Shown: one piece after another, positions 1 through 64,000 of the stretch
How the letters are laid out: every line of letters begins with the position of its first letter
How positions within the stretch are numbered: the first letter of the stretch is position 1
Source: Sporomusa malonica
Lineage (GTDB): Bacteria > Bacillota > Negativicutes > Sporomusales > Sporomusaceae
NCBI RefSeq assembly: GCF_900176355.1
Contig: NZ_FWXI01000001.1
Span: 124,001 to 188,000 of the forward strand
Direction of reading: 5' to 3'
Length of the DNA: 64,000 nt
Position numbers and translations under genes: made by a program
Notes under the pieces: generated by a model
Database searches by the model: none
Seen by the model: only the letters and a program-made list of their open reading frames with translations
Told to the model about the DNA's origin: nothing

Positions 1-510
1 GCACTTATAAAAATTAGATAGGCTTATAAACCCTGCCGTATAAGAAACTTCAAGAATATTTAAATCTGTTTGCTCAAGTAACTTTGCTGCCGAGTCGACC
101 CTTAGTTTTGTCAGATATTGCGCCGGGGTAAATCCCAGGTGCTGTTTAAATAATCGGGTTAAATGAGGTGCGCTCACGCCAAGTAGTTTTGAAACCTCAC
201 CTACCTCGATTGACAAGTTGTATTGTTGATCAAATATCGCTAACGCTTTTTGCACAAGCTCTACATCTGGTTCAAAAACAAGTATATCAGGGCGACATTT
301 TTTACACGGACGATAGCCAGCTGCAATCGCCTGGTCTGAATTACTGAAGAAAACCACGTTTTCGCGCCTGGGGTTCTTTGCCCTGCAGGCTGGACGGCAA
401 AAGATACCTGTTGTTTTTACCCCATAGAAAAATAGACCATCACAGCTCTTATCGCACTCGATTACAGCCTGCCATTTAATGCTATCGGGAATACCGCCTG
501 TCTTTTCCAT
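1..510 (-). CDS. adaA: Ada-type methyl-phosphotriester-sensing transcriptional activator (partial, cut by window start)
   Basis: The 170 visible residues start at an ATG complementary to 508-510 and run off the left edge. Residues 1-80 form an Ada metal-binding domain: Cys38 and Cys42 in FCRPAC and Cys69 and Cys72 in CKKC are the expected zinc-thiolate set that accepts a methyl group from DNA phosphotriesters. From about residue 85 an AraC-type helix-turn-helix follows (SKLLGVSAPHLTRLFKQH). In this family the methylated protein activates DNA alkylation repair genes. The ribosome site AGGGAG overlaps the stop of the gene at 522-1175, so the two are probably one operon read leftwards. Whether a C-terminal methyltransferase domain follows cannot be seen. 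Confidence 0.88.
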   Translation of the reverse strand, partial: MEKTGGIPDSIKWQAVIECDKSCDGLFFYGVKTTGIFCRPACRAKNPRRENVVFFSNSDQAIAAGYRPCKKCRPDILVFEPDVELVQKALAIFDQQYNLSIEVGEVSKLLGVSAPHLTRLFKQHLGFTPAQYLTKLRVDSAAKLLEQTDLNILEVSYTAGFISLSNFYKC

Positions 511-521
511 CAGCTTTCTCC

Positions 522-1175
522 CTATGAATGAACATCAATGAAACGTTGTAGCTCCTGGTGCCAGGCATCAGGCTCATATGTGCCACTGGTAGTATCCTCG
601 CCCCATAACAAGTCAACTATATAATGTGGCTTCTTCCCCCCAATGTGCATTGCTTTAATACAGGAAACACAATAAACTACCACGTCTTCAACAGGCATTT
701 CGTCTGCACGTTTTTTCATTTGCTCTTTGACCTGTGCCAAAGGTAAAGTACCGTAAAAACTATCGCCGCAGCAGGTCGCTTGGGTTTGTGTATTTTGGGG
801 TTCAACGACCTTGATATTCATCTTTGTAAGAAGCTTTCTAATTGCCTTATGCACACGCTCCTCCGTGCGTGTGGGGCAAGCATCATGAACAGACATTGTC
901 ATGCCTTGATAGTCTGGGAACGGGAAAGTATTACTCTCTGCGACTATTTCCCAAAGCGATATAGTCGAGATACCCTCATAGAGTTCTCGATACCGCCTGT
1001 CGCAACCTGCGCAGGTATTGATTATTTTTGTGCCGGGTGGAAGCTTGGGATTGTGTCTGCAGCAAATCAGATGTTCAGATATATTGGTGCTCTGATTTAA
1101 AAAAATCAACATTTTTTTTGCAAGCTCCGGTTTGTATAGTATTAGGGCACAACCTGGAGCATAGACATGGTTCAT
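522..1175 (-). CDS. Cysteine-rich (CCG-domain) Fe-S-type protein
   Basis: A 217-residue soluble protein rich in paired cysteines: CAGC near residue 55, DACP near 100, TCCGDS near 135 and CVSC near 170. The CCG arrangement is typical of the cysteine-rich domain of heterodisulfide-reductase subunit B and related (Fe-S) oxidoreductases, where two such domains bind a cluster. Its partner oxidoreductase subunits are not next to it. It lies 11 bases upstream of the Ada-type gene and is probably cotranscribed with it; the functional link is unclear. Family assignment is fairly sure, the exact reaction unknown. Confidence 0.7.
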   Translation of the reverse strand: MNHVYAPGCALILYKPELAKKMLIFLNQSTNISEHLICCRHNPKLPPGTKIINTCAGCDRRYRELYEGISTISLWEIVAESNTFPFPDYQGMTMSVHDACPTRTEERVHKAIRKLLTKMNIKVVEPQNTQTQATCCGDSFYGTLPLAQVKEQMKKRADEMPVEDVVVYCVSCIKAMHIGGKKPHYIVDLLWGEDTTSGTYEPDAWHQELQRFIDVHS

Positions 1176-1339
1176 GTAATCCCTCCTGCGAATTGCTCAT
1201 ATACGCTATTCTACATGAAATCAGGCGATAAATCTTCCTGTATTTTAACGACCAATTAAAGTGATTTTTCGAGACTGATTAGTAAACCAAAGGTCAGAAT
1301 ATGAAAGGTTCGGTCAGGGTGTCTTTACCGCAAGGCTGC

Positions 1340-1368
1340 TTTACAAATCTGCGAAATTCTGTTATGGT
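1340..1368 (+). promoter_or_regulatory. Sigma-A-type promoter for the sulfite/nitrite reductase leader
   Basis: TTTACA at 1340-1345 and TATGGT at 1363-1368 are separated by 17 bases. The predicted start, near 1375, falls just before the structured leader. Confidence 0.5.
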
Positions 1369-1374
1369 AAGTAT

Positions 1375-1430
1375 ATGCTGATCAGAAAACTGAAGGCCAA
1401 GGTTCATCATGTGAACTTTGGCCTTTTTTA
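1375..1430 (+). promoter_or_regulatory. Leader RNA with antiterminator hairpin and intrinsic terminator (attenuator)
   Basis: The small hairpin TCAG-AAAA-CTGA (1382-1393), preceded by GCTGA and followed by AGGC, runs into a 14-bp terminator stem (1393-1406 with 1412-1425) and a T run. The genes to the left are on the minus strand, so no plus-strand gene ends here. The terminator therefore sits between a promoter and the reductase gene and probably controls read-through. The same layout, with different stem bases, precedes cysK at 4595-4653. No known riboswitch class was recognised. Confidence 0.6.
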
Positions 1431-1465
1431 CATTTAAAGTATAACTACAATAGGGGGAATTGCCA

Positions 1466-3070
1466 ATGGAACAAGTATGGGCAAAAGAACTAGACAAGTT
1501 GAACAAGGTTGAGTTAATCAAACTTGAGAAAGACGGCCTTGATATAGTCAATGATATTGAGCGCTTCGCCAGATTAGGGTTTGACTCTGTTACCGAAAAG
1601 GATTTTGATTTGCTTAAGTGGCTGGGGCTATACATATCCCGGCCTAAAGAAGCTGGATTTTTCTTGCTGCGGGTAAAAGTTCCAGGCGGAGTGCTTAATT
1701 CGGCACAGGCCAGGGGATTAGCTGGCATCGCCCGTGACTATGGGCGTAATCTGCTTGATGTTTCTACCAGGCATGCGATTCAGTTTCACTGGATTCGCGT
1801 AGAGTATTTGCCTGATATCTTTGCCAGACTTGAGAAAGTGGGGCTTAGCTGTCTTGAATCAGCCGGGGACTGCCCGCGTACCATTGTTGGTAATCCAGTA
1901 TCAGGCTATGACCTGGATGAAGTTATAGATGCTGGTCCGGTTTTAAAGGAAGTATCTGACGTCTTCCATAATAATAGAGAATTTTCCAATCTACCCCGTA
2001 AATTTAAGATATCGATTTCAGGCAGTATCCATAATCCGGTACATGCTGAAATCAATGATTTATCTTTTACACCGGCAGAGAAAGAAATAGACGGTGTTAT
2101 AGTAAAAGGCTTTAACGTATTGGTTGGCGGTGGTTTGTCAGTTAAACCTTATATGGCCCAGCCGATTGACGTATTTGTTCTTCCAGAACAAGTACTTACC
2201 GTAGCAAAAGCAACAGCCACTATCTTCCGCGATTATGGCTACAGGGAAAAGCGCAATCATGCCCGTCTCAAATTCTTGCTGCAAGACTGGGGTATCGAAA
2301 AGTTTCAACAAGAACTGGCTAAACTGACAGGGCCACTGGCTGCCCGTGGCAGTGACTTAACAACAGGCTGGAATGCCGGCTGTCAGCACGGTATTCATAA
2401 ACAAAAGCAGCCAGGCTTGAATTATGTTGGACTAGCTATACCGGTGGGGCGTTTTACTGCTGAAGAGCTGGAAGAACTGGCAGCCATTGCCGATAATTAT
2501 GGTGACGGCTCTATTCGTACCACCAATTCACAGAACCTGGTGCTGCCTAACGTACCTGATAGCAAGGTCGATGGTTTATTGTCAGAAAAGGTGTTAGTCC
2601 GTCTTTCGCCATTCCCTCAACCGTTCACGGCCTATGCTGTTTGCTGCACAGGTACGCAGTTCTGTCCGTTGGGCGTTGCTGAGACTAAACAGCGTGCAAG
2701 AGACATACTGGAATACCTTGATAATAACGTTGAAATCGATACACCTGTTGTGCTTCACATCAGTGGCTGCATAAATTCCTGTGCTCAGCAGCAAATTGCT
2801 GATATTGGTCTGCAGGGGGTTATGGCAAGAGTCGAGGAACAAGTTGTTGAAGCCTTCGAAGTTTCCATTGGTGGCAGGCTTGGACTGCAGGCAGCTTTTG
2901 GCGTTAAACTCAAAGGCGCTGTGCCTGCTGATAAAGCCGCAAAAGCAATTGAACATTTAGTTGCTTTTTTCAAAGGCAATAAAATGGCTGGTGAATCATT
3001 CGGTGATTATGTCCAGCGTGCCGGTATTAACGCATTCCAGGAACAGCTGGATGGCTTTAACCAAATTTAA
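1466..3070 (+). CDS. Assimilatory-type nitrite/sulfite reductase (siroheme, 4Fe-4S)
   Basis: The 534-residue protein has the duplicated ferredoxin-like plus catalytic halves of the NirA/Sir family. The siroheme/4Fe-4S ligands are visible as Cys394-X5-Cys400 and Cys435-X3-Cys439 (SGCINSC). The family carries out six-electron reduction of sulfite to sulfide or nitrite to ammonia in the cytoplasm, usually with ferredoxin as donor. A TTG at 1460 would add two residues, but ATG 1466 lies 6 bases after a good AGGGGG site, so I chose it. Its leader resembles that of cysK, which supports sulfite reduction for cysteine synthesis. Nitrite cannot be excluded from sequence alone. Confidence 0.85.
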   Translation: MEQVWAKELDKLNKVELIKLEKDGLDIVNDIERFARLGFDSVTEKDFDLLKWLGLYISRPKEAGFFLLRVKVPGGVLNSAQARGLAGIARDYGRNLLDVSTRHAIQFHWIRVEYLPDIFARLEKVGLSCLESAGDCPRTIVGNPVSGYDLDEVIDAGPVLKEVSDVFHNNREFSNLPRKFKISISGSIHNPVHAEINDLSFTPAEKEIDGVIVKGFNVLVGGGLSVKPYMAQPIDVFVLPEQVLTVAKATATIFRDYGYREKRNHARLKFLLQDWGIEKFQQELAKLTGPLAARGSDLTTGWNAGCQHGIHKQKQPGLNYVGLAIPVGRFTAEELEELAAIADNYGDGSIRTTNSQNLVLPNVPDSKVDGLLSEKVLVRLSPFPQPFTAYAVCCTGTQFCPLGVAETKQRARDILEYLDNNVEIDTPVVLHISGCINSCAQQQIADIGLQGVMARVEEQVVEAFEVSIGGRLGLQAAFGVKLKGAVPADKAAKAIEHLVAFFKGNKMAGESFGDYVQRAGINAFQEQLDGFNQI

Positions 3071-3096
3071 TCGCGGCTAATTGTTGCCTGTATACT

Positions 3097-3131
3097 AGGT
3101 CACCTTCCCTGTCCTGGGGAGGTGACCTTTA
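3097..3131 (+). terminator. Intrinsic terminator after the reductase gene
   Basis: AGGTCACCTTCCC (3097-3109) pairs with GGGGAGGTGACCT (3116-3128), then a short T run. Confidence 0.8.
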
Positions 3132-3213
3132 GTGTTTTGGAGACATACAAAACTTCCATTTTGTTCTCTGATAAAAAACAAATGCAATCCCGATAAAGAT
3201 AACTAACAATGGG

Positions 3214-3242
3214 TTGACAATAAACATGTAAAGGTGTATAGT
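3214..3242 (+). promoter_or_regulatory. Strong sigma-A promoter for the binding-lipoprotein gene
   Basis: TTGACA at 3214-3219, a 17-base spacer, and TATAGT at 3237-3242. A leader of about 110 bases with one small hairpin (3298-3321) separates it from the gene. Confidence 0.75.
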
Positions 3243-3360
3243 CTATTTTGAGTACAAAATACATAAAATCCTCGACACAGAAACATTCTGTACGAAAAGC
3301 CTCATTTTAATGATTGAGGTAGGAACAATTAGTACGAGGAGAACAGAAGGGGTAGGGAAA

Positions 3361-4527
3361 ATGCGTAAAAAATTATTAGCAGCAGCTATGAGTACGTTGC
3401 TTATGGCTGGCGCACTGGCTGGTTGTGGTGGCGGTGCCAAAGAGGACGCCAATGTGATCAAAATCGGCGGAAACTTCGAGCTAACAGGCGGTGTGGCCAA
3501 CTATGGCAAACAAGCGGTAAATGGTATTCAACTGGCCATTAAACAAGCCAATGATGCTGGCGGTGTAATGGGTAAGCAGATAAAGCTAGTTCTGGCTGAT
3601 AATAAATCAGAGGCTGCTGAAGCAACGAATGCAATTACTAAGTTAATTACTCAGGACAAGGTTGTGGCCGTTTTCGGGCCGGCGACCAGTTCTAATACAC
3701 TGGCAACAGTCCAAGTATCACAAGACAATAAAGTTCCGGTCATTACACCAACAGGCACTAATGAAAAGATTACAGTAGATAATGGTAAAACTCGTCCTTA
3801 TGCTTTCCGGTCATGTTTTATTGATCCGCTGCAAGGCACAATTATGGCTAACTTTGCTAGCAATACGCTGAAGGCCAAAACCGCTGTTATCTATATTGAC
3901 AGCAGTTCTGATTACTCCAAAGGTCTTTCACAATCCTTCGAAGCGCTGTTTACCCAAAATGGCGGCAAGGTGTTAGGGAAAGAAGCCTTCTTACAAAAAG
4001 ACCAGGATTTTAAGTCTACGTTGACTAAGATTAAGGCTCTTAACCCTGATGTAATCTATCTACCCGCTTACTATGAAGAGGTAGGCAAGATTCTCAAGCA
4101 GGCTCGCGAAATGGGAATAACTGCCCCATTCCTTGGCGGCGACGGCTGGGATGATCCTAAGGTTGTCGAAATCGCTGGTGTTGCTCCGCTGAATAATACC
4201 TTCTTCAGCAACCACTATTCCTCTCAGGACACTGATCCTGTTGTTGTTAAGTTCATCGAAGCCTACAAGAAAGAGTACAATCAAGAGCCTAGCGCTCTGG
4301 CCGCTCTTGGCTATGATGCCGGCTTACTGTTGATTGACGCGCTTAAACGGGCCAATAGTACAGACCCTGCCAAAATTCGTGAAGCGTTAGAGCAAACCAA
4401 AAATCTTCAATTAAGTACAGGTACTGTGACTATTGATGCCAATCATAATCCGATCAAGAGTGCAGTTGTCATCGAGATGAAAGATGGCAAACAAATGTTT
4501 AAAGAAAAAGTAACGCCTAAACTATAA
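3361..4527 (+). CDS. Branched-chain amino-acid-type ABC transporter substrate-binding lipoprotein
   Basis: The 388-residue protein begins with a lipoprotein signal ending in LAGC, so the mature protein is probably membrane-anchored. It then has the type-1 periplasmic binding fold of the LivJ/LivK family (KIGGNFELTGGVANYGKQ, YDAGLLLIDAL). The ATG at 3361 is chosen because the lipobox fits and an AAGGGG site precedes it; longer in-frame starts from 3310 lack these. No permease or ATPase genes (livHMGF) are adjacent, so it is an orphan receptor that must share a transporter encoded elsewhere. The ligand is not predictable. It lies between two sulfur-assimilation genes, but a link is only circumstantial. 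Confidence 0.85.
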   Translation: MRKKLLAAAMSTLLMAGALAGCGGGAKEDANVIKIGGNFELTGGVANYGKQAVNGIQLAIKQANDAGGVMGKQIKLVLADNKSEAAEATNAITKLITQDKVVAVFGPATSSNTLATVQVSQDNKVPVITPTGTNEKITVDNGKTRPYAFRSCFIDPLQGTIMANFASNTLKAKTAVIYIDSSSDYSKGLSQSFEALFTQNGGKVLGKEAFLQKDQDFKSTLTKIKALNPDVIYLPAYYEEVGKILKQAREMGITAPFLGGDGWDDPKVVEIAGVAPLNNTFFSNHYSSQDTDPVVVKFIEAYKKEYNQEPSALAALGYDAGLLLIDALKRANSTDPAKIREALEQTKNLQLSTGTVTIDANHNPIKSAVVIEMKDGKQMFKEKVTPKL

Positions 4528-4544
4528 AGATGGATTAGAAATGG

Positions 4545-4573
4545 TTGACAGTTAAATAGGTGTGTGCTACCAT
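4545..4573 (+). promoter_or_regulatory. Sigma-A-type promoter for the cysK leader
   Basis: TTGACA 4545-4550, 17-base spacer, TACCAT 4568-4573. The predicted start, near 4580, is about 15 bases before the antiterminator hairpin. Confidence 0.55.
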
Positions 4574-4594
4574 ATATTCAAGATATAAATATTT

Positions 4595-4653
4595 TTGCTG
4601 ACCGGAAAACCGGAGGCAATCGACGGCTGAGTTAGCTTCGATTGCCTCCTTTT
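4595..4653 (+). promoter_or_regulatory. cysK leader: antiterminator hairpin overlapping an intrinsic terminator
   Basis: CCGG-AAAA-CCGG (4602-4613) is flanked by GCTGA before and AGGC after. TTGCT (4595-4599) can also pair with GGCAA (4615-4619) to lengthen it. The terminator is a perfect 12-bp stem, GGAGGCAATCGA (4612-4623) with TCGATTGCCTCC (4638-4649), then TTTT. The two folds share 4612-4619 and exclude each other. It could instead simply end the upstream lipoprotein gene, but the match to 1375-1430 argues for attenuation. Confidence 0.6.
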
Positions 4654-4689
4654 AGGTTTACGGTACCCTTAATACTTATTTATCCTGTT

Positions 4690-4771
4690 AGAAAGTATAA
4701 CTTTCCGTCTGGATAAGGGCAACATCGACTTCCACCGTCGCCAAAGGCTCGGCGCAAGCCGTGTTTTCTTT
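4690..4771 (+). repeat. Dispersed repeat R1, copy 1
   Basis: About 82 bases nearly identical to 21581-21661. It opens with the hairpin GAAAGT/ACTTTC and closes with CGGC-GCAA-GCCG and a TTTT tract. It sits in the 5' untranslated region of cysK, between the leader terminator and the gene. Confidence 0.75.
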
Positions 4772-4819
4772 ACATGAAAAAGGTTAAAATATCATTAACG
4801 ATATGAGAGGATGGATATT

Positions 4820-5755
4820 ATGGCTAAAATTTACGGAAATTTGACTGAACTGGTTGGTAACACACCGCTTGTGGAGCTGAGAAACTATTCTGCGAAAAAA
4901 GATCTTGGTGGTAAGGTGATTGCCAAACTTGAATACTTCAACCCATTGGGCAGTGTAAAGGACCGCATTGGTTTAGCAATGATTCAAGATGCCGAAGAGA
5001 AGGGGCTTATCAATAAGGATACTGTAATCGTTGAACCAACTAGCGGTAATACCGGTGTTGGCTTGGCATTTGTCGCCGCCGCCCGTGGTTACAAGTTGAT
5101 TTTGACTATGCCGGAAACCATGAGCATTGAACGGCGTAAACTGGTTAAGGCTTTAGGCGCACAAATTGAGCTGACTCCAGGCGCTAAGGGGATGAAAGGT
5201 GCTATTGAGCGGGCTGAAGAGCTTGTGGCTACTACCCCTAATGCCTGGATTCCGCAGCAGTTCAAGAATCCAGCTAACCCAGCAATGCACCGTAAGACGA
5301 CTGCTGAGGAAATCTGGAAGGATACTGACGGCGAAGTTGACATAGTTGTAGGTGGTGTAGGTACAGGCGGCACTATTACCGGTATCGCCGAAGCCCTAAA
5401 ACAGCGTAAGTCTGGTTTGAAAATTGTTGCTGTTGAACCGGCAGACTCTCCTGTACTCTCCGGCGGCAATCCTGGTCCGCACAAGATTCAAGGTATTGGT
5501 GCTGGTTTTGTACCTGCTGTATTTAATGGGAAGCTTATTGACGAGATTATTAAAGTTCAGACAGATGAAGCTTTTCAAGCAGCAAGAGACGCAGCCACTA
5601 CCGAAGGCTTGCTTGTTGGCATATCCAGTGGCGCAGCCCTTCACGCAGCTAGTGAGTTGGCCAAACGTCCGGAAAACAAAGGGAAAACTATAGTAGTTAT
5701 TCTGCCTGACACCGGTGAACGGTATCTCTCGACTCCTCTGTTTGGTGAAGAATAA
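4820..5755 (+). CDS. cysK: Cysteine synthase (O-acetylserine sulfhydrylase)
   Basis: The 311-residue PLP enzyme makes cysteine and acetate from O-acetylserine and sulfide in the cytoplasm. Family hallmarks: the PLP lysine Lys47 in NPLGSVKDR, the substrate loop TSGNTG, the phosphate-binding GTGGTITG, and a C-terminal ISSGAA segment. ATG 4820 is preferred over ATG 4811 because AGAGGA (4805-4810) is 9 bases before the former but abuts the latter. Length is normal. Together with the reductase at 1466 it could complete sulfite-to-cysteine assimilation, and both genes have the same type of leader. Confidence 0.95.
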
Positions 5756-5764
5756 TGAACAAAG

Positions 5765-5797
5765 AGCGCTTTGCAGCCTGCAGAGCGCTTTATTTTT
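5765..5797 (+). terminator. Intrinsic terminator after cysK
   Basis: AGCGCTTTGCAG (5765-5776) against CTGCAGAGCGCT (5778-5789), with one wobble, followed by a T-rich tract. Confidence 0.8.
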
Positions 5798-5941
5798 ACA
5801 GGTATTTCACCTAGCTCATGCTCCGGAAAAGAGCTCATGGCGTTCTGGCAAAGATGGGTTACGGAAAGTATCTCATTGAAGATGAAAAGTTACTATGACG
5901 TATCAATTCAGTAAAAATCTTCTTTCCACAAAAAAGACTTA

Positions 5942-6014
5942 TTGACACATGGAATAAAATAGTATAATCTAAATATAAATCTAATTGTACCGGTTTTGTC
6001 ATTTCGGTACAATT
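5942..6014 (+). promoter_or_regulatory. TetR promoter with autoregulatory operator
   Basis: TTGACA (5942-5947) and TATAAT (5963-5968, 15-base spacer) or TAATCT (5965-5970, 17-base spacer). Just downstream is a perfect inverted repeat, AATTGTACCG (5983-5992) and CGGTACAATT (6005-6014), over the expected start site. Its TTGTACC half-sites recur before the efflux operon. Confidence 0.65.
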
Positions 6015-6033
6015 AATCGAGGTGATTTATATT

Positions 6034-6597
6034 TTGCGAAATCGTATTCTCATGGCCGCGGCTGACGAGATGAAATCCCGCGGTGTAAAATTTACAATGA
6101 GCGATTTAGCCAGACGACTTAGTCTAAGTAAAACTTCTTTATATGAGCACTTTGCCTCCAAAAATGAACTTGTACATAATATCTTAGCTACCGCGATTCA
6201 GGATTTTCGGGAGCAGGAGCAGGAGATTTATGGTAATGACGAATTGTCTATCGCGGATAAAATTCAGGCATTGATTAAAATCGCGCCTAGAGTATTTGGC
6301 TCCATTTATAATCGTAGTCTTTATGATGACCTTCGCCATTATCATCCTAATGAATGGCAGTTGATATTGGACTTCCAACAGGAACAACTTAATCGCTTGA
6401 CATTTTTCATCATTCAGAATATAGAGACCAATTCCCTTCGTTCCATCAATGTACCTGTACTCAGGCAAATAATTACCAGTACAATGAGTGATTTATTCCA
6501 CTTCCGGTTTCTTGAGGAAAGCAACCTAACGCATGCCGATGCATTAGCCGCAATGGCCGATATTATCGTATACGGATTACTCCCTCAAAACAAATAA
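6034..6597 (+). CDS. TetR-family regulator of the adjacent RND efflux operon
   Basis: About 187 residues. The N-terminal TetR helix-turn-helix is clear (KFTMSDLARRLSLSKTSLYEHFASK). The C-terminal ligand domain is divergent, as usual. A GTG at 6022 is possible, but its ribosome site would overlap it; TTG 6034 lies 9 bases after GAGGTG and is preferred. The gene precedes adaptor, pump and outer-membrane genes in the same direction, and matching palindromes lie before itself and before that operon. The likely role is a ligand-released repressor of both. The inducer is unknown. Confidence 0.8.
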   Translation: MRNRILMAAADEMKSRGVKFTMSDLARRLSLSKTSLYEHFASKNELVHNILATAIQDFREQEQEIYGNDELSIADKIQALIKIAPRVFGSIYNRSLYDDLRHYHPNEWQLILDFQQEQLNRLTFFIIQNIETNSLRSINVPVLRQIITSTMSDLFHFRFLEESNLTHADALAAMADIIVYGLLPQNK

Positions 6598-6612
6598 GTA
6601 TTGTCCATTGTA

Positions 6613-6644
6613 TTTTTAAATCGCACTTAGGTGCGATTTAAAAA
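6613..6644. terminator. Long symmetrical hairpin after the TetR gene
   Basis: TTTTTAAATCGCAC (6613-6626) and GTGCGATTTAAAAA (6631-6644) form a perfect 14-bp stem with loop TTAG. There is no T run beyond the stem, so termination is plausible but not classic. Confidence 0.45.
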
Positions 6645-6650
6645 TGCCTT

Positions 6651-6689
6651 CTTGTACCAAGTGTACTAATTTTGTAATATTGGTACAAG
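6651..6689 (+). promoter_or_regulatory. Probable TetR operator before the efflux operon
   Basis: CTTGTACCA (6651-6659) and TGGTACAAG (6681-6689) are exact inverted copies of the TTGTACC half-site seen at the TetR promoter, with a wider 21-base gap. A weak promoter (TTGTAA 6672, TTGTAT 6695) would overlap it. From here to the adaptor gene at 6944 I see only a possible 7-codon peptide start near 6776 and no real gene. Confidence 0.55.
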
Positions 6690-6943
6690 AATACTTGTAT
6701 GGTTTTCACCAAGTGCTCCGCAATCTTTTTAAATAAAATCAAAGGTCCTGCTGATCAGGAAGACATGGAGGAGTGATGGAAAAGAGTAAGATAAAATGAA
6801 TTTTGTTGCTGCTTAGATCTGGACCTGAGTAAGTCGGCACTGGGAAAGCCGAGGCGATTCTAAAAGCACAATGGATTCATGTCTGTTTTTATAAAAAGTG
6901 TCAAACTAATTCCCGAAAAAATTACAAAAGTGAGGATGAAAAT

Positions 6944-8068
6944 ATGCAACCGTTGAATTGGCTACCTAAAACTCCAAAACAAAAACTATATTATGGTTTA
7001 ACTGCGACAGTCATTGCCTTGTGCATTGCTGGCGGCGTGGTATGGAACGGACATCGTCAAACTAAAGTCGTCACAGAGGATATTACCGCTGTCCAAACCG
7101 CCGTAATTAGTACGGCAGCTGCTGCGAAAGAATACACATATTCCGGCGAAGTCCGCGGACGGTATGAAAGTCAGTTAGCGTTTCAAGTCAGCGGCAAAGT
7201 GATTAAACGCTACGTAGAACTTGGCAGTACCGTGCGGGCAGGCGACGTGCTGATGGAAATCGACTCCAAAGATTTGCAGCAGTTGGTTAACAGCAACTCC
7301 GCTCAGGTCTACTCCGCCGAAGCCAATCTTAGACTAGCGGAGACCAATTTAAAGCGTTTCCAACAGCTATATAACCAAGGGGCAGTCAGCCGCGCTGTAC
7401 TTGATCAATACCAAACTGCATATGACGTAGGCGTTGCGGCTACCCGTCAATCCTCTGCCCAAATGTCACATGGAGTAAACCAGCTCAATTACAGTTCGTT
7501 ATATGCAGATCATTCAGGTGTAATCGCCAATATTAACGTCGAAGCCGGGCAAGTAGTTGGCGCCGGGCAACCTGCTCTAGTACTTGTACGGGATGGGGAA
7601 CGGGAAGTGGAGATTAGCGTTCCCGAAAATCGAATAGAAGAGCTGCGTAAATCCTCGCAAATCAAAGTAGCATTTTGGGCGCTGCCTAATGTTACAACTG
7701 AGGGCAAAGTGCGGGAAATCGCGCCCATGGCCGATCCGCTTACCCGTACCTATAAGGTGCGCATCAGTGTGCTCAATCCGTCCCCGGACATCAAATTAGG
7801 CATGACAGCTTCCGTTTCCTTGATGGGTAGTGAAACCCAGGTAGCGGCTACTATTCCGCTGGCGGCTATTTACCAAAATGGCGGTACTCCCTCCGTTTGG
7901 GTTGTAACCGGTGATACCGTTACTCTGCGCCCTGTAAAAACCGGTAACTTTGGCAATGGAACTATTCAAGTTGTCGCAGGGTTGCAGCAAGGCGACCGGA
8001 TTGTAACGGCTGGAGTTCACAAACTCAGTGCAGGACAGAAAGTAAAACTGGGCGGTGACTCTTTATGA
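6944..8068 (+). CDS. RND efflux periplasmic adaptor (membrane-fusion protein)
   Basis: The 374-residue protein has one N-terminal membrane segment (about 16-35), a biotinyl-lipoyl-like half (YSGEVRGRYESQLAFQVSGKV), an alpha-helical hairpin around 105-165, a beta-barrel and a membrane-proximal domain: the AcrA/HlyD pattern. It would bridge the inner-membrane pump and the TolC-type channel in the periplasm. The start follows a GAGG-type site. Its stop overlaps the pump ATG (8065-8068), a sign of translational coupling. Substrates are unknown. Confidence 0.92.
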   Translation: MQPLNWLPKTPKQKLYYGLTATVIALCIAGGVVWNGHRQTKVVTEDITAVQTAVISTAAAAKEYTYSGEVRGRYESQLAFQVSGKVIKRYVELGSTVRAGDVLMEIDSKDLQQLVNSNSAQVYSAEANLRLAETNLKRFQQLYNQGAVSRAVLDQYQTAYDVGVAATRQSSAQMSHGVNQLNYSSLYADHSGVIANINVEAGQVVGAGQPALVLVRDGEREVEISVPENRIEELRKSSQIKVAFWALPNVTTEGKVREIAPMADPLTRTYKVRISVLNPSPDIKLGMTASVSLMGSETQVAATIPLAAIYQNGGTPSVWVVTGDTVTLRPVKTGNFGNGTIQVVAGLQQGDRIVTAGVHKLSAGQKVKLGGDSL

Positions 8069-11000
8069 ACCAGTTCAATATGACGGAGTGGGCACTGAAG
8101 CATAAACAGTTTGTTTACTTTTTTGTCGTCCTCTTTTTCATCGCCGGCATATTCTCCTATAAAAATATGGGACGTGCGGAAGATCCTGATTTCGTAATTA
8201 AGCAAATGGTCATTGCTGTTCCCTGGCCTGGCGCTACCGCCCGTCAAATGGAAGAGCAGATCACCGATAAAGTCGAAAAGAAATTACAGGATTTGCCGGG
8301 GCTTGACTACTTAAAAAGCTATTCCACACCAGGTCTTACTATTATTTATGTTAACTTAAGAGACAATGTGCCGAAAAAGGAGATAAGAAACCGCTGGGTG
8401 GAAGCCAGAAATATGGTTAATGATATAAAGGGCTCCTTTCCTACTGGCACCATGGACCCAATATTTAATGACCGTTTTGATGAAGTTTACGGCATCATGT
8501 ACGCCCTTACTGGCGACGGCTATTCTTACGAACAAATGAGGGAAAAAGCCGAAAAAATTCGCCGTGTTTTTCTGGGTGTTCCCAACGTGAGAAAAGTTAG
8601 GCTAATCGGCGTACAGACCGAAAAAATTTACGTTGAGATTGAAAACAGTAAATTGGCGCAGCTGGGACTTCCGCCAGAGCTAATTCTTGCCACCCTCCAA
8701 GCGCAAAACGCCATGGCGCCTTCAGGCATGCTTCAGACCTCCAGCGACAATGTGTATATGCGGGTTACCGGCATGTTTGAAAATCTTACGGACATTGAAA
8801 ACCTCCCCATCGGAATTAACGGCCGCAATTTCCGGTTAGGAGATATCGCTAAAGTGACCCGCGGCTATTCCGATCCCTCCGATCCCCAATTCTATTACAA
8901 CGGCCAGCCGGCCATTGGCATTGCGATGGCCATGGAGGCAGGCGGTAATATTCTGAACCTGGGAAAAGATATGGAAACGGCCGTAGCGTACGTCCAAAAA
9001 GAACTTCCGGCCGGTTTGGAACTTCACCAAACGGTTAATCAGCCCAAAGTGGTTGAAACCTCCATCGATGAATTTATCAAAACGTTGACAGAAGCCGTTG
9101 TTATCGTGCTAATTGTAAGCTTTGTCAGCTTAGGCGCCCGTTCCGGAATGATTGTGGCTCTTAGTATCCCGCTGGTCATTGCGATAGTGTTCACGGTCAT
9201 GAAAATTACCGGGATCGATCTGCATCGTACCTCACTGGGTGCTCTGATTATTGCCCTTGGTCTATTGGTTGACGATGCCATTATCACCATAGAAACCATG
9301 ATCGTAAAGATGGAAGAAGGCTGGGATCGCATGAGCGCCGCCTGCTTCTCCTATAGCTCTACCGCTTACCCCAGGTTGACTGGTGAGTTGGTCACCTGCG
9401 CAGGCTTTATTCCCGTTGGTTTTTCAGACGGAAACGCCTCGGAATACTGCGTAACCATGTTCTACGTAATTGTCATGTCACTCCTTATATCTTGGCTAGT
9501 GGCTGGTACTGTCATTCCGGTAGTCTGCTATTCCTTTCTCAAAGTCAAACCTCATACCAGCGAAGGCGGCCATGATGGTTATAGCACTCCCTTTTATACT
9601 AAGTTTAAAGGGCTGCTTTCTTGGTGCCTGAGCCACCGCACCATAATGCTCAGCGGTACCATCATATCCTTTGTTTTAGGCGTGCTTTTACTGGGGACTA
9701 TTACACAGCAGTTCTTTCCATCTTCAATTCGTCCGGAATTGATTGTGCAGCTAAGACTCCAGGAAGGCGCTTCCTTCAAGAATACGGAAGAAGTAGCCAA
9801 AGCATTTGCGCAAAGAATCAGTGATGATCCCGGCATTGATTACTATAGCTACCACGTTGGCGAGGGCGCTCCGCGCTTTGTGCTAACAATAGAACCAGAA
9901 CTGTCAAAAAGCAATTTTGCTGAATTTATCATCGTTGCCAAAGATTATAAGGCGCGCGATCAACTGCGGGCTAAATACGCCAAAATGTTAAATGACGAAT
10001 TCCCCGCTGTACGCTATCATACTAAAGTCATTAGCATTGGCCCGGCTGCTGATTATCCGGTGATGCTTCGCGTGAAGGGGTATGACGTAGACAAAGTTCG
10101 GGAAATTGCCGAACAAATGAAAACGGTTATGGCTACCAATCCACATGTGCAAAACGTGAATATGAAGTGGAATGAGAAAAGCAAGATTGCACATCTGACC
10201 ATCGATCAGGATAAAGCCAGGAAACTGGGAGTTTCATCCGCACCGCTCGCCATGGCGTTGCAGACCCAACTTTCCGGTTTGCCTATATCGCAATTTAGAG
10301 AAGAGGACAAAACGGTGGATATGGTCTTTCGCTTTGATCCCCAAAACCGCAACAATCCTCAATTATTGAAAGATATCAACATTCACACGACGTCTGGCCG
10401 TTATGTACCGTTGGATCAAATTGCTAAAATTAACTATGAGGCTGAAGATGGCCTTATTTACCGCCGTGATTTAAAACCAATGATTTTAGTGCAAGCAGAA
10501 CTCAAGTCCGAAACCGTAACGGGCGAAGACGTGACCAAACAAGTATACGAGGAGCTTAAACCGCTGCGCGACAGCCTGCCCTTCGGCTACAGCATAGAAT
10601 ATGACGGCTCGAATGCCGACAGTATTAAGGCCCTTGATTTCCTCCTGCAGCCGGTACCAGCCATGTGCGTTATCATTATGATCATCTTGATGTGTCAGCT
10701 CCAGAACATCCCGAAAATGGTTCTTACGCTCTTAACGGCGCCGCTGGGCATTATCGGCGTATCTGTAGGTCTGTTCGTTGCTGGCAAGCCGCTGGGCTTT
10801 GTCGTGCAGCTTGGCATTTTAGCCCTGTCTGGCATCATTATGCGTAACTCAGTCATTTTGATAGACCAAATTGACCAACAGATGGCCGCCGGTTCATCCC
10901 CTTGGAATGCCATAATTGACGCAACGGTCATCCGTCTGCGCCCCATTTTGCTGACAGCGGCGGCGGCAATCTTAGGGATGGTTCCGCTTCTATCCAGTGT

Positions 11001-11160
11001 TTTCTGGGGACCGCTCGCTGTGACCATCGCCGCCGGTTTATTAGGCGCTACCGTACTCACTCTGCTGGTTCTGCCGGTTATGTATGCCACCTGTTATAAG
11101 GTTGAACAGACAGAAGTATGCGACCGCAGTGTAAACTCCCAGACCAATTCCCCGGCTTAA
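8065..11160 (+). CDS. RND-family efflux permease (AcrB/MexF type)
   Basis: The 1031-residue protein has the normal RND length and duplicated layout: a membrane segment near the N-terminus, a large periplasmic loop, six clustered helices, then the same again. The proton-relay acidic pair is seen in GLLVDDAIITIE, and the family segment ALSGIIMRNSVILIDQI is present in the second half. It should export small hydrophobic or amphipathic compounds using proton motive force. It sits in one operon with its adaptor (4-base overlap) and outer-membrane channel (27-base gap). It looks nearest to the multidrug/HAE group rather than heavy-metal CusA, but this is by eye. Confidence 0.93.
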   Translation: MNQFNMTEWALKHKQFVYFFVVLFFIAGIFSYKNMGRAEDPDFVIKQMVIAVPWPGATARQMEEQITDKVEKKLQDLPGLDYLKSYSTPGLTIIYVNLRDNVPKKEIRNRWVEARNMVNDIKGSFPTGTMDPIFNDRFDEVYGIMYALTGDGYSYEQMREKAEKIRRVFLGVPNVRKVRLIGVQTEKIYVEIENSKLAQLGLPPELILATLQAQNAMAPSGMLQTSSDNVYMRVTGMFENLTDIENLPIGINGRNFRLGDIAKVTRGYSDPSDPQFYYNGQPAIGIAMAMEAGGNILNLGKDMETAVAYVQKELPAGLELHQTVNQPKVVETSIDEFIKTLTEAVVIVLIVSFVSLGARSGMIVALSIPLVIAIVFTVMKITGIDLHRTSLGALIIALGLLVDDAIITIETMIVKMEEGWDRMSAACFSYSSTAYPRLTGELVTCAGFIPVGFSDGNASEYCVTMFYVIVMSLLISWLVAGTVIPVVCYSFLKVKPHTSEGGHDGYSTPFYTKFKGLLSWCLSHRTIMLSGTIISFVLGVLLLGTITQQFFPSSIRPELIVQLRLQEGASFKNTEEVAKAFAQRISDDPGIDYYSYHVGEGAPRFVLTIEPELSKSNFAEFIIVAKDYKARDQLRAKYAKMLNDEFPAVRYHTKVISIGPAADYPVMLRVKGYDVDKVREIAEQMKTVMATNPHVQNVNMKWNEKSKIAHLTIDQDKARKLGVSSAPLAMALQTQLSGLPISQFREEDKTVDMVFRFDPQNRNNPQLLKDINIHTTSGRYVPLDQIAKINYEAEDGLIYRRDLKPMILVQAELKSETVTGEDVTKQVYEELKPLRDSLPFGYSIEYDGSNADSIKALDFLLQPVPAMCVIIMIILMCQLQNIPKMVLTLLTAPLGIIGVSVGLFVAGKPLGFVVQLGILALSGIIMRNSVILIDQIDQQMAAGSSPWNAIIDATVIRLRPILLTAAAAILGMVPLLSSVFWGPLAVTIAAGLLGATVLTLLVLPVMYATCYKVEQTEVCDRSVNSQTNSPA

Positions 11161-11187
11161 TAACCTGGATTTTTTAGGAGGTTCTCC

Positions 11188-12516
11188 ATGAAACAATACC
11201 GTAAAGTCTGTATAAGTTTTTTGCTGTCGGCCTGCCTCCTCACCGGACAAAGCGCTCAGGCGGCCGCCCAGTTGACATTGCCGGAAAGTATTTCGCTGGC
11301 AATGAAAAATAATCCGGTAATGAAAATTGCAGAGGCAAATATAGAAAAATCCCGCTGGAACCTGAAAGAGGCAAAAGCCTATGATGGCGTTACCCTTACC
11401 TATAATTTATTATACGGAAGAACTAATCAGGCACCCTCTTGGTATAATAACACGAGCGCACCGTATCCCCTCCCAGGGGTCGATTACCCAGCCTGGGATA
11501 ATACCTCTACCTTTTATCATCATAAGTTGACTTTGCAATTACCGCTTTATACTGGCAACAAATTGGAAAGTATAGCCGATATGGCCAAACGCGGCAAAAC
11601 CGCCACGGACTTGGAACGTACCAACACTAAACAATCATTGACTCTGGATGTTACAAATACCTATTATAACGTTTTGCAAGCGCTGAACATGACCAATGTT
11701 GCTCAACAGGCTGTTGATGACTTCAGCGTCCATCTGACCAATGTAAAACACCAATATGACGTAGGTAATGTAGCTTTGTCCGATGTGCTGCAAACCGAGG
11801 TGCGCCTGGCTAATGCCCGCAACAACCTGATAAAAGCGCAGAGTGCGGCAAAGATGGCCCGTTACAAGTTGAACACGGTAATTGGGATCAAGCTGACAGA
11901 TGATACCAAATTGGATGAAAATGTAAATCGAGATCCCTATAAAGCCATACTCGAGGACAGCCTGGCAGAAGCCTTTAAAAATCGTCCGGAAATGCAAAAA
12001 GCCAACCTAAAGATAGAAATGGCTAAAGATAAAATCAAAATCGCCCGCAGCGATTTCCGTCCTACCGTAAGTGCAGTGGCTGTGGAGAATATCCAAGATA
12101 CTTCTCCTTCCACCAGCAAGGGCAAAGACGATTGGACAGTTGGCATAAACGTATCTTTTAATATTTTTGATAATCATATTACCAAGACAAAGACCGAAGC
12201 AGCGAAAGCGGAGCTTGACATTGCTACTGAGCAGAAACGGCAGCTTGAAGATTGGATTACCTTAGAGGTCAGCAATGCCTATTTGAACGTGAAAGAGGCA
12301 GCCGAACGCACCGAGAACAATCAGGTAGCCGTCGGTCAATCCACGCGTGATTATGTCATGGCTCAGGAGCGTTATTTCGCCGGCATTGGCACAAACTTAG
12401 ATGTTATGGATGCCGAAGTGGCTATGACCCAGGCAAAAACCAATTATGTCATAGCACTCTATGATTACGTCAACAGCCGGGCTCAGCTCAGCAAGGCTAT
12501 GGGTTTACTTTATTAG
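11188..12516 (+). CDS. TolC-family outer-membrane efflux protein
   Basis: The 442-residue protein has a cleavable signal peptide ending near AQA, followed by two repeated outer-membrane-efflux-protein domains with long coiled helices (LTLPESISLAMKNNPVMKIA; SDVLQTEVRLANARNNLIKAQ; LDVMDAEVAMTQAKTNY). It forms the outer-membrane exit duct for the pump encoded upstream. A GGAGG site lies 6 bases before the ATG. Its presence is direct evidence that the host has an outer membrane, which fits a diderm Firmicute. Confidence 0.92.
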   Translation: MKQYRKVCISFLLSACLLTGQSAQAAAQLTLPESISLAMKNNPVMKIAEANIEKSRWNLKEAKAYDGVTLTYNLLYGRTNQAPSWYNNTSAPYPLPGVDYPAWDNTSTFYHHKLTLQLPLYTGNKLESIADMAKRGKTATDLERTNTKQSLTLDVTNTYYNVLQALNMTNVAQQAVDDFSVHLTNVKHQYDVGNVALSDVLQTEVRLANARNNLIKAQSAAKMARYKLNTVIGIKLTDDTKLDENVNRDPYKAILEDSLAEAFKNRPEMQKANLKIEMAKDKIKIARSDFRPTVSAVAVENIQDTSPSTSKGKDDWTVGINVSFNIFDNHITKTKTEAAKAELDIATEQKRQLEDWITLEVSNAYLNVKEAAERTENNQVAVGQSTRDYVMAQERYFAGIGTNLDVMDAEVAMTQAKTNYVIALYDYVNSRAQLSKAMGLLY

Positions 12517-12544
12517 TCTACCAGAATTTATAATGCAATTCTGT

Positions 12545-12614
12545 TGACATAAGAACGACTAAGGCTTCTGTCGGCGTCCTGAGGGACTTGGCACAAGCCA
12601 AGTCTTTTCTTACA
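12545..12614 (+). repeat. Dispersed repeat R1, degenerate copy
   Basis: It shares the order GACA-AAG, GGCTTC, GTCG, a closing hairpin (ACTTGGC-ACAA-GCCAAGT) and TTTTCTT with the R1 copies at 4690 and 21581. The middle is diverged and the opening GAAAGT hairpin is lost. Confidence 0.45.
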
Positions 12615-12623
12615 AAATTTACG

Positions 12624-12660
12624 AGGCAGCTTGATAATAATATAGGCTGCCTCTTTTTCC
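12624..12660 (+). terminator. Intrinsic terminator after the efflux operon
   Basis: GAGGCAGC (12624-12631) pairs with GCTGCCTC (12647-12654), followed by TTTTT. Confidence 0.8.
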
Positions 12661-12732
12661 AATAGTAATAAGTTGGGTTATGAATTGTGTTTGACATGAC
12701 GGAGAAGAAAAAATGTCTATGGGGGATTTAGT

Positions 12733-14427
12733 ATGAAATTCGGGTTACGCGGTAAAATGATCTTTTATTTCATGGTAGTAGCACTCATCAGTGCCGTTGG
12801 GTTTGCAGCCATGTTTTACAATACGCATCAAATTATTGGCACAAGCAAAATCATTGCCCAAGAAGACTTGGTAAGACTTTCCAAGGTGAATGAAGTAAGT
12901 ATGAATGTTTTAGGGCAAACCGCGAGCATGGGGGGATATTTAGCCTATGGCACGCAAAATCATTTGGAAAATCTAAAAAAACTAGCAGTGGCCAATGAGA
13001 AACTTGCAGAGGAATTAGTTGTGCTGGCAACATCAGAAGCAGGACGTAAAGAGCTTTCAGAGATTAAAGAAATAAACGCAAAGGTTATTGACATTGCGGA
13101 CAAAAAAGTCATTCCACTTATCGTTTCCGGAAAAGAGCAAGAAGCCAAACTGATAGCCGTTCAGCAAATGGAGCCGCTGGGACAAGCCTTGATGAAGAAA
13201 ACAAGAGATTACAGAGACATGTCCGAAGCATATACACAAGACGAACTTCAAAAAAATGTAGTGGCAGGGGAACGAGCGGAGAAAATAGCCGTTATTATCA
13301 GCATTGTGATTGTCATATTGGCTATAGGCATTGGGATCTTTGCTGCGCAACGCATAGTAATCCCGCTGAGGAAGGTTATCGCTTTCGTTGGAGAAGTAGC
13401 CGATGGCGACTTGAGAGAACGTAAACAGACCAAACTCATGAATGATGAACTTGGTCAGTTGGCGGAAGCCTCAGTTAAGATGGGGGGGCATTTAAGAGAA
13501 CTCGTTCAGCATTTTAACCAAATGATTGAGAAATTAGTCACAGCTTCACAGCAACTTACAGAAGGTACTGAATATTCTGCTCAAGCTTCCGGTCAAATTG
13601 CAGCAAGCATATCTTCCATAGCAACAGGGGCAGAAAAACAAGCCAAAGCCATTGACGCAACTGCTGCTGTTGTGGAAGGGATGTCCGCCGGGCTAGAAGA
13701 GATTGCCGCAAGCGCGAATACGATGGCCGGAACAGCTGAAAAAACCGCAGAAGCTGCCAAGTTAGGAGGGACGGCGGTCAAAAAAGCGGTTGAACAAATG
13801 GAGAATATTGAGAAAGCAGTAACCCACTCTTCGTCAGTAGTTACTAAACTTGGAGTACGTTCCCAGGAAATCGGACAAATCGTTGATACCATTTCAAGCA
13901 TAGCAGGTCAAACCAACCTCCTAGCTCTGAATGCCGCAATTGAGGCTGCCAGGGCGGGAGAACAAGGACGCGGGTTTGCCGTTGTGGCGGAGGAGGTACG
14001 CAAGTTAGCCGAGCAATCGCAAGAGGCATCAAAACAAATCGCCGAATTAATCAGCGAGATTCAACAAGACACTGATAACGCGGTATCCGCTATGCATGAA
14101 GGAACCATGGAAGTTAGCAAAGGTGCCCAAGTGGTGAAGGAAGCCGGAGAGGAATTTAAAGAAATCCATTCTTTGATCAACACGGTTTCTTCTGATATAA
14201 GGGAAATATCAGCCGCTATGCAGCAAATGGCGGGAGGAAGTCAGGAAATCGTTTATTCGATACGAGATATCGATGTTGTAAGTAAGGAGGCGGCGACCCA
14301 TGCACAAACAGTATCTGTTGCGATTGAGGAGGGAGCGGCATCACTTGAGGAAATGGCGGCTTCTAGTGAAGCATTAACTAGTGTGGCCGAAGATTTAAAA
14401 CGGGCTGTAAGCAAGTTTAAGTTATAA
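12733..14427 (+). CDS. Methyl-accepting chemotaxis protein
   Basis: The 564-residue protein has membrane segments at about 9-30 and 186-206 enclosing a small helical sensor region of the four-helix-bundle type, then HAMP and a cytoplasmic signalling domain. The hairpin tip that contacts CheA/CheW is seen in [20 protein letters not shown]. It would tune flagellar chemotaxis in response to an unknown ligand. No che genes are nearby. The start follows a GGGGG tract. Confidence 0.9.
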
Positions 14428-14450
14428 CAGCCTTTGAACAAAGGTTAGAG

Positions 14451-14487
14451 TGGCCGCGGATTGCCGCTGCAATCAAATCCGGAATGA
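14451..14487 (+). repeat. Dispersed repeat R2, partial copy
   Basis: It contains GCGGATTGCCGCTGCA and CAAATCCGGAATGA, matching the front half of R2. The CCACCA motif is altered and the terminator half is missing. Confidence 0.4.
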
Positions 14488-14523
14488 GAGCAGCATGCAC
14501 TTTAAAAGGGTAGGTGCAAAAAA

Positions 14524-15099
14524 GTGGATGATATTAAAAATTTGATTCTTGATAAAGCCAAGGAGCGATTTGAACGTTTTGGTTATAAAAAAACGACCAT
14601 GGACGAACTAAGCCGGGATTGCAGAATTTCTAAGAGAACTATTTATGTGCACTTTAATGACAAAGAGGAATTGTTTAATAATCTAATGTTAAGAGAATTT
14701 TATAAGGCACGCCAAATGTTATTTGATGGTATGCCCGAGGTTTCCGATCCTCTGGAAAAGCTTGTTCAATTAATCAAAACAGCGACTGTCTTCTTTAACG
14801 AAGATAATTTTTTAATAAAATTATTTAACGCGGATGAAACGCTTTGTTCTGCTTCTATGTGCAAAAAGTACTCTTCCATGCTTAGTACAGATATTATTGC
14901 AATGGCTTCTGATATTATTAGCGAAGGAAAAAAACAGGGGAAGTTTCGTGATGTAGATGAAAAGGTCATTGCCCATGCTGAGGTAAAATTATTTCAAGCA
15001 TTTAGTTGTATGGATTTTCCCCAGGAAAAAGTAAGGCAGGACTATTATACTGATGTATTGGTTGATTTTATCGTAAATGCTATTGTAAAAAAAAAATAA
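14524..15099 (+). CDS. TetR-family transcriptional regulator
   Basis: 191 residues. The helix-turn-helix is clear (MDELSRDCRISKRTIYVHFND), followed by an all-helical ligand domain with several cysteines (CSASMCKKY, FSCMDF). The GTG start at 14524 is about 9 bases after AGGT. It stands alone, so its targets are unknown; candidates are its own promoter or the lipase gene downstream. Confidence 0.8.
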   Translation: MDDIKNLILDKAKERFERFGYKKTTMDELSRDCRISKRTIYVHFNDKEELFNNLMLREFYKARQMLFDGMPEVSDPLEKLVQLIKTATVFFNEDNFLIKLFNADETLCSASMCKKYSSMLSTDIIAMASDIISEGKKQGKFRDVDEKVIAHAEVKLFQAFSCMDFPQEKVRQDYYTDVLVDFIVNAIVKKK

Positions 15100-15537
15100 A
15101 AAAGGAACCGCTGATGAATGTAAACAAGAACCCTGCTCATTCATGAAGCATTTGGAGGAGCAAGGAAAACTCATGCGAGGTGTATCGTCTTGACACACTG
15201 GCACTTTAAAGACCGCTATATTGATACGGTATCGCTACATATACTTGAGAATATCTGGAAAACAAATAATAAGTCCGTACCGTGAACCATGATAAGCTCA
15301 CAGTGCGGAATAACAGGGTGGACCGGTCAGGTGTGATCTATAAGCTATAGTAGGATCTGATGTTTGATTTAACTGGAAGGTGTGTTGAGTCATGTCTGAG
15401 GAGCAAATTAACGAATAGACCATCCGTGAGACCTTACAATTTGTGTCTTTATATGCTGAAGACGGTGAAGTTAGGATAGGCGCCTATAAATAGTGCGCGG
15501 CAATAAAGATTTTCTAACTGGGAAATTGATTGGTGGG
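15100..15537. other. Intergenic stretch with a decayed short reading frame
   Basis: No convincing gene. A start at 15392, preceded by GGAAGG, opens an 8-codon frame ended by TAG (15416). The same frame continues for 24 sense codons to another TAG at 15491 (pieces TIRETLQFVSLYAEDG and EVRIGAYK). It looks like a nonsense-interrupted remnant. Confidence 0.35.
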
Positions 15538-16881
15538 ATGAACGTGAAATTACTAGTGGTTGCTTTATTTCTTTTGATCTTGCTTGTGCCGGGACTTGGC
15601 TCCGCAGAAGCTAGGGATGATTATAGCGAGGCTTACAAACTTTACATCGCAGCCGGGGTCAGCGCCGCGACCTATAATGACAGGATTGGCGAAATGGCTT
15701 CCCGTTATCTGGAACAGGACGGCTGGAAAATCGACCGCTATGTCCAAAATCAAGGCAAGGCGGGCGCCCGGTTCATATTGGCTCAAAAAGACCTTGGCGA
15801 CGGCCGGCAAACCTTCTTTCTGGCGTTTGTCGGAACAGAGACCAAAGAGGACGTAAAATTTGACTTGAAGGTTGATAAAGCATATTTCGCCGGAAAAAGC
15901 ATCAAGGAGTTAGAGGAGAATGCTGCCAAACAGAATGTACCAACGACTGAGCCCAAAGTTCACCGGGGCTTTCTGCAATATGTTAAATCCATGCTGGAGG
16001 CCAAGGCTGCAAATGCAGAAGGAAAGTATTTGCCTTTAAGGGATATACTGGTTGGCAATAAAGACGCCAAGTTGTACCTCGTCGGGCATAGCCTAGGCGG
16101 GGCTGCGGCGATAATCACCGGCGCCGGGCTCGTTAATACCGGCGTAAGTCCGGAACAAATCGAGGTAATTACCTTTGGCTCGCCTGCGGCAGGCAATGCC
16201 GCTTTTGCGGCTAGCTACGATAATGTTCTTAAGGTGACAAGGGTTGTAATTTCAGGGGATGTAGTGACCGGTGTCCTGCAGTCTTTGGTAGGGGGGTATA
16301 AGCAATTTGGCCGGAAGATTACCCTGGAGCTGCCGGAGCTTTCCGATCAGCCCCACCGAATTTCAGAATATGTGGATTTGGTGATGAAAAATTATTATAC
16401 CCAGCGGCAGCACGAAGCAAGGAGTGATAAAGTAAACAAAGCGGATTCAAAGGGTGCAGAAATTTACATTGCCCCGTTAAAGAACAACCTTTCCCCGCGT
16501 TTGGATGCTGATTTTTGGTATATGCGCGAGGCTTGGCGGGATGAATACAAGCGGAAATTTTCAGGCTGCACGTTGGGAAATGACGGTGACGACTGGCGGC
16601 AAAAGGCAAAAGAGTACAGATGGGTCATCGTTCCTGAGGTAAGTTCTATCATTGTCAAGAAGGAACGTAATAAATATTATATTACGTTAAACCAAACCAT
16701 CTATGAAAATGGCGTAATTGTCGAAATGGCCGACTTTTCTACCGGCAATTATAACTTAACGCCGCTGGAGGCCTTTATCCATGGCTTAAGGGATGTGAAT
16801 GAAGACCGGATCATTAAGAGGGAAATCAAACGGGGACGGGGCAGTGTTTTGTATAAAATCAACACATTTCTATTGTTTTGA
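15538..16881 (+). CDS. Secreted class-3 lipase-like alpha/beta hydrolase
   Basis: About 447 residues, starting with a signal peptide (LLVVALFLLILLVPGLGSAEA), so export is expected. The nucleophile elbow GHSLGG and the preceding beta strand (KLYLVGHSLGGAAAIITG) identify the lipase-3 fold. A later Asp (VVISGDVVTG) and His (QPHRISEY) are plausible triad members. The C-terminal 150 residues have no domain I recognise. ATG 15538 has its ribosome site very close, and GTG 15544 is an alternative with better spacing; the GTG at 15493 has no site. The substrate is unknown; lipid ester hydrolysis is expected from the family. Confidence 0.8.
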   Translation: MNVKLLVVALFLLILLVPGLGSAEARDDYSEAYKLYIAAGVSAATYNDRIGEMASRYLEQDGWKIDRYVQNQGKAGARFILAQKDLGDGRQTFFLAFVGTETKEDVKFDLKVDKAYFAGKSIKELEENAAKQNVPTTEPKVHRGFLQYVKSMLEAKAANAEGKYLPLRDILVGNKDAKLYLVGHSLGGAAAIITGAGLVNTGVSPEQIEVITFGSPAAGNAAFAASYDNVLKVTRVVISGDVVTGVLQSLVGGYKQFGRKITLELPELSDQPHRISEYVDLVMKNYYTQRQHEARSDKVNKADSKGAEIYIAPLKNNLSPRLDADFWYMREAWRDEYKRKFSGCTLGNDGDDWRQKAKEYRWVIVPEVSSIIVKKERNKYYITLNQTIYENGVIVEMADFSTGNYNLTPLEAFIHGLRDVNEDRIIKREIKRGRGSVLYKINTFLLF

Positions 16882-16887
16882 GGTAAA

Positions 16888-17529
16888 CTAATTTTCATTT
16901 TTTTTATCGGATTCCTCATCAAGCGGTTTAACGGCTGGTTGAAATAGAACTGAAGTTTGCCAAACTTGTTGTTTTGCTTGATATTGTTCTTCAAATGATA
17001 TGATGAGGGATATTACAGCTTTAGCCAAAAAACCAACAGAGGCAATAATCAAAAAGGTATTTACATAATTCCACTGAATTAGCTGAACAAGCCCCAGTGA
17101 TACCATTAATGGTGAAAAAACAAATCCTAAAAATGCAGATGCCCCTATATTCCACACTGCATAACTTTTCCATGAGTAAGCCCGTTGATATATAAGCATA
17201 TAATAAAGGGGCATTACGGTAATGTCTAAAAGAAAAATATTGGGAATCATAGGATAAATAGGTAAAGAATATGCCCATAGATTGGAGTTACAACCGACTA
17301 TCTCAATTACAACGGAAAATACAGATATGAGGGACCCGAATAAAATAGTTTTGGTTAGTCTCGTCTTATCCAATAGCGAAAAACAAAGAATATAAGAGAA
17401 AATTACGAACCCTATTTCTCCCCACCATTTAATAGAGAATAAGTCTTGTGTGCTCCATTTCGTCACCATAAGATTATGAAGCGTGTAATTTGCTTGATTA
17501 ATCATTTCAATAGTAATCAATATATGCAC
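16888..17529 (-). CDS. CBO0543-type integral membrane protein
   Basis: The 213-residue protein has about five hydrophobic segments, a conserved-looking WWGEIGFV start and the segment FLLDITVMPLYYMLIYQ. It resembles the CBO0543 family of small membrane proteins of spore-forming Firmicutes, whose function is unknown. The C-terminus is charged (DEESDKKNEN). The start is uncertain: GTG 17529, an in-frame TTG three codons later with better spacing from AAGGAA, or ATG 17505. It converges on the lipase gene with only a 6-base gap, so neither has room for its own terminator. Confidence 0.65.
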   Translation of the reverse strand: MHILITIEMINQANYTLHNLMVTKWSTQDLFSIKWWGEIGFVIFSYILCFSLLDKTRLTKTILFGSLISVFSVVIEIVGCNSNLWAYSLPIYPMIPNIFLLDITVMPLYYMLIYQRAYSWKSYAVWNIGASAFLGFVFSPLMVSLGLVQLIQWNYVNTFLIIASVGFLAKAVISLIISFEEQYQAKQQVWQTSVLFQPAVKPLDEESDKKNEN

Positions 17530-17651
17530 TTCCTTTTAAAAGTAGGTGGTCAGTAATTGCTAGGAAGTCCCGGAAAGTTATATTGTAGAATTTTGGCTTT
17601 ATTGGGAACGTTTAAAAATCCATTTGACGAAGTTAGTATGCTCTTAGTAAT

Positions 17652-17685
17652 AAAGGATTATAAGGTAACCCCTTATAATCCTTTT
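17652..17685 (+). terminator. Intrinsic-terminator-like hairpin
   Basis: AAAGGATTATAAGG (17652-17665) against CCTTATAATCCTTTT (17671-17685), ending in four T. No plus-strand gene was recognised just before it, so it may belong to an unseen small RNA. It is nearly symmetrical. Confidence 0.55.
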
Positions 17686-17815
17686 AGTGATTTTATATCA
17701 CTCTGTGAAGCTGTCTTTTTTTTGCCTGCTGGTTACAGATAAGTCTTGTCATAATTTGCAAATATATGTTATTTTAAGTATATAGCGCTTGCTAGAAAGT
17801 GTAGGGGAGAATGTT

Positions 17816-19618
17816 ATGGGCTTAAAATTTACTGAGCTTGTGGATATTGAAAGACTTCAGCGGCTGATGGATACTTTGTATAAGGCGACAGGAATACCTT
17901 CAGGAATATCGGATTTAGATGGCGGTATCATGACGGCTACTGGCTGGCAGCCAATCTGTACTGAGTTTCATCGCGTTAATCCTCAGACTCGGCAAATTTG
18001 TATTGAAAGCAATCAGCAGGTAAAGGAACACATTAATGACGGGCCGTTTATTGGCTACTATTGTAAAAATGGGATGATTGACTATGCTTGTCCGATTATC
18101 ATAGAGGGGCAGCATCTTGCCAATCTTTTTTTGGGACAGTTCTTTTTTGAGCCGCCTGATGATAAAACTTTCCGACAGCAAGCAAAGAAGTATGGGTTTG
18201 ATGAGAACGCGTATATTAAGGCTTTGCGTCAGGTGCCAATTCTCGAACGGCAGACAGTGGAAAACATTTTAATGTTTTTTTCACAGTTAGCTGATTTGCT
18301 TAGTGAGGCAGGTTTGCGCAGTAAGGAAAATAGAGAGATAGCCAACTTTTTGCAGGAAATACTGAATGCTATTCCCAGCCCTGTATTTTATAAAGACATC
18401 AAAGGGTTCTATATGGGGTGTAATAAAGCGTTTGAGGAATATGCCGGCAAACCCCGGGAAGAAATTATCGGACACACAGTACAGACAGTATTTCCAGCAC
18501 AAACAGCAAATGCATATCATCAAATGGATGAAGAGCTATTTCGCCATCCTCAAACACAGGTCTATGAGCACTTTTATCAAGATAAGCAGGGGCGAGAACG
18601 GGCTGTTTTATTTAACAAAGCTCCTTTTCAAAGTATTGGGGGAGAAGTTGCTGGTTTAGTCGGTGTGATTACCGATATTACCAACCAGAAATCTATCGAA
18701 GCTGCGCTTACTCAAAGTGAGGCTAAATACCGGGCTCTGTTTGAGAACATGATGAATGCATTTGTCTATTTCGAAATTGTTAAAGACGATAGCGGCAACC
18801 CGATAGAGTATCGGTTTCTTGAAGTAAATGATGCGTTTGAAAGACACTCTGGCATTGTCAAAACTGCTGTTATTGGTAAGACTATTAACGAAACTGTATT
18901 CAAAGCAGACGATACTGGCGTTGACTGGGTTAAGCTGTTTAATGATACAGTAAGGAGTGGGAAAGCGCTTACGTTTGAGCATGAGTTAAAAGTGCTAAAT
19001 CGATGGCTCTTGGTTTCTGCATATAGCCCATTGACAGGATTCTTTGCCATGGTGTTTTCCGATATAACACAGCATAAGAAAAATGAAGAAAAAAATCAGC
19101 ATTACGCCTATCATGATCCGCTTACAGGTTTGCCTAACAGGCGTCTTTTAGAAGACCGATTGACGATGGCAATTGCGCAGGCAAAAAGGAATAAGGAGCA
19201 GGTGGCGGTGGTATTCTTTGACTTAGATAACTTTAAGCCGGTCAATGATACCTATGGACATGATGCCGGCGATGAGCTGTTACAAGAAATAGCTCATCGG
19301 ACAGAGGCCTGCGTCCGCCAAGGTGATACAGTGGCCCGTATCGGGGGCGATGAGTTTGTTATTGTACTTCCCGCAATTAAAACCAAGGACGACGTGATAA
19401 CTATTGCAACCCGTGTGTTGCAAGAATGCCGGCGCCCTATAATGCTGCGGGGTTCGACTGTAGCGGTATCTGCTAGTATTGGTATCAGCTTTTTCCCGCA
19501 AGACGGAACAGATATTACCGAGTTAACTAGGAAGGCAGATGTCGCGATGTACACGTCGAAACAGAAAGGCCGGGATCAAATCTGCCTAATTGATGAATGC
19601 ATTCGATCATGTAGCTAA
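17816..19618 (+). CDS. PocR-PAS-PAS diguanylate cyclase
   Basis: 600 residues. Residues 1-165 match the PocR sensory domain (cysteines in RQICIES and GYYCKNGMIDYACP). Two PAS domains follow (about 185-300 and 310-415), then a GGDEF domain. The active site GGDEF is intact at 510-514, and RQGD lies five residues before it, matching the product-inhibition I-site RxxD. It should make cyclic-di-GMP in response to a small ligand, with product feedback. ATG 17816 is chosen over 17789 because GGGGAG lies 7-8 bases upstream. The HD-GYP protein at 38943 would be an opposing phosphodiesterase. Confidence 0.9.
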   Translation: MGLKFTELVDIERLQRLMDTLYKATGIPSGISDLDGGIMTATGWQPICTEFHRVNPQTRQICIESNQQVKEHINDGPFIGYYCKNGMIDYACPIIIEGQHLANLFLGQFFFEPPDDKTFRQQAKKYGFDENAYIKALRQVPILERQTVENILMFFSQLADLLSEAGLRSKENREIANFLQEILNAIPSPVFYKDIKGFYMGCNKAFEEYAGKPREEIIGHTVQTVFPAQTANAYHQMDEELFRHPQTQVYEHFYQDKQGRERAVLFNKAPFQSIGGEVAGLVGVITDITNQKSIEAALTQSEAKYRALFENMMNAFVYFEIVKDDSGNPIEYRFLEVNDAFERHSGIVKTAVIGKTINETVFKADDTGVDWVKLFNDTVRSGKALTFEHELKVLNRWLLVSAYSPLTGFFAMVFSDITQHKKNEEKNQHYAYHDPLTGLPNRRLLEDRLTMAIAQAKRNKEQVAVVFFDLDNFKPVNDTYGHDAGDELLQEIAHRTEACVRQGDTVARIGGDEFVIVLPAIKTKDDVITIATRVLQECRRPIMLRGSTVAVSASIGISFFPQDGTDITELTRKADVAMYTSKQKGRDQICLIDECIRSCS

Positions 19619-19645
19619 GAAGGGGATTTTTAATGAACGAAGCAA

Positions 19646-19990
19646 CTACATGCTTGGATAAATATAAGGTCGTGCCGGTTTAGGCACTGATTCGGCGGTG
19701 GTGACATTCACTACCGTCGTATTTTTATTTTGCTGCATTTCCAGTTGAATTGTGCCTCGAATGGTAAGCCAGGTATCTGCAGGATAATCGGTAGTGTATT
19801 TACATACCAGGCCGTAAGGGGAAGCATCAGCAGAGCAGCAGACAATCACATATTGAGCAAGGGCAAAATGCGTGGGCGTCATAGTGGAGTCTTTTAAGAC
19901 AAACCCAGTTATTTCAATTTCCTTGCCGACATAATCATTGGGGAAACTATTAACCTCAAACATAACTTCAGTAAAGTTAATATCTGTCAC
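19646..19990 (-). CDS. Stand-alone TIGR03943/DUF1980 C-terminal domain, probably 5'-truncated
   Basis: 114 residues matching the C-terminal OB-like domain of the TIGR03943/YcgQ family (YVGKEIEITGFV, VIVCCSADASPYGLV, PYIYP). Complete members have an N-terminal multi-span membrane part that is absent here. The only start is a GTG (19988-19990) without a clear ribosome site, and an in-frame stop lies 27 bases upstream. It is therefore either a small domain protein or a remnant. It shares its upstream region with the Fur/Zur gene and its neighbour is a zinc-binding lipoprotein. I recall this family sitting near zinc-uptake genes, which would suit the location. Confidence 0.55.
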   Translation of the reverse strand: MTDINFTEVMFEVNSFPNDYVGKEIEITGFVLKDSTMTPTHFALAQYVIVCCSADASPYGLVCKYTTDYPADTWLTIRGTIQLEMQQNKNTTVVNVTTAESVPKPARPYIYPSM

Positions 19991-20025
19991 CTGAATGAGC
20001 TGGGTTTTGGCTATTTATACTAAAC

Positions 20026-20078
20026 ATTTACAATTATGATTAAAAGTAATATGATTGTAAATAGTAATATTACTATTT
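20026..20078. promoter_or_regulatory. Fur/Zur-type operator region
   Basis: A perfect 20-bp palindrome, AAATAGTAATATTACTATTT, spans 20059-20078, just before the ribosome site of the Fur-family gene. A second inverted pair, ATTTACAAT (20026-20034) and ATTGTAAAT (20054-20062), overlaps it. AT-rich palindromes of this kind are typical metal-regulator boxes. Autoregulation, and control of the divergent fragment, is inferred. Confidence 0.6.
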
Positions 20079-20092
20079 AAGAGGTAACGCAT

Positions 20093-20515
20093 ATGGAAAA
20101 GTGGATTGCTGCCCTTCGTTCACAAGGGTATAAGGTTACGCCGCAACGACGTGTCGTGATTGAGGCATTGAAACAAGGTGACAAGTTTGCTACAGCCCAG
20201 CAAGTGTTAGAAGCGGTGAGGCAAAGATTCCCGGAAATGAGTTTGGACACTGTTTATCGCAATTTGAGCCTCTTGGTTGAACTGGGATTAGTTCATGAGG
20301 TGCGTACGAAAGGGCGGGACGGCAATTTTTTTGAGATTGCTGTAACCGGTCATCACCATCACACTGTGTGTTTACAGTGCGGCAAAGCAGAATGCCTGGA
20401 TTTTTGCCCCATCCATGAGCAGGATTTGGCAAGGGCAGAGGTTGGCGGTTTTAAAATTACTGCTCACTCACTGGAGTTCTATGGATATTGTGCAGATTGT
20501 CGCAAAGTCGGTTGA
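20093..20515 (+). CDS. Fur-family metalloregulator, probably Zur
   Basis: 140 residues, normal Fur length. The N-terminal winged helix is seen in YKVTPQRRVVIEAL and MSLDTVYRNLSLLVELGLV. Metal sites are evident: HHHH near 86, CLQCGKAECLDFC (two CxxC-like pairs) and CADC near the end for structural zinc. Family members repress metal-uptake genes when loaded with metal. The next gene encodes a ZnuA-type zinc-binding lipoprotein 27 bases downstream, so zinc sensing is the best guess; Fur or PerR function cannot be excluded. A palindromic box lies before the start. Confidence 0.8.
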   Translation: MEKWIAALRSQGYKVTPQRRVVIEALKQGDKFATAQQVLEAVRQRFPEMSLDTVYRNLSLLVELGLVHEVRTKGRDGNFFEIAVTGHHHHTVCLQCGKAECLDFCPIHEQDLARAEVGGFKITAHSLEFYGYCADCRKVG

Positions 20516-20542
20516 TTTTTTAGACGTATAAGGAGGTTGTTT

Positions 20543-21529
20543 ATGAATCGAATAGCAAAAATGGGGCTGGTTTTTCTGCTTTGCGCTGCTTTATTGGTAA
20601 CACTGGCAGGCTGCGGCAACAAGACAAAATCCACCCAAGCGGCACCTGATAAGCTCAAGGTTTTCGCAACAGTATATCCTGTTTATGATTTTGCCCGGCA
20701 AGTGGGCGGCGACAAGATTGAGTTAGCTATGTTGATGCCGCCAGGCGCTGAACCACATGATTGGGAACCAACTGCCCAGGATATAGTGAAAATTAAGTCG
20801 GCCAAATTGGTACTCTATCATGGTGCAGGGCTTGAACCAGTAGATAAACTACTGAGTAAAGATGTGTTGGCAACAGTGAAAGCTGTGGAGGTTAGTAAAG
20901 GAATTCCGTTACTTGCCAACCATGAAAATGACGAGGATGAAGACGAAGATAGCCACCATCAGCATGACAAAGAAAAAAAACCAGATCAGCACAAGCATGA
21001 GTCTGAAACAGATACTCATGTCTGGCTAGATCCGGTAAATGCCCAGCAGGAAGTAAAAGCCATTGCCGAAGCATTGAGCGAGGTTGATCCGCCCAATAAA
21101 GACTATTATCAAAAGAATGCTGAACGCTTTATTCAGGAATTAGCCAAACTCGACAGTGACTATCAAACCACCTTGGCTAAAGCAGCACGGCATGATATCA
21201 TCACAAGCCATATCGCCTTCGGTTACCTGGCTAAACGCTATAACCTTGAACAGATTGGCATTATGGGCCTAGCGCCAGATAGTGAACCTACTCCGGATAA
21301 GATGGCTAAGGTAGTTGATTTCTGTCGCACACATCAGGTTAAATACATATTTTTTGAGACATTGGTCAGCCCCAAACTGGCTGATACTATTGCTAAAGAA
21401 ACCGGAGCAGGCCTCTTGGTGCTCAATCCGCTAGAGAATCTGACAGCAGAAGAAATCAAACAAGGAAAAAATTATGTATCAGTTATGCGTGAGAATTTGT
21501 CCAATTTGGATAAGGCGTTACAAAAATAA
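20543..21529 (+). CDS. znuA: ZnuA/TroA-type metal-binding lipoprotein
   Basis: 328 residues, with a lipoprotein signal ending LAGC and an acidic, histidine-rich loop (about 130-165) of the kind found in zinc-specific members. Metal-binding histidines are expected at EPHDWEP, THVWLDP and ITSHIAFGYLAKRY. It would capture Zn2+ outside the cytoplasmic membrane for an ABC importer. ATG 20543 follows AAGGAGG. No znuB or znuC follows; the DNA beyond contains repeats and then an unrelated gene, so the permease and ATPase must be elsewhere. Confidence 0.88.
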   Translation: MNRIAKMGLVFLLCAALLVTLAGCGNKTKSTQAAPDKLKVFATVYPVYDFARQVGGDKIELAMLMPPGAEPHDWEPTAQDIVKIKSAKLVLYHGAGLEPVDKLLSKDVLATVKAVEVSKGIPLLANHENDEDEDEDSHHQHDKEKKPDQHKHESETDTHVWLDPVNAQQEVKAIAEALSEVDPPNKDYYQKNAERFIQELAKLDSDYQTTLAKAARHDIITSHIAFGYLAKRYNLEQIGIMGLAPDSEPTPDKMAKVVDFCRTHQVKYIFFETLVSPKLADTIAKETGAGLLVLNPLENLTAEEIKQGKNYVSVMRENLSNLDKALQK

Positions 21530-21580
21530 TTACACGTCTCATCATTAGGGATCAAGGCATTTACGTCATTTTTGTCCAGA

Positions 21581-21661
21581 AGAAAGTACAACTTTCTTCT
21601 GGACAAGGGCAACATTGGCTTCCGCTGTCGCCAAAGCTCGGCATACGCCGTGTTTTCTTTA
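21581..21661 (+). repeat. Dispersed repeat R1, copy 2
   Basis: Closely matches 4690-4771, including the GAAAGT/ACTTTC hairpin, GGACAAGGGCAACATTGG, TCGCCAAAG and the closing CGGC/GCCG hairpin with TTTT. It may double as the terminator of the zur-znuA operon. Confidence 0.75.
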
Positions 21662-21770
21662 TCAATGGGAAGCATAACTTGCCTGTAGGTAAGGCTATGG
21701 TTCTATTTTGATTGGGTAAGTTATGCGTTCTAGAGATGTGTTATGCTTTAGTCTCAAGCGAGCAGGACAG

Positions 21771-21893
21771 GGGTTTGGAATACTTCGCCTCCACCAATCA
21801 AATCCGGAATGACTTGGAACCCGCGAATTTCGCGGGTTTTTTTTGTATTTTTGAAAGGTTTGAAAGGTTTCGGATGCCTCCACCAAGTAAATT
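21771..21893 (+). repeat. Dispersed repeat R2, copy A
   Basis: Order of parts: GGTTTG, CGCCTCCACCA (21785-21795), CAAATCCGGAATGACTT, a terminator hairpin (AACCCGCGAA/TTCGCGGGTT, 21818-21839, then eight T) and a second CCTCCACCAAGTAAAT (21877-21892). It lies between the znuA end and the large defence-type gene. Confidence 0.75.
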
Positions 21894-22019
21894 ATTTTTA
21901 CTTAAAGTAGCATAAGTGAGAGTTTTTTACAGGATTTTGTCAGATTTGGATAGAAATATTTAGTTTTGAAAACTCAAAAATGAGCCAGATAATCGTCCCT
22001 CGACTCAAAGAAACTGAAC

Positions 22020-22048
22020 TTGAAAAAAATTCATCTGGATTGTAGATA
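22020..22048 (+). promoter_or_regulatory. Possible promoter of the large STAND gene
   Basis: TTGAAA (22020-22025), 17-base spacer, TAGATA (22043-22048), in an AT-rich stretch with no other structure I recognise. Confidence 0.35.
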
Positions 22049-22113
22049 TAAACTTTAGAAGTAATGTTTTTTGTATTAAAAATAGCTGTAATGAAATTAG
22101 GGAGGTGCTTGGT

Positions 22114-25100
22114 ATGCCCAATGAATTAGGTGGTAGAGCGGACAAACGTGGAAATAGGTTTGAATTTAGATGGGTAATATACCAAATACTGAAAGTCTTA
22201 GATGAAAAATTAGATTATATTGTTTTGGAACCCCTTGGCGACGATGAACAGGGTGTTGATATATGGATAGGTAAAAAAAATGGCAGCAGAGAAGGACAGC
22301 AATGTAAAGGGAGAAATGGAAGTAAAGAATATTGGGATTATGGAACTGCTAATGGTAAAGGAATTTTTACTAAATGGAAGTATCAATTGGATAGAGATAA
22401 GTCGAATACTGTTGCCTTAGTATCGCCTTTAGCTTTTACATTGCTAGAGGATTTAATTGAAAGAGCAAAAAATACCAGTAATAATCTTAAAGATTTTTAT
22501 AATAACCAAATTCTAAGTGCGAGCAAAGAATTTATAGATTTCTTTAAACATTTTTGCAAAGTGATGGAGATAAATCCGGAACAAGATTTGGATTTAGCAA
22601 AATGCATTTCTTATTTAAATAGAATAGCTTATCGGCAATTTCCAGATGCGGAATTAAAAGAGCTGATTATATCCAAAATTAGTTATTTATTAGTAGGCAA
22701 TGAGGAAGAAATCTATGAAGCATTTATTGCGTGGATAGTAGATGGAGATGTTTTAGGAAAAACAATTAGCCAGTCCGTTTTGTATGAGTTTTTAAAAGAA
22801 AAAAATATAAAGCTTAAAGAACTTGCCACTGATAAACGTATTATGCCTAGGCTAGAGGAATTGAATCAGGAATATAGAATAGCATTTATTCCGTTAAACA
22901 ATGGACTGATTAATAGAAAAGAATTTTCTGTATGCAGAAAAGCAATCGATTTAGGAGATTCTTTAATAATACATGGGAAGGCTGGAAGAGGAAAAAGTGG
23001 ATGTACAGAAGATATTATAAATTATTGTCAAGAACAAACCATACCGTATTTGGCAATTAAATTAGATAAACGGATTCCGACTGGGACTGCCGAGAAGTGG
23101 GGTAAAGATTTAGAATTACCTGCATCCATAGCTCATTGTATTCACAGTGTTTCTAAAAATGAAAGAGCAGTAATTATTTTGGATCAGTTGGATGCTCTAC
23201 GTTGGACTCAGGCACATTCCAGAGATGCTTTATTGGTATGCGCTCAGATTATTGATCAACTAGAGAGATTGAATTTGGAAAGAAAATATAAGATATCTGT
23301 CGTTTTTGTATGTCGAACCTATGACTTGGAAAACGATAATAATATTAGGTCATTATTCAAAAAAAATGATAAGAAAGAGGAAGTTTTTCAATGGAATAAA
23401 GTTCAGGTTAATGAATTGGATGAGGGAATACTAAAAGAGATTGTTGGAAAGCGTTATGAACAATTATCAAGTAAATTAAAAGAGATACTAAGGATTCCAA
23501 GTAATTTATATATTTGGCAACAATTGGATCCAAGCAAAGAATATGCCGAATGTTCTACCGCAAGCCATTTGGTCTCAGAATGGTGGGGGCAGTTGTCCGG
23601 AAAATGTTTCGAATTTGGATTAAGTGAAGCCGATCTAAATGAGACTAAAGAAAAAATGGTAACATTGTTGGAGAAACTAGGTAGAATATTTATTCCGTTA
23701 AGAATATTAAATGTTAATAAATCAGGCTTAGACTTTTTATCTTCAAATGCTTTCTTAGTAATTCAAGATAATAAAGTGTCCTTTGCTCATCAGTCGATAT
23801 TGGACTGTTTTTTGGCTGAAAAAATGCTTAAGAGATATTATGACGGTGAAGATGTTGTAGATATTATTGGAAGCAAAGAAAAACAAACCCCTGGAAAAAG
23901 ATATCAAGTGCAAATGTTTATGCAAAATTTATCTGAGTTCGATAGCCAGGATTTTATTAATGCAGGCCAAAAGATGTTTGAGGCCAAGCAAATCAGATAT
24001 TTTATTAAATTTGTTTTCCTTGAGGTATTAAATCAGATAGATATTCTAGATGAAAATGTAAAAAATTTCATTATTAGTAACTGTGAAAACGAAACCTATG
24101 GTAGTCATATTATAAATAACGTTATATTCTCCAGGCCTAAATATATTAGATTGTTTAGAAAATATGGTATCTTCGATAAATGGTTTATCGACTCACATAA
24201 AAAAGATATTGTTTTTAACTTACTTATAAGTATGAGTCCGGATTATGAAAGCGAAGATATTTCATTTATTGAAAAGTATGCATTTCATTCACAGGAAGAT
24301 GATAATAAATTTTCAAGATGTTTTTTGCATGATATAAATCAAGATACAGATGAGTTGTTTGAATTGCGAATGAAATTTTATAGCAGTTATCCGCAAATGG
24401 CTAATGTGTATCTTGATTTCAAATCGATGCTCAAAAATTGTGAAATAAGAACAATACGGCTATTGGCATTTTTATTGGAAAATAAAATTAAATGCAAAGA
24501 AAAAAACATTTATAAGTATGAAGAGGAATTTATATTTGAAGACTCTGAAATATTAATTACAAATGGAATGGAGGTTGTTAATTTATTATTGCCATACATT
24601 CCTACGGAAAAAGATGAAAGGCTATCCTTCAGTGATTGGTCTGGAAGATATTTTCATAAAAGAGGTCTTGAAAGGGCTTGTATTCAAATTATTAAAAAAG
24701 CAAATGCAGCGATAATTGCTTTAAAACCAGAAACATTTTTCCAAGAATATAAAGAATTCATGGGGAAAGGCATTGATATATATAATGAAATTATATTAGA
24801 TGGATTATATCGATTGCCAGAGATATATAGTGATGTCGTTATTAATTATTTGTGTAGTGACTTTGATAGCAACATATTCGATCAGACAAGTGGCAATGGT
24901 GATGAATTACTTCTTATAAAGCAGATATTAGAAAAGCATTCCCAATACTGTAGTGAACATATTTTTGCTATGTTAGAAAAAACAGTTTTAAATTATCTAT
25001 CGCCAAAAGCTAAAGATATATACCTACGTAGGATCGATATTAATCGAGAAAAAAACGGCTATACAGTGTATTGGAGTTTTTGGGGTGATTTGCAGAAAGA

Positions 25101-26673
25101 AATTTTGGAGGTCCTTCCCAATAATCGATTGAGCGATTATGCAAAAGATTTGATGCGTGTTTTGAAACGTAAATTCCCTGAAGGGACAACTTTATATAAA
25201 CATGCAGATGGACATTTCGGATGGGTCAGTTCATCCATTGCGGGGAAAAAACTAAATAACAAGAAGTGGTTGGAGATTTTAACTAACACAAAACTTAAGC
25301 ATAAAGGTCACTCCCGTTGGCAAGAGGTTCCAGGAGGCTTTATCGAAAATTCTATTGAACAATTTTCGAGTAGTTTTAGAAATGCCGTTTCTGAAGAGCC
25401 TGAAAGAATGATAAAACTGGTTCTTATACATAAAGAAGAAATTTTAGATGTATATGTCGATTCCTTATTTGGTGGAGTCGCACATAGTAAGGTTTTAGAT
25501 AATGTACCGATAGAATTGTTAGAAACAATGATTTTGAGCTATCCGTATGATTATACTTCATACCGGGCGAATTATATTTGCTCAATGATTGAGAGCAGGA
25601 AGAACGTGGAATGGTCAAAGAAGATATTGGATATTCTTAAGGATATTGCGATTAACCATAAAAATCCGGAAATAAGTAAACCAAATGTAACGAATAATGA
25701 AGATAAAGAAATGCGTAGCTTTGATATGATGCACAGCAATGCTTTAAATTGCGTAAGAGGTAAGGCGGCTCTAGCAATAGCTCGGCTATTATGGAACAAT
25801 GATTCTTTGTTTAAGCAGTTTAAAGATACAATTGAAAAATTGACATTGGATGAAAACCCAGCAGTAAAATTGGCAAGTTTATTTACGTTATGGCCTTCGT
25901 ATAACATTGAACGAGAATGGGCATCTGATAAAATTATAAATCTATATGAACAAGATTATAGGCTGGCAGGCTTTCATGACACGAAAAATATGCTCTTTTT
26001 TCTTTATCCGAAATATCGTGAACGTGTATTAAAAATTATCAAAAACTGCTATGAATCTGAAGATAAAGACCTAATTAAAATGGGTGCATATTGTCTATCG
26101 GAAATGTTTATTCTGAAAAACGAATTTGCCGATATAATAAATGATGTTGATACAATGAGTGAAACACAAGCAGAAGCAGTTCTCCACATGGCTATTATCT
26201 ATTTCAATAAAGATGAATTTAATTCATTAGCAAAAAATATGATATGCAAATTTAAGAAAAGTATACTAGATTTAGAAATGCCGATTTCGAGATTGTTTTA
26301 TGATAATCGTATTGATTTAGAGAGAGATAAGGATTTTTTAATCGAATTAATGAATTCAGGTTTAAGTCGCAGAACAGTGCATGCCTTTGTACATTATCTT
26401 GAAGAAGAATCAAAGTCTGTGGTTGATTACAAAGATATTATATTATCAATGAGTTATCATTTAGTTGAAAATGGATGCGGCAAAAACGAGGGTATTTGGG
26501 GAATAGAAGATGAAATTTCTAAGTTGATAATTGGATTGTATGACGAGACTTCTGAGTCATCACTACCTGAAATGAAAAGTATTGCTAATGAATGCCTTGA
26601 TATATGGGATTTGATGTTTGAAAGGCAAATTGGGCCAATTAGATTCTTAAGTCAAAAACTGATGGAAAGGTGA
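22114..26673 (+). CDS. Nuclease-STAND NTPase-helical repeat protein, candidate anti-phage defence gene
   Basis: 1519 residues. Residues 1-110 look like a PD-(D/E)xK-type nuclease: Asp49 in QGVDIW, then Gln63-Cys-Lys65 in GQQCKGRNG. Around 270-480 is a P-loop NTPase with Walker A GKAGRGKSG (288-296) and Walker B VIILDQLD (Asp357), followed by a CRTYD sensor-like segment: the STAND/NACHT layout. Residues 500-1519 are helix-rich with no conserved catalytic motif, as in sensor tails of Avs-type defence proteins. ATG 22114 follows GGGAGG by 8 bases. The gene is clearly richer in A+T than its neighbours and flanked by R2 repeats, suggesting transfer. Defence is inferred from architecture, not shown; no phage genes or partner proteins are adjacent. 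Confidence 0.7.
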   Translation: MPNELGGRADKRGNRFEFRWVIYQILKVLDEKLDYIVLEPLGDDEQGVDIWIGKKNGSREGQQCKGRNGSKEYWDYGTANGKGIFTKWKYQLDRDKSNTVALVSPLAFTLLEDLIERAKNTSNNLKDFYNNQILSASKEFIDFFKHFCKVMEINPEQDLDLAKCISYLNRIAYRQFPDAELKELIISKISYLLVGNEEEIYEAFIAWIVDGDVLGKTISQSVLYEFLKEKNIKLKELATDKRIMPRLEELNQEYRIAFIPLNNGLINRKEFSVCRKAIDLGDSLIIHGKAGRGKSGCTEDIINYCQEQTIPYLAIKLDKRIPTGTAEKWGKDLELPASIAHCIHSVSKNERAVIILDQLDALRWTQAHSRDALLVCAQIIDQLERLNLERKYKISVVFVCRTYDLENDNNIRSLFKKNDKKEEVFQWNKVQVNELDEGILKEIVGKRYEQLSSKLKEILRIPSNLYIWQQLDPSKEYAECSTASHLVSEWWGQLSGKCFEFGLSEADLNETKEKMVTLLEKLGRIFIPLRILNVNKSGLDFLSSNAFLVIQDNKVSFAHQSILDCFLAEKMLKRYYDGEDVVDIIGSKEKQTPGKRYQVQMFMQNLSEFDSQDFINAGQKMFEAKQIRYFIKFVFLEVLNQIDILDENVKNFIISNCENETYGSHIINNVIFSRPKYIRLFRKYGIFDKWFIDSHKKDIVFNLLISMSPDYESEDISFIEKYAFHSQEDDNKFSRCFLHDINQDTDELFELRMKFYSSYPQMANVYLDFKSMLKNCEIRTIRLLAFLLENKIKCKEKNIYKYEEEFIFEDSEILITNGMEVVNLLLPYIPTEKDERLSFSDWSGRYFHKRGLERACIQIIKKANAAIIALKPETFFQEYKEFMGKGIDIYNEIILDGLYRLPEIYSDVVINYLCSDFDSNIFDQTSGNGDELLLIKQILEKHSQYCSEHIFAMLEKTVLNYLSPKAKDIYLRRIDINREKNGYTVYWSFWGDLQKEILEVLPNNRLSDYAKDLMRVLKRKFPEGTTLYKHADGHFGWVSSSIAGKKLNNKKWLEILTNTKLKHKGHSRWQEVPGGFIENSIEQFSSSFRNAVSEEPERMIKLVLIHKEEILDVYVDSLFGGVAHSKVLDNVPIELLETMILSYPYDYTSYRANYICSMIESRKNVEWSKKILDILKDIAINHKNPEISKPNVTNNEDKEMRSFDMMHSNALNCVRGKAALAIARLLWNNDSLFKQFKDTIEKLTLDENPAVKLASLFTLWPSYNIEREWASDKIINLYEQDYRLAGFHDTKNMLFFLYPKYRERVLKIIKNCYESEDKDLIKMGAYCLSEMFILKNEFADIINDVDTMSETQAEAVLHMAIIYFNKDEFNSLAKNMICKFKKSILDLEMPISRLFYDNRIDLERDKDFLIELMNSGLSRRTVHAFVHYLEEESKSVVDYKDIILSMSYHLVENGCGKNEGIWGIEDEISKLIIGLYDETSESSLPEMKSIANECLDIWDLMFERQIGPIRFLSQKLMER

Positions 26674-26817
26674 AAGGTATTTTTCAGTAGAATGGCAATA
26701 TATTGCTCTGGTGTTTTTATAGTAACGTTGTTCACACTATCTTCTGAGAAAACATACTGACTTATAAATAGAATAGATACAGTGGACAGTTCTTCTATAT
26801 CATTAACTCTAAAAGGG

Positions 26818-26938
26818 GGGATTTGCAAGGTCCCGGATCGCCTCCACCATGCAAATCCGGAATGACTGAGAGCCCGCGAATCTCGCAGGCTCTTGTTGTT
26901 TGTGTAGACGGCTGGTGGAGGTAGCCTCCACCAGCTGT
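26818..26938 (+). repeat. Dispersed repeat R2, copy B
   Basis: GGATTTGCA (26819-26827) and TGCAAATCC (26849-26857) pair around CGGATCGCCTCCACCA. Next comes a terminator stem (AGCCCGCGAA with TCTCGCAGGCT) and a strong hairpin, AGCTGGTGGAGG-like against CCTCCACCAGCT, at about 26911-26936. Together with copy A it brackets the STAND gene. Confidence 0.75.
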
Positions 26939-26951
26939 GATGCTTATACAA

Positions 26952-28694
26952 TTATCCGTGAATCGGTGTTCCGTGATTCTTTATTTTGGCCTGCATTTCG
27001 GCGCTCAATTTGATAACAAGCTCGGCGTTGTATGCGCCGCTGGGAGTATAAGGCGGCATGCCATTGAATATTTCAGCAGTCGCGACAGCGTATGAGCGCG
27101 ATATTGCGGCGGGCGAGCCGGGCGTCACAGCGGGATCGACATTAGCGGCCAAAATCGAAAGCGTGTCATCACTGTTGCGGACAATATCAAAAATACGAAA
27201 CTGCTGGGGGAAATCTCTCAGCGAGGCTGTTTCCACTTCCCAGAAACCGAGTTCAGGACGGCCGGCATCCGGCGAAGGCAGGGCTGTCACCGTATTGTAG
27301 TGGCGATGGCCCGCCACCCACAGGATGAGATTCGGATAGGTGTGCAGCTTGGCAATCAAGTCAGCTTCGGAGGGGGATGAGGCAGTGTCCCACATCGGCC
27401 CTATCCCGATGGGAACATGGGCGGCAACGATCATTAGCTTGCCATCGGCCTGGCCTTTATCGAGTTCTTTTACCAGCCAAGCGTAACGCTCCTCATCAAG
27501 GGCACCGCTGGCGCCGTTGGCGCGAGTCCCGAAGGCGGTATCGTCGTTTTCGGTGTCGTCAAGGACGATTACCTTGATGGGAAGGTCTGCTTTCGGCTCA
27601 AAAGTATAGTTGGCCAAGCCTGTTAGGGCGTTGTCCCGCGAAAATCCATGGCCTACAGGATTTGAGGCAGTGTTGAAAAATTCAGCTATCCAGTCATTCT
27701 TGTCAATATGGCGTCGGTCAGGGTTGGCGTTTACTTTGGGGGGAGTGGCGAAATCAACCAGCGGCCCTGCCTTGATGACCTCTCCATAGGGGGTCGAACC
27801 GTCAATAACGCCCATATAGTACCCGCGGGTATCGAGGATTTTATCCGAAGTTATCTGTTCATCGATATTTAGGAGGGTTTCGCCGATCAGGGTCTGTTTC
27901 AGGTAATCATTAGGGGCGAAAACCCCCGACCAGAAATGATCGTGATTGCCGCGCACCTGGTACCAGGGAATCGACTTATCAAGCCCGGCTGCCTTGTACT
28001 GGCGCAGATAATCGGTAGTAGCGACAGATTCAGGGTCGGAATTGGGGTTGATGGTTTGGCCGTCCAAAATATCGATATACCAACGCAGCTCATTGAACTG
28101 AGAGTTATTAATGGCATCACCTAAGAAGAGACCGAAATCGATGGCCGCTTCCTTATGCAGCGCGTTGACCGTCTGAACGGCGGCATCCAGAACATGCGTT
28201 GTATAAAGAATGACCGGTGAATACGCCGACGACATGCCAGGCTGGCCTTTAAGGCCAAAGTAAATGGTCTGGGCCGGCGACTGCATATCGGTAATGTGAA
28301 TATCGGTCATGGTAAAAAACCGCAGAAGGGTGGCTGCGGTTTTGGCAGATGCACCGGTATAGCCTGGCGGCATGAGATCAAGTCTTTTTTGGAAAGAAAG
28401 GCCGCTGCCTGTCTGCCAAGCGCCGTAGCCATACTTCGAATATTGGGAAACCGCGTTGGGAAGAAGTTTGGGCGAGGTCGCCGGCACCGAAACCGGAATA
28501 ACGGTATGCTCCAGGGTGGTGAGAACCTTGGAAGCTATTGGATAGCTTGCTCTGGCTGATTGATTGTCTAACAAAGACTTATGCGCAAGCAACTGTTCAG
28601 CCCAGGCCGGCCGGACGGGAAGGGCGCTGAGCGCCGCCAGCGCAAGTCCGGTCTTCTGTAAAAATTTACGCCGTGAGAACTTAGAGGTTTTCAT
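26952..28694 (-). CDS. Tat-exported metallophosphoesterase (TIGR03768-like)
   Basis: 580 residues with a twin-arginine signal (SRRKFLQKTGLALAALSALP), so it is probably exported folded. The calcineurin-like metal motifs are in order: TDIHITD, GLFLGDAINN, VRGNHDHFWSG, AAHVPIG and AGHRHYN. The length and long inserts resemble the TIGR03768 (RPA4764) family rather than small phosphodiesterases. The substrate is unknown, probably an organic phosphate or nucleotide. The GC content is visibly higher than in the preceding STAND gene. Repeat R2 copy B lies directly after its stop. Confidence 0.82.
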   Translation of the reverse strand: MKTSKFSRRKFLQKTGLALAALSALPVRPAWAEQLLAHKSLLDNQSARASYPIASKVLTTLEHTVIPVSVPATSPKLLPNAVSQYSKYGYGAWQTGSGLSFQKRLDLMPPGYTGASAKTAATLLRFFTMTDIHITDMQSPAQTIYFGLKGQPGMSSAYSPVILYTTHVLDAAVQTVNALHKEAAIDFGLFLGDAINNSQFNELRWYIDILDGQTINPNSDPESVATTDYLRQYKAAGLDKSIPWYQVRGNHDHFWSGVFAPNDYLKQTLIGETLLNIDEQITSDKILDTRGYYMGVIDGSTPYGEVIKAGPLVDFATPPKVNANPDRRHIDKNDWIAEFFNTASNPVGHGFSRDNALTGLANYTFEPKADLPIKVIVLDDTENDDTAFGTRANGASGALDEERYAWLVKELDKGQADGKLMIVAAHVPIGIGPMWDTASSPSEADLIAKLHTYPNLILWVAGHRHYNTVTALPSPDAGRPELGFWEVETASLRDFPQQFRIFDIVRNSDDTLSILAANVDPAVTPGSPAAISRSYAVATAEIFNGMPPYTPSGAYNAELVIKLSAEMQAKIKNHGTPIHG

Positions 28695-28906
28695 TAAATG
28701 TCCTCCTCAAAAATGTAATATTCCTGTATTTGAGACAGATTGATGTTGCAAGCTTCTGGACCTATTCTAATTAATAGACAGTAAATTTTCTTCATGATAC
28801 TAGAAGCGACAGCTTTTTATCAACTGAGCAAGGACTAACCGCAGGTTTTTGAGGAGATTTGACGAAAATAAAAAACCATGCGTCTATTAACACATGGTAT
28901 GTAGGG

Positions 28907-29638
28907 CTACTTATTATGCAAAAGATTGTAAAAAGATGCCCGGGTCGCATTTTTATAGGTTCGGCTGATGGGGATGACCGTGCCGTCACGAAGAACGAAA
29001 CTATCGCTGGCGTATTCCTCGACATACAGGAAATTCACGACAAAACTTTTGTGTGGCCGTAGCCACATTTTTGACGGATGACGCTGCGTGAATTCATCCA
29101 GTCTGGTATAAACAACCAATCTTTCATTTGGCGCTGCTAAAACAACCTCCACCTGGTTTCTGCGACTCTCCAGATAAAGGATGTCATCAATCGGGATTCG
29201 CCGCTTTACGCCGCCGCTGGTGACAGCGATGGTTTCTTTGGACAGGCCCTGCACTTCATCAATCGTTTTTTGCAAACAGGCGGTCACTTTCTCTGCGCCC
29301 AGCGGTTTTACCAGATAGCCCGAGGCATTTACCTCGTACCCTTCGTAGACATACTCCGTGGAACTGGTTAAAAACACGATTTTGACCAGCTTGTCCCACT
29401 GGCGGATTAGGCGCGCGCACGTCATGCCGTCCATATCGCCCATGATGATGTCCATAAATACCATGTCAAACCGCAGTTTTTTGCTCTCGATGGCCGAGAT
29501 AAATTTTTCCGCGCTGTCGTAGGCGAAAACTGTCCCGTCGATTCGCTGACTTCGTAAAAAAGTCTCTATTATAGTACATATTGCCTTTCTGTCGGTATTG
29601 CTGTCTTCACAAACCGCGATTATTAGCATAGTCCTCAC
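28907..29638 (-). CDS. LytTR-family response regulator
   Basis: 243 residues: an N-terminal receiver (phospho-accepting Asp in MVFMDIIMGDMDG, Lys in YLVKPLG) and a C-terminal LytTR DNA-binding domain (ILYLESRRNQVEVV, FVVNFLYVEEY, IPISRTYK). This is the AgrA/VirR/LytR arrangement. GTG 29638 is one start; ATG 29629 is three codons later with GGTGAGG just before it. It is divergent from the histidine kinase at 29745 with about 106 bases between, so both probably share a control region. Confidence 0.88.
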   Translation of the reverse strand: MRTMLIIAVCEDSNTDRKAICTIIETFLRSQRIDGTVFAYDSAEKFISAIESKKLRFDMVFMDIIMGDMDGMTCARLIRQWDKLVKIVFLTSSTEYVYEGYEVNASGYLVKPLGAEKVTACLQKTIDEVQGLSKETIAVTSGGVKRRIPIDDILYLESRRNQVEVVLAAPNERLVVYTRLDEFTQRHPSKMWLRPHKSFVVNFLYVEEYASDSFVLRDGTVIPISRTYKNATRASFYNLLHNK

Positions 29639-29744
29639 CGTGCCCTTAATAATAATTCAAACTAGCCGCGACAAGCGGCAGAGCAAAAACAGCGAACGAT
29701 ATTAAGCGAATAACAACTGATACTTCTTAGTTTGGAGAGGTTTT

Positions 29745-31034
29745 ATGCAAGAATTTACGACAATTTTACCGCCTGTATTCACCTTTATCTTCCTGGTGAC
29801 GAATATTTTGCTTACTTATATTTTCTTAACACCAAGGGGCCGATGGGGGGGCCACGTTCTGGCCTTTGCTGTTGCCTGGGTCGCCGAACACTTGCTACGC
29901 AGTTTGCTGCAAACGGTAATTCTCGATCATTTTTTACTCAGCTATATAGTGGGCTTATTGTATATCATCCCGATTGCGCTGATTTTTAAAGAAACACTCC
30001 AGGCTAAGCTTTTTGTTTTCTTTTTGATTTTTTCCATGTCGCAGTTTTTTATCCTTATCTTCTTGTTCTTTGAACAATTGGTGTTTAACCAAATAGTATT
30101 CACTTTCATGTTGACGGGCGCTTTGCTTGAAATGGCATCGTTACCGTTAATAAGAAGATATGTCAAGCCGCTTGTCAGAGATATTATCGATATCATAAGC
30201 CAGCAAAATACCAGTTTCACTTTTTTCCCCGTTTTGGCGTTCATACTAATGTCGTTTTATGGTGTGCGCGCAAACTCATTGGTAGCTAATTTTGTACCCT
30301 TGATATTAAGCACCCTATTGCTTGTCTATGCCTATTACCTGATAGCCAGATCCATCGACCAGACCAAGCGGCACCAAGCGCTGGAAAGACATTTGGCACT
30401 GCAGCGCGATCACTATCAAAATCTATACAAAAGTATTGCCGATACCAAGGCAATTCGCCATGATTTGCGCCATCATCTGGCGACGCTCACAGAATTTCTG
30501 GGGAAAAACAATCCTTCGGCTGCCCAGGAATATATAAACCAATTAAGCCGCATCTACGACGACAGTTTCCTTCCCAGCGTGTGCAGCAACAAATCCGCCG
30601 ATGCGCTCATTGCTCATTATCTAAAACTGGCTAAGCGGCTGAATATTGCCACCGCCACAGAGCTGAACCTGCCTGACGGCCTGGGTATCGATGAATTGGA
30701 TCTATGCGTTATTCTTGGCAATTGTCTGGAAAACGCCATCGAAGCCTGTAGTAAAATAGGCGGCGAGGAGTCGGGCTGTATCGACATAAAGAGCGAAATA
30801 ACCAAAGGGCATTTATTGATTACAATAACCAATTCTTTCAATGGCCTTGCTTTGCCCCGGAATGGGGATAGGTTGGTTTCTACAAAAAAAGGCGCGGACC
30901 ATGGAATGGGCCTTTCCAGCGTGAAAGCATTAGCGGCCAAGTATGCCGGCCACTTTGACAGTTCTTTCGACCAACGGGTTTTCAAAGTGTCGGTGTCTCT
31001 GAAGTTGCCGAAAAATCTTGCGGCTTCCGGGTAA
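29745..31034 (+). CDS. AgrC-like GHKL sensor histidine kinase
   Basis: 429 residues. The first 205 hold about six membrane segments without a large outside loop, as in peptide-pheromone receptors. Then comes a short coiled linker, the H-box IRHDLRHHL near residue 245, and a GHKL ATPase (CVILGNCLENAIEACSKIG; DHGMGLSSVKALA). It should phosphorylate the divergently encoded LytTR regulator. A GGAGAGG site precedes the ATG. An intrinsic terminator follows at 31048-31088. The signal is unknown; AgrC homologs sense peptides, but no agrB is present here. Confidence 0.87.
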   Translation: MQEFTTILPPVFTFIFLVTNILLTYIFLTPRGRWGGHVLAFAVAWVAEHLLRSLLQTVILDHFLLSYIVGLLYIIPIALIFKETLQAKLFVFFLIFSMSQFFILIFLFFEQLVFNQIVFTFMLTGALLEMASLPLIRRYVKPLVRDIIDIISQQNTSFTFFPVLAFILMSFYGVRANSLVANFVPLILSTLLLVYAYYLIARSIDQTKRHQALERHLALQRDHYQNLYKSIADTKAIRHDLRHHLATLTEFLGKNNPSAAQEYINQLSRIYDDSFLPSVCSNKSADALIAHYLKLAKRLNIATATELNLPDGLGIDELDLCVILGNCLENAIEACSKIGGEESGCIDIKSEITKGHLLITITNSFNGLALPRNGDRLVSTKKGADHGMGLSSVKALAAKYAGHFDSSFDQRVFKVSVSLKLPKNLAASG

Positions 31035-31047
31035 CGCAGCTCATACA

Positions 31048-31088
31048 AAAGAAGAACCATGTATGATGATGCATAGTTCTTCTTTTTC
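31048..31088 (+). terminator. Intrinsic terminator after the histidine kinase gene
   Basis: AAAGAAGAAC (31048-31057) pairs with GTTCTTCTTT (31076-31085); ATG and CAT extend the stem past a mismatch, and T follows. Confidence 0.7.
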
Positions 31089-31248
31089 GTCAATTATCCT
31101 CAAAAACCTGCGAGTTCTACGAGGGTTATTGATAAAAATATGTCGTAATAAGTATGCTGATATAAAGACGGGCATCAGCCAAAACATCCCGATGGAGGCG
31201 GACGAAGACGACGATTTCGATTCTGGGATCATCGGTTTTTTTCCATGA
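31063..31248 (+). CDS. Possible small cationic-acidic peptide
   Basis: A 61-codon frame: a cationic amphipathic stretch (SIILKNLRVLRGLLIKICRN) and an acidic tail (MEADEDDDFDSGIIGFFP). Such a polarity suits a secreted or pheromone precursor, and it follows a kinase of the AgrC type. Against this, the start overlaps the kinase terminator, there is no good ribosome site, and AgrB is absent. A start at an internal codon is possible. Confidence 0.25.
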   Translation: MMMHSSSFSSIILKNLRVLRGLLIKICRNKYADIKTGISQNIPMEADEDDDFDSGIIGFFP

Positions 31249-31328
31249 AGGGCGGTGTATAGAGCCTCTGTAGAGTGAGCTAATTTACCGAGGCCAACAG
31301 GCAATAACGAATTATGGAGGAATATCGA

Positions 31329-31448
31329 ATGGATTTTTCCCGAACAGCAATTTTAAAGCTTTTCTTGTCACTGGTTCTGGTATTGAGCGCTTTTTAGGGG
31401 GCGATAGCGGAGGACGACGTGCCACCGGCAGGTAAAAGCAGGATTTAA
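31329..31448 (+). pseudogene. Signal-peptide frame interrupted by TAG
   Basis: GGAGG (31315-31319) precedes ATG 31329. The frame encodes a typical export signal (FLSLVLVLSAF), hits TAG at 31395-31397, then continues in frame as GAIAEDDVPPAGKSRI to TAA 31446. AIA-EDD would be a normal cleavage site if the stop were read through. A nonsense-mutated remnant of a small secreted protein is the simplest reading. Confidence 0.5.
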
Positions 31449-31470
31449 TAAATAGTAGAGGAGAATGTAC

Positions 31471-32475
31471 ATGCGTATTAAGAAAATTATCCTGGTAGTT
31501 ATTGCTCTCGTTTTTAGTTTCACCTTTGCGGCACAGGCAAATGAAAAAGGGGCTACCGATTACTCAAAGCCTGAACGTTGGCTGGCTTTACCTGCTGCTG
31601 TTGAAAAAGAAGTGGATGTATTTTTTCTCTACCCGACCGCCTGGCAAAAGGTCGATAAAAATGAGCCGAACATCTGCGAGATTGACAACAAGTCAATGGT
31701 GCAAGGTGCAAAGGCAGCACTCGGCAGACAAGCCACCGTGTTTGAAACCGTCGGTAATATTTACGCACCTTATTACCGGCAGGCAGATGGCGCATATACC
31801 TTAGCTTTGACTGTCAAAGAGCAAGCTGCCCTCCTTGGCAGCCTGCCGAAATCAGATGTGTTTGCCGCGTTTGACTATTATATCGAACACTATAATCAGG
31901 GTCGTCCGTTTATCTTAGCTTCGCATTCCCAAGGCTCGGACCTGATGCTGATTATTTTGGCGGAATATATGAAAGAACATCCCGCTGTGTATCAAAGAAT
32001 GATCGCGGCCTATGTGATCGGTTATTCGGTCACCGAGGACTACCTGGCAAACAATCCGCACCTGAAATTTGCGCAAGGCCCTGACGACACCGGAGTCATC
32101 ATCTCCTATAACACTGAAGCGCCTGTGATTAAGGGGAAAAATCCGGTCACGTCGCCTGGCGGCATTGCGATAAACCCTATAACCTGGACCACAGAAGAGA
32201 CCTTGGCAACAGCAGAGCAAAGTCTCGGTTCTAGGCTGTTAGATAAGGCCGGAAACTGGGTGCTGGTAAAAAATTATGCCGATGCCCGTGTCGACAAAGC
32301 CAGAGGGGTTATCATATGCAGCACCGCTGATGTCAAAACATTTTCGCCGGGAAATGCTGTATTCCCCCAAGGGGTTTACCATAGCCTGGATTATCCGTTT
32401 TATTACTATAATCTCAGGGAAAATGCCGCGAAACGGACGGCAAAATACCTGGCCCTGCAGGCGGCTATCCAATAG
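31471..32475 (+). CDS. Secreted DUF3089-type alpha/beta hydrolase
   Basis: 334 residues: a signal peptide (IILVVIALVFSFTFAAQA), then VDVFFLYPTAW and YAPYYRQAD, typical of DUF3089, and the nucleophile elbow ASHSQGS near residue 150. The family has a lipase-like fold; the substrate is unknown. ATG 31471 is preferred over ATG 31465 because AGAGGAG lies 7 bases before it. The product is likely outside the cytoplasmic membrane. Confidence 0.82.
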   Translation: MRIKKIILVVIALVFSFTFAAQANEKGATDYSKPERWLALPAAVEKEVDVFFLYPTAWQKVDKNEPNICEIDNKSMVQGAKAALGRQATVFETVGNIYAPYYRQADGAYTLALTVKEQAALLGSLPKSDVFAAFDYYIEHYNQGRPFILASHSQGSDLMLIILAEYMKEHPAVYQRMIAAYVIGYSVTEDYLANNPHLKFAQGPDDTGVIISYNTEAPVIKGKNPVTSPGGIAINPITWTTEETLATAEQSLGSRLLDKAGNWVLVKNYADARVDKARGVIICSTADVKTFSPGNAVFPQGVYHSLDYPFYYYNLRENAAKRTAKYLALQAAIQ

Positions 32476-32518
32476 CTGCGAGGGTTGATACAGCGATTGA
32501 TAGTACGGTTGTTAAAGT

Positions 32519-32640
32519 GGGATTTGCAAGGTCGCGGATCGCCTCCACCATGCAAATCCGGAAAACTTGAGAACCCGCGAAATTCGCGGGTTCTTTGCTG
32601 TGAATTTTTGGATGGTTATGGGTGGCTCCACCAAGTAAAT
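32519..32640 (+). repeat. Dispersed repeat R2, copy C
   Basis: GGGATTTGCA pairs with TGCAAATCC around GGTCGCGGATCGCCTCCACCA. The terminator GAACCCGCGAA/TTCGCGGGTTC follows, then GGTGGCTCCACCAAGTAAAT. From here to 32803 I see only a 30-codon open end (ADFIKIKVNTDVKNLKLD) that may be a gene tail, and no gene. Confidence 0.75.
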
Positions 32641-32803
32641 AAATCAAGCACAGCCGACTTTATTAAGATAAAGGTAAATACCGATGTTAAAAACTTAAAG
32701 CTGGATAAAAATGGATATGTAGCATGGAAGATATAATATATAGTATTATTCGATGCGGCTTATGGATATTATCGGGAGCTGACCTTGCGGGAAATAACCC
32801 TCC

Positions 32804-34789
32804 TTAAAAATGGAACTTTGCTACTATACTTTGCAAATCTTGTGCCATTTGTGCAAGACTATTACTGGCTGCAGCGATTTCTTCCATAGATGCAGACTGT
32901 TCTTCCGTAACTGCCGAAACGTTCTGTGTTTGACTAGCCGTATCATTGCTGATACCTTCTATTTCTTGTATCGCATTAATAATTTCTTGACTGCCGGTGG
33001 TTATTTTTTGAATAGCTGCTGTAATACCAGCTACTTGATGAGTAACTCCATTTACCGACGCAATAATTTCCGCGAAGGCCTGCCCGGCAGTATTGACCAC
33101 CTCTGCTCCTATCTTAACTTCATTAGTGCCTTCATTCATCGCCTTAACAGCTTCATCCGTATCGCCTTGAATTTCACTAATAAGCATCGCAATTTGTTTG
33201 GCTGCTGCTTCCGATTGTTCTGCTAATTTGCGGACTTCATCCGCTACTACTGCAAAACCGCGTCCTTGTTCACCCGCTCTAGCCGCTTCAATGGCTGCAT
33301 TTAATGCTAAAAGATTGGTCTGTCCGGCAATTCCGGCAATAGTATCTACAATCTGCCCAATTTCTTTTGATCGTTCCCCCAATTTCACAACTACCTGCGC
33401 TGAACGAGTCACTTTTTGCTCAATATTATTCATTTGACTGACTGCGTTCTCGATCACTCTGCCGCCAGCATTAGCAGCATTGGCAGCAATATTCGCTGTC
33501 GATTCCACATTATTGACAGTAGTTGCCGTCTGCTTGATATCAACTGAAATTCGGTCAATGGCCAATACCGTTTTATTAACTGCAGCCGTCTGTTTTTCCG
33601 TGCCTGCTGCCACTTCGGTAATGGACTCGGCTACCTGACAAGCCCCCTGAGCCGACTGCTCTGCTCCGCTCTTAAGTTGTTCTGCCGAAGCCGCTACTTG
33701 CTCAGAAGAATAAGCGACCTTCCTCATTACGTCACTAAGTTTTTCTGCCATGATGTTAATGGCCCTACCCAGTTGTCCAATCTCATCAGAGGAATTATCC
33801 ACTACTGTTGATTTTCTAAGATCGCCCTCAGCCAACTGTGTTATCTGCCGCAACATGACGATCAAACGATTGGCAATCTTGCGGGAAAAGTACCAGGTAA
33901 GTATTACTACAACCAAAATCACTATTCCAGTCATCCCTAGAACCTTATACCGCACGGCAATGATGGGTGCATACAATTCTTTTTCCGACACAGTAGCCGT
34001 TACTATCCAATTTGTCAGGCCAACAATGGCGCTAGCACCAAACATATCCATCCCTGCAGCATTTTTAAAGCTCATGACTTGCTTTTGTCCACCCATCGTT
34101 GCTTTTATTATGCCAACTTCGGAAACATCTTTTCGCTCGGAAACATACGTTTTGTCAGGATGCGCAACAACTGTCGCCTTGCCGCTTGAATTAGCAGTGA
34201 CAGCAGCGTATCCAGTTTCGCCCAGTTTTACTTGTTCCCGCAACTTTTCCAAAGCATCCAGAGTAATTACCTGTGCTACCACACCGGACACACCTGCGCC
34301 ATCTTTTATGGGCGTTGAAATAAAAACTACTGGTTTTCCTGAACTGCGTGAAACCAGTACATCACTTATAACTTGTTTTCCAGATTGCACAGCATCTTTA
34401 AAATATGGCCGATCACTTACCATAGCGCCAATCATATTGGTATTGGGGAAACTGCTGATTACCTTTCCGTACTTATCTGTGACGGAAATGGCCTCATACG
34501 AAGCGGTATCAGTTTCCAGCGCCGCCTTTACAACTGCCGATAATACTGTTGTGTCACCACGAACCGCATACTCATTTTTAGCAATGAGTTGGCCTGTCTT
34601 AGCTCTTTCCTGAAACATATATTCAATATCTTGTGCCAACCCTTGCGCCTTTTCTTGTACTTGCTGATTTACGTCTGCTTTCAGATTTGTTTCCATCGTG
34701 TTTAGTAAGATTAATCCTGTCATCCCCATTGTACCTAAAGTTAGTAATAAAATAATAATTACCAATTTCGCAAAAAAATTTAACTGCAT
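32804..34789 (-). CDS. Methyl-accepting chemotaxis protein with dCache sensor
   Basis: 661 residues: membrane segments at about 7-29 and 280-302 enclosing a double-Cache extracellular domain ([36 protein letters not shown]), then HAMP, then the cytoplasmic signalling domain with the tip [20 protein letters not shown]. Cache domains often bind amino or organic acids, but the ligand here is unknown. The stop is followed by about 65 bases and then the R2 repeat. The long plus-strand frames inside it are shadows. Confidence 0.92.
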
Positions 34790-35162
34790 ACTATCGCCTC
34801 CCCAATAGTTTCCAAACTGAAACCAGATTACCTATTATATTACATACCAAATAAAAACCATTACTCACTTGTAAATTACAATAATAAATGAGTAAATAGT
34901 CTTTCTTGATATCAATTATATTGTTAATATTTGTCGTGCGAAGTTATTTCTCCTGCTAAAATTCTTAATATACTGACATTTTTATATTCACCCAAAGTAC
35001 CGAAGGCAAGTAATATACGGAAAAATAAAATCAGATATAAAAAAGAGCCCCTTTAGGGGCTGACTGAAGAAGTTATGCGGTTGGTGGACTTTTTCAGCGA
35101 GTCTTGAGACTCGGCGAGTATCATGCCCTTGTAGGGCGTAATCAAGCACCTGTTGGTCCTGA
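34790..35162 (-). other. Intergenic region with LysR terminator and consecutive hairpins
   Basis: Read on the minus strand, AGCCCC-TAAA-GGGGCT (35046-35061) followed by a T run terminates the LysR gene. Before it come the perfect hairpin CGAGTCT-TG-AGACTCG (35098-35113) and GCCC/GGGC (35125-35137). The rest, 34800-34990, is AT-rich and probably carries the chemoreceptor promoter. No gene is seen. Confidence 0.55.
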
Positions 35163-36083
35163 CTATGTGGGTTCGGTTTTGATGATACCTTGCCTATAAT
35201 GTTCGGGGAAGGCTTCCAACTCATTTAAAAAAAGAGAGATGCTTGGGTTGGTATTAGTATGATTCCATGCGATTGATACATAAATGGATGCGTCCTCTTC
35301 GTCAACATCAAGAGTTTTTAATGAGGAACTGGCGTATCCCAACGGGATATGGCGAGGCAGTAGGGAGATGCCAAAACCGGCTTCTACCATCATTAATACG
35401 GTCAGAATACCGGAAACCGGATCCACACTGGGGCGAAACCCACGGTTTGAACAAACACGCATTAGGTTGTTATAAGCCCTGGGTGCATCTTTAGGATGAA
35501 ATATAAAAGTTTCTTTGGATAGTTCAGCACGAGTTGTGTTGGTCCTACGGGCCCAGGGATGACTGGATGGAACTACAAGACAAAGCTTGTAATCGTATAT
35601 CTTTTTCCATGAAATACCGGGAATCTTAGTTGTCTCCCATAATTGTATAAATCCAATGTCAATAGTGGCACGTTCTAATGCTTCATCAATGGCGCCGTTG
35701 CTAAGCTGTTGGCAGGATAACTCGATAGAGGGGTATTTTTGTCGAAATTGGTATATCAATTTTGGTAGAAAATTCTTTTCGGCAAAGCCTAAATAACCGA
35801 TTTTCAGTCTTCCTGATATTCCGGAAGCTGCCTGACGGGTTATTTGGATCGCTTCCTCAGTCTTGGCAATAATGGCCTTGGCTTCACGTAATAAGGCTTC
35901 TCCTGCCGCAGTCAGAGATGTGGAATATCTATTGCGGTTAAACAGAATTACCCCTAAATCACTTTCTAACTCGGAAATCTGCTGGCTGAGCGCCTGCGGA
36001 CTTATATAGACGTGTCTTGCTGCTGCGGTAAAATTAAGATGTTCCGCGGCAGCGACGAAATATCGAAGTTGCCGTATGTCCAT
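35163..36083 (-). CDS. LysR-family transcriptional regulator
   Basis: 306 residues: an N-terminal winged helix (MDIRQLRYFVAAAEHLNFTAAARHVYISPQ, residues 1-30; continues to about 60), then a periplasmic-binding-like effector domain (SGRLKIGYLGF, VVPSSHPWA, GFGISLLPRHIP). It is divergent from the UroD-type methyltransferase gene with a 213-base gap, the usual arrangement for a LysR activator and its target. The effector is unknown. Confidence 0.9.
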   Translation of the reverse strand: MDIRQLRYFVAAAEHLNFTAAARHVYISPQALSQQISELESDLGVILFNRNRYSTSLTAAGEALLREAKAIIAKTEEAIQITRQAASGISGRLKIGYLGFAEKNFLPKLIYQFRQKYPSIELSCQQLSNGAIDEALERATIDIGFIQLWETTKIPGISWKKIYDYKLCLVVPSSHPWARRTNTTRAELSKETFIFHPKDAPRAYNNLMRVCSNRGFRPSVDPVSGILTVLMMVEAGFGISLLPRHIPLGYASSSLKTLDVDEEDASIYVSIAWNHTNTNPSISLFLNELEAFPEHYRQGIIKTEPT

Positions 36084-36171
36084 AGGTACCTCCCCAGATC
36101 AGATTCTTATGATAGTATTATACATCCAGACTTTTCAGAAAACAATTAAACCTAATACAAGTATTACTTGG

Positions 36172-36218
36172 GTAGCCTAAACCAAAAACTGTTTCCCACT
36201 AACGCTATAACGGGCTAC
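36172..36218. promoter_or_regulatory. Possible LysR binding region
   Basis: GTAGCC (36172-36177) and GGCTAC (36213-36218) are inverted copies inside the LysR/UroD intergenic region. Spacing is wide and no clear T-N11-A box was chosen. Confidence 0.25.
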
Positions 36219-36296
36219 AATAAAAATAAATTGCAGGAAAATTACCGCAATTAAATCGGAGAAGGTATTTTAATAATCAATAATGGAGGTTTTTTT

Positions 36297-37409
36297 ATGG
36301 ACAGCAGTAATGAGTTATATTTAAAACATTTTAATCGCATCACAAATGCTATTGAATTGGGTACGCCCGACCGTGTACCAGTGATACTGGCTGCAGATTC
36401 TTTTCACGCCCGCCATATGGGGGTTTCGTTGGCTGATTATATTAATGATTTAGAAGCTGCCAGCCGTACCAACATAGCATCTATGGCCCAGCTCGGAGAG
36501 GTTGATGGGGTTGAATATCTAGCTCCCATTATCTGGGGTCTGGGTATGGCGTCCATGTCAAAATTGAAACTGCCCGGAAGAGAACTGCCTATTGATGCAC
36601 AGTGGCAAATTGACGAAATTACACCGATGAAGATCGAAGACTATGATGTAATTATTGACAAGGGTTTTAACGCCTGGGCACAGCCGATTTTTCAAAGTGA
36701 GTTGAAACAGTCTTGGGATGATTTCCTCTGGTATCGGTCTGCCGACTGGCCAAAAATAAAAGAGAACTATAAAAATGCCGGTATTGTTCCGGTCAGTCCG
36801 GCAACTACCGCACCGCCGTTTGACCGTCTTTCCAATGCACGTGGTATGGCAAATTTAGTCAAGGATATGTACCGCATTCCCGATAAAGTAGAAGCTGTAA
36901 TCAAGATAATGACCGAAGAGATGAAAGAAACAATCAAGACCACAATAGCTCAGACAAAACCGTTTGCCTATTTTATTGGTGCCACCCGCTCTGCACCGGA
37001 ATATATGTCGAAGAAGATGTGGGAGCGCTTTTGCTTCCCAAACATTAAAGAAATCGTCGAAACAGTTGTAAATGCGGGTTCCTACCCTCTATTACACTGG
37101 GATAACAACTGGGATCGTTCGTTAGAGTATCTAAAAGAACTACCTAAGGGTAAATGTATTTTGGCTACTGATAGCAATACTGATTTGTTCGAAGCAAAGG
37201 AAGTTCTCGGCGACCATATGTGTCTTATGGGTGATTTACCTGCAGCCATACTCACATTAGGAACTCCCGAGGAAGTGTATGACTATAGCTGTAAGTTGGT
37301 CAATAACCTTGGTCCTAAAGGCTTTATTCTTGCTGTTGGTTGCTGTGTTCCCCTCAACGCGAAAGTCGAGAATATGAAGGCAATGATTTCAGCAGCTACA
37401 GGGCGTTAA
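36297..37409 (+). CDS. UroD-family (corrinoid-type) methyltransferase
   Basis: 370 residues of the uroporphyrinogen-decarboxylase fold. Sequence traits (HWDNNWDRSLEYLKELPKGKC near 260-280; GCCVPLNAKVENMKAM at the end) fit methyltransferases such as MtaA/MtbA-like proteins that move methyl groups via a corrinoid protein, rather than heme enzymes. A zinc site formed by His and Cys of these segments is expected. No corrinoid protein gene is adjacent, so the partner is elsewhere. GGAGG precedes the ATG. The gene stands alone under a divergent LysR regulator; the methyl donor is unknown. Confidence 0.78.
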   Translation: MDSSNELYLKHFNRITNAIELGTPDRVPVILAADSFHARHMGVSLADYINDLEAASRTNIASMAQLGEVDGVEYLAPIIWGLGMASMSKLKLPGRELPIDAQWQIDEITPMKIEDYDVIIDKGFNAWAQPIFQSELKQSWDDFLWYRSADWPKIKENYKNAGIVPVSPATTAPPFDRLSNARGMANLVKDMYRIPDKVEAVIKIMTEEMKETIKTTIAQTKPFAYFIGATRSAPEYMSKKMWERFCFPNIKEIVETVVNAGSYPLLHWDNNWDRSLEYLKELPKGKCILATDSNTDLFEAKEVLGDHMCLMGDLPAAILTLGTPEEVYDYSCKLVNNLGPKGFILAVGCCVPLNAKVENMKAMISAATGR

Positions 37410-37443
37410 TATCAATTACTATGGCCGGAACTCCTGGGGACAA

Positions 37444-37472
37444 AACGAGTAGGAATTTTTCTTACTCGTTTT
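37444..37472 (+). terminator. Intrinsic terminator after the methyltransferase gene
   Basis: ACGAGTA and TACTCGT pair around a T-rich loop, followed by TTTTTT. Confidence 0.75.
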
Positions 37473-37581
37473 TTATGTTTTTTCTTATGGTAAAATCAGT
37501 AATTTACTGATGGCGGAATATTGTGTTAAATACGATAATTGAGACAGGTGATTTTATTGTTAGAGAGGAGATTATTATTAA

Positions 37582-38736
37582 ATGAAAAAACAAAAGAATT
37601 ATTGGAAAGGATTCTTGGTAGCAGGTGCAGTGACAGTAATGTTAACGTCAGGCATTACTTTTGCTGATATTCAGGTAGCGCAGGCCAAGGCTAATCCTCA
37701 GATTTTTGATTTTGAAGCCCATCGCGGTGGACGCGATGCTCGTCCGGAGAATACCCTGGCTTCATTTGCTTATGCTATGGAGTTGGGTGTAACAACCTTG
37801 GAAATGGATTTACAAATGACTAAAGACGGCCGTATTGTAGTGAGCCATAATCCGGTAATGAATCCGAGCCTTGCCAAAGGGCCGAACGGTACATATGTGC
37901 AAGGCGGCAAGTATGATATTCGAACCATGACGTTAGAGGAAGTTAAGAAATTTGATGTTGGAAGCATGAATCCGGCAGCTGGGGATTATTATGAAGGTCA
38001 TGGCAAAACCCAGGTGTCTGTTCCTGGTACAACAATGCCTACACTAGAAGAGGTATTTGAGTTAGCAAATTCCTATGGCAATGACAAAATATTTTTTAAC
38101 ATCGAGACCAAATCATACGCTGATCCGGCCGATCCAAACTCCAAGGATAATCCCGATCCGGAAAAGTTTGTAAAGGCAGTCTATGAAATTGTGAAGAAGT
38201 ATCATATGGAGAACAGGGTATTCTTGCAGTCCTTTGACTGGAGAACACTTAAAGTTATGCATAAACTTGATCCGGATATTACACTGGTGGCTTTGAGCTG
38301 CGAGCAGCCCTCTTGGGGATGGGTGGACGGCTGCTACCTTAAAATTGGTGACAAAAAGCCGTCCCCTTGGCTGGCAGGTCTAAATATTAATAATTATCAT
38401 GGTAATTATGTTAAAGCCGCTAAAGATGTAGGCGCAGACATTGTGTCCCCTTACTGGGAGGAGCTATCTCCCCAACTGGTTAGCGAAGCTCACGACCTGA
38501 AGATGAAGGTTGTTCCCTGGACTGTTAATAATCCCAAAGCAATGAACATGCTCATTGACATGGGTGTTGACGGCCTTATTACGGATAAACCTTGGATTTT
38601 GCGCGATGTTCTTACAAAAAAAGGTATTTCAGTAGCTGATCCAACCGTGAATGTTAATAGTCCTTATCACACCGGTATCAATATAATGAATACCGAAGGT
38701 AAGCAGCTTTCAAAAGGTGGAGACGCAGCAGAATAG
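37582..38736 (+). CDS. glpQ: Secreted glycerophosphodiester phosphodiesterase
   Basis: 384 residues, with a signal peptide ending near AQA. The catalytic front is EAHRGGRDARPENT (His47, Arg48, Glu56), then EMDLQMTKDGRIVVSHNP with the metal Glu/Asp and second His. It matches the GlpQ type, releasing glycerol-3-phosphate and an alcohol from deacylated phospholipids outside the cytoplasm. Length is normal for GlpQ. No glpT or glpK is adjacent, so the gene appears monocistronic with its own terminator. Confidence 0.9.
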   Translation: MKKQKNYWKGFLVAGAVTVMLTSGITFADIQVAQAKANPQIFDFEAHRGGRDARPENTLASFAYAMELGVTTLEMDLQMTKDGRIVVSHNPVMNPSLAKGPNGTYVQGGKYDIRTMTLEEVKKFDVGSMNPAAGDYYEGHGKTQVSVPGTTMPTLEEVFELANSYGNDKIFFNIETKSYADPADPNSKDNPDPEKFVKAVYEIVKKYHMENRVFLQSFDWRTLKVMHKLDPDITLVALSCEQPSWGWVDGCYLKIGDKKPSPWLAGLNINNYHGNYVKAAKDVGADIVSPYWEELSPQLVSEAHDLKMKVVPWTVNNPKAMNMLIDMGVDGLITDKPWILRDVLTKKGISVADPTVNVNSPYHTGINIMNTEGKQLSKGGDAAE

Positions 38737-38753
38737 GAAATACACGAATACTT

Positions 38754-38797
38754 ACTACCAGGAGCAGTCAGGGAGGGGCTGCTTCTGGTAGTATTTT
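38754..38797 (+). terminator. Intrinsic terminator after glpQ
   Basis: ACTACCAGGAGCAG (38754-38767) pairs with CTGCTTCTGGTAGT (38779-38792), with one wobble, then ATTTT. Confidence 0.8.
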
Positions 38798-38942
38798 GCT
38801 TAAGATAGTATGACCAATATGAAATGCTCCTTTCAGTATGATTCCATTTGTTACTTTAAGGATTTGTGCTCTATCTTCGATATATATAGTAGAGTATGCA
38901 ATAGCTGGTAGGCAACATGGTTTCAAAGGGAGGCGAGTTCCA

Positions 38943-40079
38943 ATGCACAGTATAACTTTAGATGAAATACAGCCAGGTATGTATCTATCAAAGCCACTCA
39001 TTTCAGCCGATGGTGCAATTTTACTCCATGAAGGCACAGAAGTGAAAGAAAGATACATTCAGTATCTTCGTAATAAAGGTATTACAGCCTTGTTTGTTGG
39101 AGAAACAGAAACCGGAGATACAATTGCAATTGATGAAGATTTTTATGATCCAATACATAAGAAAGAAGCCATGGAGGCTGCACAGGAGGTAATTAATCAT
39201 TTTCGTGTCGGTAAAGGCATACCGCTCGATAGAGTGAAAAGCATTGTCAGTGCTTTAATTGACCAGCTTGGCCAAAAACCGGAGAATATGATTCATCTTC
39301 TGGATTTACGCCGTAAAGAGGAGTATATGTTCTCTCATGCGGTTAATACGTGTATTTTGTCAGTTATGACTGGGCTTGCTATGGGATATGATGCCAAGCG
39401 GTTAGGCGAGCTGGGTTTAGCAGCCATGCTTCACGATATCGGCAAAATTAAATTTCCCAGGCAATTAGCGTTGCAGTTTCCCGACTATTTAACAAAGAGT
39501 GAAAGAGAAGAGTATAGACGCCATTCTTTTTATTCTTTGGAGGTCCTGCGGGAAAATCGTACCTTACCAGTTGAAGTTGTTAATGCCTGTTTTCAACATC
39601 ACGAACGTTGGAACGGCAGCGGCTACCCCATGGGTCTTAAAGGGGATGCTATTTCTGAGTATGCTCAAATTATCAGCATCGCCGATGTGTATGACCGTTT
39701 GATCGTAGGGATGCCTCATCGCCGGCCTACACCTGTATATTATGCAGTTGCTATTTTGAACAAAGCCGCAGGAGAGTATTTTAATCCGGCTATCGTAGAA
39801 CGGTTTAATCAGAATGTGGCCATCTACCCTACAGGTAAAACGGTACGGCTTAGTAACCAGCAAAGCGGATTAATCCTTGGCGTTGGTATAAAAAGCAAAA
39901 CGACTCCCGTAGTTCGGATTACATCTGACCATGATGGCGAACACAATCGGATTGTGGAACTTGATCTGATAAAAAATCCTGAACTCTTCATCGTAGATGT
40001 TGAAGAATTATATTCTAGTTATGCACAGGCCTATGCTGATCGTGCGCAAATGTATCATGCGAAAACCCAGCAGATATGA
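38943..40079 (+). CDS. HD-GYP cyclic-di-GMP phosphodiesterase with DUF3391
   Basis: 378 residues. The N-terminus (about 1-60) is DUF3391-like (ITLDEIQPGMYLSKPL). The HD-GYP domain follows with MLHDIGKIKFP, HHERWNGSGYP and ISIADVYDRL. The HD pair and GYP motif are present, so hydrolysis of cyclic-di-GMP is likely. ATG 38943 follows GGGAGG by 8 bases; the longer frame from 38838 has no site. It could oppose the cyclase at 17816. Confidence 0.9.
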   Translation: MHSITLDEIQPGMYLSKPLISADGAILLHEGTEVKERYIQYLRNKGITALFVGETETGDTIAIDEDFYDPIHKKEAMEAAQEVINHFRVGKGIPLDRVKSIVSALIDQLGQKPENMIHLLDLRRKEEYMFSHAVNTCILSVMTGLAMGYDAKRLGELGLAAMLHDIGKIKFPRQLALQFPDYLTKSEREEYRRHSFYSLEVLRENRTLPVEVVNACFQHHERWNGSGYPMGLKGDAISEYAQIISIADVYDRLIVGMPHRRPTPVYYAVAILNKAAGEYFNPAIVERFNQNVAIYPTGKTVRLSNQQSGLILGVGIKSKTTPVVRITSDHDGEHNRIVELDLIKNPELFIVDVEELYSSYAQAYADRAQMYHAKTQQI

Positions 40080-40154
40080 CAGGACCCAGTCAAGTGATTG
40101 GATTATTCTGAGTTATGTCAATGGCGATATGCTATTTTGAAGGATATTTCAATA

Positions 40155-40191
40155 AATAATAAAGACTGCCTTATGGCAGTCTTTATTATTT
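40155..40191. terminator. Bidirectional intrinsic terminator
   Basis: A perfect 16-bp stem, AATAATAAAGACTGCC with GGCAGTCTTTATTATT, loop TTAT, lies between convergent genes. Both sides give T-rich tails. Confidence 0.85.
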
Positions 40192-40205
40192 AACACTTAT
40201 ATTTT

Positions 40206-40694
40206 TTATTGTGCGTTGTACATACCTTTGCTGCTTAGATAGTTGAATATTCCTTCACCATGTTTTTGCTCTTCTTTTTGGATATGGTTTAAAGCCTGGC
40301 GCACATTGGTGTCTTTAAATTCAAAAATGGCTGTATCATATGCACTAGAGACATACTTCTCGGTCATCAGCATATCGCTGCAGAGCATAGCGTCCGCATT
40401 GCTAGCGGTAGCGGAAGACGGTGAAGCCTGTGAAGTTAGACTAGTTGCTTGGCTGGATTGAGATGATTGTTGTGCCTGTTGACCTTGATTCATACTGGGA
40501 ACTTGTCCGTTCATGATGGAGGTGATCGTATTTAGGTGCTGCTGTTCCTGCTGCGCATAAGATTGAAATAACTGCTTGAGTTGTGGGTCACTAGCTTGAG
40601 CTGCATATTTTTGATACTTTTCGACACACACTTTCTCATGGGACTCTTGGTCTTTCAGTAGCTGTGTTTCTTTTTGTGTAAGTTGTGATGCCAT
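40206..40694 (-). CDS. CotF-type ferritin-like spore coat protein
   Basis: 162 residues: a helical pair (KDQESHEKVCVEKYQKYA, QQEQQHLNTITSIM), a low-complexity Ser/Gln/Ala linker (about 70-100) and a second pair (SDMLMTEKYVSSAYDTA, IQKEEQKHGEGIFNYL). This is the spore-coat CotF/ferritin-like family. It supports a spore-forming host. AGGAGG precedes the start on the minus strand. Confidence 0.8.
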   Translation of the reverse strand: MASQLTQKETQLLKDQESHEKVCVEKYQKYAAQASDPQLKQLFQSYAQQEQQHLNTITSIMNGQVPSMNQGQQAQQSSQSSQATSLTSQASPSSATASNADAMLCSDMLMTEKYVSSAYDTAIFEFKDTNVRQALNHIQKEEQKHGEGIFNYLSSKGMYNAQ

Positions 40695-40860
40695 AATTTA
40701 GCCTCCTTTGGTTTTTTTTAGTTTTCCCAAGATATTTATTGTCATTCGGCCTAAGCAAAGTTTCGGCAAAATCTTCGATGGGTGGGCTTTATTATTTATC
40801 CTGAATAGAGGTCTTTTTTATTATGATCTTTACACTTTCTTTACACCCCTGACGTGTTTC

Positions 40861-40891
40861 TTGACAGCGCCTTTACCTCAATCAGTATTAC
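40861..40891 (+). promoter_or_regulatory. Possible kdp promoter
   Basis: TTGACA 40861-40866 and TATTAC 40886-40891 with a 19-base gap. The non-ideal spacing suits an activator-dependent (KdpE) promoter. Confidence 0.35.
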
Positions 40892-40932
40892 AATAAAGCT
40901 GCAGTAAGTTCATAGTCATAGGAGGAGTACAA

Positions 40933-41019
40933 ATGGCCGATTTGTGGCTGGCCGGCCTATTGGCGGCATTGCTTTTGGGTTACCTAATTTATGCGCTTTT
41001 GAAACCGGAGGAGTTTTAA
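40933..41019 (+). CDS. kdpF: KdpF, small subunit of the K+-ATPase
   Basis: 28 residues, one membrane helix (LWLAGLLAALLLGYLIYALLKP), directly before kdpA, with AGGAGG 5-6 bases before the ATG. The kdpA ribosome site (GGAGGA) lies inside its last codons. KdpF stabilises the KdpABC complex. Confidence 0.9.
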   Translation: MADLWLAGLLAALLLGYLIYALLKPEEF

Positions 41020-41020
41020 G

Positions 41021-42727
41021 ATGACGACAGATATCGTTTTATTTATTGTGTTTTTGGCTGTACTGATTATCCTGGCATGGCCGCTGGGAAACTATATGGC
41101 CAACGTATTTTCATTGAAACAGACAATGTTTGACAGACTGTTTGCCCCTATTGAAAAAATCATCTACCGCATGGCCGGCCTGAATGATATGGCTGAGATG
41201 AATTGGAAAGAGTATGCAATTAACTTAGTTTTCTTCAATTTGTTTGGTATGACAGCAGTTTACTTAATCCAGCTTTTACAAGGCTACTTGCCCTTTAACC
41301 CGGAAAACATGGCTTCGGTGGCGCCCTGGCATGTGGCCTTTAATACGGCTGTCAGCTTTATGACCAACACCAACTGGCAGGCCTACGGCGGCGAGTCTAC
41401 CATGAGTTATTTTACACAGATGGCTGCGCTGACTGTGCAGAATTTTGTGTCGGCAGCGACTGGCCTGGCGGTGGCCGTGGCGCTCATTCGGGGCTTGACG
41501 CGCAAAACTACTGATGAAATCGGTAATTTCTGGGTTGACCTGGTACGCGGTATAGTCAGGGTGCTGATGCCACTATCGATTATTGTCGCGCTTATGCTAG
41601 TGCAGCAGGGCGTACTGCAGAACTTGTCACCCTATATCACCGTGCAGACGCTGGAAGGAGCCGGGCAAAAACTGGCAATGGGACCAGTGGCTTCCCAAGA
41701 GGCCATCAAAATGCTGGGTACCAATGGCGGCGGCTTTTTTAACGCTAACTCGGCACATCCTTTTGAAAATCCTACACCGTTAACTAACTTTATGGAAATA
41801 GTAAGCATTTTCCTTATCCCGACGGCGTTGTTGTTTACCTATGGGCAGCTGGCCCGCGATAAGCGGCAGGGCTATGCTGTATTGGGAGCCATGATGCTCT
41901 TGTTTATCTGTATGTTAGGTGGTACTTATGCCAGTGAACTATATGGCAACCCCATTATGGGAGGTTTGGGCATAAGCAGTCCCGCGTCACTGGAAGGCAA
42001 AGAAGTGCGCTTCGGCATTGGTGGATCGGCGTTATTTGCTACTGTGACCACTGCCGCTTCCTGCGGCGCCGTTAACGCCATGCATGACAGTCTGACACCG
42101 CTCGGCGGCCTTATCCCTATGCTGCAGATCATGTTGGGTGAAGTAGTGGTAGGCGGGGTAGGCGCCGGTTTTTACGGAATGATGGTGTATGTTGTCATGA
42201 CTGTGTTTATCGTCGGTTTGATGGTAGGCCGCACTCCTGAATATCTTGGGAAGAAGATTGAAGCCTGGGAAATGAAGATGGCTACGCTGGCTATCCTTAT
42301 TCCGTCAGTAGTCATCCTTGTTGGCAGCGCCATTGCTGCGGCGACCGAGGTGGGTACGTCTTCAATCGCTAATCCCGGACCGCATGGCTTGAGTGAAATT
42401 CTGTATGCATTTGCCTCAGGCGCCGGTAACAACGGCAGTGCTTTTGGCGGCCTGACGGCTAACACGCTGTTTTATGACCTCATGCTTGCACTCGCCATGC
42501 TGTTAGGTCGGTTTGGGGTTATCCTTCCGGTCTTGGCCATTGCCGGCAGTATGGCTGGAAAAAAAGTCTCGCCTGCGGGCCCAGGGACTTTCTGCACCAC
42601 CAGCTCGCTGTTTGTTATATTGCTGGCCGGAGTAGTGCTTGTTGTTGGTGCACTCACCTTTTTGCCGGCTTTGGCCTTAGGGCCAATTGTTGAGCACCTA
42701 ATTATGCTGCAAGGCGCAACCTTTTAA
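41021..42727 (+). CDS. kdpA: K+-transporting ATPase subunit A
   Basis: 568 residues and about ten membrane segments. Selectivity-filter-like loops of the KdpA channel family include [29 protein letters not shown] and [11 protein letters not shown]. It binds and passes K+ in the high-affinity Kdp complex in the cytoplasmic membrane. It starts 1 base after the kdpF stop. Confidence 0.97.
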
Positions 42728-42741
42728 AGGAGCATAGGATT

Positions 42742-44772
42742 ATGAATAATAAAAGTAGTTTTGATAGACACATTATTGCGGGGGCGGTGCGCGATGCTTT
42801 TCGCAAGCTCAATCCGCGTGTGCAGATGAAAAATCCGGTGATGTTTATTGTCTTTGTTGGGGCGCTTTTAACGACCGGACTGATGTTGCGCGATATGGTG
42901 CAAGGCAGTGCCAACAACTTGTTTGCCTTGCAAATTAATCTGTGGCTGTGGTTCACTGTTTTGTTCGCTAACTTCGCAGAAGCCATTGCCGAAGGACGGG
43001 GGAAAGCCCAGGCGCAGGCACTCAAAAATACCCGCAGTCAGACCAAAGCAAAAAAAATCACCAGTAATAATGGTGTGAAGGTTGTCGAAGCTACCGAACT
43101 TAAGAAAGGCGACCTACTGTTAATTGAGGCAGGCGATGTGATTCCAAGCGACGGCGAAGTGGTGGAAGGTATGGCGACAGTGGATGAGAGCGCTGTCACC
43201 GGCGAATCGGCGCCTGTTATCCGGGAGTCGGGCGGTGATAAATCCTCGGTTACCGGTGGTACAAGGGTCTTATCAGATTGGCTTAAGGTACGGGTGACCG
43301 CCAATCCCGGCGAAACCTTCCTTGACCGGATGATTTCATTGGTGGAAGGCGCTAAACGTCAAAAGACACCCAATGAAATTGCGCTTACTATCTTGCTAGT
43401 GGGGCTTACCATAATTTTTCTTATTGCTGTTGCCACTCTCGAAGCCTTTGCTCTATACTCTGGCGCGACTTTATCGATAACCGTACTAAATGCGCTGTTA
43501 GTGTGTCTGATACCCACTACGATCGGCGGACTGCTATCCTCCATCGGTATAGCCGGAATGGATAGGTTACTAAAACGCAATGTGCTGGCTATGTCCGGCA
43601 GGGCGGTAGAAGCCGCTGGTGACGTCAATGTGCTCTTGCTGGACAAAACAGGAACAATTACCCTGGGTAACCGTATGGCTACCGAATTTATTCCTGCCCC
43701 TGGCGTGAGTGAGGCCGATATGGCTGACGCCGCCCAGTTATCGTCTTTGGCTGACGAAACGCCCGAAGGACGGAGCATTGTTGTCTTGGCCAAAGAAAAG
43801 TATAACTTGCGGGAACGGGATTTAACGGCGCTTGGCGCAGAATTTGTGCCCTTTACCGCCCAGACGCGTATGAGCGGGGTGAATATGAAAGATCAAGAGG
43901 TGCGCAAAGGTTCGATTGATGCTATCCAAAAATATATTGCCGCCCAAGACGGGGTGCTCCCTGACGCAGTGCGCGCTGTCTGTGAAACCATTGCCAAAAG
44001 CGGTGGAACACCGTTGGTTGTGACGCAAAACGCGCAGGTGCTTGGGGCTATTCACCTCAAGGATATTGTCAAAGGCGGTATTAAAGAGAGGTTCCGGGAG
44101 TTGCGGCAAATGGGGATAAAGACAGTTATGATTACTGGTGATAACCCTTTAACTGCCGCCGCTATTGCCGCCGAAGCCGGAGTGGATGACTTCTTGGCTG
44201 AAGCTACGCCGGAAGCCAAGCTCAAAATGATTCGCGACTATCAGGACAAAGGCATGCTTGTCGCTATGACCGGTGACGGTACCAATGACGCGCCGGCACT
44301 GGCGCAAGCTGACGTAGGTGTGGCCATGAACAGTGGCACCCAGGCTGCCAAAGAGGCTGGCAACATGGTGGACTTAGATTCCAACCCCACCAAACTGATC
44401 GAGGTCGTGGAAATCGGCAAGCAGCTCTTAATGACGCGCGGATCGCTCACTACCTTCAGCATTGCCAATGATGTGGCCAAATACTTTGCCATTATTCCGG
44501 CCCTGTTTGCCGGAGCCTATCCGGCTCTGGGCGTGTTTAACATCATGCGGCTGGCTACGCCGGAAAGCGCTATTTTGAGTGCCGTCATCTTTAACGCCCT
44601 GATTATCATTGCGCTTATCCCGCTCGCTTTGAAGGGCGTAAAATACCAACCGGTAGGAGCCGATATCATTTTGCGCAAGAATCTTATCATCTATGGCCTT
44701 GGCGGTCTGATTGTGCCTTTTGCAGGTATTAAAGTCATTGATTTGCTGTTAGTTGCCTTAGGTTTAGTATAA
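42742..44772 (+). CDS. kdpB: K+-transporting ATPase catalytic subunit B
   Basis: 676-residue P-type ATPase. The phosphorylated Asp301 lies in [11 protein letters not shown], the actuator TGES in AVTGESAPV, the hinge GDGTNDAP, and the ion-site segment [11 protein letters not shown]. It couples ATP hydrolysis to uptake of K+ through KdpA. It follows kdpA with a 14-base gap containing AAAGGAG. Confidence 0.97.
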
Positions 44773-44799
44773 AAATATTTAAAGGAAGATGATGCCACA

Positions 44800-45378
44800 A
44801 TGTGGAAATCAATGATAAATTCATTACTGATGGTTATAGTATTAACTATTCTGACCGGTATAGCCTATCCCCTAGCCATGACAGCTCTGGCACAAACGCT
44901 GTTGCCGCAGCAGGCAAATGGCTCGCTTATTACCAAAGATAATCAAGTCATAGGTTCCAGATTAATCGGTCAGAACTTTACCAGCCCAGGCTATTTCCAT
45001 GGCCGCCCGTCAGCTGCCGGTGCTGACGGCTATGATGCAGCCGCGTCTTCCGGTTCTAATCTCGGGCCGACTAACCAAAAGCTAAAAGCTGCTGTAGCTG
45101 AGCGTATAACGAATATCAAAAGTGAAAACAACTTGCCACAGGATAGTAGTATCCCCGGAGATTTAGTGTTGGCGTCAGCCAGCGGTCTTGATCCTCACAT
45201 TAGCCTGGCAGCAGCCTATCTGCAGGTGGAACGGGTAGCAACCGAACGGGGAATACCGTCTGCTCAAGTACGATCCTTGGTAGACAGTCATACCGTAGGC
45301 CGCCAGCTTGGTTTTTTAGGTGAACCTCGTGTCAATGTGCTGGAATTGAATTTAGCGCTGGATGCTGTGAAACGTTGA
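44800..45378 (+). CDS. kdpC: K+-transporting ATPase subunit C
   Basis: 192 residues, one N-terminal membrane helix and the KdpC hallmarks IGQNFTSPGYFHGRPS, SGSNLGPTN and SGLDPHIS. It helps KdpB bind ATP. Between it and kdpD is a GC-rich hairpin (GGGCTGC 45386-45392 with GCAGCCC 45409-45415) without a T run, which may lower kdpDE expression relative to kdpABC. Confidence 0.96.
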   Translation: MWKSMINSLLMVIVLTILTGIAYPLAMTALAQTLLPQQANGSLITKDNQVIGSRLIGQNFTSPGYFHGRPSAAGADGYDAAASSGSNLGPTNQKLKAAVAERITNIKSENNLPQDSSIPGDLVLASASGLDPHISLAAAYLQVERVATERGIPSAQVRSLVDSHTVGRQLGFLGEPRVNVLELNLALDAVKR

Positions 45379-45443
45379 GTCTTTAGGGCTGCTCTTTGCA
45401 AAATGGGGGCAGCCCCTATGCTATAGTTGGAGGGAGAGGCAGC

Positions 45444-48173
45444 ATGCCTAAAGATAAAGCCGACAATCGTCCCAATCCGGATGCGTTACTGGAAAAAATT
45501 CATAAAGAGACTAAAGGAAAGCTTACCGTTTTTTTAGGAGCTGCGGCAGGTGTCGGTAAGACCTTCACCATGTTGGAAGCCGCGCATGACCGGCTGGCCG
45601 AAGGTGTCAATGTCATTATTGGCTGGATTGAAACCCACGGGCGGGTCGAGACTGAGAAGTTGGTGGCCGGTTTGCCGTGTATAGCCCCGAAAATCATAGA
45701 ATATCGGGGTAAAGAACTGAAAGAAATGGACACTGATGCCCTGCTACGCGAAAAGCCGGAGTTGGTGCTGGTAGATGAACTAGCCCATACAAATATTCCT
45801 GGGTCCCGCCATGTCCGGCGGTTTCAGGATGTCGAGGAACTCTTAGCCGCCGGTATTAATGTCTATACCACCCTCAATATTCAGCACATTGAAAGTCTTA
45901 ATGATGTGGTGGCGCAAATTACCGGTGTTATCGTAAGAGAGACAGTGCCTGATTCTGCTCTCGAGCAGGCCGATAATATCCAATTGATTGATATTCCGCC
46001 TGAAGACTTGATTAAACGGCTTAAAGAAGGTAAGGTCTATGTTCCCGGACAAGTTGAACAAGCGCTAAAAAAGTTTTTCCGTCCTGGCAACATTAATGCC
46101 TTGCGGGAATTAGCTCTCAGGTTTACAGCCAGCCGTGTTGATCAGGATATGGCTGAATATATGCGGTCCCATCAAATCGCCGGTCCCTGGCCTGCTGCCG
46201 GGCGGGTTATGGTGTGTGTCAGTGCCAGTCCGTTTTCGGCTCAACTTATCCGGGCGGCCCGACGATTGTCGGGCGGACTGCATGCTGACCTGCTGGCTGT
46301 GCATATTGAGACCATGGGGCGCCGGTTTCCGATGGGCGACAAGGAGCGCGACCGGGTGGCTCGCAACCTTCGTTTGGCTGAGGAGCTTGGTGGAAAAACC
46401 CTTACGGTTGTGGGAAAAGACCTGGTACAGGAGATTTTGGATGTAGCGCGGAGCCATAATGTAACGGCTATTGTTATCGGCAAGCCACGTCATAGCCGCC
46501 TGTGGGAGCTGCTGCACGGCTCGTTGGTTGATAAGCTCATCAGGAAAAGCAGTGGTATCAACGTCTATGTGATTCAAGGCGTTGCCGAAGAAGATCAAGC
46601 GGCCAGCATCAAGACGGCCCTGCCTGCTCCGCCGGCCGTACCTTGGCTCTACACCTGCGGCGGTTTGGTCATGACGGCAGCCGTTACTGCTGTCAACTGG
46701 CACTTTCAACTGCAGCTGGAATTGGTGAATATCGCTCTTTTGTATCTGCTGCCTGTCCTCTTAACAGCCGAGTGGTGGGGGCGTTGGCCGTCATATGTTA
46801 CTGCGGTAGTAAGCGTCCTGACTTTTGACTTTCTGTTTGTACCGCCCATTCTCACCTTCACTGTCTATGACATTCGCTATCTTTGGAGCTTTCTTATATT
46901 TTTAGTTGTGTCTTTTCTCATTGGCGGGCGTACAGACCTTCTCAGACGGGAAGCCCAGGCTGCCCGTCTGCGCGAAAAAAGTATTCGTGCGCTCTATGAA
47001 TTTAGCCGCCAAATTGCTGCAGTTTCAGATATGACCCGGATTGCACAGGAATTGGCTAACCATGCCGGAGAAACCATTGGCCGCACAACAGTCGTGCTGA
47101 TACCTGATGACAATGGTAAGCTTAATGTTCAAGGCGCTTATAACACAACTCCAGCTGTTGACCGAAACAAGTCTCAGGTCTTACCTGAAGCTGAATATGC
47201 TGTAGCTGTCTGGGCGTATGAGCAAGGGCAGGTGGCAGGGCGGTCCACCGAAACACTGCCTGGCGCACAGTATCTTTTTGTGCCGCTCGTTACCGGTGAT
47301 AAGACAGGCGGGGTATTTGGCGTGCACATTGCCAATCAAAAAGTCACTCCTGAGGAACGGCGGTTGATTGATTCTTGGGCCGGTCTGGCAGCCATTGCCG
47401 CAGAGCGGGTAAAGCTAGCAGAAACAGCTCGGCAGGCAGCGCTGCTTGCAGAATCTGACAAACTTCGAACAGCCCTGTTTAACTCAATCTCCCATGAACT
47501 GCGCACCCCGCTGTCAACCATTACCGGCGCTGTGTCCACTCTATTAGATACTGGTGTTGAATATAGCAAGGATATACGGTGCGAACTATTGGAAACCGTC
47601 CAGGAAGGTGCCAGCCGGATGGAAAGGGTAGTGAGCAATCTCTTAGATACTGCCCGCCTGGAGAGCGGCATGCTGCGTCTTAAGACCGACTGGTGCGATG
47701 TGGAAGATATTGTGGGTACTGCCTTACGGCGGATGGGGGATTTAGCCGGCAAATATCTTATAAAAACGACCCTGCCTGACGACTTACCGCTTATTCGCGC
47801 TGATTGTGTGCTGTTGGAACAAGTATTGGTAAACTTTATTGATAATGCTGTCAAATATTCCGCGGTGGGCAGTGCCATAACCATTGCTGCTTGGCAACAG
47901 GGCAACATGGTTAAAGTGTCAGTAGCAGATAATGGTCCCGGTATACCTGAAGCCGACATACCACATGTTTTTGAAAAATTTTATCGTGCCAGCCAGCCTA
48001 GCCGGGTATCTGGCACAGGCTTGGGTTTATCGATATGCAAAAGTATTATTGAAGCCCATGGCGGACAAATTTGGGCAGAAAACAGTCCAGAAGGGGGAGC
48101 CACTGTCAGCTTTTCCCTCCCTATCCGGGGCGATGGTGCGGTCATTCCAGCCGAGGCAGGTGAATTATTATGA
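45444..48173 (+). CDS. kdpD: Sensor histidine kinase KdpD
   Basis: 909 residues, full length: an N-terminal KdpD domain with Walker A GAAAGVGKT and VDELAHTN, a universal-stress-protein domain (about 235-365), four close membrane helices (about 390-490), a GAF-like domain, a HisKA H-box FNSISHELRTPLS, and an ATPase with NFIDNAVKY, NGPGIPE and GTGLGLSI. It senses low K+ and controls KdpE. ATG 45444 follows GGGAGAGG. Its last 4 bases overlap kdpE. Confidence 0.96.
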   Translation: MPKDKADNRPNPDALLEKIHKETKGKLTVFLGAAAGVGKTFTMLEAAHDRLAEGVNVIIGWIETHGRVETEKLVAGLPCIAPKIIEYRGKELKEMDTDALLREKPELVLVDELAHTNIPGSRHVRRFQDVEELLAAGINVYTTLNIQHIESLNDVVAQITGVIVRETVPDSALEQADNIQLIDIPPEDLIKRLKEGKVYVPGQVEQALKKFFRPGNINALRELALRFTASRVDQDMAEYMRSHQIAGPWPAAGRVMVCVSASPFSAQLIRAARRLSGGLHADLLAVHIETMGRRFPMGDKERDRVARNLRLAEELGGKTLTVVGKDLVQEILDVARSHNVTAIVIGKPRHSRLWELLHGSLVDKLIRKSSGINVYVIQGVAEEDQAASIKTALPAPPAVPWLYTCGGLVMTAAVTAVNWHFQLQLELVNIALLYLLPVLLTAEWWGRWPSYVTAVVSVLTFDFLFVPPILTFTVYDIRYLWSFLIFLVVSFLIGGRTDLLRREAQAARLREKSIRALYEFSRQIAAVSDMTRIAQELANHAGETIGRTTVVLIPDDNGKLNVQGAYNTTPAVDRNKSQVLPEAEYAVAVWAYEQGQVAGRSTETLPGAQYLFVPLVTGDKTGGVFGVHIANQKVTPEERRLIDSWAGLAAIAAERVKLAETARQAALLAESDKLRTALFNSISHELRTPLSTITGAVSTLLDTGVEYSKDIRCELLETVQEGASRMERVVSNLLDTARLESGMLRLKTDWCDVEDIVGTALRRMGDLAGKYLIKTTLPDDLPLIRADCVLLEQVLVNFIDNAVKYSAVGSAITIAAWQQGNMVKVSVADNGPGIPEADIPHVFEKFYRASQPSRVSGTGLGLSICKSIIEAHGGQIWAENSPEGGATVSFSLPIRGDGAVIPAEAGELL

Positions 48174-48859
48174 CAGGTCAGGGTCTTAGAGTCCTTATCA
48201 TTGATGATGAACCTCAAATCCGCAAGCTGCTTAAAGTGTCTTTGAGCGCTTATGGTTATGCTCTTGATGAAGCCGCTACAGGACATGATGGTGTTTCACG
48301 TGCAGCGGTTTTTAAACCGGACATCCTAATTGTTGATCTGGGTCTGCCTGATATGGATGGTAAGGCTGTCATTAGAGAAATCAGGGAGTGGTCACAGGCT
48401 CCGGTTATTATTCTGACCGCCCGCGACCAAGAGCAGGAAAAGATTGAAGCCTTGGATGCCGGGGCTGATGACTATGTAACTAAACCGTTTGGTATGGGCG
48501 AACTCATGGCGCGTATGCGCGTATGCCTGCGGCGAATGGCGGCTTCCGAAAGCGAGCCGGTTTTGACGTGCGGCGGCCTTGCTGTCGATTTGGTGCAGCG
48601 CCGCGTGACGGTAGACGGACGCGAAATCAAACTTACGCCCACCGAGTATGAGATAATAAAAATTATGGCTCAGCAGGCTGGCCGGGTATTGACGCACAAG
48701 CAGCTGTTGAAAGCGGTCTGGGGTAATGCTTATAATGAAGATACCCATTATATTCGGGTATATATTGGTCAGCTGCGAAGAAAGATTGAGGATGACCCTG
48801 CACAGCCGCGCTATATTATTACCGAATCAGGGGTAGGTTACCGCCTTATGGGCCGATAA
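48170..48859 (+). CDS. kdpE: KDP operon response regulator KdpE
   Basis: 229-residue OmpR type: a receiver with acidic pair DDEP, phospho-Asp in LIVDLGLPDMDG and KPFGMGE, then a winged helix (LTPTEYEIIKIMAQQAGRVL, YIRVYIGQLRRKI). It is coupled to kdpD by a 4-base overlap and activates kdp transcription during K+ limitation. Confidence 0.96.
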   Translation: MTGQGLRVLIIDDEPQIRKLLKVSLSAYGYALDEAATGHDGVSRAAVFKPDILIVDLGLPDMDGKAVIREIREWSQAPVIILTARDQEQEKIEALDAGADDYVTKPFGMGELMARMRVCLRRMAASESEPVLTCGGLAVDLVQRRVTVDGREIKLTPTEYEIIKIMAQQAGRVLTHKQLLKAVWGNAYNEDTHYIRVYIGQLRRKIEDDPAQPRYIITESGVGYRLMGR

Positions 48860-49371
48860 TAGAGAAAGACATTCCGGTATTTACCCATTTGACCATTGAT
48901 AAGAAAGTGCAAAGATTTACTCGTGTCCCGAAGGAGCTAATGAAGGGTTCATACTCTTTGAATTTAAAGCAAAGGGCTTTTCGCATTTAGCAAGTCAAGT
49001 GAAGGTTTCTCCGACTCATTAAATAGGTGGATTTATAAGAGGCATGGATAAGTCTATAGTCAAGAGCTAGTTGATTCAAATTTTTAACAATATAGTAGTA
49101 TGTAGGCCATTTAAGATTTATGGAGGGTAAGGGCATCACCTGTAACACACCTAACAGAGAAAAAACTCCTGCCAAATTTTGTATAGATCTGGCGGGAGTT
49201 TTTGTTTATAATAGTAAATTCATTATGAAGATGTATTATGGTTTATTTTTAAGTCAACTTGAAAGAATAGTGCACATTGAGTGCTTATCTTATAGGCATA
49301 AACACAAGGCTGGAAGCAAATAACCGCCTTCTTGATTCCGATGCTTACATGAGGCGCTAGATTGTACAGGA
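48860..49371 (+). other. Intergenic stretch with a terminator
   Basis: No gene is recognised. A strong hairpin, AAAAACTCCTGCCA (49161-49174) with TGGCGGGAGTTTTT (49190-49203), lies about 300 bases after kdpE. It may end a long 3' region of kdpE or an unannotated RNA starting after 48980. Confidence 0.5.
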
Positions 49372-49953
49372 TCACTCATCACTACAAATCGGCTCTTCCC
49401 ACCAACCGAAGGCTATTCTGCCAGCAGCTGCTAGCTCTGGCGACTCAGGGTTAGATAAGAAAATAAGAAAAGAGCCGCCAGGTGAGAAGATGAATTTTCC
49501 CTGCTCATCATCGACTATCGTAGTTTCTGGCTGACCACGCCGAACAAAGGCTTTAATCCCGCCCTCTGGATCGCCAGTAACACGTGATGCATACTGAAGA
49601 TTTACTTTGGGACAAGGAAGGGGACAAAGAGCCAAATTGGAGGGAGTTACCAGTGGGGATTTTTGGGGTCTTCCTGGGGGATCGGTATTAAACCAGATTT
49701 GGGCTCGAAATGTGGATTCAGATACATCGCTTACAGTCCAGACAGTCACGTGCAAATTTACCCCGGAGTTGCATGGATTGTATAGCCTGGCCCACGCGCT
49801 AGTACCGCGCCCGAAGGTTAGGTTATCAGCGTAGCCTACAAAATATTTTCCTTCCAGAGATTTGGCTAGGTTAATCGGTATAGCAACCGTATATTCCAAT
49901 GATGGTATATAAGTGGACGGGGAAGAACTATCCAGATCAAGATATTTAGGCAT
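49372..49953 (-). CDS. Conserved hypothetical, DUF6143-like
   Basis: 193 residues, no signal peptide or membrane helix, rich in beta-forming and aromatic residues. The stretch KYFVGYADNLTFGRGTSAWA and the Pro/Cys-rich ALCPLPCPKVNLQYASRV recall the DUF6143 family of spore-forming Firmicutes, which has no assigned role; I am only moderately sure. A GGAGG site precedes the ATG on the minus strand. It could be a spore-surface protein, but that is a guess from family distribution. Confidence 0.6.
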   Translation of the reverse strand: MPKYLDLDSSSPSTYIPSLEYTVAIPINLAKSLEGKYFVGYADNLTFGRGTSAWARLYNPCNSGVNLHVTVWTVSDVSESTFRAQIWFNTDPPGRPQKSPLVTPSNLALCPLPCPKVNLQYASRVTGDPEGGIKAFVRRGQPETTIVDDEQGKFIFSPGGSFLIFLSNPESPELAAAGRIAFGWWEEPICSDE

Positions 49954-50049
49954 AGAATAATTTCCTCCTTAATAAACTCTATTTTATTCTATGTAAAGTA
50001 AAATAGAAGGTGAAAAAGAAGAAGAAAGTGAGAAACTAATTCAAACACA

Positions 50050-50079
50050 TTGTCAGATGACGCTTGTTTTGTATATAAT
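50050..50079 (+). promoter_or_regulatory. Sigma-A promoter of the 2-hydroxyacid dehydrogenase gene
   Basis: TTGTCA (50050-50055), 18-base spacer, TATAAT (50074-50079), 46 bases before the ATG. Confidence 0.6.
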
Positions 50080-50124
50080 GTCGTTGTAACATTGTATTAC
50101 TTTATACGCGACAGGAGAGTAGCT

Positions 50125-51063
50125 ATGAATTGTATTTTTCTTGATAAAATTACTCCAGAAATGAAAATATTATTACGATCAGAGGTTCCAGGCGATATTG
50201 ATTTACTTTTCTTTGATGAAATGGAAGAGGCAGTGCAGGATGAAAAACTAGCTCATGCTGAGTCTCTTCTTACAGCAACTTATGTAGTGGACGACGCATT
50301 AATGCAGCGCGCTCCTAAACTTAAAATTGTTCAGAAACTGGGTGTAGGTACCGATAATATTGACTCAGCAGCTGCTGCTAAGCGTGGGATTATCGTCAGT
50401 AATGTACCGGGAGGAAATGCTAACGGTGTTGCCGAATTGACACTTGGCCTTATTCTTAATGTCTATCGTAAAATAAACCAATTGGATAAAGCCACCAAAA
50501 GTGGTGTCTGGGCTATGTGGAAATACCGTAATTGTTCATATGAAATCAAGGGCAAAAAACATGGGATTATTGGCTTTGGGGATATCGGAAAACGGGTAGC
50601 AGAATTATCGAAGGCTTTTGGCGCAACGCTTTATTATTACAGCAGAAAGCGGGCTTCTGCCGAGGTAGAGGCACTTTACGATGTGACGTATCTGGGATTG
50701 GAAGAATTGCTCAAAGTATCAGATATAGTTAGCATACATGTACCTCTTAGTCAAGAAACTCGAAATTGGATTACGGCCGAAAAGTTGAATCTTATGAAAC
50801 CAAATTCGATTTTTATTAATGTCAGCAGGGGCAATGTTGTTAATGAGTCCGATCTATATGAAGTATTGGCATCAGGAAAAATCCTTGGTGCAGGGATCGA
50901 CGTATGGGCCACAGAACCAATTAGCGGTGATAATCCGCTATTGACTCTTGAGAATGTGGTTGCAACTCCGCACGTTGGCGCTGGTACTGTAGATGCAGCG
51001 ATTACTATTTTTAGAGTTTCATTTCAAAAAATCCGTAATGCGTTAATTGAGGAAGAAAAATAA
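50125..51063 (+). CDS. D-isomer-specific 2-hydroxyacid dehydrogenase
   Basis: 312 residues. The NAD site HGIIGFGDIGKR, catalytic Arg in FINVSRGNVV, Glu in DVWATEP and His in ATPHVGAGT define the phosphoglycerate/D-lactate dehydrogenase superfamily. It interconverts a 2-oxoacid and a D-2-hydroxyacid with NAD(H). At this length it lacks an ACT domain, so it is not full-length SerA. ATG 50125 follows AGGAGAG; the frame from 50050 begins over the promoter. It may feed the 2-oxoacid pathway encoded after 53010, but no shared control site was found. Confidence 0.87.
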   Translation: MNCIFLDKITPEMKILLRSEVPGDIDLLFFDEMEEAVQDEKLAHAESLLTATYVVDDALMQRAPKLKIVQKLGVGTDNIDSAAAAKRGIIVSNVPGGNANGVAELTLGLILNVYRKINQLDKATKSGVWAMWKYRNCSYEIKGKKHGIIGFGDIGKRVAELSKAFGATLYYYSRKRASAEVEALYDVTYLGLEELLKVSDIVSIHVPLSQETRNWITAEKLNLMKPNSIFINVSRGNVVNESDLYEVLASGKILGAGIDVWATEPISGDNPLLTLENVVATPHVGAGTVDAAITIFRVSFQKIRNALIEEEK

Positions 51064-51081
51064 AAAATGATTAATTATTAT

Positions 51082-51148
51082 ACCTCGTCTCCACCATCTA
51101 AATCCGGAATACCTAGGAACCAGCGAATTTCGCGGGTTCTTTTTGTTT
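51082..51148 (+). repeat. Dispersed repeat R2, copy D
   Basis: CGTCTCCACCATCTAAATCCGGAAT is split by one altered base from the R2 form. The terminator GAACCAGCGAA/TTCGCGGGTTC and TTTTTG follow. The front inverted half is degraded. It serves as terminator for the dehydrogenase gene and ends exactly where the group II intron begins. Confidence 0.65.
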
Positions 51149-51149
51149 G

Positions 51150-51660
51150 GTGCGCCCAGCATGGGCGTTTACTTGTTGGTGAAAGTCCAATACGGGGGTT
51201 GATAGTGCCAACCGTTAGCCTAAGACAAGGGTGTCCACCGTGAGGTGGAATCTGAAGGAAGTCGGCGGCAAAGCTCTGGTCTGAGGAATACGAACTACAT
51301 ATGAGGCATGCGTAATGCTGGGTGAACTGGCCGAACAAAGTAAAGCCCAAAACTATCCGAAGCATACGGTGTAAATGTAGCAGATGTATGGAGTGAAAGT
51401 AAACGCTCTTACCTGGGGAGGTCTGACAGGAAAGCCGAGAACATGAATTTGTGAACCGGCAACCCACACAGTGATGTGTGACTGAACTGTCAGAAGTCAG
51501 CAGAGGCCATAGTACTGCAGTGGATGCATACACTGCAGGAAGGGCTGAACAATAGGAGGTTTCTAAATTTGAAAGGTACGAAGACATGCAAAGAAAGCAG
51601 ACAACTTCAAAACGAAGACTACCTGCAGGAGATAAGGAAGGAATCCGGATGCACTGCAGG
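51150..51660 (+). mobile_element. 3'-truncated class IIC group II intron
   Basis: The 5' end GTGCGCCCAGCATGGGCG and the inner pieces GAAGGAAGTCGGCGGCAAA, GGTCTGAGGAATACGAAC, CTTACCTGGGGAGGTCTG and AGAAGTCAGCAGAGGCCATA follow the class C intron domain I-IV pattern. A GGAGG site and TTG 51569 begin the intron protein (TKTCKESRQLQNEDYLQEI), which is lost after about 30 codons where transposase DNA begins. Domain V is absent, so it cannot splice. Insertion right after a terminator hairpin is the known preference of this class. Confidence 0.85.
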
Positions 51661-52550
51661 AGTGCAGACCCTGTCCTCTCCATGCCCCAAGAACAGATCC
51701 AGCGAGGATTCCCATCTTCTAAGAGCAATGACCTCGCTGCAGCTACATAACCTCTCACTATTTCTTTCTGTGGATCGTCTATTTTGCTCTAGTTTTCGTT
51801 CCAAGTCTCGAATACCACGCAGCTTTTTTTGATTTCTGTTTTGAGTTTCCACCAAATCGACTACTGGCTTTGCAATATCCTTTAAATAGTGATACTGGCA
51901 ATATTGATAGGGTACATCTGGTAATAGCGACTCCATCGCCATACGAATTGACTGCTGTCCATCACTGATGATACCGATGATAGGAAAACCCAATTTCACA
52001 ATTGGCGAATTTAGTGCCTTTAGTTCCTCTGTAGCACTACTTTTTACGTTTTCCGCTGCAAAAATGGTTCCACTAAACACCTCACGCACCACATATAGAG
52101 TTTCATTACCTTTTTCAGGTTGAACTCCATCCATCGATAGCATGATTCCGCCGTTGGTTTTCACGACTTCCTGTAATACTTCTTTTGTATAATCCGTTAT
52201 ACTAGACCGAAGCAGCGCCAAGTATCTTTCATAGAGTCGTTGGCGTTGCGTTCTGATGTTGCAATCCCTCGTCGCTGGAGTTCTAATGTTATTTCCGCAC
52301 ATGTCATGTGCTGCTTGAATCTAAGTTCCCCAACTAGTGCTAGAACATCGAATCCATAGGACGTATGCTTCATGCATAACGTTTCTGCCTCAGCAGATTT
52401 ATATTTTGCATCTTTATGCGTACAATTCAGGTTTGGGTAACCAGAGGCAGCACTCCAGACTTGAATAACCCCGGATAACGTAGAGATATTTTTCTTCCAG
52501 CAGTATGGCTCCGGGTCAACTTAGTACTGCAATGAGGACAATGCTGCAGT
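51640..52550 (-). pseudogene. Frameshifted transposase remnant
   Basis: Read leftwards: a zinc-finger-like start (CPHCSTKLTRSHTA) ends in a shift near 52505. A second piece runs in another frame (WKKNISTLSGVIQVWSAASG; ELRFKQHMTCAEITLELQRR) and shifts near 52240. A third piece holds the DDE-type core (MLSMDGVQPEKGNETLYVVR; IGIISDGQQSIRMAM; YQYCQYHYLKDIAKP). The end is lost at the intron junction. I do not assign an IS family. It is not functional. Confidence 0.75.
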
Positions 52551-52791
52551 TCGGACCGAAAACTCGGAAGATGACATCTTCAAGTTTAAAAATACGAGCG
52601 AATTATGCAACATTTTCCCCATGAGCAGAAAGGGTTTGTATAATGTAATTAATAAGCTTATAAAGAAGGGTTTTATAAGAAAAGAAAAAAATTCAATTAT
52701 TTTCACCGATAAAAAGCAATTGCTTGAGCTTTCCGTGCATGTTAGAGAGTTTAATGTGACAAACGGAAGCAACATTAAGTTTGATATCTAG
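52551..52791 (+). pseudogene. C-terminal remnant of a Crp/Fnr-type regulator
   Basis: About 80 codons ending at TAG 52789-52791: TSELCNIFPMSRKGLYNVIN and KLIKKGFIRKEKNSIIFTDK are a Crp/Fnr winged helix. The sensor half is missing and the open end abuts the transposase remnant, suggesting disruption by the insertion. Downstream to 52918 there is only a hairpin (AGGCCTGACC with GGTTCAGGCCT). Confidence 0.6.
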
Positions 52792-52919
52792 GTTCTTGGC
52801 CAACCGAAGGAAAAAAGTTCATTTTTCGCCGTCATATCCGATATGGAGAACCGTATTTTATTTGTAACGGATAAAACAGGCCTGACCCTTTTAGCTGTAA
52901 GGTTCAGGCCTATTACAAT

Positions 52920-52947
52920 TTGACCAATTAGTAAAATGCCGTAGTAT
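52920..52947 (+). promoter_or_regulatory. Possible sigma-A promoter of the sigma-54 activator
   Basis: TTGACC (52920-52925), 16-base spacer, TAGTAT (52942-52947). Confidence 0.4.
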
Positions 52948-53009
52948 AGGGTAGATATTTAAAGAAAAATAATATATTATGTTAGTGACATAATTGTCGG
53001 AGGTGTGTG

Positions 53010-54920
53010 ATGAGTCAGATAACTTTTGTATCACCATACCGGGATTTATCTTTATTGGCCCAGTCTGTTGCCGATGAGATGGGTATAAATATTGAAGTGT
53101 TCGAAGGGATTATGGGGGAAAACGGCTGGGCAGGCTGGAAAGGGGATTCAAGCCAGGCAAAAAGCAAACTTGGTGCTTCGTTAGGTGATGTGCTTGTCAG
53201 TCGTGGGGGCACGGCGTTTCATTTAGCGCGTAATCTCAATCTCCCGGTTGTTACAGTCAACACAGGGCCATTTGATATTATTGAATGCTGTAAACAGGCA
53301 AAACAGTTTAGCTTGAATATAGTCATTACTACTTTTTCACCATTGGTAGGACTGGGACTGATAGAAGAAATTTTGGGAGTGACAATTACAGAAATTGTTA
53401 TAACAAGTCTGCCGGAATTAGAAATGCAGATCGCTAAACTTGCAGAAGAAGGAAATTATTGCGTAGTTGGTGGCGGGGCATCTATTCCTTATGCAAAAAA
53501 ATATGGTGTACCTAGTGTTTTTTTACATACCAGCCGTGATACCATTCGGGAAGCATTGCTGCGTGCTGAAGAACTTGCCAAGCTTCATTACGAAGAGAAA
53601 CGCCGAACCAGCAGGCTTAAGGCTATTGTCGACTGTGCCTACGAAGGAATTATAGCTGTTGATGAGAATGGGAAAATTGACTTGTTCAATCATGCGGCGG
53701 AAAAAATTCTTGGTATCAAGGTTGAAGAGGTAATCGGGCGTAAGGTTGTAGAGGTTATTCCGAACACTTGCATGCATGAAGTGCTTAGCGATGGGCAGCT
53801 GCATATCAATGAATTCCAAGACGTTGGCGATGTGCGGATTGTTACCAACAGAGTCCCGATTAATGACGGACAACGAATTGTGGGGGCGGTAGCCACTTTC
53901 CAGGAAGCATCACGTATTGTTCAGATAGAACATCAAATGCGCAAAGCAATAACAGAACAAAAATTTCGGGCAAAGCTTACTTTTGCAAATATCTTAGGCC
54001 AGTCCCCTATAATCAAGCAAAAAAAAGACTTGGCAAGAAAATTTGCCGCTTCTGATTTGACGATATTTATTAATGGTCCTTCCGGTACAGGAAAAGAACT
54101 TTTCGCACAAGGAATTCATCATGCCAGCCAGAGAGCGTCCGGCCCATTCGTGGCTGTTAACTGTGGTGCTTTACCCCAGTCGCTTTTAGAAAGTGAACTG
54201 TTCGGATATGCGGAAGGGGCATTTACGGGTGCCAAGCGTAAGGGAAAAGCCGGGCTGTTTGAAATGGCTCATGGCGGCACTATTTTTCTGGACGAGATTG
54301 ATGCCATGCCCATTGATATGCAGGGACGCCTTTTGCGGGTGCTGCAGGAACGGGAAGTTTTGCGTATTGGGGCGGAAGGAATTATTCCGGTGGATATCAG
54401 AGTGGTTGCCGCTTCGAATAAGACTCCGCAAAAATTGCTGGAAACCGGTTTGATCAGGGAGGATCTATTTTACCGGTTAAATGTTTTATATCTTGAGATA
54501 CCACCGTTAAATATGCGGAAGGAAGATATTCCGTTATTATGCAGGGAATTTCTCCTAGCAGATAAGAGGGAATTAGCGGCACCTCTTATTGCGGATATGA
54601 TGCCTTATTTAATGAAATATTCCTGGCCGGGAAATGTGCGGGAACTTTTGAATTTTACACAGCGCCTCTCGTTCTTTTTGGATGATTGTAAGGCTGGCGA
54701 TAGTGGGGTTGATCTGTTAAAAATCATAGCGCCTGATCTTATTCAAGACCGTAACAAAACAGCAACTGACAGCAGTCTGCGTGCACAAATTGCAGCACAG
54801 GAAGAGGTTATGATTTCCCGGGTTCTGGAGAAAAGTACCACCATAGCTGAGGCTGCGGCGCAATTAGGGATTCCCAAAACCACCTTATGGCGAAAAATTC
54901 AAAAGCTAAAAGAGCGTTAG
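53010..54920 (+). CDS. Sigma-54-dependent activator with PrpR N-terminal sensor
   Basis: 636 residues: a PrpR_N-type ligand domain (about 1-190; VSRGGTAFHLARNLNLPVV), PAS (about 200-300), AAA+ ATPase (about 325-560) with Walker A GPSGTGKE, the sigma-54 contact loop GAFTGA, Walker B GGTIFLDEID and an arginine-rich end, then a Fis-type helix-turn-helix (TIAEAAAQLGIPKTTLWRKI). It hydrolyses ATP to open sigma-54 promoters. PrpR_N domains bind small organic acids or their CoA-pathway products. ATG 53010 follows CGGAGG. Three -24/-12 promoters, each with the same palindrome upstream, follow in the next 6 kb and are its likely targets. Confidence 0.92.
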   Translation: MSQITFVSPYRDLSLLAQSVADEMGINIEVFEGIMGENGWAGWKGDSSQAKSKLGASLGDVLVSRGGTAFHLARNLNLPVVTVNTGPFDIIECCKQAKQFSLNIVITTFSPLVGLGLIEEILGVTITEIVITSLPELEMQIAKLAEEGNYCVVGGGASIPYAKKYGVPSVFLHTSRDTIREALLRAEELAKLHYEEKRRTSRLKAIVDCAYEGIIAVDENGKIDLFNHAAEKILGIKVEEVIGRKVVEVIPNTCMHEVLSDGQLHINEFQDVGDVRIVTNRVPINDGQRIVGAVATFQEASRIVQIEHQMRKAITEQKFRAKLTFANILGQSPIIKQKKDLARKFAASDLTIFINGPSGTGKELFAQGIHHASQRASGPFVAVNCGALPQSLLESELFGYAEGAFTGAKRKGKAGLFEMAHGGTIFLDEIDAMPIDMQGRLLRVLQEREVLRIGAEGIIPVDIRVVAASNKTPQKLLETGLIREDLFYRLNVLYLEIPPLNMRKEDIPLLCREFLLADKRELAAPLIADMMPYLMKYSWPGNVRELLNFTQRLSFFLDDCKAGDSGVDLLKIIAPDLIQDRNKTATDSSLRAQIAAQEEVMISRVLEKSTTIAEAAAQLGIPKTTLWRKIQKLKER

Positions 54921-54953
54921 TGAAACAAGGGTGGCTGATGTTTAATTCATGAG

Positions 54954-54998
54954 AAATCCGCAAACGGAACAAATTTTCCGTTTGCGGATTTTTTTTAT
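54954..54998 (+). terminator. Intrinsic terminator of the activator gene
   Basis: A perfect 16-bp stem, AAATCCGCAAACGGAA with TTCCGTTTGCGGATTT, followed by seven T. The inner stem is also the proposed enhancer site. Confidence 0.88.
54965..54980. promoter_or_regulatory. Proposed upstream activator site 1
   Basis: CGGAA-CAAATT-TTCCG. The same CGGAA-N6-TTCCG form recurs at 57279 and 58833, always 85-87 bases before a sigma-54 promoter. Confidence 0.7.
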
Positions 54999-55063
54999 CG
55001 ATATGCTGGGGATGTCATGGCAGAAAACATCAGTAGATATCAGTAATTTTAGAAAAAATAGAA

Positions 55064-55080
55064 TTGGCATGAAATTTGCA
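55064..55080 (+). promoter_or_regulatory. Sigma-54 promoter 1
   Basis: TTGGCATGAAATTTGCA: the -24 GG (55066-55067) and -12 GC (55078-55079) are 10 bases apart, as required. The start is expected near 55091, about 60 bases before the MFS gene. Confidence 0.85.
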
Positions 55081-55151
55081 TATATATTAAATATCTGCAG
55101 ATGAACACTAATTTGCGGGGGACAATAATAATATTGAACGGAGGAGAAAAA

Positions 55152-56498
55152 ATGTCTCAAACTACAGTAAACACTCAGTCGAATGTTGCTTCAGGAAAGG
55201 TGACGAAATTTCGTTGGGTTGTGTTGGCACTTATTTTTGTAATTTATACTATCGCCACCGCAGACCGCGCTAACATCGGCATTGCGATGCCCTTTATCCG
55301 GAAAGAGTTTCCGATGAGTAACACCGAAGCCGGAATGATGATGAGTCTGTTTTTTGCAGGGTATGTTTTGTCGATGATTCCCGGCGGATTTTTGGTTCGC
55401 AAGCTTGGTGTAAGTAAGATATTTTCAATTTTCATGTTTTTTACATCTCTATTTACAGGGCTGATAGGAATGGCTGGCTCAATTTTTCAGATGAAACTCT
55501 TTCGTTTAGGTGTTGGTCTCTCCGAAGGACCACTGGCTGTTGGTATGCCTACCACGATTAATAATTGGTTTCCAGCCAAAGAGAAAGGTTTTGCCACCGG
55601 TATTTTTATTGCTGCGTCCAAGTTTGGTCCCCTTGTCGTGCCGCCTCTGTGTGGGCTTATTATTCAAATGTGGGGTTGGCGCGAGATATTCTTCTTTTTC
55701 GCTATTCCCGGCGTATTGCTAGGTATTGCATGGTATTTTATAGTAGCGGATAAGCCGTCCCAAAGCCGTTTTTGTTCACCTGCCGAAGCTGAGTATATCG
55801 AAACGGACGCAGTAGTTATTGAGGGAAAGAAAAAGGAAGCCAAACCATATAAACTTGCCTGGCTGGATAAAATAGTCAGAGCAAAAAAGATTGAGCGTCT
55901 CGATACTCCTAAGAAGATATTCACTTCTTGGAATATGATTGGCAGCTCACTGGGTTATTTCTTTATGATTGCTATTACCACTACGATGATGTCATGGATT
56001 CCGACCTATTTGGTTACAGTGAAAAAACTTGCCATTATGAAAATGGCCTTTGCCGCTGCAGCGCCCTTTGCAGGTACTGTGATTGGCAATATGGTGGGGG
56101 GCTGGCTGTCGGATAATGTTTTCGGCAAGCGGCGTAAACCGTTGATGCTGTTTACTGCTCTTACAACATCTTTCATGATGTATTCGCTGATCACTTCACC
56201 TGCAGATCCATGGTTACTGGGTGGACTTCTATTTGTTACCGGTTTTTTCCTTTCTTTAGGCTTCTCGGCTTTTGTGGTTTACCCCATGGGACTGGTAACA
56301 AAAGAGCAATTCTCAATAGCTACTGCTATCACCAATACCGGCGGACAGCTTGGCGGATTCTGTACCCCGATAGCCATAGGCTGGCTTTTGGATAAGTATA
56401 ATTGGGATATAGTGTTTACCGCTTTGGCTGCCGGATGTCTCATCTGTTTCTTGCTTGTTTCGACAATAGAGGAACCGGTGGATGATCCTTTGGTGTAA
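55152..56498 (+). CDS. MFS transporter, anion:cation symporter type
   Basis: 448 residues, twelve predicted membrane segments. DRANIGIAMPFIRKEF at the first loop and GGFLVRKLG are typical of the ACS group that takes up organic anions (hexuronates, tartrate, phthalate). ATG 55152 follows GGAGGAG. It is the first gene after sigma-54 promoter 1 and is cotranscribed with the membrane protein at 56528. The substrate is probably the acid degraded by the enzymes downstream (inference). Confidence 0.88.
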   Translation: MSQTTVNTQSNVASGKVTKFRWVVLALIFVIYTIATADRANIGIAMPFIRKEFPMSNTEAGMMMSLFFAGYVLSMIPGGFLVRKLGVSKIFSIFMFFTSLFTGLIGMAGSIFQMKLFRLGVGLSEGPLAVGMPTTINNWFPAKEKGFATGIFIAASKFGPLVVPPLCGLIIQMWGWREIFFFFAIPGVLLGIAWYFIVADKPSQSRFCSPAEAEYIETDAVVIEGKKKEAKPYKLAWLDKIVRAKKIERLDTPKKIFTSWNMIGSSLGYFFMIAITTTMMSWIPTYLVTVKKLAIMKMAFAAAAPFAGTVIGNMVGGWLSDNVFGKRRKPLMLFTALTTSFMMYSLITSPADPWLLGGLLFVTGFFLSLGFSAFVVYPMGLVTKEQFSIATAITNTGGQLGGFCTPIAIGWLLDKYNWDIVFTALAAGCLICFLLVSTIEEPVDDPLV

Positions 56499-56527
56499 GC
56501 GGTAGCCGATAAGCAGGAGGAATTATA

Positions 56528-57202
56528 TTGAACCGAGGCGATTTATTATGGCTGACTGCCCTTTGTGCGGTATCGTCGATATTGCTGGTACCGGCTAGCC
56601 ATCAAATATTTGTAGAGGTTACCAAAACTCACCCTTATTTCATGGGTTTTATCAAATTTGCTATTTTAGCCACTATGGGCGAATTGTTGGCTATCAGAAT
56701 CAGCGGAGGAAGATGGGAAAATCCACCTGGCGTGATATACCGCTCTATTGTATGGGGCGTCATTGGTATGCTTATCGTTTTGATGTTTGAAATGTTTTCA
56801 GGCGGTGTAGCAAGTGCGGTATCCAAGGGACTTTTGTGGGCTGGTACCGGGGAAGCGCATAAAGTTTGGATGGCGTTCTGGATTGCTGCCATCATGAATC
56901 TGGTGTTCGCACCTACTTTTATGACTGCTCACCGGATAACTGATACCTATATTGACTTGATTTGTGGCGAGGGTATACCTTTTAGCGACGTAAAGTTGTC
57001 TGCAGTACTTGCCAAAATTGACTGGCAAGGTTTGATTTCCTTCGTTGTTATGAAAACTATACCGCTTTTCTGGATACCGGCGCACACGATCGTCTTTTTA
57101 CTGCCTCCTGAATACAGAATTTTAACGGCAGCGTATTTATCCATTGCATTAGGAGCTATTCTTGCTTATGGTAAAAGGGAAAAAAATCAAAGTCCGCACT
57201 AA
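56528..57202 (+). CDS. Conserved membrane protein of unknown function
   Basis: 224 residues and about five hydrophobic helices with conserved-looking HPYFMGFIKFAILATMGE and FWIAAIMNLVFAPTFMTAHR. I do not recognise the family with certainty; it is loosely reminiscent of Mpv17-like proteins. The TTG start at 56528 is 7 bases after AGGAGG, 30 bases after the MFS gene, so same operon. A transport-related helper role is a guess from position. Confidence 0.65.
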   Translation: MNRGDLLWLTALCAVSSILLVPASHQIFVEVTKTHPYFMGFIKFAILATMGELLAIRISGGRWENPPGVIYRSIVWGVIGMLIVLMFEMFSGGVASAVSKGLLWAGTGEAHKVWMAFWIAAIMNLVFAPTFMTAHRITDTYIDLICGEGIPFSDVKLSAVLAKIDWQGLISFVVMKTIPLFWIPAHTIVFLLPPEYRILTAAYLSIALGAILAYGKREKNQSPH

Positions 57203-57266
57203 CATTGGTTAATACTGGAATGATGCGATGCGGCTTTTTAAGCAAAGTTTAATTTAATGCTAATTT

Positions 57267-57309
57267 AAAGTCCACAATCGGAATGATAATTCCGGTTGTG
57301 GACTTTTTT
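57267..57309 (+). terminator. Intrinsic terminator after the membrane protein gene
   Basis: AAAGTCCACAATCGGAAT pairs with ATTCCGGTTGTGGACTTT (one wobble), ending in TTTTTT. It contains proposed activator site 2. Confidence 0.85.
57279..57294. promoter_or_regulatory. Proposed upstream activator site 2
   Basis: CGGAA-TGATAA-TTCCG, 86 bases before the -24 element of promoter 2. Confidence 0.7.
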
Positions 57310-57378
57310 AAATTATATTAGGGACTGATAAAATGCCGAAAGGTAACAATAGTCGACTTATTTTTTCATAAAGAATAA

Positions 57379-57395
57379 ATGGCATGAAACTTGCG
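57379..57395 (+). promoter_or_regulatory. Sigma-54 promoter 2
   Basis: ATGGCATGAAACTTGCG, GG (57381-57382) and GC (57393-57394) 10 bases apart. A 5' region of about 110 bases precedes the carrier gene. Confidence 0.82.
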
Positions 57396-57514
57396 TGTAT
57401 AACTAGTAGTGTTGTTATGTAAATAAAACATAATGAAGGGGGGGTGACAACGGAAAAAACTTTAGAAAAAGTCAAAATAATGATTAGAAAAAATATTAAC
57501 AAGGAGTATAAAAA

Positions 57515-58762
57515 ATGAACTTTGCTTTACTATCGGTTATTGCACTCATCTTGGCAATTGTAATTGGGGTAAAGAAAAAAATTAACATCGGAATAATTGC
57601 CATGTTTTTTGCGTTTTCTTTAGGACACTTTGTTTTTGGGTTAAAAGACAAAGATATGATTCTGAAAGGCTGGCCGCTAGGGATTTTCTTCATAATGATG
57701 TCGGCAATGTTCATGTTTTCTTTTGCCACAGTAAATGGAGCTACCCGACTGCTGGCGGAAAAACTGGCCTATGCAATCAGAAATTATGCCAAACTTCTTC
57801 CGTGGGCGTTTATGTTGGCTACCGATTTGCTGACAGGTATCGGGGCTGACCCGTCGGTTATTATATTTATGCTGCCAATTGCCTTGATAGCAGGTGAAAA
57901 AAGCGGCGTTAACCCGTTGATGCTGTGTATTATGATACTCGGTGGCGCGCTGGCCGGCGGTGCTTCACCGGTGAGTGTTATCGGTATTGTTACAGCCGGC
58001 CTGACTGCTAAAGCAGGGGTAGAGCATTATTTGCCAATATGGTTTGCCACGATAACAACCATATTATCGTTATCGTTCATGGCGTACTTTGGCCTTGGCG
58101 GATTAAAAATCAAAAAAGGTGAAGATGTCGAGTATCAAAAGCCTGGTGATTTTAATGCCAAGCAAATAAAAACACTGTGTGTTATCGCAGGTGCGCTTTC
58201 TTTGATACTGCTCTTTAAGGTGGATATCGGCGTCGCTGCATTTATTGGTTCAGGGGTATTGTTGATGTTAGGCGTGGCGGATGAAAAAGAAGCGGTGAAA
58301 TCGGTTAACTGGGGTGTATTATTGCTGGTTGGCGGGACTGGAATTTTAGTGGAGGTAATGACGGCAGTCGGCGGTATAAAAATGATGGCCAAATTCTTGT
58401 CGTCAATTATGACGGAAAGCACCGCGGCTCCGATCATGGCTTTGATTGCCGGTCTTATGACGTATGTTTCCAGTGCTACCGGAGTGGTAATGCCTACTCT
58501 CTTTCCTACGTTAGGCGGCATAGTACAAGAATTACATGGAACTGTGAGTCCGATACAATTAATGCAGGGTATACAAGCTGCGGCGATTGGTGCAGTACCA
58601 TATAGTCCGCTTTCGGCACTGGGGGCAATGGCGATGGCATCTTTGCCGGCAAGTGTGGATAAAGAGAAGTTGTTTACTCAATTGATTATCACGGCTGCTT
58701 TAGCGTTGATATGGACAATGTTCTTGACTTATATCGGGGTGTTTAATATTTTTATTCGATAG
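57515..58762 (+). CDS. MatC-like dicarboxylate carrier
   Basis: 415 residues and about eleven membrane segments in two similar halves, each with a re-entrant-type motif (GIGADPSVIIFMLPIALIAG; YVSSATGVVMPTLFPTL). The first half resembles the MatC N-terminal family of malonate/dicarboxylate carriers within the ion-transporter superfamily. It is transcribed alone from sigma-54 promoter 2 after an AAGGAG site. Uptake of a di- or hydroxydicarboxylic acid is the best guess. Confidence 0.78.
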   Translation: MNFALLSVIALILAIVIGVKKKINIGIIAMFFAFSLGHFVFGLKDKDMILKGWPLGIFFIMMSAMFMFSFATVNGATRLLAEKLAYAIRNYAKLLPWAFMLATDLLTGIGADPSVIIFMLPIALIAGEKSGVNPLMLCIMILGGALAGGASPVSVIGIVTAGLTAKAGVEHYLPIWFATITTILSLSFMAYFGLGGLKIKKGEDVEYQKPGDFNAKQIKTLCVIAGALSLILLFKVDIGVAAFIGSGVLLMLGVADEKEAVKSVNWGVLLLVGGTGILVEVMTAVGGIKMMAKFLSSIMTESTAAPIMALIAGLMTYVSSATGVVMPTLFPTLGGIVQELHGTVSPIQLMQGIQAAAIGAVPYSPLSALGAMAMASLPASVDKEKLFTQLIITAALALIWTMFLTYIGVFNIFIR

Positions 58763-58832
58763 GAGTACGTGCTTTTTATCAGCTCTCGCGGGATGAATAG
58801 AAAAAAGCTAATGTGTTCAAGTATTCCGTAAA

Positions 58833-58848
58833 CGGAATGAAATTTCCG
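58833..58848. promoter_or_regulatory. Proposed upstream activator site 3
   Basis: CGGAA-TGAAAT-TTCCG, 87 bases before the -24 element of promoter 3. An extra TTCCG half (58824-58828) lies just before it. This copy is not inside a terminator. Confidence 0.7.
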
Positions 58849-58933
58849 GTCATGGAATTTTATTCATTAATGCAAATATCAGTAAAGTATGAAAAACAAA
58901 GAAGAAATAGTGGTTTAGCTGTTAGAAAAAAAG

Positions 58934-58950
58934 TTGGCACGAAAATTGCG
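58934..58950 (+). promoter_or_regulatory. Sigma-54 promoter 3
   Basis: TTGGCACGAAAATTGCG is close to the classical consensus: GG (58936-58937) and GC (58948-58949). The start is expected near 58961, before the CoA transferase gene. Confidence 0.88.
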
Positions 58951-58999
58951 ATAGTTGTTGTTGAAGTGTTTTATGTAGAAATTATAAAGGGGAGAAATA

Positions 59000-60196
59000 A
59001 TGACAATGGCAAAGCAAGCTTTAGCGGGAATCAAAGTATTAGATATGACACAATTTTTAGCAGGGCCTTATTGCGGATTGGTACTTGCCGATATGGGTGC
59101 TGAGGTTATTAAAATCGAGAATCCGACAGGCGACTTTGTTAGAAAGGCCCGCCCACAGATTAAAGATACCAGCATTTACTATGAAAATATGAACAGAGGC
59201 AAAAAAAGCGTAACTATTAACTTAAAAACCAAAGAAGGCAAAGATATATTTGCCAAGCTGATTGCTAAAGCAGATATTTTGATTGAAAACAACCGTCCCG
59301 GGGTTATGGAAAGACTGGGATTCTCATATGAACAAACCAAAGCGATGAATCCTGGCCTTATCTATTGTTCTATTTCAGGCTTTGGGCAAACCGGCCCCTA
59401 TAGTCAGCGCCCTGGTTACGATCTGATCGGCCAGGCGATGGCCGGCGCCATGAGCCTGACCGGCATGGAGGGACAGATTCCGCTGAAGTCTGGCATTCCT
59501 TTGGCTGATGTCATGGGGGGGATGAACGGCGCCATCGGCGTATTGGCAGCGCTCCAGTACCGCAATATGACCGGTAAAGGTCAGCATATCGATGTTGCAT
59601 TAGTTGATAGTATTGTTTCCAGTTTGCTTACGAATACTTTCCAATATCAAATTACTGGAGAAATCCCAGGCCCCAGCGGTAATCGGTACTTCAATGCGTA
59701 CCCATATGATTCCTTTAGTGCTAAAGACGGCGAATATGTCGTCGCCTGCGGCACCGATCCACATTTCTATACCATGGCCGATGCTATGGGCATGCCGGAA
59801 TTGAAGGAAGATCCGCGTTTTAAATACCTTGATGACCGCAAAACTACAGGCGCCGATGCTCTCAAGAAAATTATCGACAAATGGAGCAGTGATAAGACCG
59901 TCGAACAATGTGTCGATATTTTAATGGCTGTTGAAATTCCCGTAGCGCCTATCCTTAACGTCAAGCAAGTGGTGGAAGATAAACATATCCGGGAAGCGAG
60001 AGAGATGTTTGTAGATGTTGAGCATCCGGTAGCCGGCAAGTTCTACATCACCGGTAATCCGGTAAAGATGTCGGAAACTCCGACCACTCCTACTAAATGC
60101 GCTTCCATGCTTGGTGCTGACAACGAAGAAGTCTTCGCTACAATCGGTTTGGACAAGAAAACCGTACAAGAATATAAAGAAAAGAAAATTATTTAA
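59000..60196 (+). CDS. Family III (CaiB/BaiF) CoA transferase
   Basis: 398 residues. MTQFLAGPYCGLVLADMGAEV and ENNRPGVMERLGF are family III hallmarks, and Asp141 in PGYDLIGQAM is the expected acyl-anhydride-forming aspartate. It moves CoA from an acyl-CoA donor to a free organic acid. It is the first gene of the sigma-54 promoter 3 operon and is followed by an HMG-CoA-lyase-type enzyme, so the acid is probably activated here and then cleaved. Confidence 0.9.
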   Translation: MTMAKQALAGIKVLDMTQFLAGPYCGLVLADMGAEVIKIENPTGDFVRKARPQIKDTSIYYENMNRGKKSVTINLKTKEGKDIFAKLIAKADILIENNRPGVMERLGFSYEQTKAMNPGLIYCSISGFGQTGPYSQRPGYDLIGQAMAGAMSLTGMEGQIPLKSGIPLADVMGGMNGAIGVLAALQYRNMTGKGQHIDVALVDSIVSSLLTNTFQYQITGEIPGPSGNRYFNAYPYDSFSAKDGEYVVACGTDPHFYTMADAMGMPELKEDPRFKYLDDRKTTGADALKKIIDKWSSDKTVEQCVDILMAVEIPVAPILNVKQVVEDKHIREAREMFVDVEHPVAGKFYITGNPVKMSETPTTPTKCASMLGADNEEVFATIGLDKKTVQEYKEKKII

Positions 60197-60212
60197 GCAG
60201 GTAGCATGAAAC

Positions 60213-60249
60213 TGGCCAGGCCTGAGGAAGTGCTACAGGCCTGGCTTTG
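60213..60249 (+). terminator. Weak hairpin between operon genes
   Basis: CCAGGCCTG (60216-60224) pairs with CAGGCCTGG (60236-60244), followed only by CTTTG. It may be a partial terminator or processing site within the operon. Confidence 0.4.
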
Positions 60250-60277
60250 ATATGAAAAATGTAGAGGGGGAAAGAGC

Positions 60278-61186
60278 ATGCATCTGCCCAAACAGGTAGA
60301 AATAACTGAAGTTGGCCCACGCGACGGGTTTCAGAATATCAAAGAATGGATTCCCACAGAAACAAAATTAGAAATTATTGACCATCTGGCGGCTTGCGGC
60401 TTTAAAAAAATGGAGGTAACTGCCTTCGTGCATCCGAAAGCAGTGCCGCAAATGGCGGATGCCAAGGAAATCATCACTGCTGTCAAGGCTAAACATAAAG
60501 ATGTGGTCTGGATGGCGCTGACGCCAAACCTAAAAGGCGTGACCAATGCTATTGAAGCGGGCGCCGATCAGGTAGGCTATATTATTTCAGCCAGTGATCG
60601 GCATAATTTTGCCAATACCAAACAAACCATTGACCAGTCGCTGGAAGGTTTGGGTGAGGTTTGTAAAATAAAAGGCGATACCAAAATCCAATTGTCGATT
60701 CCTACCGTGTTCAATTGTCCTTGGGGCGGGAGAGTTCCGGCGGAAAACGTAATAAAGATTATTGAATATGGGTTGTCGGTAGGCGTTGATGATATTGGCC
60801 TGGCAGATACCGTGGGGTCGGCTCATCCCCTGCAGGTAAAAGAACTGCTGGATATTGTAAAAGCTAAATTTCCTGAATTGAATTTGGTGCTGCATCTTCA
60901 TGATACCAACGGCATGGCTATGGCCAGTATCTTTGCGGCACTGCAGGCAGGTACCACCAGATTTGAAACGGCCGTCGGCGGCCTGGGCGGTTGCCCCTTT
61001 GCGCCGGGCGCAGCCGGCAATGTGGCTACGGAAGACCTTGTAAACATGCTGGAAGGCATGGGCATAAGCACCGGCATTGACTTTGACAAGCTGATGAAGG
61101 CGGCTTATAAGGTGCAGGAGTTATTGCCCGTACCTATTAGCAGCCGTATGTCCAGTGCGATAGCCTGTAAAACCCATATGGAGTAA
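60278..61186 (+). CDS. HMG-CoA-lyase-type enzyme
   Basis: 302-residue TIM-barrel. VEITEVGPRDGFQN carries the metal Asp and catalytic Arg, HLHDTNGMA the metal histidines, and GLGGCPFAPGAAGN the loop Cys239 typical of 3-hydroxy-3-methylglutaryl-CoA lyase. Relatives cleave citramalyl-CoA or other 3-hydroxyacyl-CoAs to acetyl-CoA plus a keto product. With the CoA transferase before it and a 2-oxoacid oxidoreductase after it, cleavage yielding a 2-oxoacid such as pyruvate would fit. HMG-CoA itself is the alternative. Confidence 0.85.
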   Translation: MHLPKQVEITEVGPRDGFQNIKEWIPTETKLEIIDHLAACGFKKMEVTAFVHPKAVPQMADAKEIITAVKAKHKDVVWMALTPNLKGVTNAIEAGADQVGYIISASDRHNFANTKQTIDQSLEGLGEVCKIKGDTKIQLSIPTVFNCPWGGRVPAENVIKIIEYGLSVGVDDIGLADTVGSAHPLQVKELLDIVKAKFPELNLVLHLHDTNGMAMASIFAALQAGTTRFETAVGGLGGCPFAPGAAGNVATEDLVNMLEGMGISTGIDFDKLMKAAYKVQELLPVPISSRMSSAIACKTHME

Positions 61187-61249
61187 AAGTGTTGCATCTT
61201 GAGTGGCCATTGGTTGGTTTGTATTAGGGTTTATCTATGGAGGAGGCTT

Positions 61250-61942
61250 ATGAACAGTACGTACAAAAAGTTCACAATGAATAAAACAAATTTTATCTTT
61301 GTTGGTGAAGCCGGAAGCGGCAAAAGCGAAATTGCCATAAATTTTGCAAAATATCTTGTTGATCTGGGTGAAAAACCAGTACACTTTTTTGATATGGATA
61401 TGACAAAGCCATTGTTCCGTTCTAGAGATGTGCAGAGAGATATTGAGAACCTGGGAATTGTTTTTCATCATCAGGAACAGTTTTTTGATGCACCAACAAT
61501 TGTAGGTGGCGTTAACGTTCTTTTGAAGGATGACAGCTGTTATGTGGTTATGGATATCGGTGGCAATGATATAGGTGCACGTGCTATAGGCGGATTTGCT
61601 CCTAAAATAAACAAAGATAATACAATCGTTTATTATGTTCTTAATGCTTACCGCCCTTGGTCAGATGACTTGAATCATATTGATGGGACATTGTCGTCCA
61701 TATTGAAAATATCTCATATTAAGTTAGATAAAGTGCGCATGATAAGTAATCCGAATAATGGAATTACAACAACGGCGGAAGAAGTAATAGAAGGCAATAG
61801 AAAAATGGCTGAGATGATCGGGCCGCTGCTGGATATTGAATTTATCTGCGTCAGTGATAATTTATATGATGAAGTAAAGGATAAGACCGATATTCCAGTT
61901 CTTCCTATTCGTTTATATTTGACATATGAATGGCTTAAATAA
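61250..61942 (+). CDS. P-loop (SIMIBI-type) ATPase of unknown role
   Basis: 230 residues: Walker A GEAGSGKSE near residue 20, a switch-like DMDMTKPLFRSRD near 50, and Walker B-like VVMDIGGNDIG near 90. The pattern resembles MinD/ParA/CobW-type NTPases, but I recognise no specific family. ATG 61250 follows GGAGGAGG. Position between the lyase and ferredoxin-oxidoreductase genes suggests a maturation or activation role for one of these enzymes (inference). A palindrome (TAAACATTG/CAATGTTTA, 61988-62010) follows it. Confidence 0.65.
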   Translation: MNSTYKKFTMNKTNFIFVGEAGSGKSEIAINFAKYLVDLGEKPVHFFDMDMTKPLFRSRDVQRDIENLGIVFHHQEQFFDAPTIVGGVNVLLKDDSCYVVMDIGGNDIGARAIGGFAPKINKDNTIVYYVLNAYRPWSDDLNHIDGTLSSILKISHIKLDKVRMISNPNNGITTTAEEVIEGNRKMAEMIGPLLDIEFICVSDNLYDEVKDKTDIPVLPIRLYLTYEWLK

Positions 61943-62058
61943 TCAAGCCGTGATGCCACTTAGAAAATGAATGGATTTAATTAGCTCTAAACATTGCTTT
62001 ACAATGTTTAGATATAAAATGAACAGCATTTATTTTGAGAAGGAGGATTTGATTAAAA

Positions 62059-62280
62059 ATGGCAAAAGTAGAGATTAGATCAGAAAGCTGTAAAAGCTGT
62101 CAATATTGTATTAAGTTTTGCCCTAAGGGTGTGCTCGCTGTAGGAGACAAAGTTAATGCAAAAGGCTATGAGTATGTGGTGCCGGTTAAGATGGATGCTT
62201 GTACCGGATGCGCTATCTGTGCAAGAATGTGTCCGGATGCTGCGATTGAAGTATATAAGGAGGAGCAGAAAAATGTCTAG
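62059..62280 (+). CDS. korD: 2[4Fe-4S] ferredoxin subunit of a 2-oxoacid oxidoreductase
   Basis: 73 residues with two cluster motifs, CKSCQYCIKFCP and CTGCAICARMCP. It is the delta-type subunit that passes electrons from the TPP site to soluble ferredoxin. It overlaps the alpha-subunit gene by 8 bases, so the two are coupled. Confidence 0.9.
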   Translation: MAKVEIRSESCKSCQYCIKFCPKGVLAVGDKVNAKGYEYVVPVKMDACTGCAICARMCPDAAIEVYKEEQKNV

Positions 62281-63343
62281 AGTATTTATGAAAGGCTGTG
62301 AAGCTATCGCTGAAGCAGCTGTTAGAGCCGGCTGTAGATTTTTCGCCGGATATCCTATTACACCTCAGAATGAAATTCCAGAATACTTCGCAAGAAGAAT
62401 GCCTGAAGTTGGCGGAGTTTTTGTCCAAGGAGAAAGCGAAGTTGCTTCTATAAACATGGTTTATGGTGCTGGTTCAACAGGAACAAGATCAATGACATCA
62501 TCATCAAGCTGTGGTATCTCACTAAAAAGTGAAGGTATTTCATACTGCGCATCAGCACGTATACCAATGGTTTTTGCTAATATTTCACGTGGAGGTCCTG
62601 GTGTAGGTTCCATTCATCCAGCTCAGCAGGATTATTTCCAGGCTACTAAAGCTTCTGGTAATGGTGGATTTGAAATGTTAGTATTTGCTCCAGCTACAGT
62701 TCAGGAAGCAATTGATATGACATATAAAGCATTTGATTATGCACAAAGAGACAGAAACCCTGTTTTAATTCTTTGTGACGGTGTTATCGGCACAATGATG
62801 GAGCCAGTTGTGTTACCTGAAATGAAAACAGAGGAAGAAGTTGCTGCATTAAAAGAAGCCAACAAAGAGTGGGCTTGTATCGGACATGGAAAAGATGTTA
62901 AACGTGGATGGATTGAACCAGGTCACTGGAGAGGTCAGGAAGATGCTAATATCGAAGCGGCAGCTATGTATGCAACATGGGATAAAGACGTACAGGTAGA
63001 AGAATATATGGTAGAAGATGCAGAAATCGTTATCGCTGCTTATGGTATTTCAGCTCGTGTAGCAAAATCAGCCATTGATATTCTTCGTAAAGAAGGAAGT
63101 AAAGTTGGTTTAATCAGACCGATAACAGTACATCCTTTCCCTTATAATTCCTTCGAAAAACTGGATTACAGCAGAGTTAAAGCAATACTTGACGTTGAAA
63201 TGTCTATTCCTGCACAGCTAATCTATGACGTCAAACAAGCTGTTAAAGATCGTTGTCCAATAGAAACATGCTTGCGTTCAGGCGGACAAATCATGAGTCG
63301 TGACGCAGTGATAGCCGCTGTAAGAAAGCTTAACGAGAAATAG
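62273..63343 (+). CDS. korA: 2-oxoacid:ferredoxin oxidoreductase, alpha subunit
   Basis: 356 residues. GYPITPQNEIPEYF, the Ser-rich SSSSCGISLKSEG loop and RGGPGVGSIHPAQQDYF are typical of KorA/VorB alpha chains, which help bind CoA and the 2-oxoacid. The complex turns a 2-oxoacid plus CoA into acyl-CoA, CO2 and reduced ferredoxin. ATG 62273 follows AAGGAGG inside the ferredoxin gene. KorA and VorB cannot be told apart here. Codons are more A/T- and AGA-rich than in the CoA transferase and lyase genes. Confidence 0.9.
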   Translation: MSRVFMKGCEAIAEAAVRAGCRFFAGYPITPQNEIPEYFARRMPEVGGVFVQGESEVASINMVYGAGSTGTRSMTSSSSCGISLKSEGISYCASARIPMVFANISRGGPGVGSIHPAQQDYFQATKASGNGGFEMLVFAPATVQEAIDMTYKAFDYAQRDRNPVLILCDGVIGTMMEPVVLPEMKTEEEVAALKEANKEWACIGHGKDVKRGWIEPGHWRGQEDANIEAAAMYATWDKDVQVEEYMVEDAEIVIAAYGISARVAKSAIDILRKEGSKVGLIRPITVHPFPYNSFEKLDYSRVKAILDVEMSIPAQLIYDVKQAVKDRCPIETCLRSGGQIMSRDAVIAAVRKLNEK

Positions 63344-63356
63344 GAGGGTAGTAAAC

Positions 63357-64000
63357 ATGGAAAAAGTTTATGCTAGAACAACCGGAATCTGTAAAGATAT
63401 GGTCAGCGGCTTTTGCCCCGGCTGTATGCACGGTACCATTATCAAACTAATCGGTGAAGTTCTTGATGAGATGGGCATTATGGATAAAACAGCATGCGTA
63501 CTTGGAATCGGGTGCTGTGGACTTCATATGGAATATATGACCTATGATAACACTACGGCGCCTCATGGACGCGCCTGTGCTGTGGCCACAGGTATTAAAA
63601 GAGCAAATCCGGATTCCTTGGTGTATACGTATCAAGGAGATGGAGATTTTGCCTCTATCGGACTTGGTGAATCAATTTCAGCAGCAAACCGTGGTGAAAA
63701 CATTTCTGTTATCTTTGTAAACAATGGTATTTATGGTATGACGGGAGGCCAGATGGCTCCTACGACATTAATGGGTATGAAAGCAAGTACAGCCCCTAAA
63801 GGACGTATCGCTGAGGAACATGGATATCCAATGCATATGTGTGAAATATTAAACCAGCTTACGGCTCCAGCCTATTTAGAGCGTACAAGCTGCAATACTC
63901 CGGCAAATGTAATGAAAACGAAAAAGGCAATCAGAAAAGCATTTGAAAACCAGTTGAATGGTAAAGGCTTCTCAATGGTTGAAATCGTAACAAATTGTCC
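63357..64000 (+). CDS. korB: 2-oxoacid:ferredoxin oxidoreductase, beta subunit (partial, cut by window end)
   Basis: 214 residues visible. CPGCMHG near 22, the TPP/Mg motif GDGDFASIGLGE and VNNGIYGMTGGQMAPTT identify the TPP-binding beta chain. It starts 13 bases after korA with TAGGAGGG. A gamma subunit probably follows outside the window. Confidence 0.9.
   Translation, partial: MEKVYARTTGICKDMVSGFCPGCMHGTIIKLIGEVLDEMGIMDKTACVLGIGCCGLHMEYMTYDNTTAPHGRACAVATGIKRANPDSLVYTYQGDGDFASIGLGESISAANRGENISVIFVNNGIYGMTGGQMAPTTLMGMKASTAPKGRIAEEHGYPMHMCEILNQLTAPAYLERTSCNTPANVMKTKKAIRKAFENQLNGKGFSMVEIVTNC

Follow-up and report, generated by a model that had tools for sequence, protein, structure and literature searches.

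Avs proteins have a three-part layout with an N-terminal effector, which in Avs1-4 is a nuclease, and Avs1-4 kill through that nuclease (PMC12931631). The bNACHT proteins, such as bNACHT25, are bacterial relatives of NLRs that are built on a NACHT domain and act against phage (PMC12169576). Nucleases of the HerA-DUF4297, Cap4, LmuA and HamA group are partners or domains of the HerA, CBASS, Lamassu and Hachiman systems.

A gene of Sporomusa malonica, in a 64-kb stretch of DNA that was analysed as a whole (the window), encodes a protein of 1519 residues, P0001. Like Avs3 and Avs4 (PDB 8dgc and 8dgf), P0001 is predicted to join an N-terminal PD-(D/E)xK nuclease, a STAND ATPase, and a long helical sensor. 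Its residues 7-240 have a predicted fold in common with the HerA-DUF4297, Cap4, LmuA and HamA nucleases, but here the nuclease is fused to a NACHT ATPase. What would set it apart from the bNACHT proteins is the predicted DUF4297-like nuclease together with a 900-residue solenoid.

Domain architecture of P0001

The gene and its parts are as follows.

22114 to 26673, plus strand: coding sequence of P0001 (1519 aa); predicted nuclease, NACHT/STAND ATPase and HEAT/ARM-like tail; start kept in relatives
22100 to 22107, plus strand: ribosome binding site GGGAGGTG, 6 nt 5' of ATG 22114 (direct reading)
22114 to 22821, plus strand: effector module, residues 1-236, predicted PD-(D/E)xK fold of DUF4297/Cap4 type (AlphaFold2 model, fold comparison)
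22258 to 22308, plus strand: nuclease motif D49 / Q63 / K65 (conservation in 14 of 14 relatives)
22822 to 23913, plus strand: residues 237-600, predicted NACHT/STAND ATPase including a winged-helix part (fold comparison, Foldseek)
22975 to 23001, plus strand: Walker A GKAGRGKSG, residues 288-296 (sequence, conservation)
23182 to 23193, plus strand: Walker B acids D357 and D360 in ILDQLD (invariant in relatives)
23788 to 23790, plus strand: H559 in SFAHQSILD (invariant in 14 relatives)
23914 to 26670, plus strand: putative sensor tail, all-helical HEAT/ARM-like solenoid, residues 601-1519 (AlphaFold2 model)

Reading and translation give an uninterrupted ORF from ATG 22114 to the stop codon at 26671-26673, the intact 1519-residue protein that an earlier note on this DNA had described; the interval singled out there, 21771-26938, holds the gene and is wider than it. 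An alternative in-frame GTG at 22105 is overlapped by the Shine-Dalgarno sequence, and GGAGG precedes the start codon in relatives too; ATG 22114 is the better start. The gene is AT-rich against its surroundings, as the earlier note had it: 31.9% GC (27% at third positions) versus 44.5% in the rest of the window. Estimates of dN/dS are 0.15 against the copy in Sporomusa sp. KB1 and, for two copies further removed, 0.13 and 0.12; taken separately against KB1, the front, the ATPase, and the tail give 0.13-0.16, indicating that each of them is under purifying selection. A chance ORF is excluded by the composition and length of the gene and by its conservation.

Conservation was assessed in 14 full-length relatives, down to 18% identity, aligned along their entire length, and AlphaFold2 models were built on the alignment of relatives. 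The model of residues 1-600 is confident (pLDDT 85.9, pTM 0.80). Its front runs helix 15-29, strands 35-39, 48-53 and 59-64, helices 76-94, and strand 99-104; this helix-strand-strand-strand-helix-strand order identifies a PD-(D/E)xK core, with D49 (codon 22258-22260) in the second strand and Q63 (22300-22302) in the third, followed by K65 (22306-22308). Column 49 is D in 11 and E in three of the 14 relatives, whereas E17, E39, Q63, and K65 are invariant. Residues 7-240 match HerA-DUF4297 (9c1m_G) with Z 13.6 and rmsd 3.0 over 166 residues; further fold matches are Cap4 (7yib, 6wam), Hachiman (8zue) and LmuA (9nxx), and Z is 13-14 across the HerA-DUF4297, Cap4, LmuA, and HamA group. No protein of the set passed the Pfam Cap4_nuclease cut-off, the sole match being one relative (L060) at 15.7 bits versus the 26.2 needed. 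The features of a DUF4297/Cap4-type core, a PD-(D/E)xK fold with an acidic residue and QxK, are nevertheless all present in the model. These predictions support a PD-(D/E)xK DNase of DUF4297/Cap4 type at the front of P0001, where the earlier note had suspected a PD-(D/E)xK-like domain from the same three residues.

The STAND/NACHT-like ATPase that was also proposed there, from the Walker A at 288-296 and Asp357, likewise stands. Eight residues are invariant in the 14 relatives: G291, G293, K294, S295, D357, D360, R401, and H559. The last, by its place in the sequence, probably corresponds to the winged-helix histidine of NLRs (F-x-H motif). In fold comparison, residues 239-600 match NLRP9 (Z 21.4) and NLRC4 (Z 21.3), and the NACHT fold including the winged-helix part is matched with Z 20-21 over 313-333 residues of NLRP9, NLRC4, and NLRP3. 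Curated families are less telling. P0001 matches only AAA in Pfam (0.005, below cut-off); its relatives match NACHT, nSTAND3, and AAA_16 below cut-off and, in two cases, AAA just above it; and neither P0001 nor any relative passes the curated NACHT cut-off. Searches of Pfam, NCBIfam, and PDB with the single P0001 sequence returned no curated family and no PDB match, so that only profiles and folds are informative. The fold comparison supports a predicted NACHT/NLR-type STAND ATPase with intact Walker motifs.

The remaining residues, about 1000 of helical tail by the first account, are modelled as an all-helical solenoid (residues 500-1519: pLDDT 79.2, pTM 0.55). Among the fold matches listed are HEAT/ARM solenoids of the importin-13, PP2A-A, and importin-alpha type, and Avs is absent from that list; relatives of P0001 have HEAT matches in Pfam. 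Such solenoid matches of a modelled tail are generic and give no clue to the ligand.

Relation to described systems

Two elements of the Avs layout are predicted in P0001: a nuclease effector at the N-terminus and, in the centre, a STAND ATPase that has Walker A and B. The Avs-type layout proposed earlier is borne out in that the model of residues 1-600 has Avs3 (8dgc, E 1.7e-11) and Avs4 (8dgf, E 3.4e-10) as its best Foldseek matches. It does not extend to sequence profiles: the Avs profiles of PADLOC-DB 2023 do not match P0001 even at E 1, and no Avs is among the PADLOC families matched by the 14 relatives at E 0.01. The profile searches that the earlier note recommended thus yielded weak matches of relatives to NACHT and Cap4_nuclease, but none to Avs. 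Whole-chain TM against Avs3 and Avs4 is low (0.28-0.32), and the P0001 ATPase has a higher Z to vertebrate NACHT domains than to Avs. By sequence profile, P0001 falls outside Avs1-5, though it appears Avs-like in layout.

Searched against the PDB, the family profile matches entries 9n00, 9n01 and 9yix, an 'AAA family ATPase' of 1523 aa, with E 6.4e-30 over nuclease and NACHT. Length is similar, the D and a QCK align, and there is a faint tail match (i-E 1.4, not significant alone). Sequence searches turned up no other convincing relative of known structure, and the match suggests that the general architecture has already been solved in a distant relative. Among the papers searched by text, none names the 9n00 entries or PDC-M54, and none deals with the P0001 family.

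The PADLOC candidate PDC-M54A (PDLC04702) is matched by 14 of 14 relatives (best E 1.6e-20) and by P0001 (2.7e-13, over the ATPase). The profile is of similar length (1621) and has its ATPase in a similar place. However, the nuclease is unmatched and the match consists of the ATPase plus one faint tail piece; no match spans the whole profile, the best stretch being positions 302-602 of 1621, and in 249 Bacillota genomes only ATPase-region matches to PDC-M54A were found. The match is a loose one, since 9n00 and a Segatella NACHT protein also match this profile. P0001 as a whole-length PDC-M54A was rejected, the profile being covered over the ATPase only.

Two relatives, from Sporosarcina (L017) and Planococcus (L020), share about 72-75% identity with P0001 from residue ~240 to the C-terminus. 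Over the first ~165-175 residues the two share 69% identity and show no relationship to the nuclease (20-30%, poor alignment). The effector boundary was placed at about residue 236 from this swap point. The sequences fit a natural effector swap, as would be expected if a STAND sensor were modular and its output exchangeable. The replacing domain (L017:7533-8060, L020:7473-7967) is about 165 residues long and helical-looking, its first stretch moderately hydrophobic. It has no Pfam family above cut-off, and the hydrophobicity of its first helix peaks at only 1.6, so a membrane role for it is a guess.

A long STAND protein (L057:6479-10639) has another front domain, DUF4062-like by eye, and matches the family over the ATPase only.

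Distribution and proposed function

The P0001 gene is present in two of nine Sporomusa genomes and, across the phylum, in seven of 398 genomes sampled (two of these seven being partial matches); with so patchy a spread it is not a core gene of the genus. Identity to P0001 is 86% for a Desulfoscipio copy, 81% for the only sister-species copy (Sporomusa sp. KB1), and 69% for a Paenibacillus copy. Judged by these sequences, the gene has moved horizontally, the Desulfoscipio copy being closer than that of the sister species. Relatives also occur in Sporosarcina and Planococcus, and distant full-length relatives lie on Planctomycete and rhizobial plasmids. Most Bacillota relatives are AT-rich versus their own flanks; the Planctomycete relative has 65% GC, suggesting that low GC is a mark of the donor pool and not of the family. 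A search of phage records gave no match; a search of IMG/VR gave two loci, of which one was refound with A3 and none on a rescan with P0001.

The KB1 copy lies at another site and delimits what was transferred.

22038 to 26673, plus strand: stretch common to the window and the KB1 copy (83.6% over 4644 columns)

No DNA is shared with the KB1 locus beyond this stretch, which points to the gene plus ~76 bp upstream as the transferred unit, and to a gene that moves alone. In Desulfoscipio a probable KilA-N-like gene (by eye; L022:3972-4667) ends just 5' of the P0001 relative; its 122-aa C-terminal part has no Pfam family. A 20-aa remnant of its C-terminus (L014:7810-7869) precedes the KB1 copy, and what the window (22018-22120) has in common is upstream DNA only. 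The ancestral locus may thus have had two genes. Some relatives are broken: by a frameshift (L022:4754-9170), an in-frame stop (L055:431-4903, in genome G425), or truncation (L021:8001-11765).

Several relatives have defence or mobile-element genes nearby. One adjoins Wadjet JetA and JetB (L053); one lies a single gene away from a type II-A retron RT and NDT (L054); one is near FRG (PDC-S15) and a ThsA-like SIR2 protein (L023). A serine recombinase lies immediately 5' of another (L059), and an integrase adjoins L060. In the window, the neighbours are a metallophosphatase, a two-component system, DUF3089, and a chemotaxis receptor, none of them defence genes. A 45-nt inverted repeat there, 84% complementary (28840-28884 and 31068-31112), flanks a LytTR response regulator and a GHKL kinase.

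Together, the nuclease, NACHT, and solenoid parts, in a lone moved gene often found in defence islands, suggest that P0001 is a single-protein NLR-like antiphage sensor, with a probability of about three in four. It is of the Avs/bNACHT kind and matches none of the named Avs types. For the single-gene defence system proposed in the earlier note, then, lone-gene transfer, patchy spread, defence-island neighbours, and the effector swap all speak; the defence activity itself we infer. Neither of the two outcomes named there as refuting the proposal came about, a nuclease fold being predicted and the gene not being core. By analogy, P0001 would most likely respond to a virus by killing the cell or arresting it. 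The steps beyond domain assignment are modelled on Avs and NLR proteins. The resting protein would be inactive; during infection the solenoid tail would bind a conserved phage product; the NACHT domain would open in an ATP-dependent manner, leading to oligomers; the clustered nuclease domains would cut DNA, of phage and host alike; and phage replication would be stopped through death or arrest of the infected cell. That two relatives differ in the N-terminal domain while retaining ATPase and tail fits a switch with interchangeable output.

How firmly should phage be taken as the trigger, and DNA cleavage as the output? The same machine might be directed against plasmids or further kinds of mobile DNA, or act on internal stress as a programmed-death switch. 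Relatives on plasmids and beside integrases and recombinases make competition between elements plausible, and the tail offers no ligand clue; nevertheless, this reading is unlikely, given that three relatives have defence systems as neighbours, most of them acting against phages (Wadjet acts against plasmids), and that Avs3 and Avs4, the nearest folds whose trigger is known, recognise the terminase and portal of phages. Some STAND ATPases are transcription regulators, and the motif here reads QxK where a classical one would read (D/E)xK; the front could in principle only bind DNA or another protein, leaving the NACHT protein a regulator. Such a pseudo-nuclease is quite improbable: E17, E39, D/E49, Q63, and K65 are all conserved down to 18% identity, the fold matches are nucleases, and no DNA-binding regulatory domain was found. 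Still harder to credit is a degraded or neutral passenger gene. The broken relatives (L022, L055, L021) are what such a gene would lead one to expect, but the copy in the window has no interruption in its 1519 codons and the dN/dS values, 0.15 against KB1 and 0.12-0.13 against the two others, argue for function.

The antiphage sensor may, more tentatively, belong to a new Avs-like type, in which NACHT and a HEAT/ARM solenoid sense a conserved viral product and the DNase is exchanged for a helical, possibly membrane-seeking effector, with the sensor unaltered. If this is true, one trigger would be coupled to two different killing modes. Closely related forms that have or lack the nuclease (~72-75% identity over ATPase and tail) constitute a natural experiment on whether the trigger is recognised independently of the effector. 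The P0001 family would add a widespread, unnamed branch, mostly from Bacillota, to bacterial NLR-like immunity.

R2 repeats and the variable region

The P0001 gene lies between two copies of a dispersed repeat, R2, in a region that differs between Sporomusa genomes.

21785 to 21846, plus strand: R2 copy A, terminator-type dispersed repeat outside the system (hairpin + T run)
26838 to 26899, plus strand: R2 copy B, as copy A (repeat comparison)
21534 to 38871, no strand assigned: variable region (comparison with Sporomusa G006)

The earlier note had taken the R2 copies to bound a cassette, and a mobile cassette with R2 repeats acting as recombination sites would account for two direct copies flanking an AT-rich gene. 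P0001 is indeed the sole gene between copies A and B, though the window holds four R2 copies; more occur elsewhere in the genome, and R2 is present in five of nine Sporomusa genomes. With its hairpin and T run, R2 resembles a terminator; the two copies are merely 84% identical; no recombinase lies between them; and KB1 has the gene, its homology including neither R2 copy. The cassette is therefore highly implausible, and R2 as an attachment site was rejected on the hairpin and T run, the dispersed copies, and the absence from the KB1 shared stretch. Nor did the proposed search for empty sites recover a precise R2-to-R2 junction. In G006, synteny holds for the flanks (20012-21533 and 38872-40717), with ~3.9 kb of other genes between them in place of 21534-38871; G006 is thus without the whole 17.3-kb stretch. 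Because the difference extends over 17.3 kb, only a variable region can be claimed, not a precise insertion.

The 64-kb window contains no tRNA. A second dispersed repeat, of ~95 bp, occurs at 4676-4772 and 21569-21662, and in Sporomusa G006 (L050:14128-14224); the copy near P0001 sits between a zinc-binding-protein gene and R2 copy A. At 51085-51545, GTGCG and group II intron domains (Rfam RF02001, RF01998) lie only a few bases beyond another R2 copy. A terminator is the insertion target expected of group IIC introns, and this one is probably a group IIC-type intron inserted after the terminator.

Follow-up and report, generated by a model that had tools for sequence, protein, structure and literature searches.

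Two of the three operators that we assign to a sigma54 activator in the window, the whole 64-kb stretch of DNA analysed here, are probably enhancer-terminator hybrids (sites 1 and 2), in which one array would be bound as DNA by the activator and would fold as RNA into an intrinsic terminator; we put the probability of this reading at roughly 0.8. The preliminary description had proposed that a single inverted repeat could work as an activator site in DNA and as a terminator in RNA, and the proposal is well supported at the level of sequence by the concentric overlap of operator and hairpin, by conservation and covariation, by a strand-specific bias towards G-U mismatches, by the spacing to the promoter and by recurrence at other activator genes.

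The activator gene, hereafter regulator A, is followed by three likely transcription units, comprising an MFS transporter with a 224-aa protein, a MatC-type transporter, and a CoA-transferase with an HMG-CoA-lyase-like gene. A sigma54 element stands before each unit (at 55065, 57380 and 58935), with a copy of the palindrome 92 to 94 bp ahead of each element. The genes are:

53007..54920, forward strand: sigma54 activator gene (regulator A), domain order PrpR_N, PAS, Sigma54_activat, Fis-type HTH; probable start ATG at 53010
55101..56498, forward strand: MFS transporter gene (PF07690); likely start at 55152
56528..57202, forward strand: open reading frame for a 224-aa protein of unknown family
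57515..58762, forward strand: MatC/CitMHS-type transporter gene (PF07158, PF03600)
59000..60196, forward strand: Family III CoA-transferase gene (PF02515)
60278..61186, forward strand: HMG-CoA-lyase-like gene (PF00682; NF004283 above cut-off)

All four domains of regulator A score above their Pfam cut-offs (PF06506, PF00989, PF00158 and PF02954), and the scores of PF00158 (218.3 bits) and PF02954 (30.1 bits) identify the protein as a sigma54 activator (bEBP). It falls below the cut-off of the NCBIfam PrpR equivalog (TIGR02329, 399.4 against 499.2 bits) and is, as judged from its domain matches, PrpR-like only, having the PrpR_N domain with too low an equivalog score. The 224-aa protein has no Pfam or NCBIfam match at an E-value of 0.001. 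From their families, the genes between 55101 and 61186 (two transporters, a CoA-transferase and an HMG-CoA-lyase-like gene), placed under one activator, suggest that a C5-type dicarboxylic acid is taken up and broken down. Elsewhere in the window, the broken reading frames at 51078-52302 are presumably transposase remnants, and we take the adjoining sequence at about 51146-51300 to resemble the 5' end of a group II intron.

The motif CGGAA-N6-TTCCG occurs without mismatch at 54965-54980, 57279-57294 and 58833-58848, and nowhere else in the window. These positions are the cores of three longer operators, listed here with the promoter elements:

54957..54988, no strand assigned: operator 1, TCCGCAAACGGA and TCCGTTTGCGGA, 20 bp apart; core 54965-54980; centre 92 bp before the -24 element
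57271..57302, no strand assigned: operator 2; core 57279-57294; centre 93 bp before the -24 element
58825..58856, no strand assigned: operator 3; core 58833-58848; its imperfect hairpin falls short of a strong terminator; centre 94 bp before the -24 element
55065..55080, forward strand: sigma54 element 1, TGGCATGAAATTTGCA
57380..57395, forward strand: sigma54 element 2, TGGCATGAAACTTGCG
58935..58950, forward strand: sigma54 element 3, TGGCACGAAAATTGCG

Each operator is a tandem pair of TCC[AG]N4[CT]GGA units whose starts are exactly 20 bp apart, giving four half-sites, and the three operators account for six of the eight such units in the window. Two readings of the array fit the sequence equally, a single central dyad (CGGAA-N6-TTCCG) flanked by half-sites and a tandem of two dyads. 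Searched with up to one mismatch across the 5.19-Mb genome, the tandem-pair pattern matches at operators 1-3 only, perfectly in every case; a backwards control pattern also matches three places at this tolerance, so that only the perfect tandem-pair matches are informative. The core motif by itself was rejected as a definition of the operator, being found at nine genomic positions, of which six are outside the window; the tandem pair is the more specific.

Among ten operators from four species, the centre lies 92, 93, 94, 93, 82, 94, 81, 81, 83 and 92 bp before the -24 element. These distances fall into two groups, 81-83 and 92-94 bp, separated by about one helical turn (Rayleigh p of approximately 6e-4 at 10.5 bp, for sites of which eight trained the search matrix and some are orthologous to one another). 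Dyads regularly spaced ahead of a -24/-12 promoter, seen at these ten sites, are the arrangement that marks a sigma54 UAS.

Operators 1 and 2 are centred on two hairpins, each with a T-run directly after it:

54953..54992, forward strand: terminator hairpin 1, 17-bp stem, starting 32 nt past the activator stop codon; T8 run at 54989-54996
57267..57306, forward strand: terminator hairpin 2, 18-bp stem; T-run to 57309

Stretches of 56 and 59 nt containing sites 1 and 2 fold at -27.5 and -29.6 kcal/mol (z of -7.7 and -9.6), and none of 200 shuffles is as stable in either case. Both sites thus have the stable stem and T-run after a stop codon that define an intrinsic terminator, which site 3 does not, folding at only -13.6 kcal/mol with an internal loop (z of -2.3; six of 200 shuffles equally good). 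The preliminary description of site 3 as lacking a terminator is accordingly fair, although TTTATT comes after it. Its placing of sites 1 and 2 within the upper stems of terminators is borne out as to the concentric overlap, and understates the extent of the operator, which occupies 32 nt of either 40-nt hairpin and so reaches beyond the upper stem.

Orthologs of regulator A were sought by a scan of genome contigs and by searches at the level of the order (28 genomes) and of the class (380 genomes). Three close orthologs were found, at 76-78% identity and from three other families (L001, from a record titled Pelosinus fermentans UBA6563, L002 and L003), and in each the activator stop codon is directly followed by an operator-built hairpin ending in a T-rich tail, and then by a sigma54 element; the weakest tail is TTTCTTT, in L003. 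That strong hairpins with T-rich tails follow the activator stop in the window and all three close orthologs argues that the terminator exists independently of the operator. The preliminary description had held that relatives keeping the enhancer outside terminators would reveal a coincidence; for regulator A the enhancer lies inside in the window and in three of three close orthologs, while a core-like dyad outside the terminator does occur at one locus of a second activator, considered below.

L001 carries two further operators besides that behind its activator gene. One is inside an imperfect terminator-like hairpin (-24.9 kcal/mol, T5). The other, which has no good hairpin and a degenerate left outer half, keeps motif and spacing, and the gene after it starts like the CoA-transferase of the window; it is the likely counterpart of site 3, the flanking genes having been matched by frame length and first residues. 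Since site 3 and this likely counterpart retain motif and spacing where no good hairpin is formed, the operator would also be independent of the terminator. Two weaker extra operators (L134:17783 and L136:16378) have no T-run toward the promoter. Beyond the close orthologs, a matrix scan of the available DNA found the regulator A motif at none of 12 loci of homologs with 51-56% identity. The best score there was 7.8, whereas the eight training sites score at least 33.6 and the two extra operators 22.7 and 23.6. The operator of regulator A is therefore confined to close orthologs. The recognition helix was compared in the 11 distant homologs with a readable end and departs there from the KTTLWRK shared by the window and its close orthologs; the homologs at 51-56% identity were left out of the structure counts.

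Across the six terminator sites of regulator A in four genomes, 93.2% of cells are paired and 10 of 20 pairs show changes on both sides. Covariation is 0.513, compared with 0.254 in shuffles, none of 500 of which is as high, and with at most 0.165 when the pairing partners are slid. It is the pairs outside the operator and in the spacers that vary on both sides, and most half-site bases are kept. With flanks fixed at eight bases, 38 of 48 positions pair with the flank of their own site and 138 of 240 with swapped flanks; at the two regulator A sites without a terminator the corresponding values are 10/16 and 9/16.

A second activator of the same genome (activator B, contig C53), which is PrpR-like by Pfam with PrpR_N, sigma54 and Fis-type HTH domains, repeats the arrangement around a different sequence. 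Ten loci were collected and eight used, L277 and L278 being dropped before the structure counts. A core of GTTTC-N4/5-GAAAC is kept in the eight, with a C-to-T change in two and GTTT/AAAC invariant, and the form TGT-N10-12-ACA is present in six of the ten. In the stem, 107 of 108 cells are paired (99.1%) with both-sided changes at 9 of 14 pairs, and flanks pair at 62 of 63 positions within a species against 211 of 441 when swapped. The pattern that the preliminary description had expected of a dual site, inner bases kept and outer stem covarying, is hence found for regulator A and emerges more clearly for B. Operator-promoter distances range from 58.5 to 116 bp in seven B loci and lack the tight helical phasing of regulator A. 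Of the two loci set aside, L278 has another core, TGTTCC/GGAACA (TGT-N11-ACA), inside its hairpin, and L277, a distant relative (54%; contig C179 of G018), has a core-like dyad, GTTTTGCGTGAAAC, outside the terminator hairpin after its activator gene. L277 is a possible case of enhancer and terminator lying apart and, on this sequence, speaks against a strict enhancer-inside-terminator rule.

The genome contains 45 matches to PF00158, and 29 of these activator genes are followed within 400 bp by a same-strand sigma54 element. A terminator lies between gene and element in 18 of the 29, and in 10 of them it is 45-200 bp from the element; activator genes without a downstream element have a terminator in 11 of 16 cases. 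Terminators are thus no commoner where a sigma54 element follows, and a hairpin is significant for what it contains and where it lies rather than for being present. Five of the 10 hybrid candidates, the window's included, were compared with their orthologs (activators A-E), and C, D and E also have a conserved dyad core in the terminator behind the activator gene. For C, a response regulator, the core is present in four of six loci (L285 and L286 were dropped from the structure counts), with flank pairing of 24/32 within species and 55/96 swapped. For D, of the PAS type, the dyad is found in eight of nine loci, seven of them with a T-run (L292 and L295 were dropped), and flanks pair at 44/44 and 206/264 positions respectively. 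For E the core is seen in 5 of 15 loci, the 10 without it having been dropped. Outer-stem covariation is weaker for C and D. Upstream of 79 sigma54 elements, which do not include that of D itself, no second copy of the C, D or E core was found, and an operator role for these three cores is one that we only infer.

Several observations lie to the side of this comparison. At L292 (contig C6 of G026) the four-half-site dyad of activator D is kept and the T-run is missing, possibly an operator without a terminator. The terminator after another related activator (L238, G000:C41) has a hairpin with TTCCGTAAAC...GTTTACGGAA, which closely resembles one half of the operator in the window and lies 193 bp before a sigma54 element. 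Two simpler markers were discarded. A hairpin is found in 30 of 79 stretches of up to 400 bp upstream of sigma54 elements on the same strand and in 17 of 79 on the other, and its presence near an element is not special in itself. A self-dyad score of the hairpin arms proved dependent on the threshold, separating 3/14 from 0/67 at a score of at least 5 and giving 3/14 and 10/67 at a score of at least 4; the controls were hairpins of the window and of 15 loci of relatives, and two of the 10 control hits at the lower threshold are operator sites.

RNA tolerates G-U pairs and not A-C, and a DNA dyad has no reason to favour G-T over A-C on one strand. In the stems of the five activators the mismatches are G-U in 25 cases, A-C in five and other in seven (binomial p of 3e-4), the ratios of G-U to A-C by activator being 10:1, 3:1, 0:0, 9:3 and 3:0, in a count that treats related sequences as independent and that takes the B-E hairpins from a G-U-tolerant finder. 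The excess of G-U over A-C on the transcribed strand points to selection at the level of RNA. Covariation and this bias together are those expected if RNA pairing is kept by selection, in sequences that are few and interrelated (eight and six).

It could be argued that any palindromic activator site beside a T-run will resemble a terminator, the overlap having no RNA function. A tandem palindrome is by its very design an inverted repeat, site 3 and its counterpart in L001 show such repeats without a good terminator, and terminators are found just as often behind activator genes with no sigma54 element after them. Such a coincidence is nevertheless improbable, given that stem bases beyond the operator change in pairs across species, that G-U mismatches outnumber A-C as described, and that strong hairpins stand past the stop codon in the window and every close ortholog. 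A shade less probable again is the converse, that the whole repeat is a terminator, its conserved core a feature of the RNA, and that the activator binds elsewhere. The strength of the hairpins and their position after stop codons would suit this view, as would the dyad outside the hairpin at L277 and the failure to find terminator-free copies of the C, D and E cores upstream of the 79 elements; it is opposed by the recurrence of the regulator A motif, at the same promoter spacing, where site 3 and L001 have no good terminator, and by the TGT-N10-12-ACA form in six of the ten B loci, which is a published form of activator site (PMC6615313).

The symmetry might, lastly, be purely a matter of DNA, as a long dyad for an activator oligomer or a cruciform, with termination incidental. 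A DNA dyad would likewise be preserved by paired changes; however, the outermost bases share little sequence between species (mean left-flank identity of 0.32 for A and 0.34 for B), and G-U is favoured over A-C on the transcribed strand. We regard this explanation as the least probable of all, with very little chance of being correct.

The reading that we prefer, of one array used as both enhancer and terminator, would operate as follows. As double-stranded DNA, the symmetric four-half-site array at all three operators would be bound by the activator encoded at 53007-54920, which when bound would switch on a promoter lying about 92 bp further downstream. Once transcribed, the array at sites 1 and 2 would fold into the intrinsic terminator of the preceding gene, which at site 1 is the activator's own; transcription would thus end at hairpin 1 for the activator gene and at hairpin 2 for the gene of the 224-aa protein. 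A tandem pair of palindromes is already nearly a hairpin, and complementary spacers, a few outer pairs and a T-run could complete the terminator and leave the operator undisturbed. The likely benefit would be a compact way of shielding a tightly controlled sigma54 operon from transcripts that run on past the activator gene, in bacteria that seemingly have no Rho.

Owing to the geometry of the elongation complex, RNA polymerase has to traverse the entire operator before arriving at the T-run. The preliminary description had supposed that a bound activator might affect read-through, and on this geometry a roadblock, or displacement of the activator, is likelier than stimulated read-through; we would predict that a bound activator blocks rather than promotes read-through and that transcription displaces the activator. 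It is a more doubtful proposition that the two form a self-linked switch, in which every transcript of the activator gene crosses the activator's enhancer before ending, so that transcription clears this enhancer, and in which the activator, once bound, blocks or alters termination at the end of its gene, as a general design in the Rho-less bacteria of the order. The Rho RNA-binding domain (PF07497) was matched in none of the 28 genomes of the order, the window's own included and some of them incomplete, and in 9 of 14 control genomes; the absence of Rho is also noted in a study of Sporomusa sphaeroides (PMC12456013).

Annotation and experiment usually treat enhancers and terminators as distinct elements. 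In the present case a single sequence is seemingly selected at two levels, and within one genome the arrangement is found again behind other activator genes that have other operator sequences. Should this be confirmed, it would provide a simple lead to activator sites, as the conserved heart of the terminator behind an activator gene, would suggest how Rho-less bacteria could insulate tightly controlled operons, and would offer a compact part for genetic design.

In Bacillus subtilis, the sigma54 enhancer of RocR reportedly lies just past the end of rocG, which is like the window in having an enhancer immediately beyond the end of a gene. Among the matches listed in a search of open-licence literature, no title or abstract beginning describes a sigma54 enhancer inside a terminator, and the word 'terminator' is absent from the main text of the papers on Clostridiales sigma54 regulation (PMC6615313) and on the Desulfovibrio sigma54 regulome (PMC4641369). 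The activator sites published for 15 groups in the former are TGT/ACA inverted half-sites 10-12 bp apart, the form that activator B shows in six of its 10 loci (PMC6615313). DNA uptake sequences of Neisseria and Pasteurellaceae are like the window in that a short DNA signal in complementary pairs forms an intrinsic terminator stem, and unlike it in serving uptake, in generally numbering at least 1,000 per genome and in not being the site of a regulator (PMC1852404). The anfA-anfH region of Rhodobacter capsulatus runs from an activator gene through a Rho-independent terminator and a tandem pair of dyad activator sites to a sigma54 promoter, and so matches the window in the order of its elements (PMC7294313). 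Its authors place all elements needed for activation 3' of the terminator, and a shortened fragment keeps considerable promoter activity (PMC7294313). The nearest layouts seen are the uptake sequences that double as terminator stems and anfA-anfH, where, unlike in the window, the terminator is separate from the two activator sites (PMC1852404, PMC7294313).
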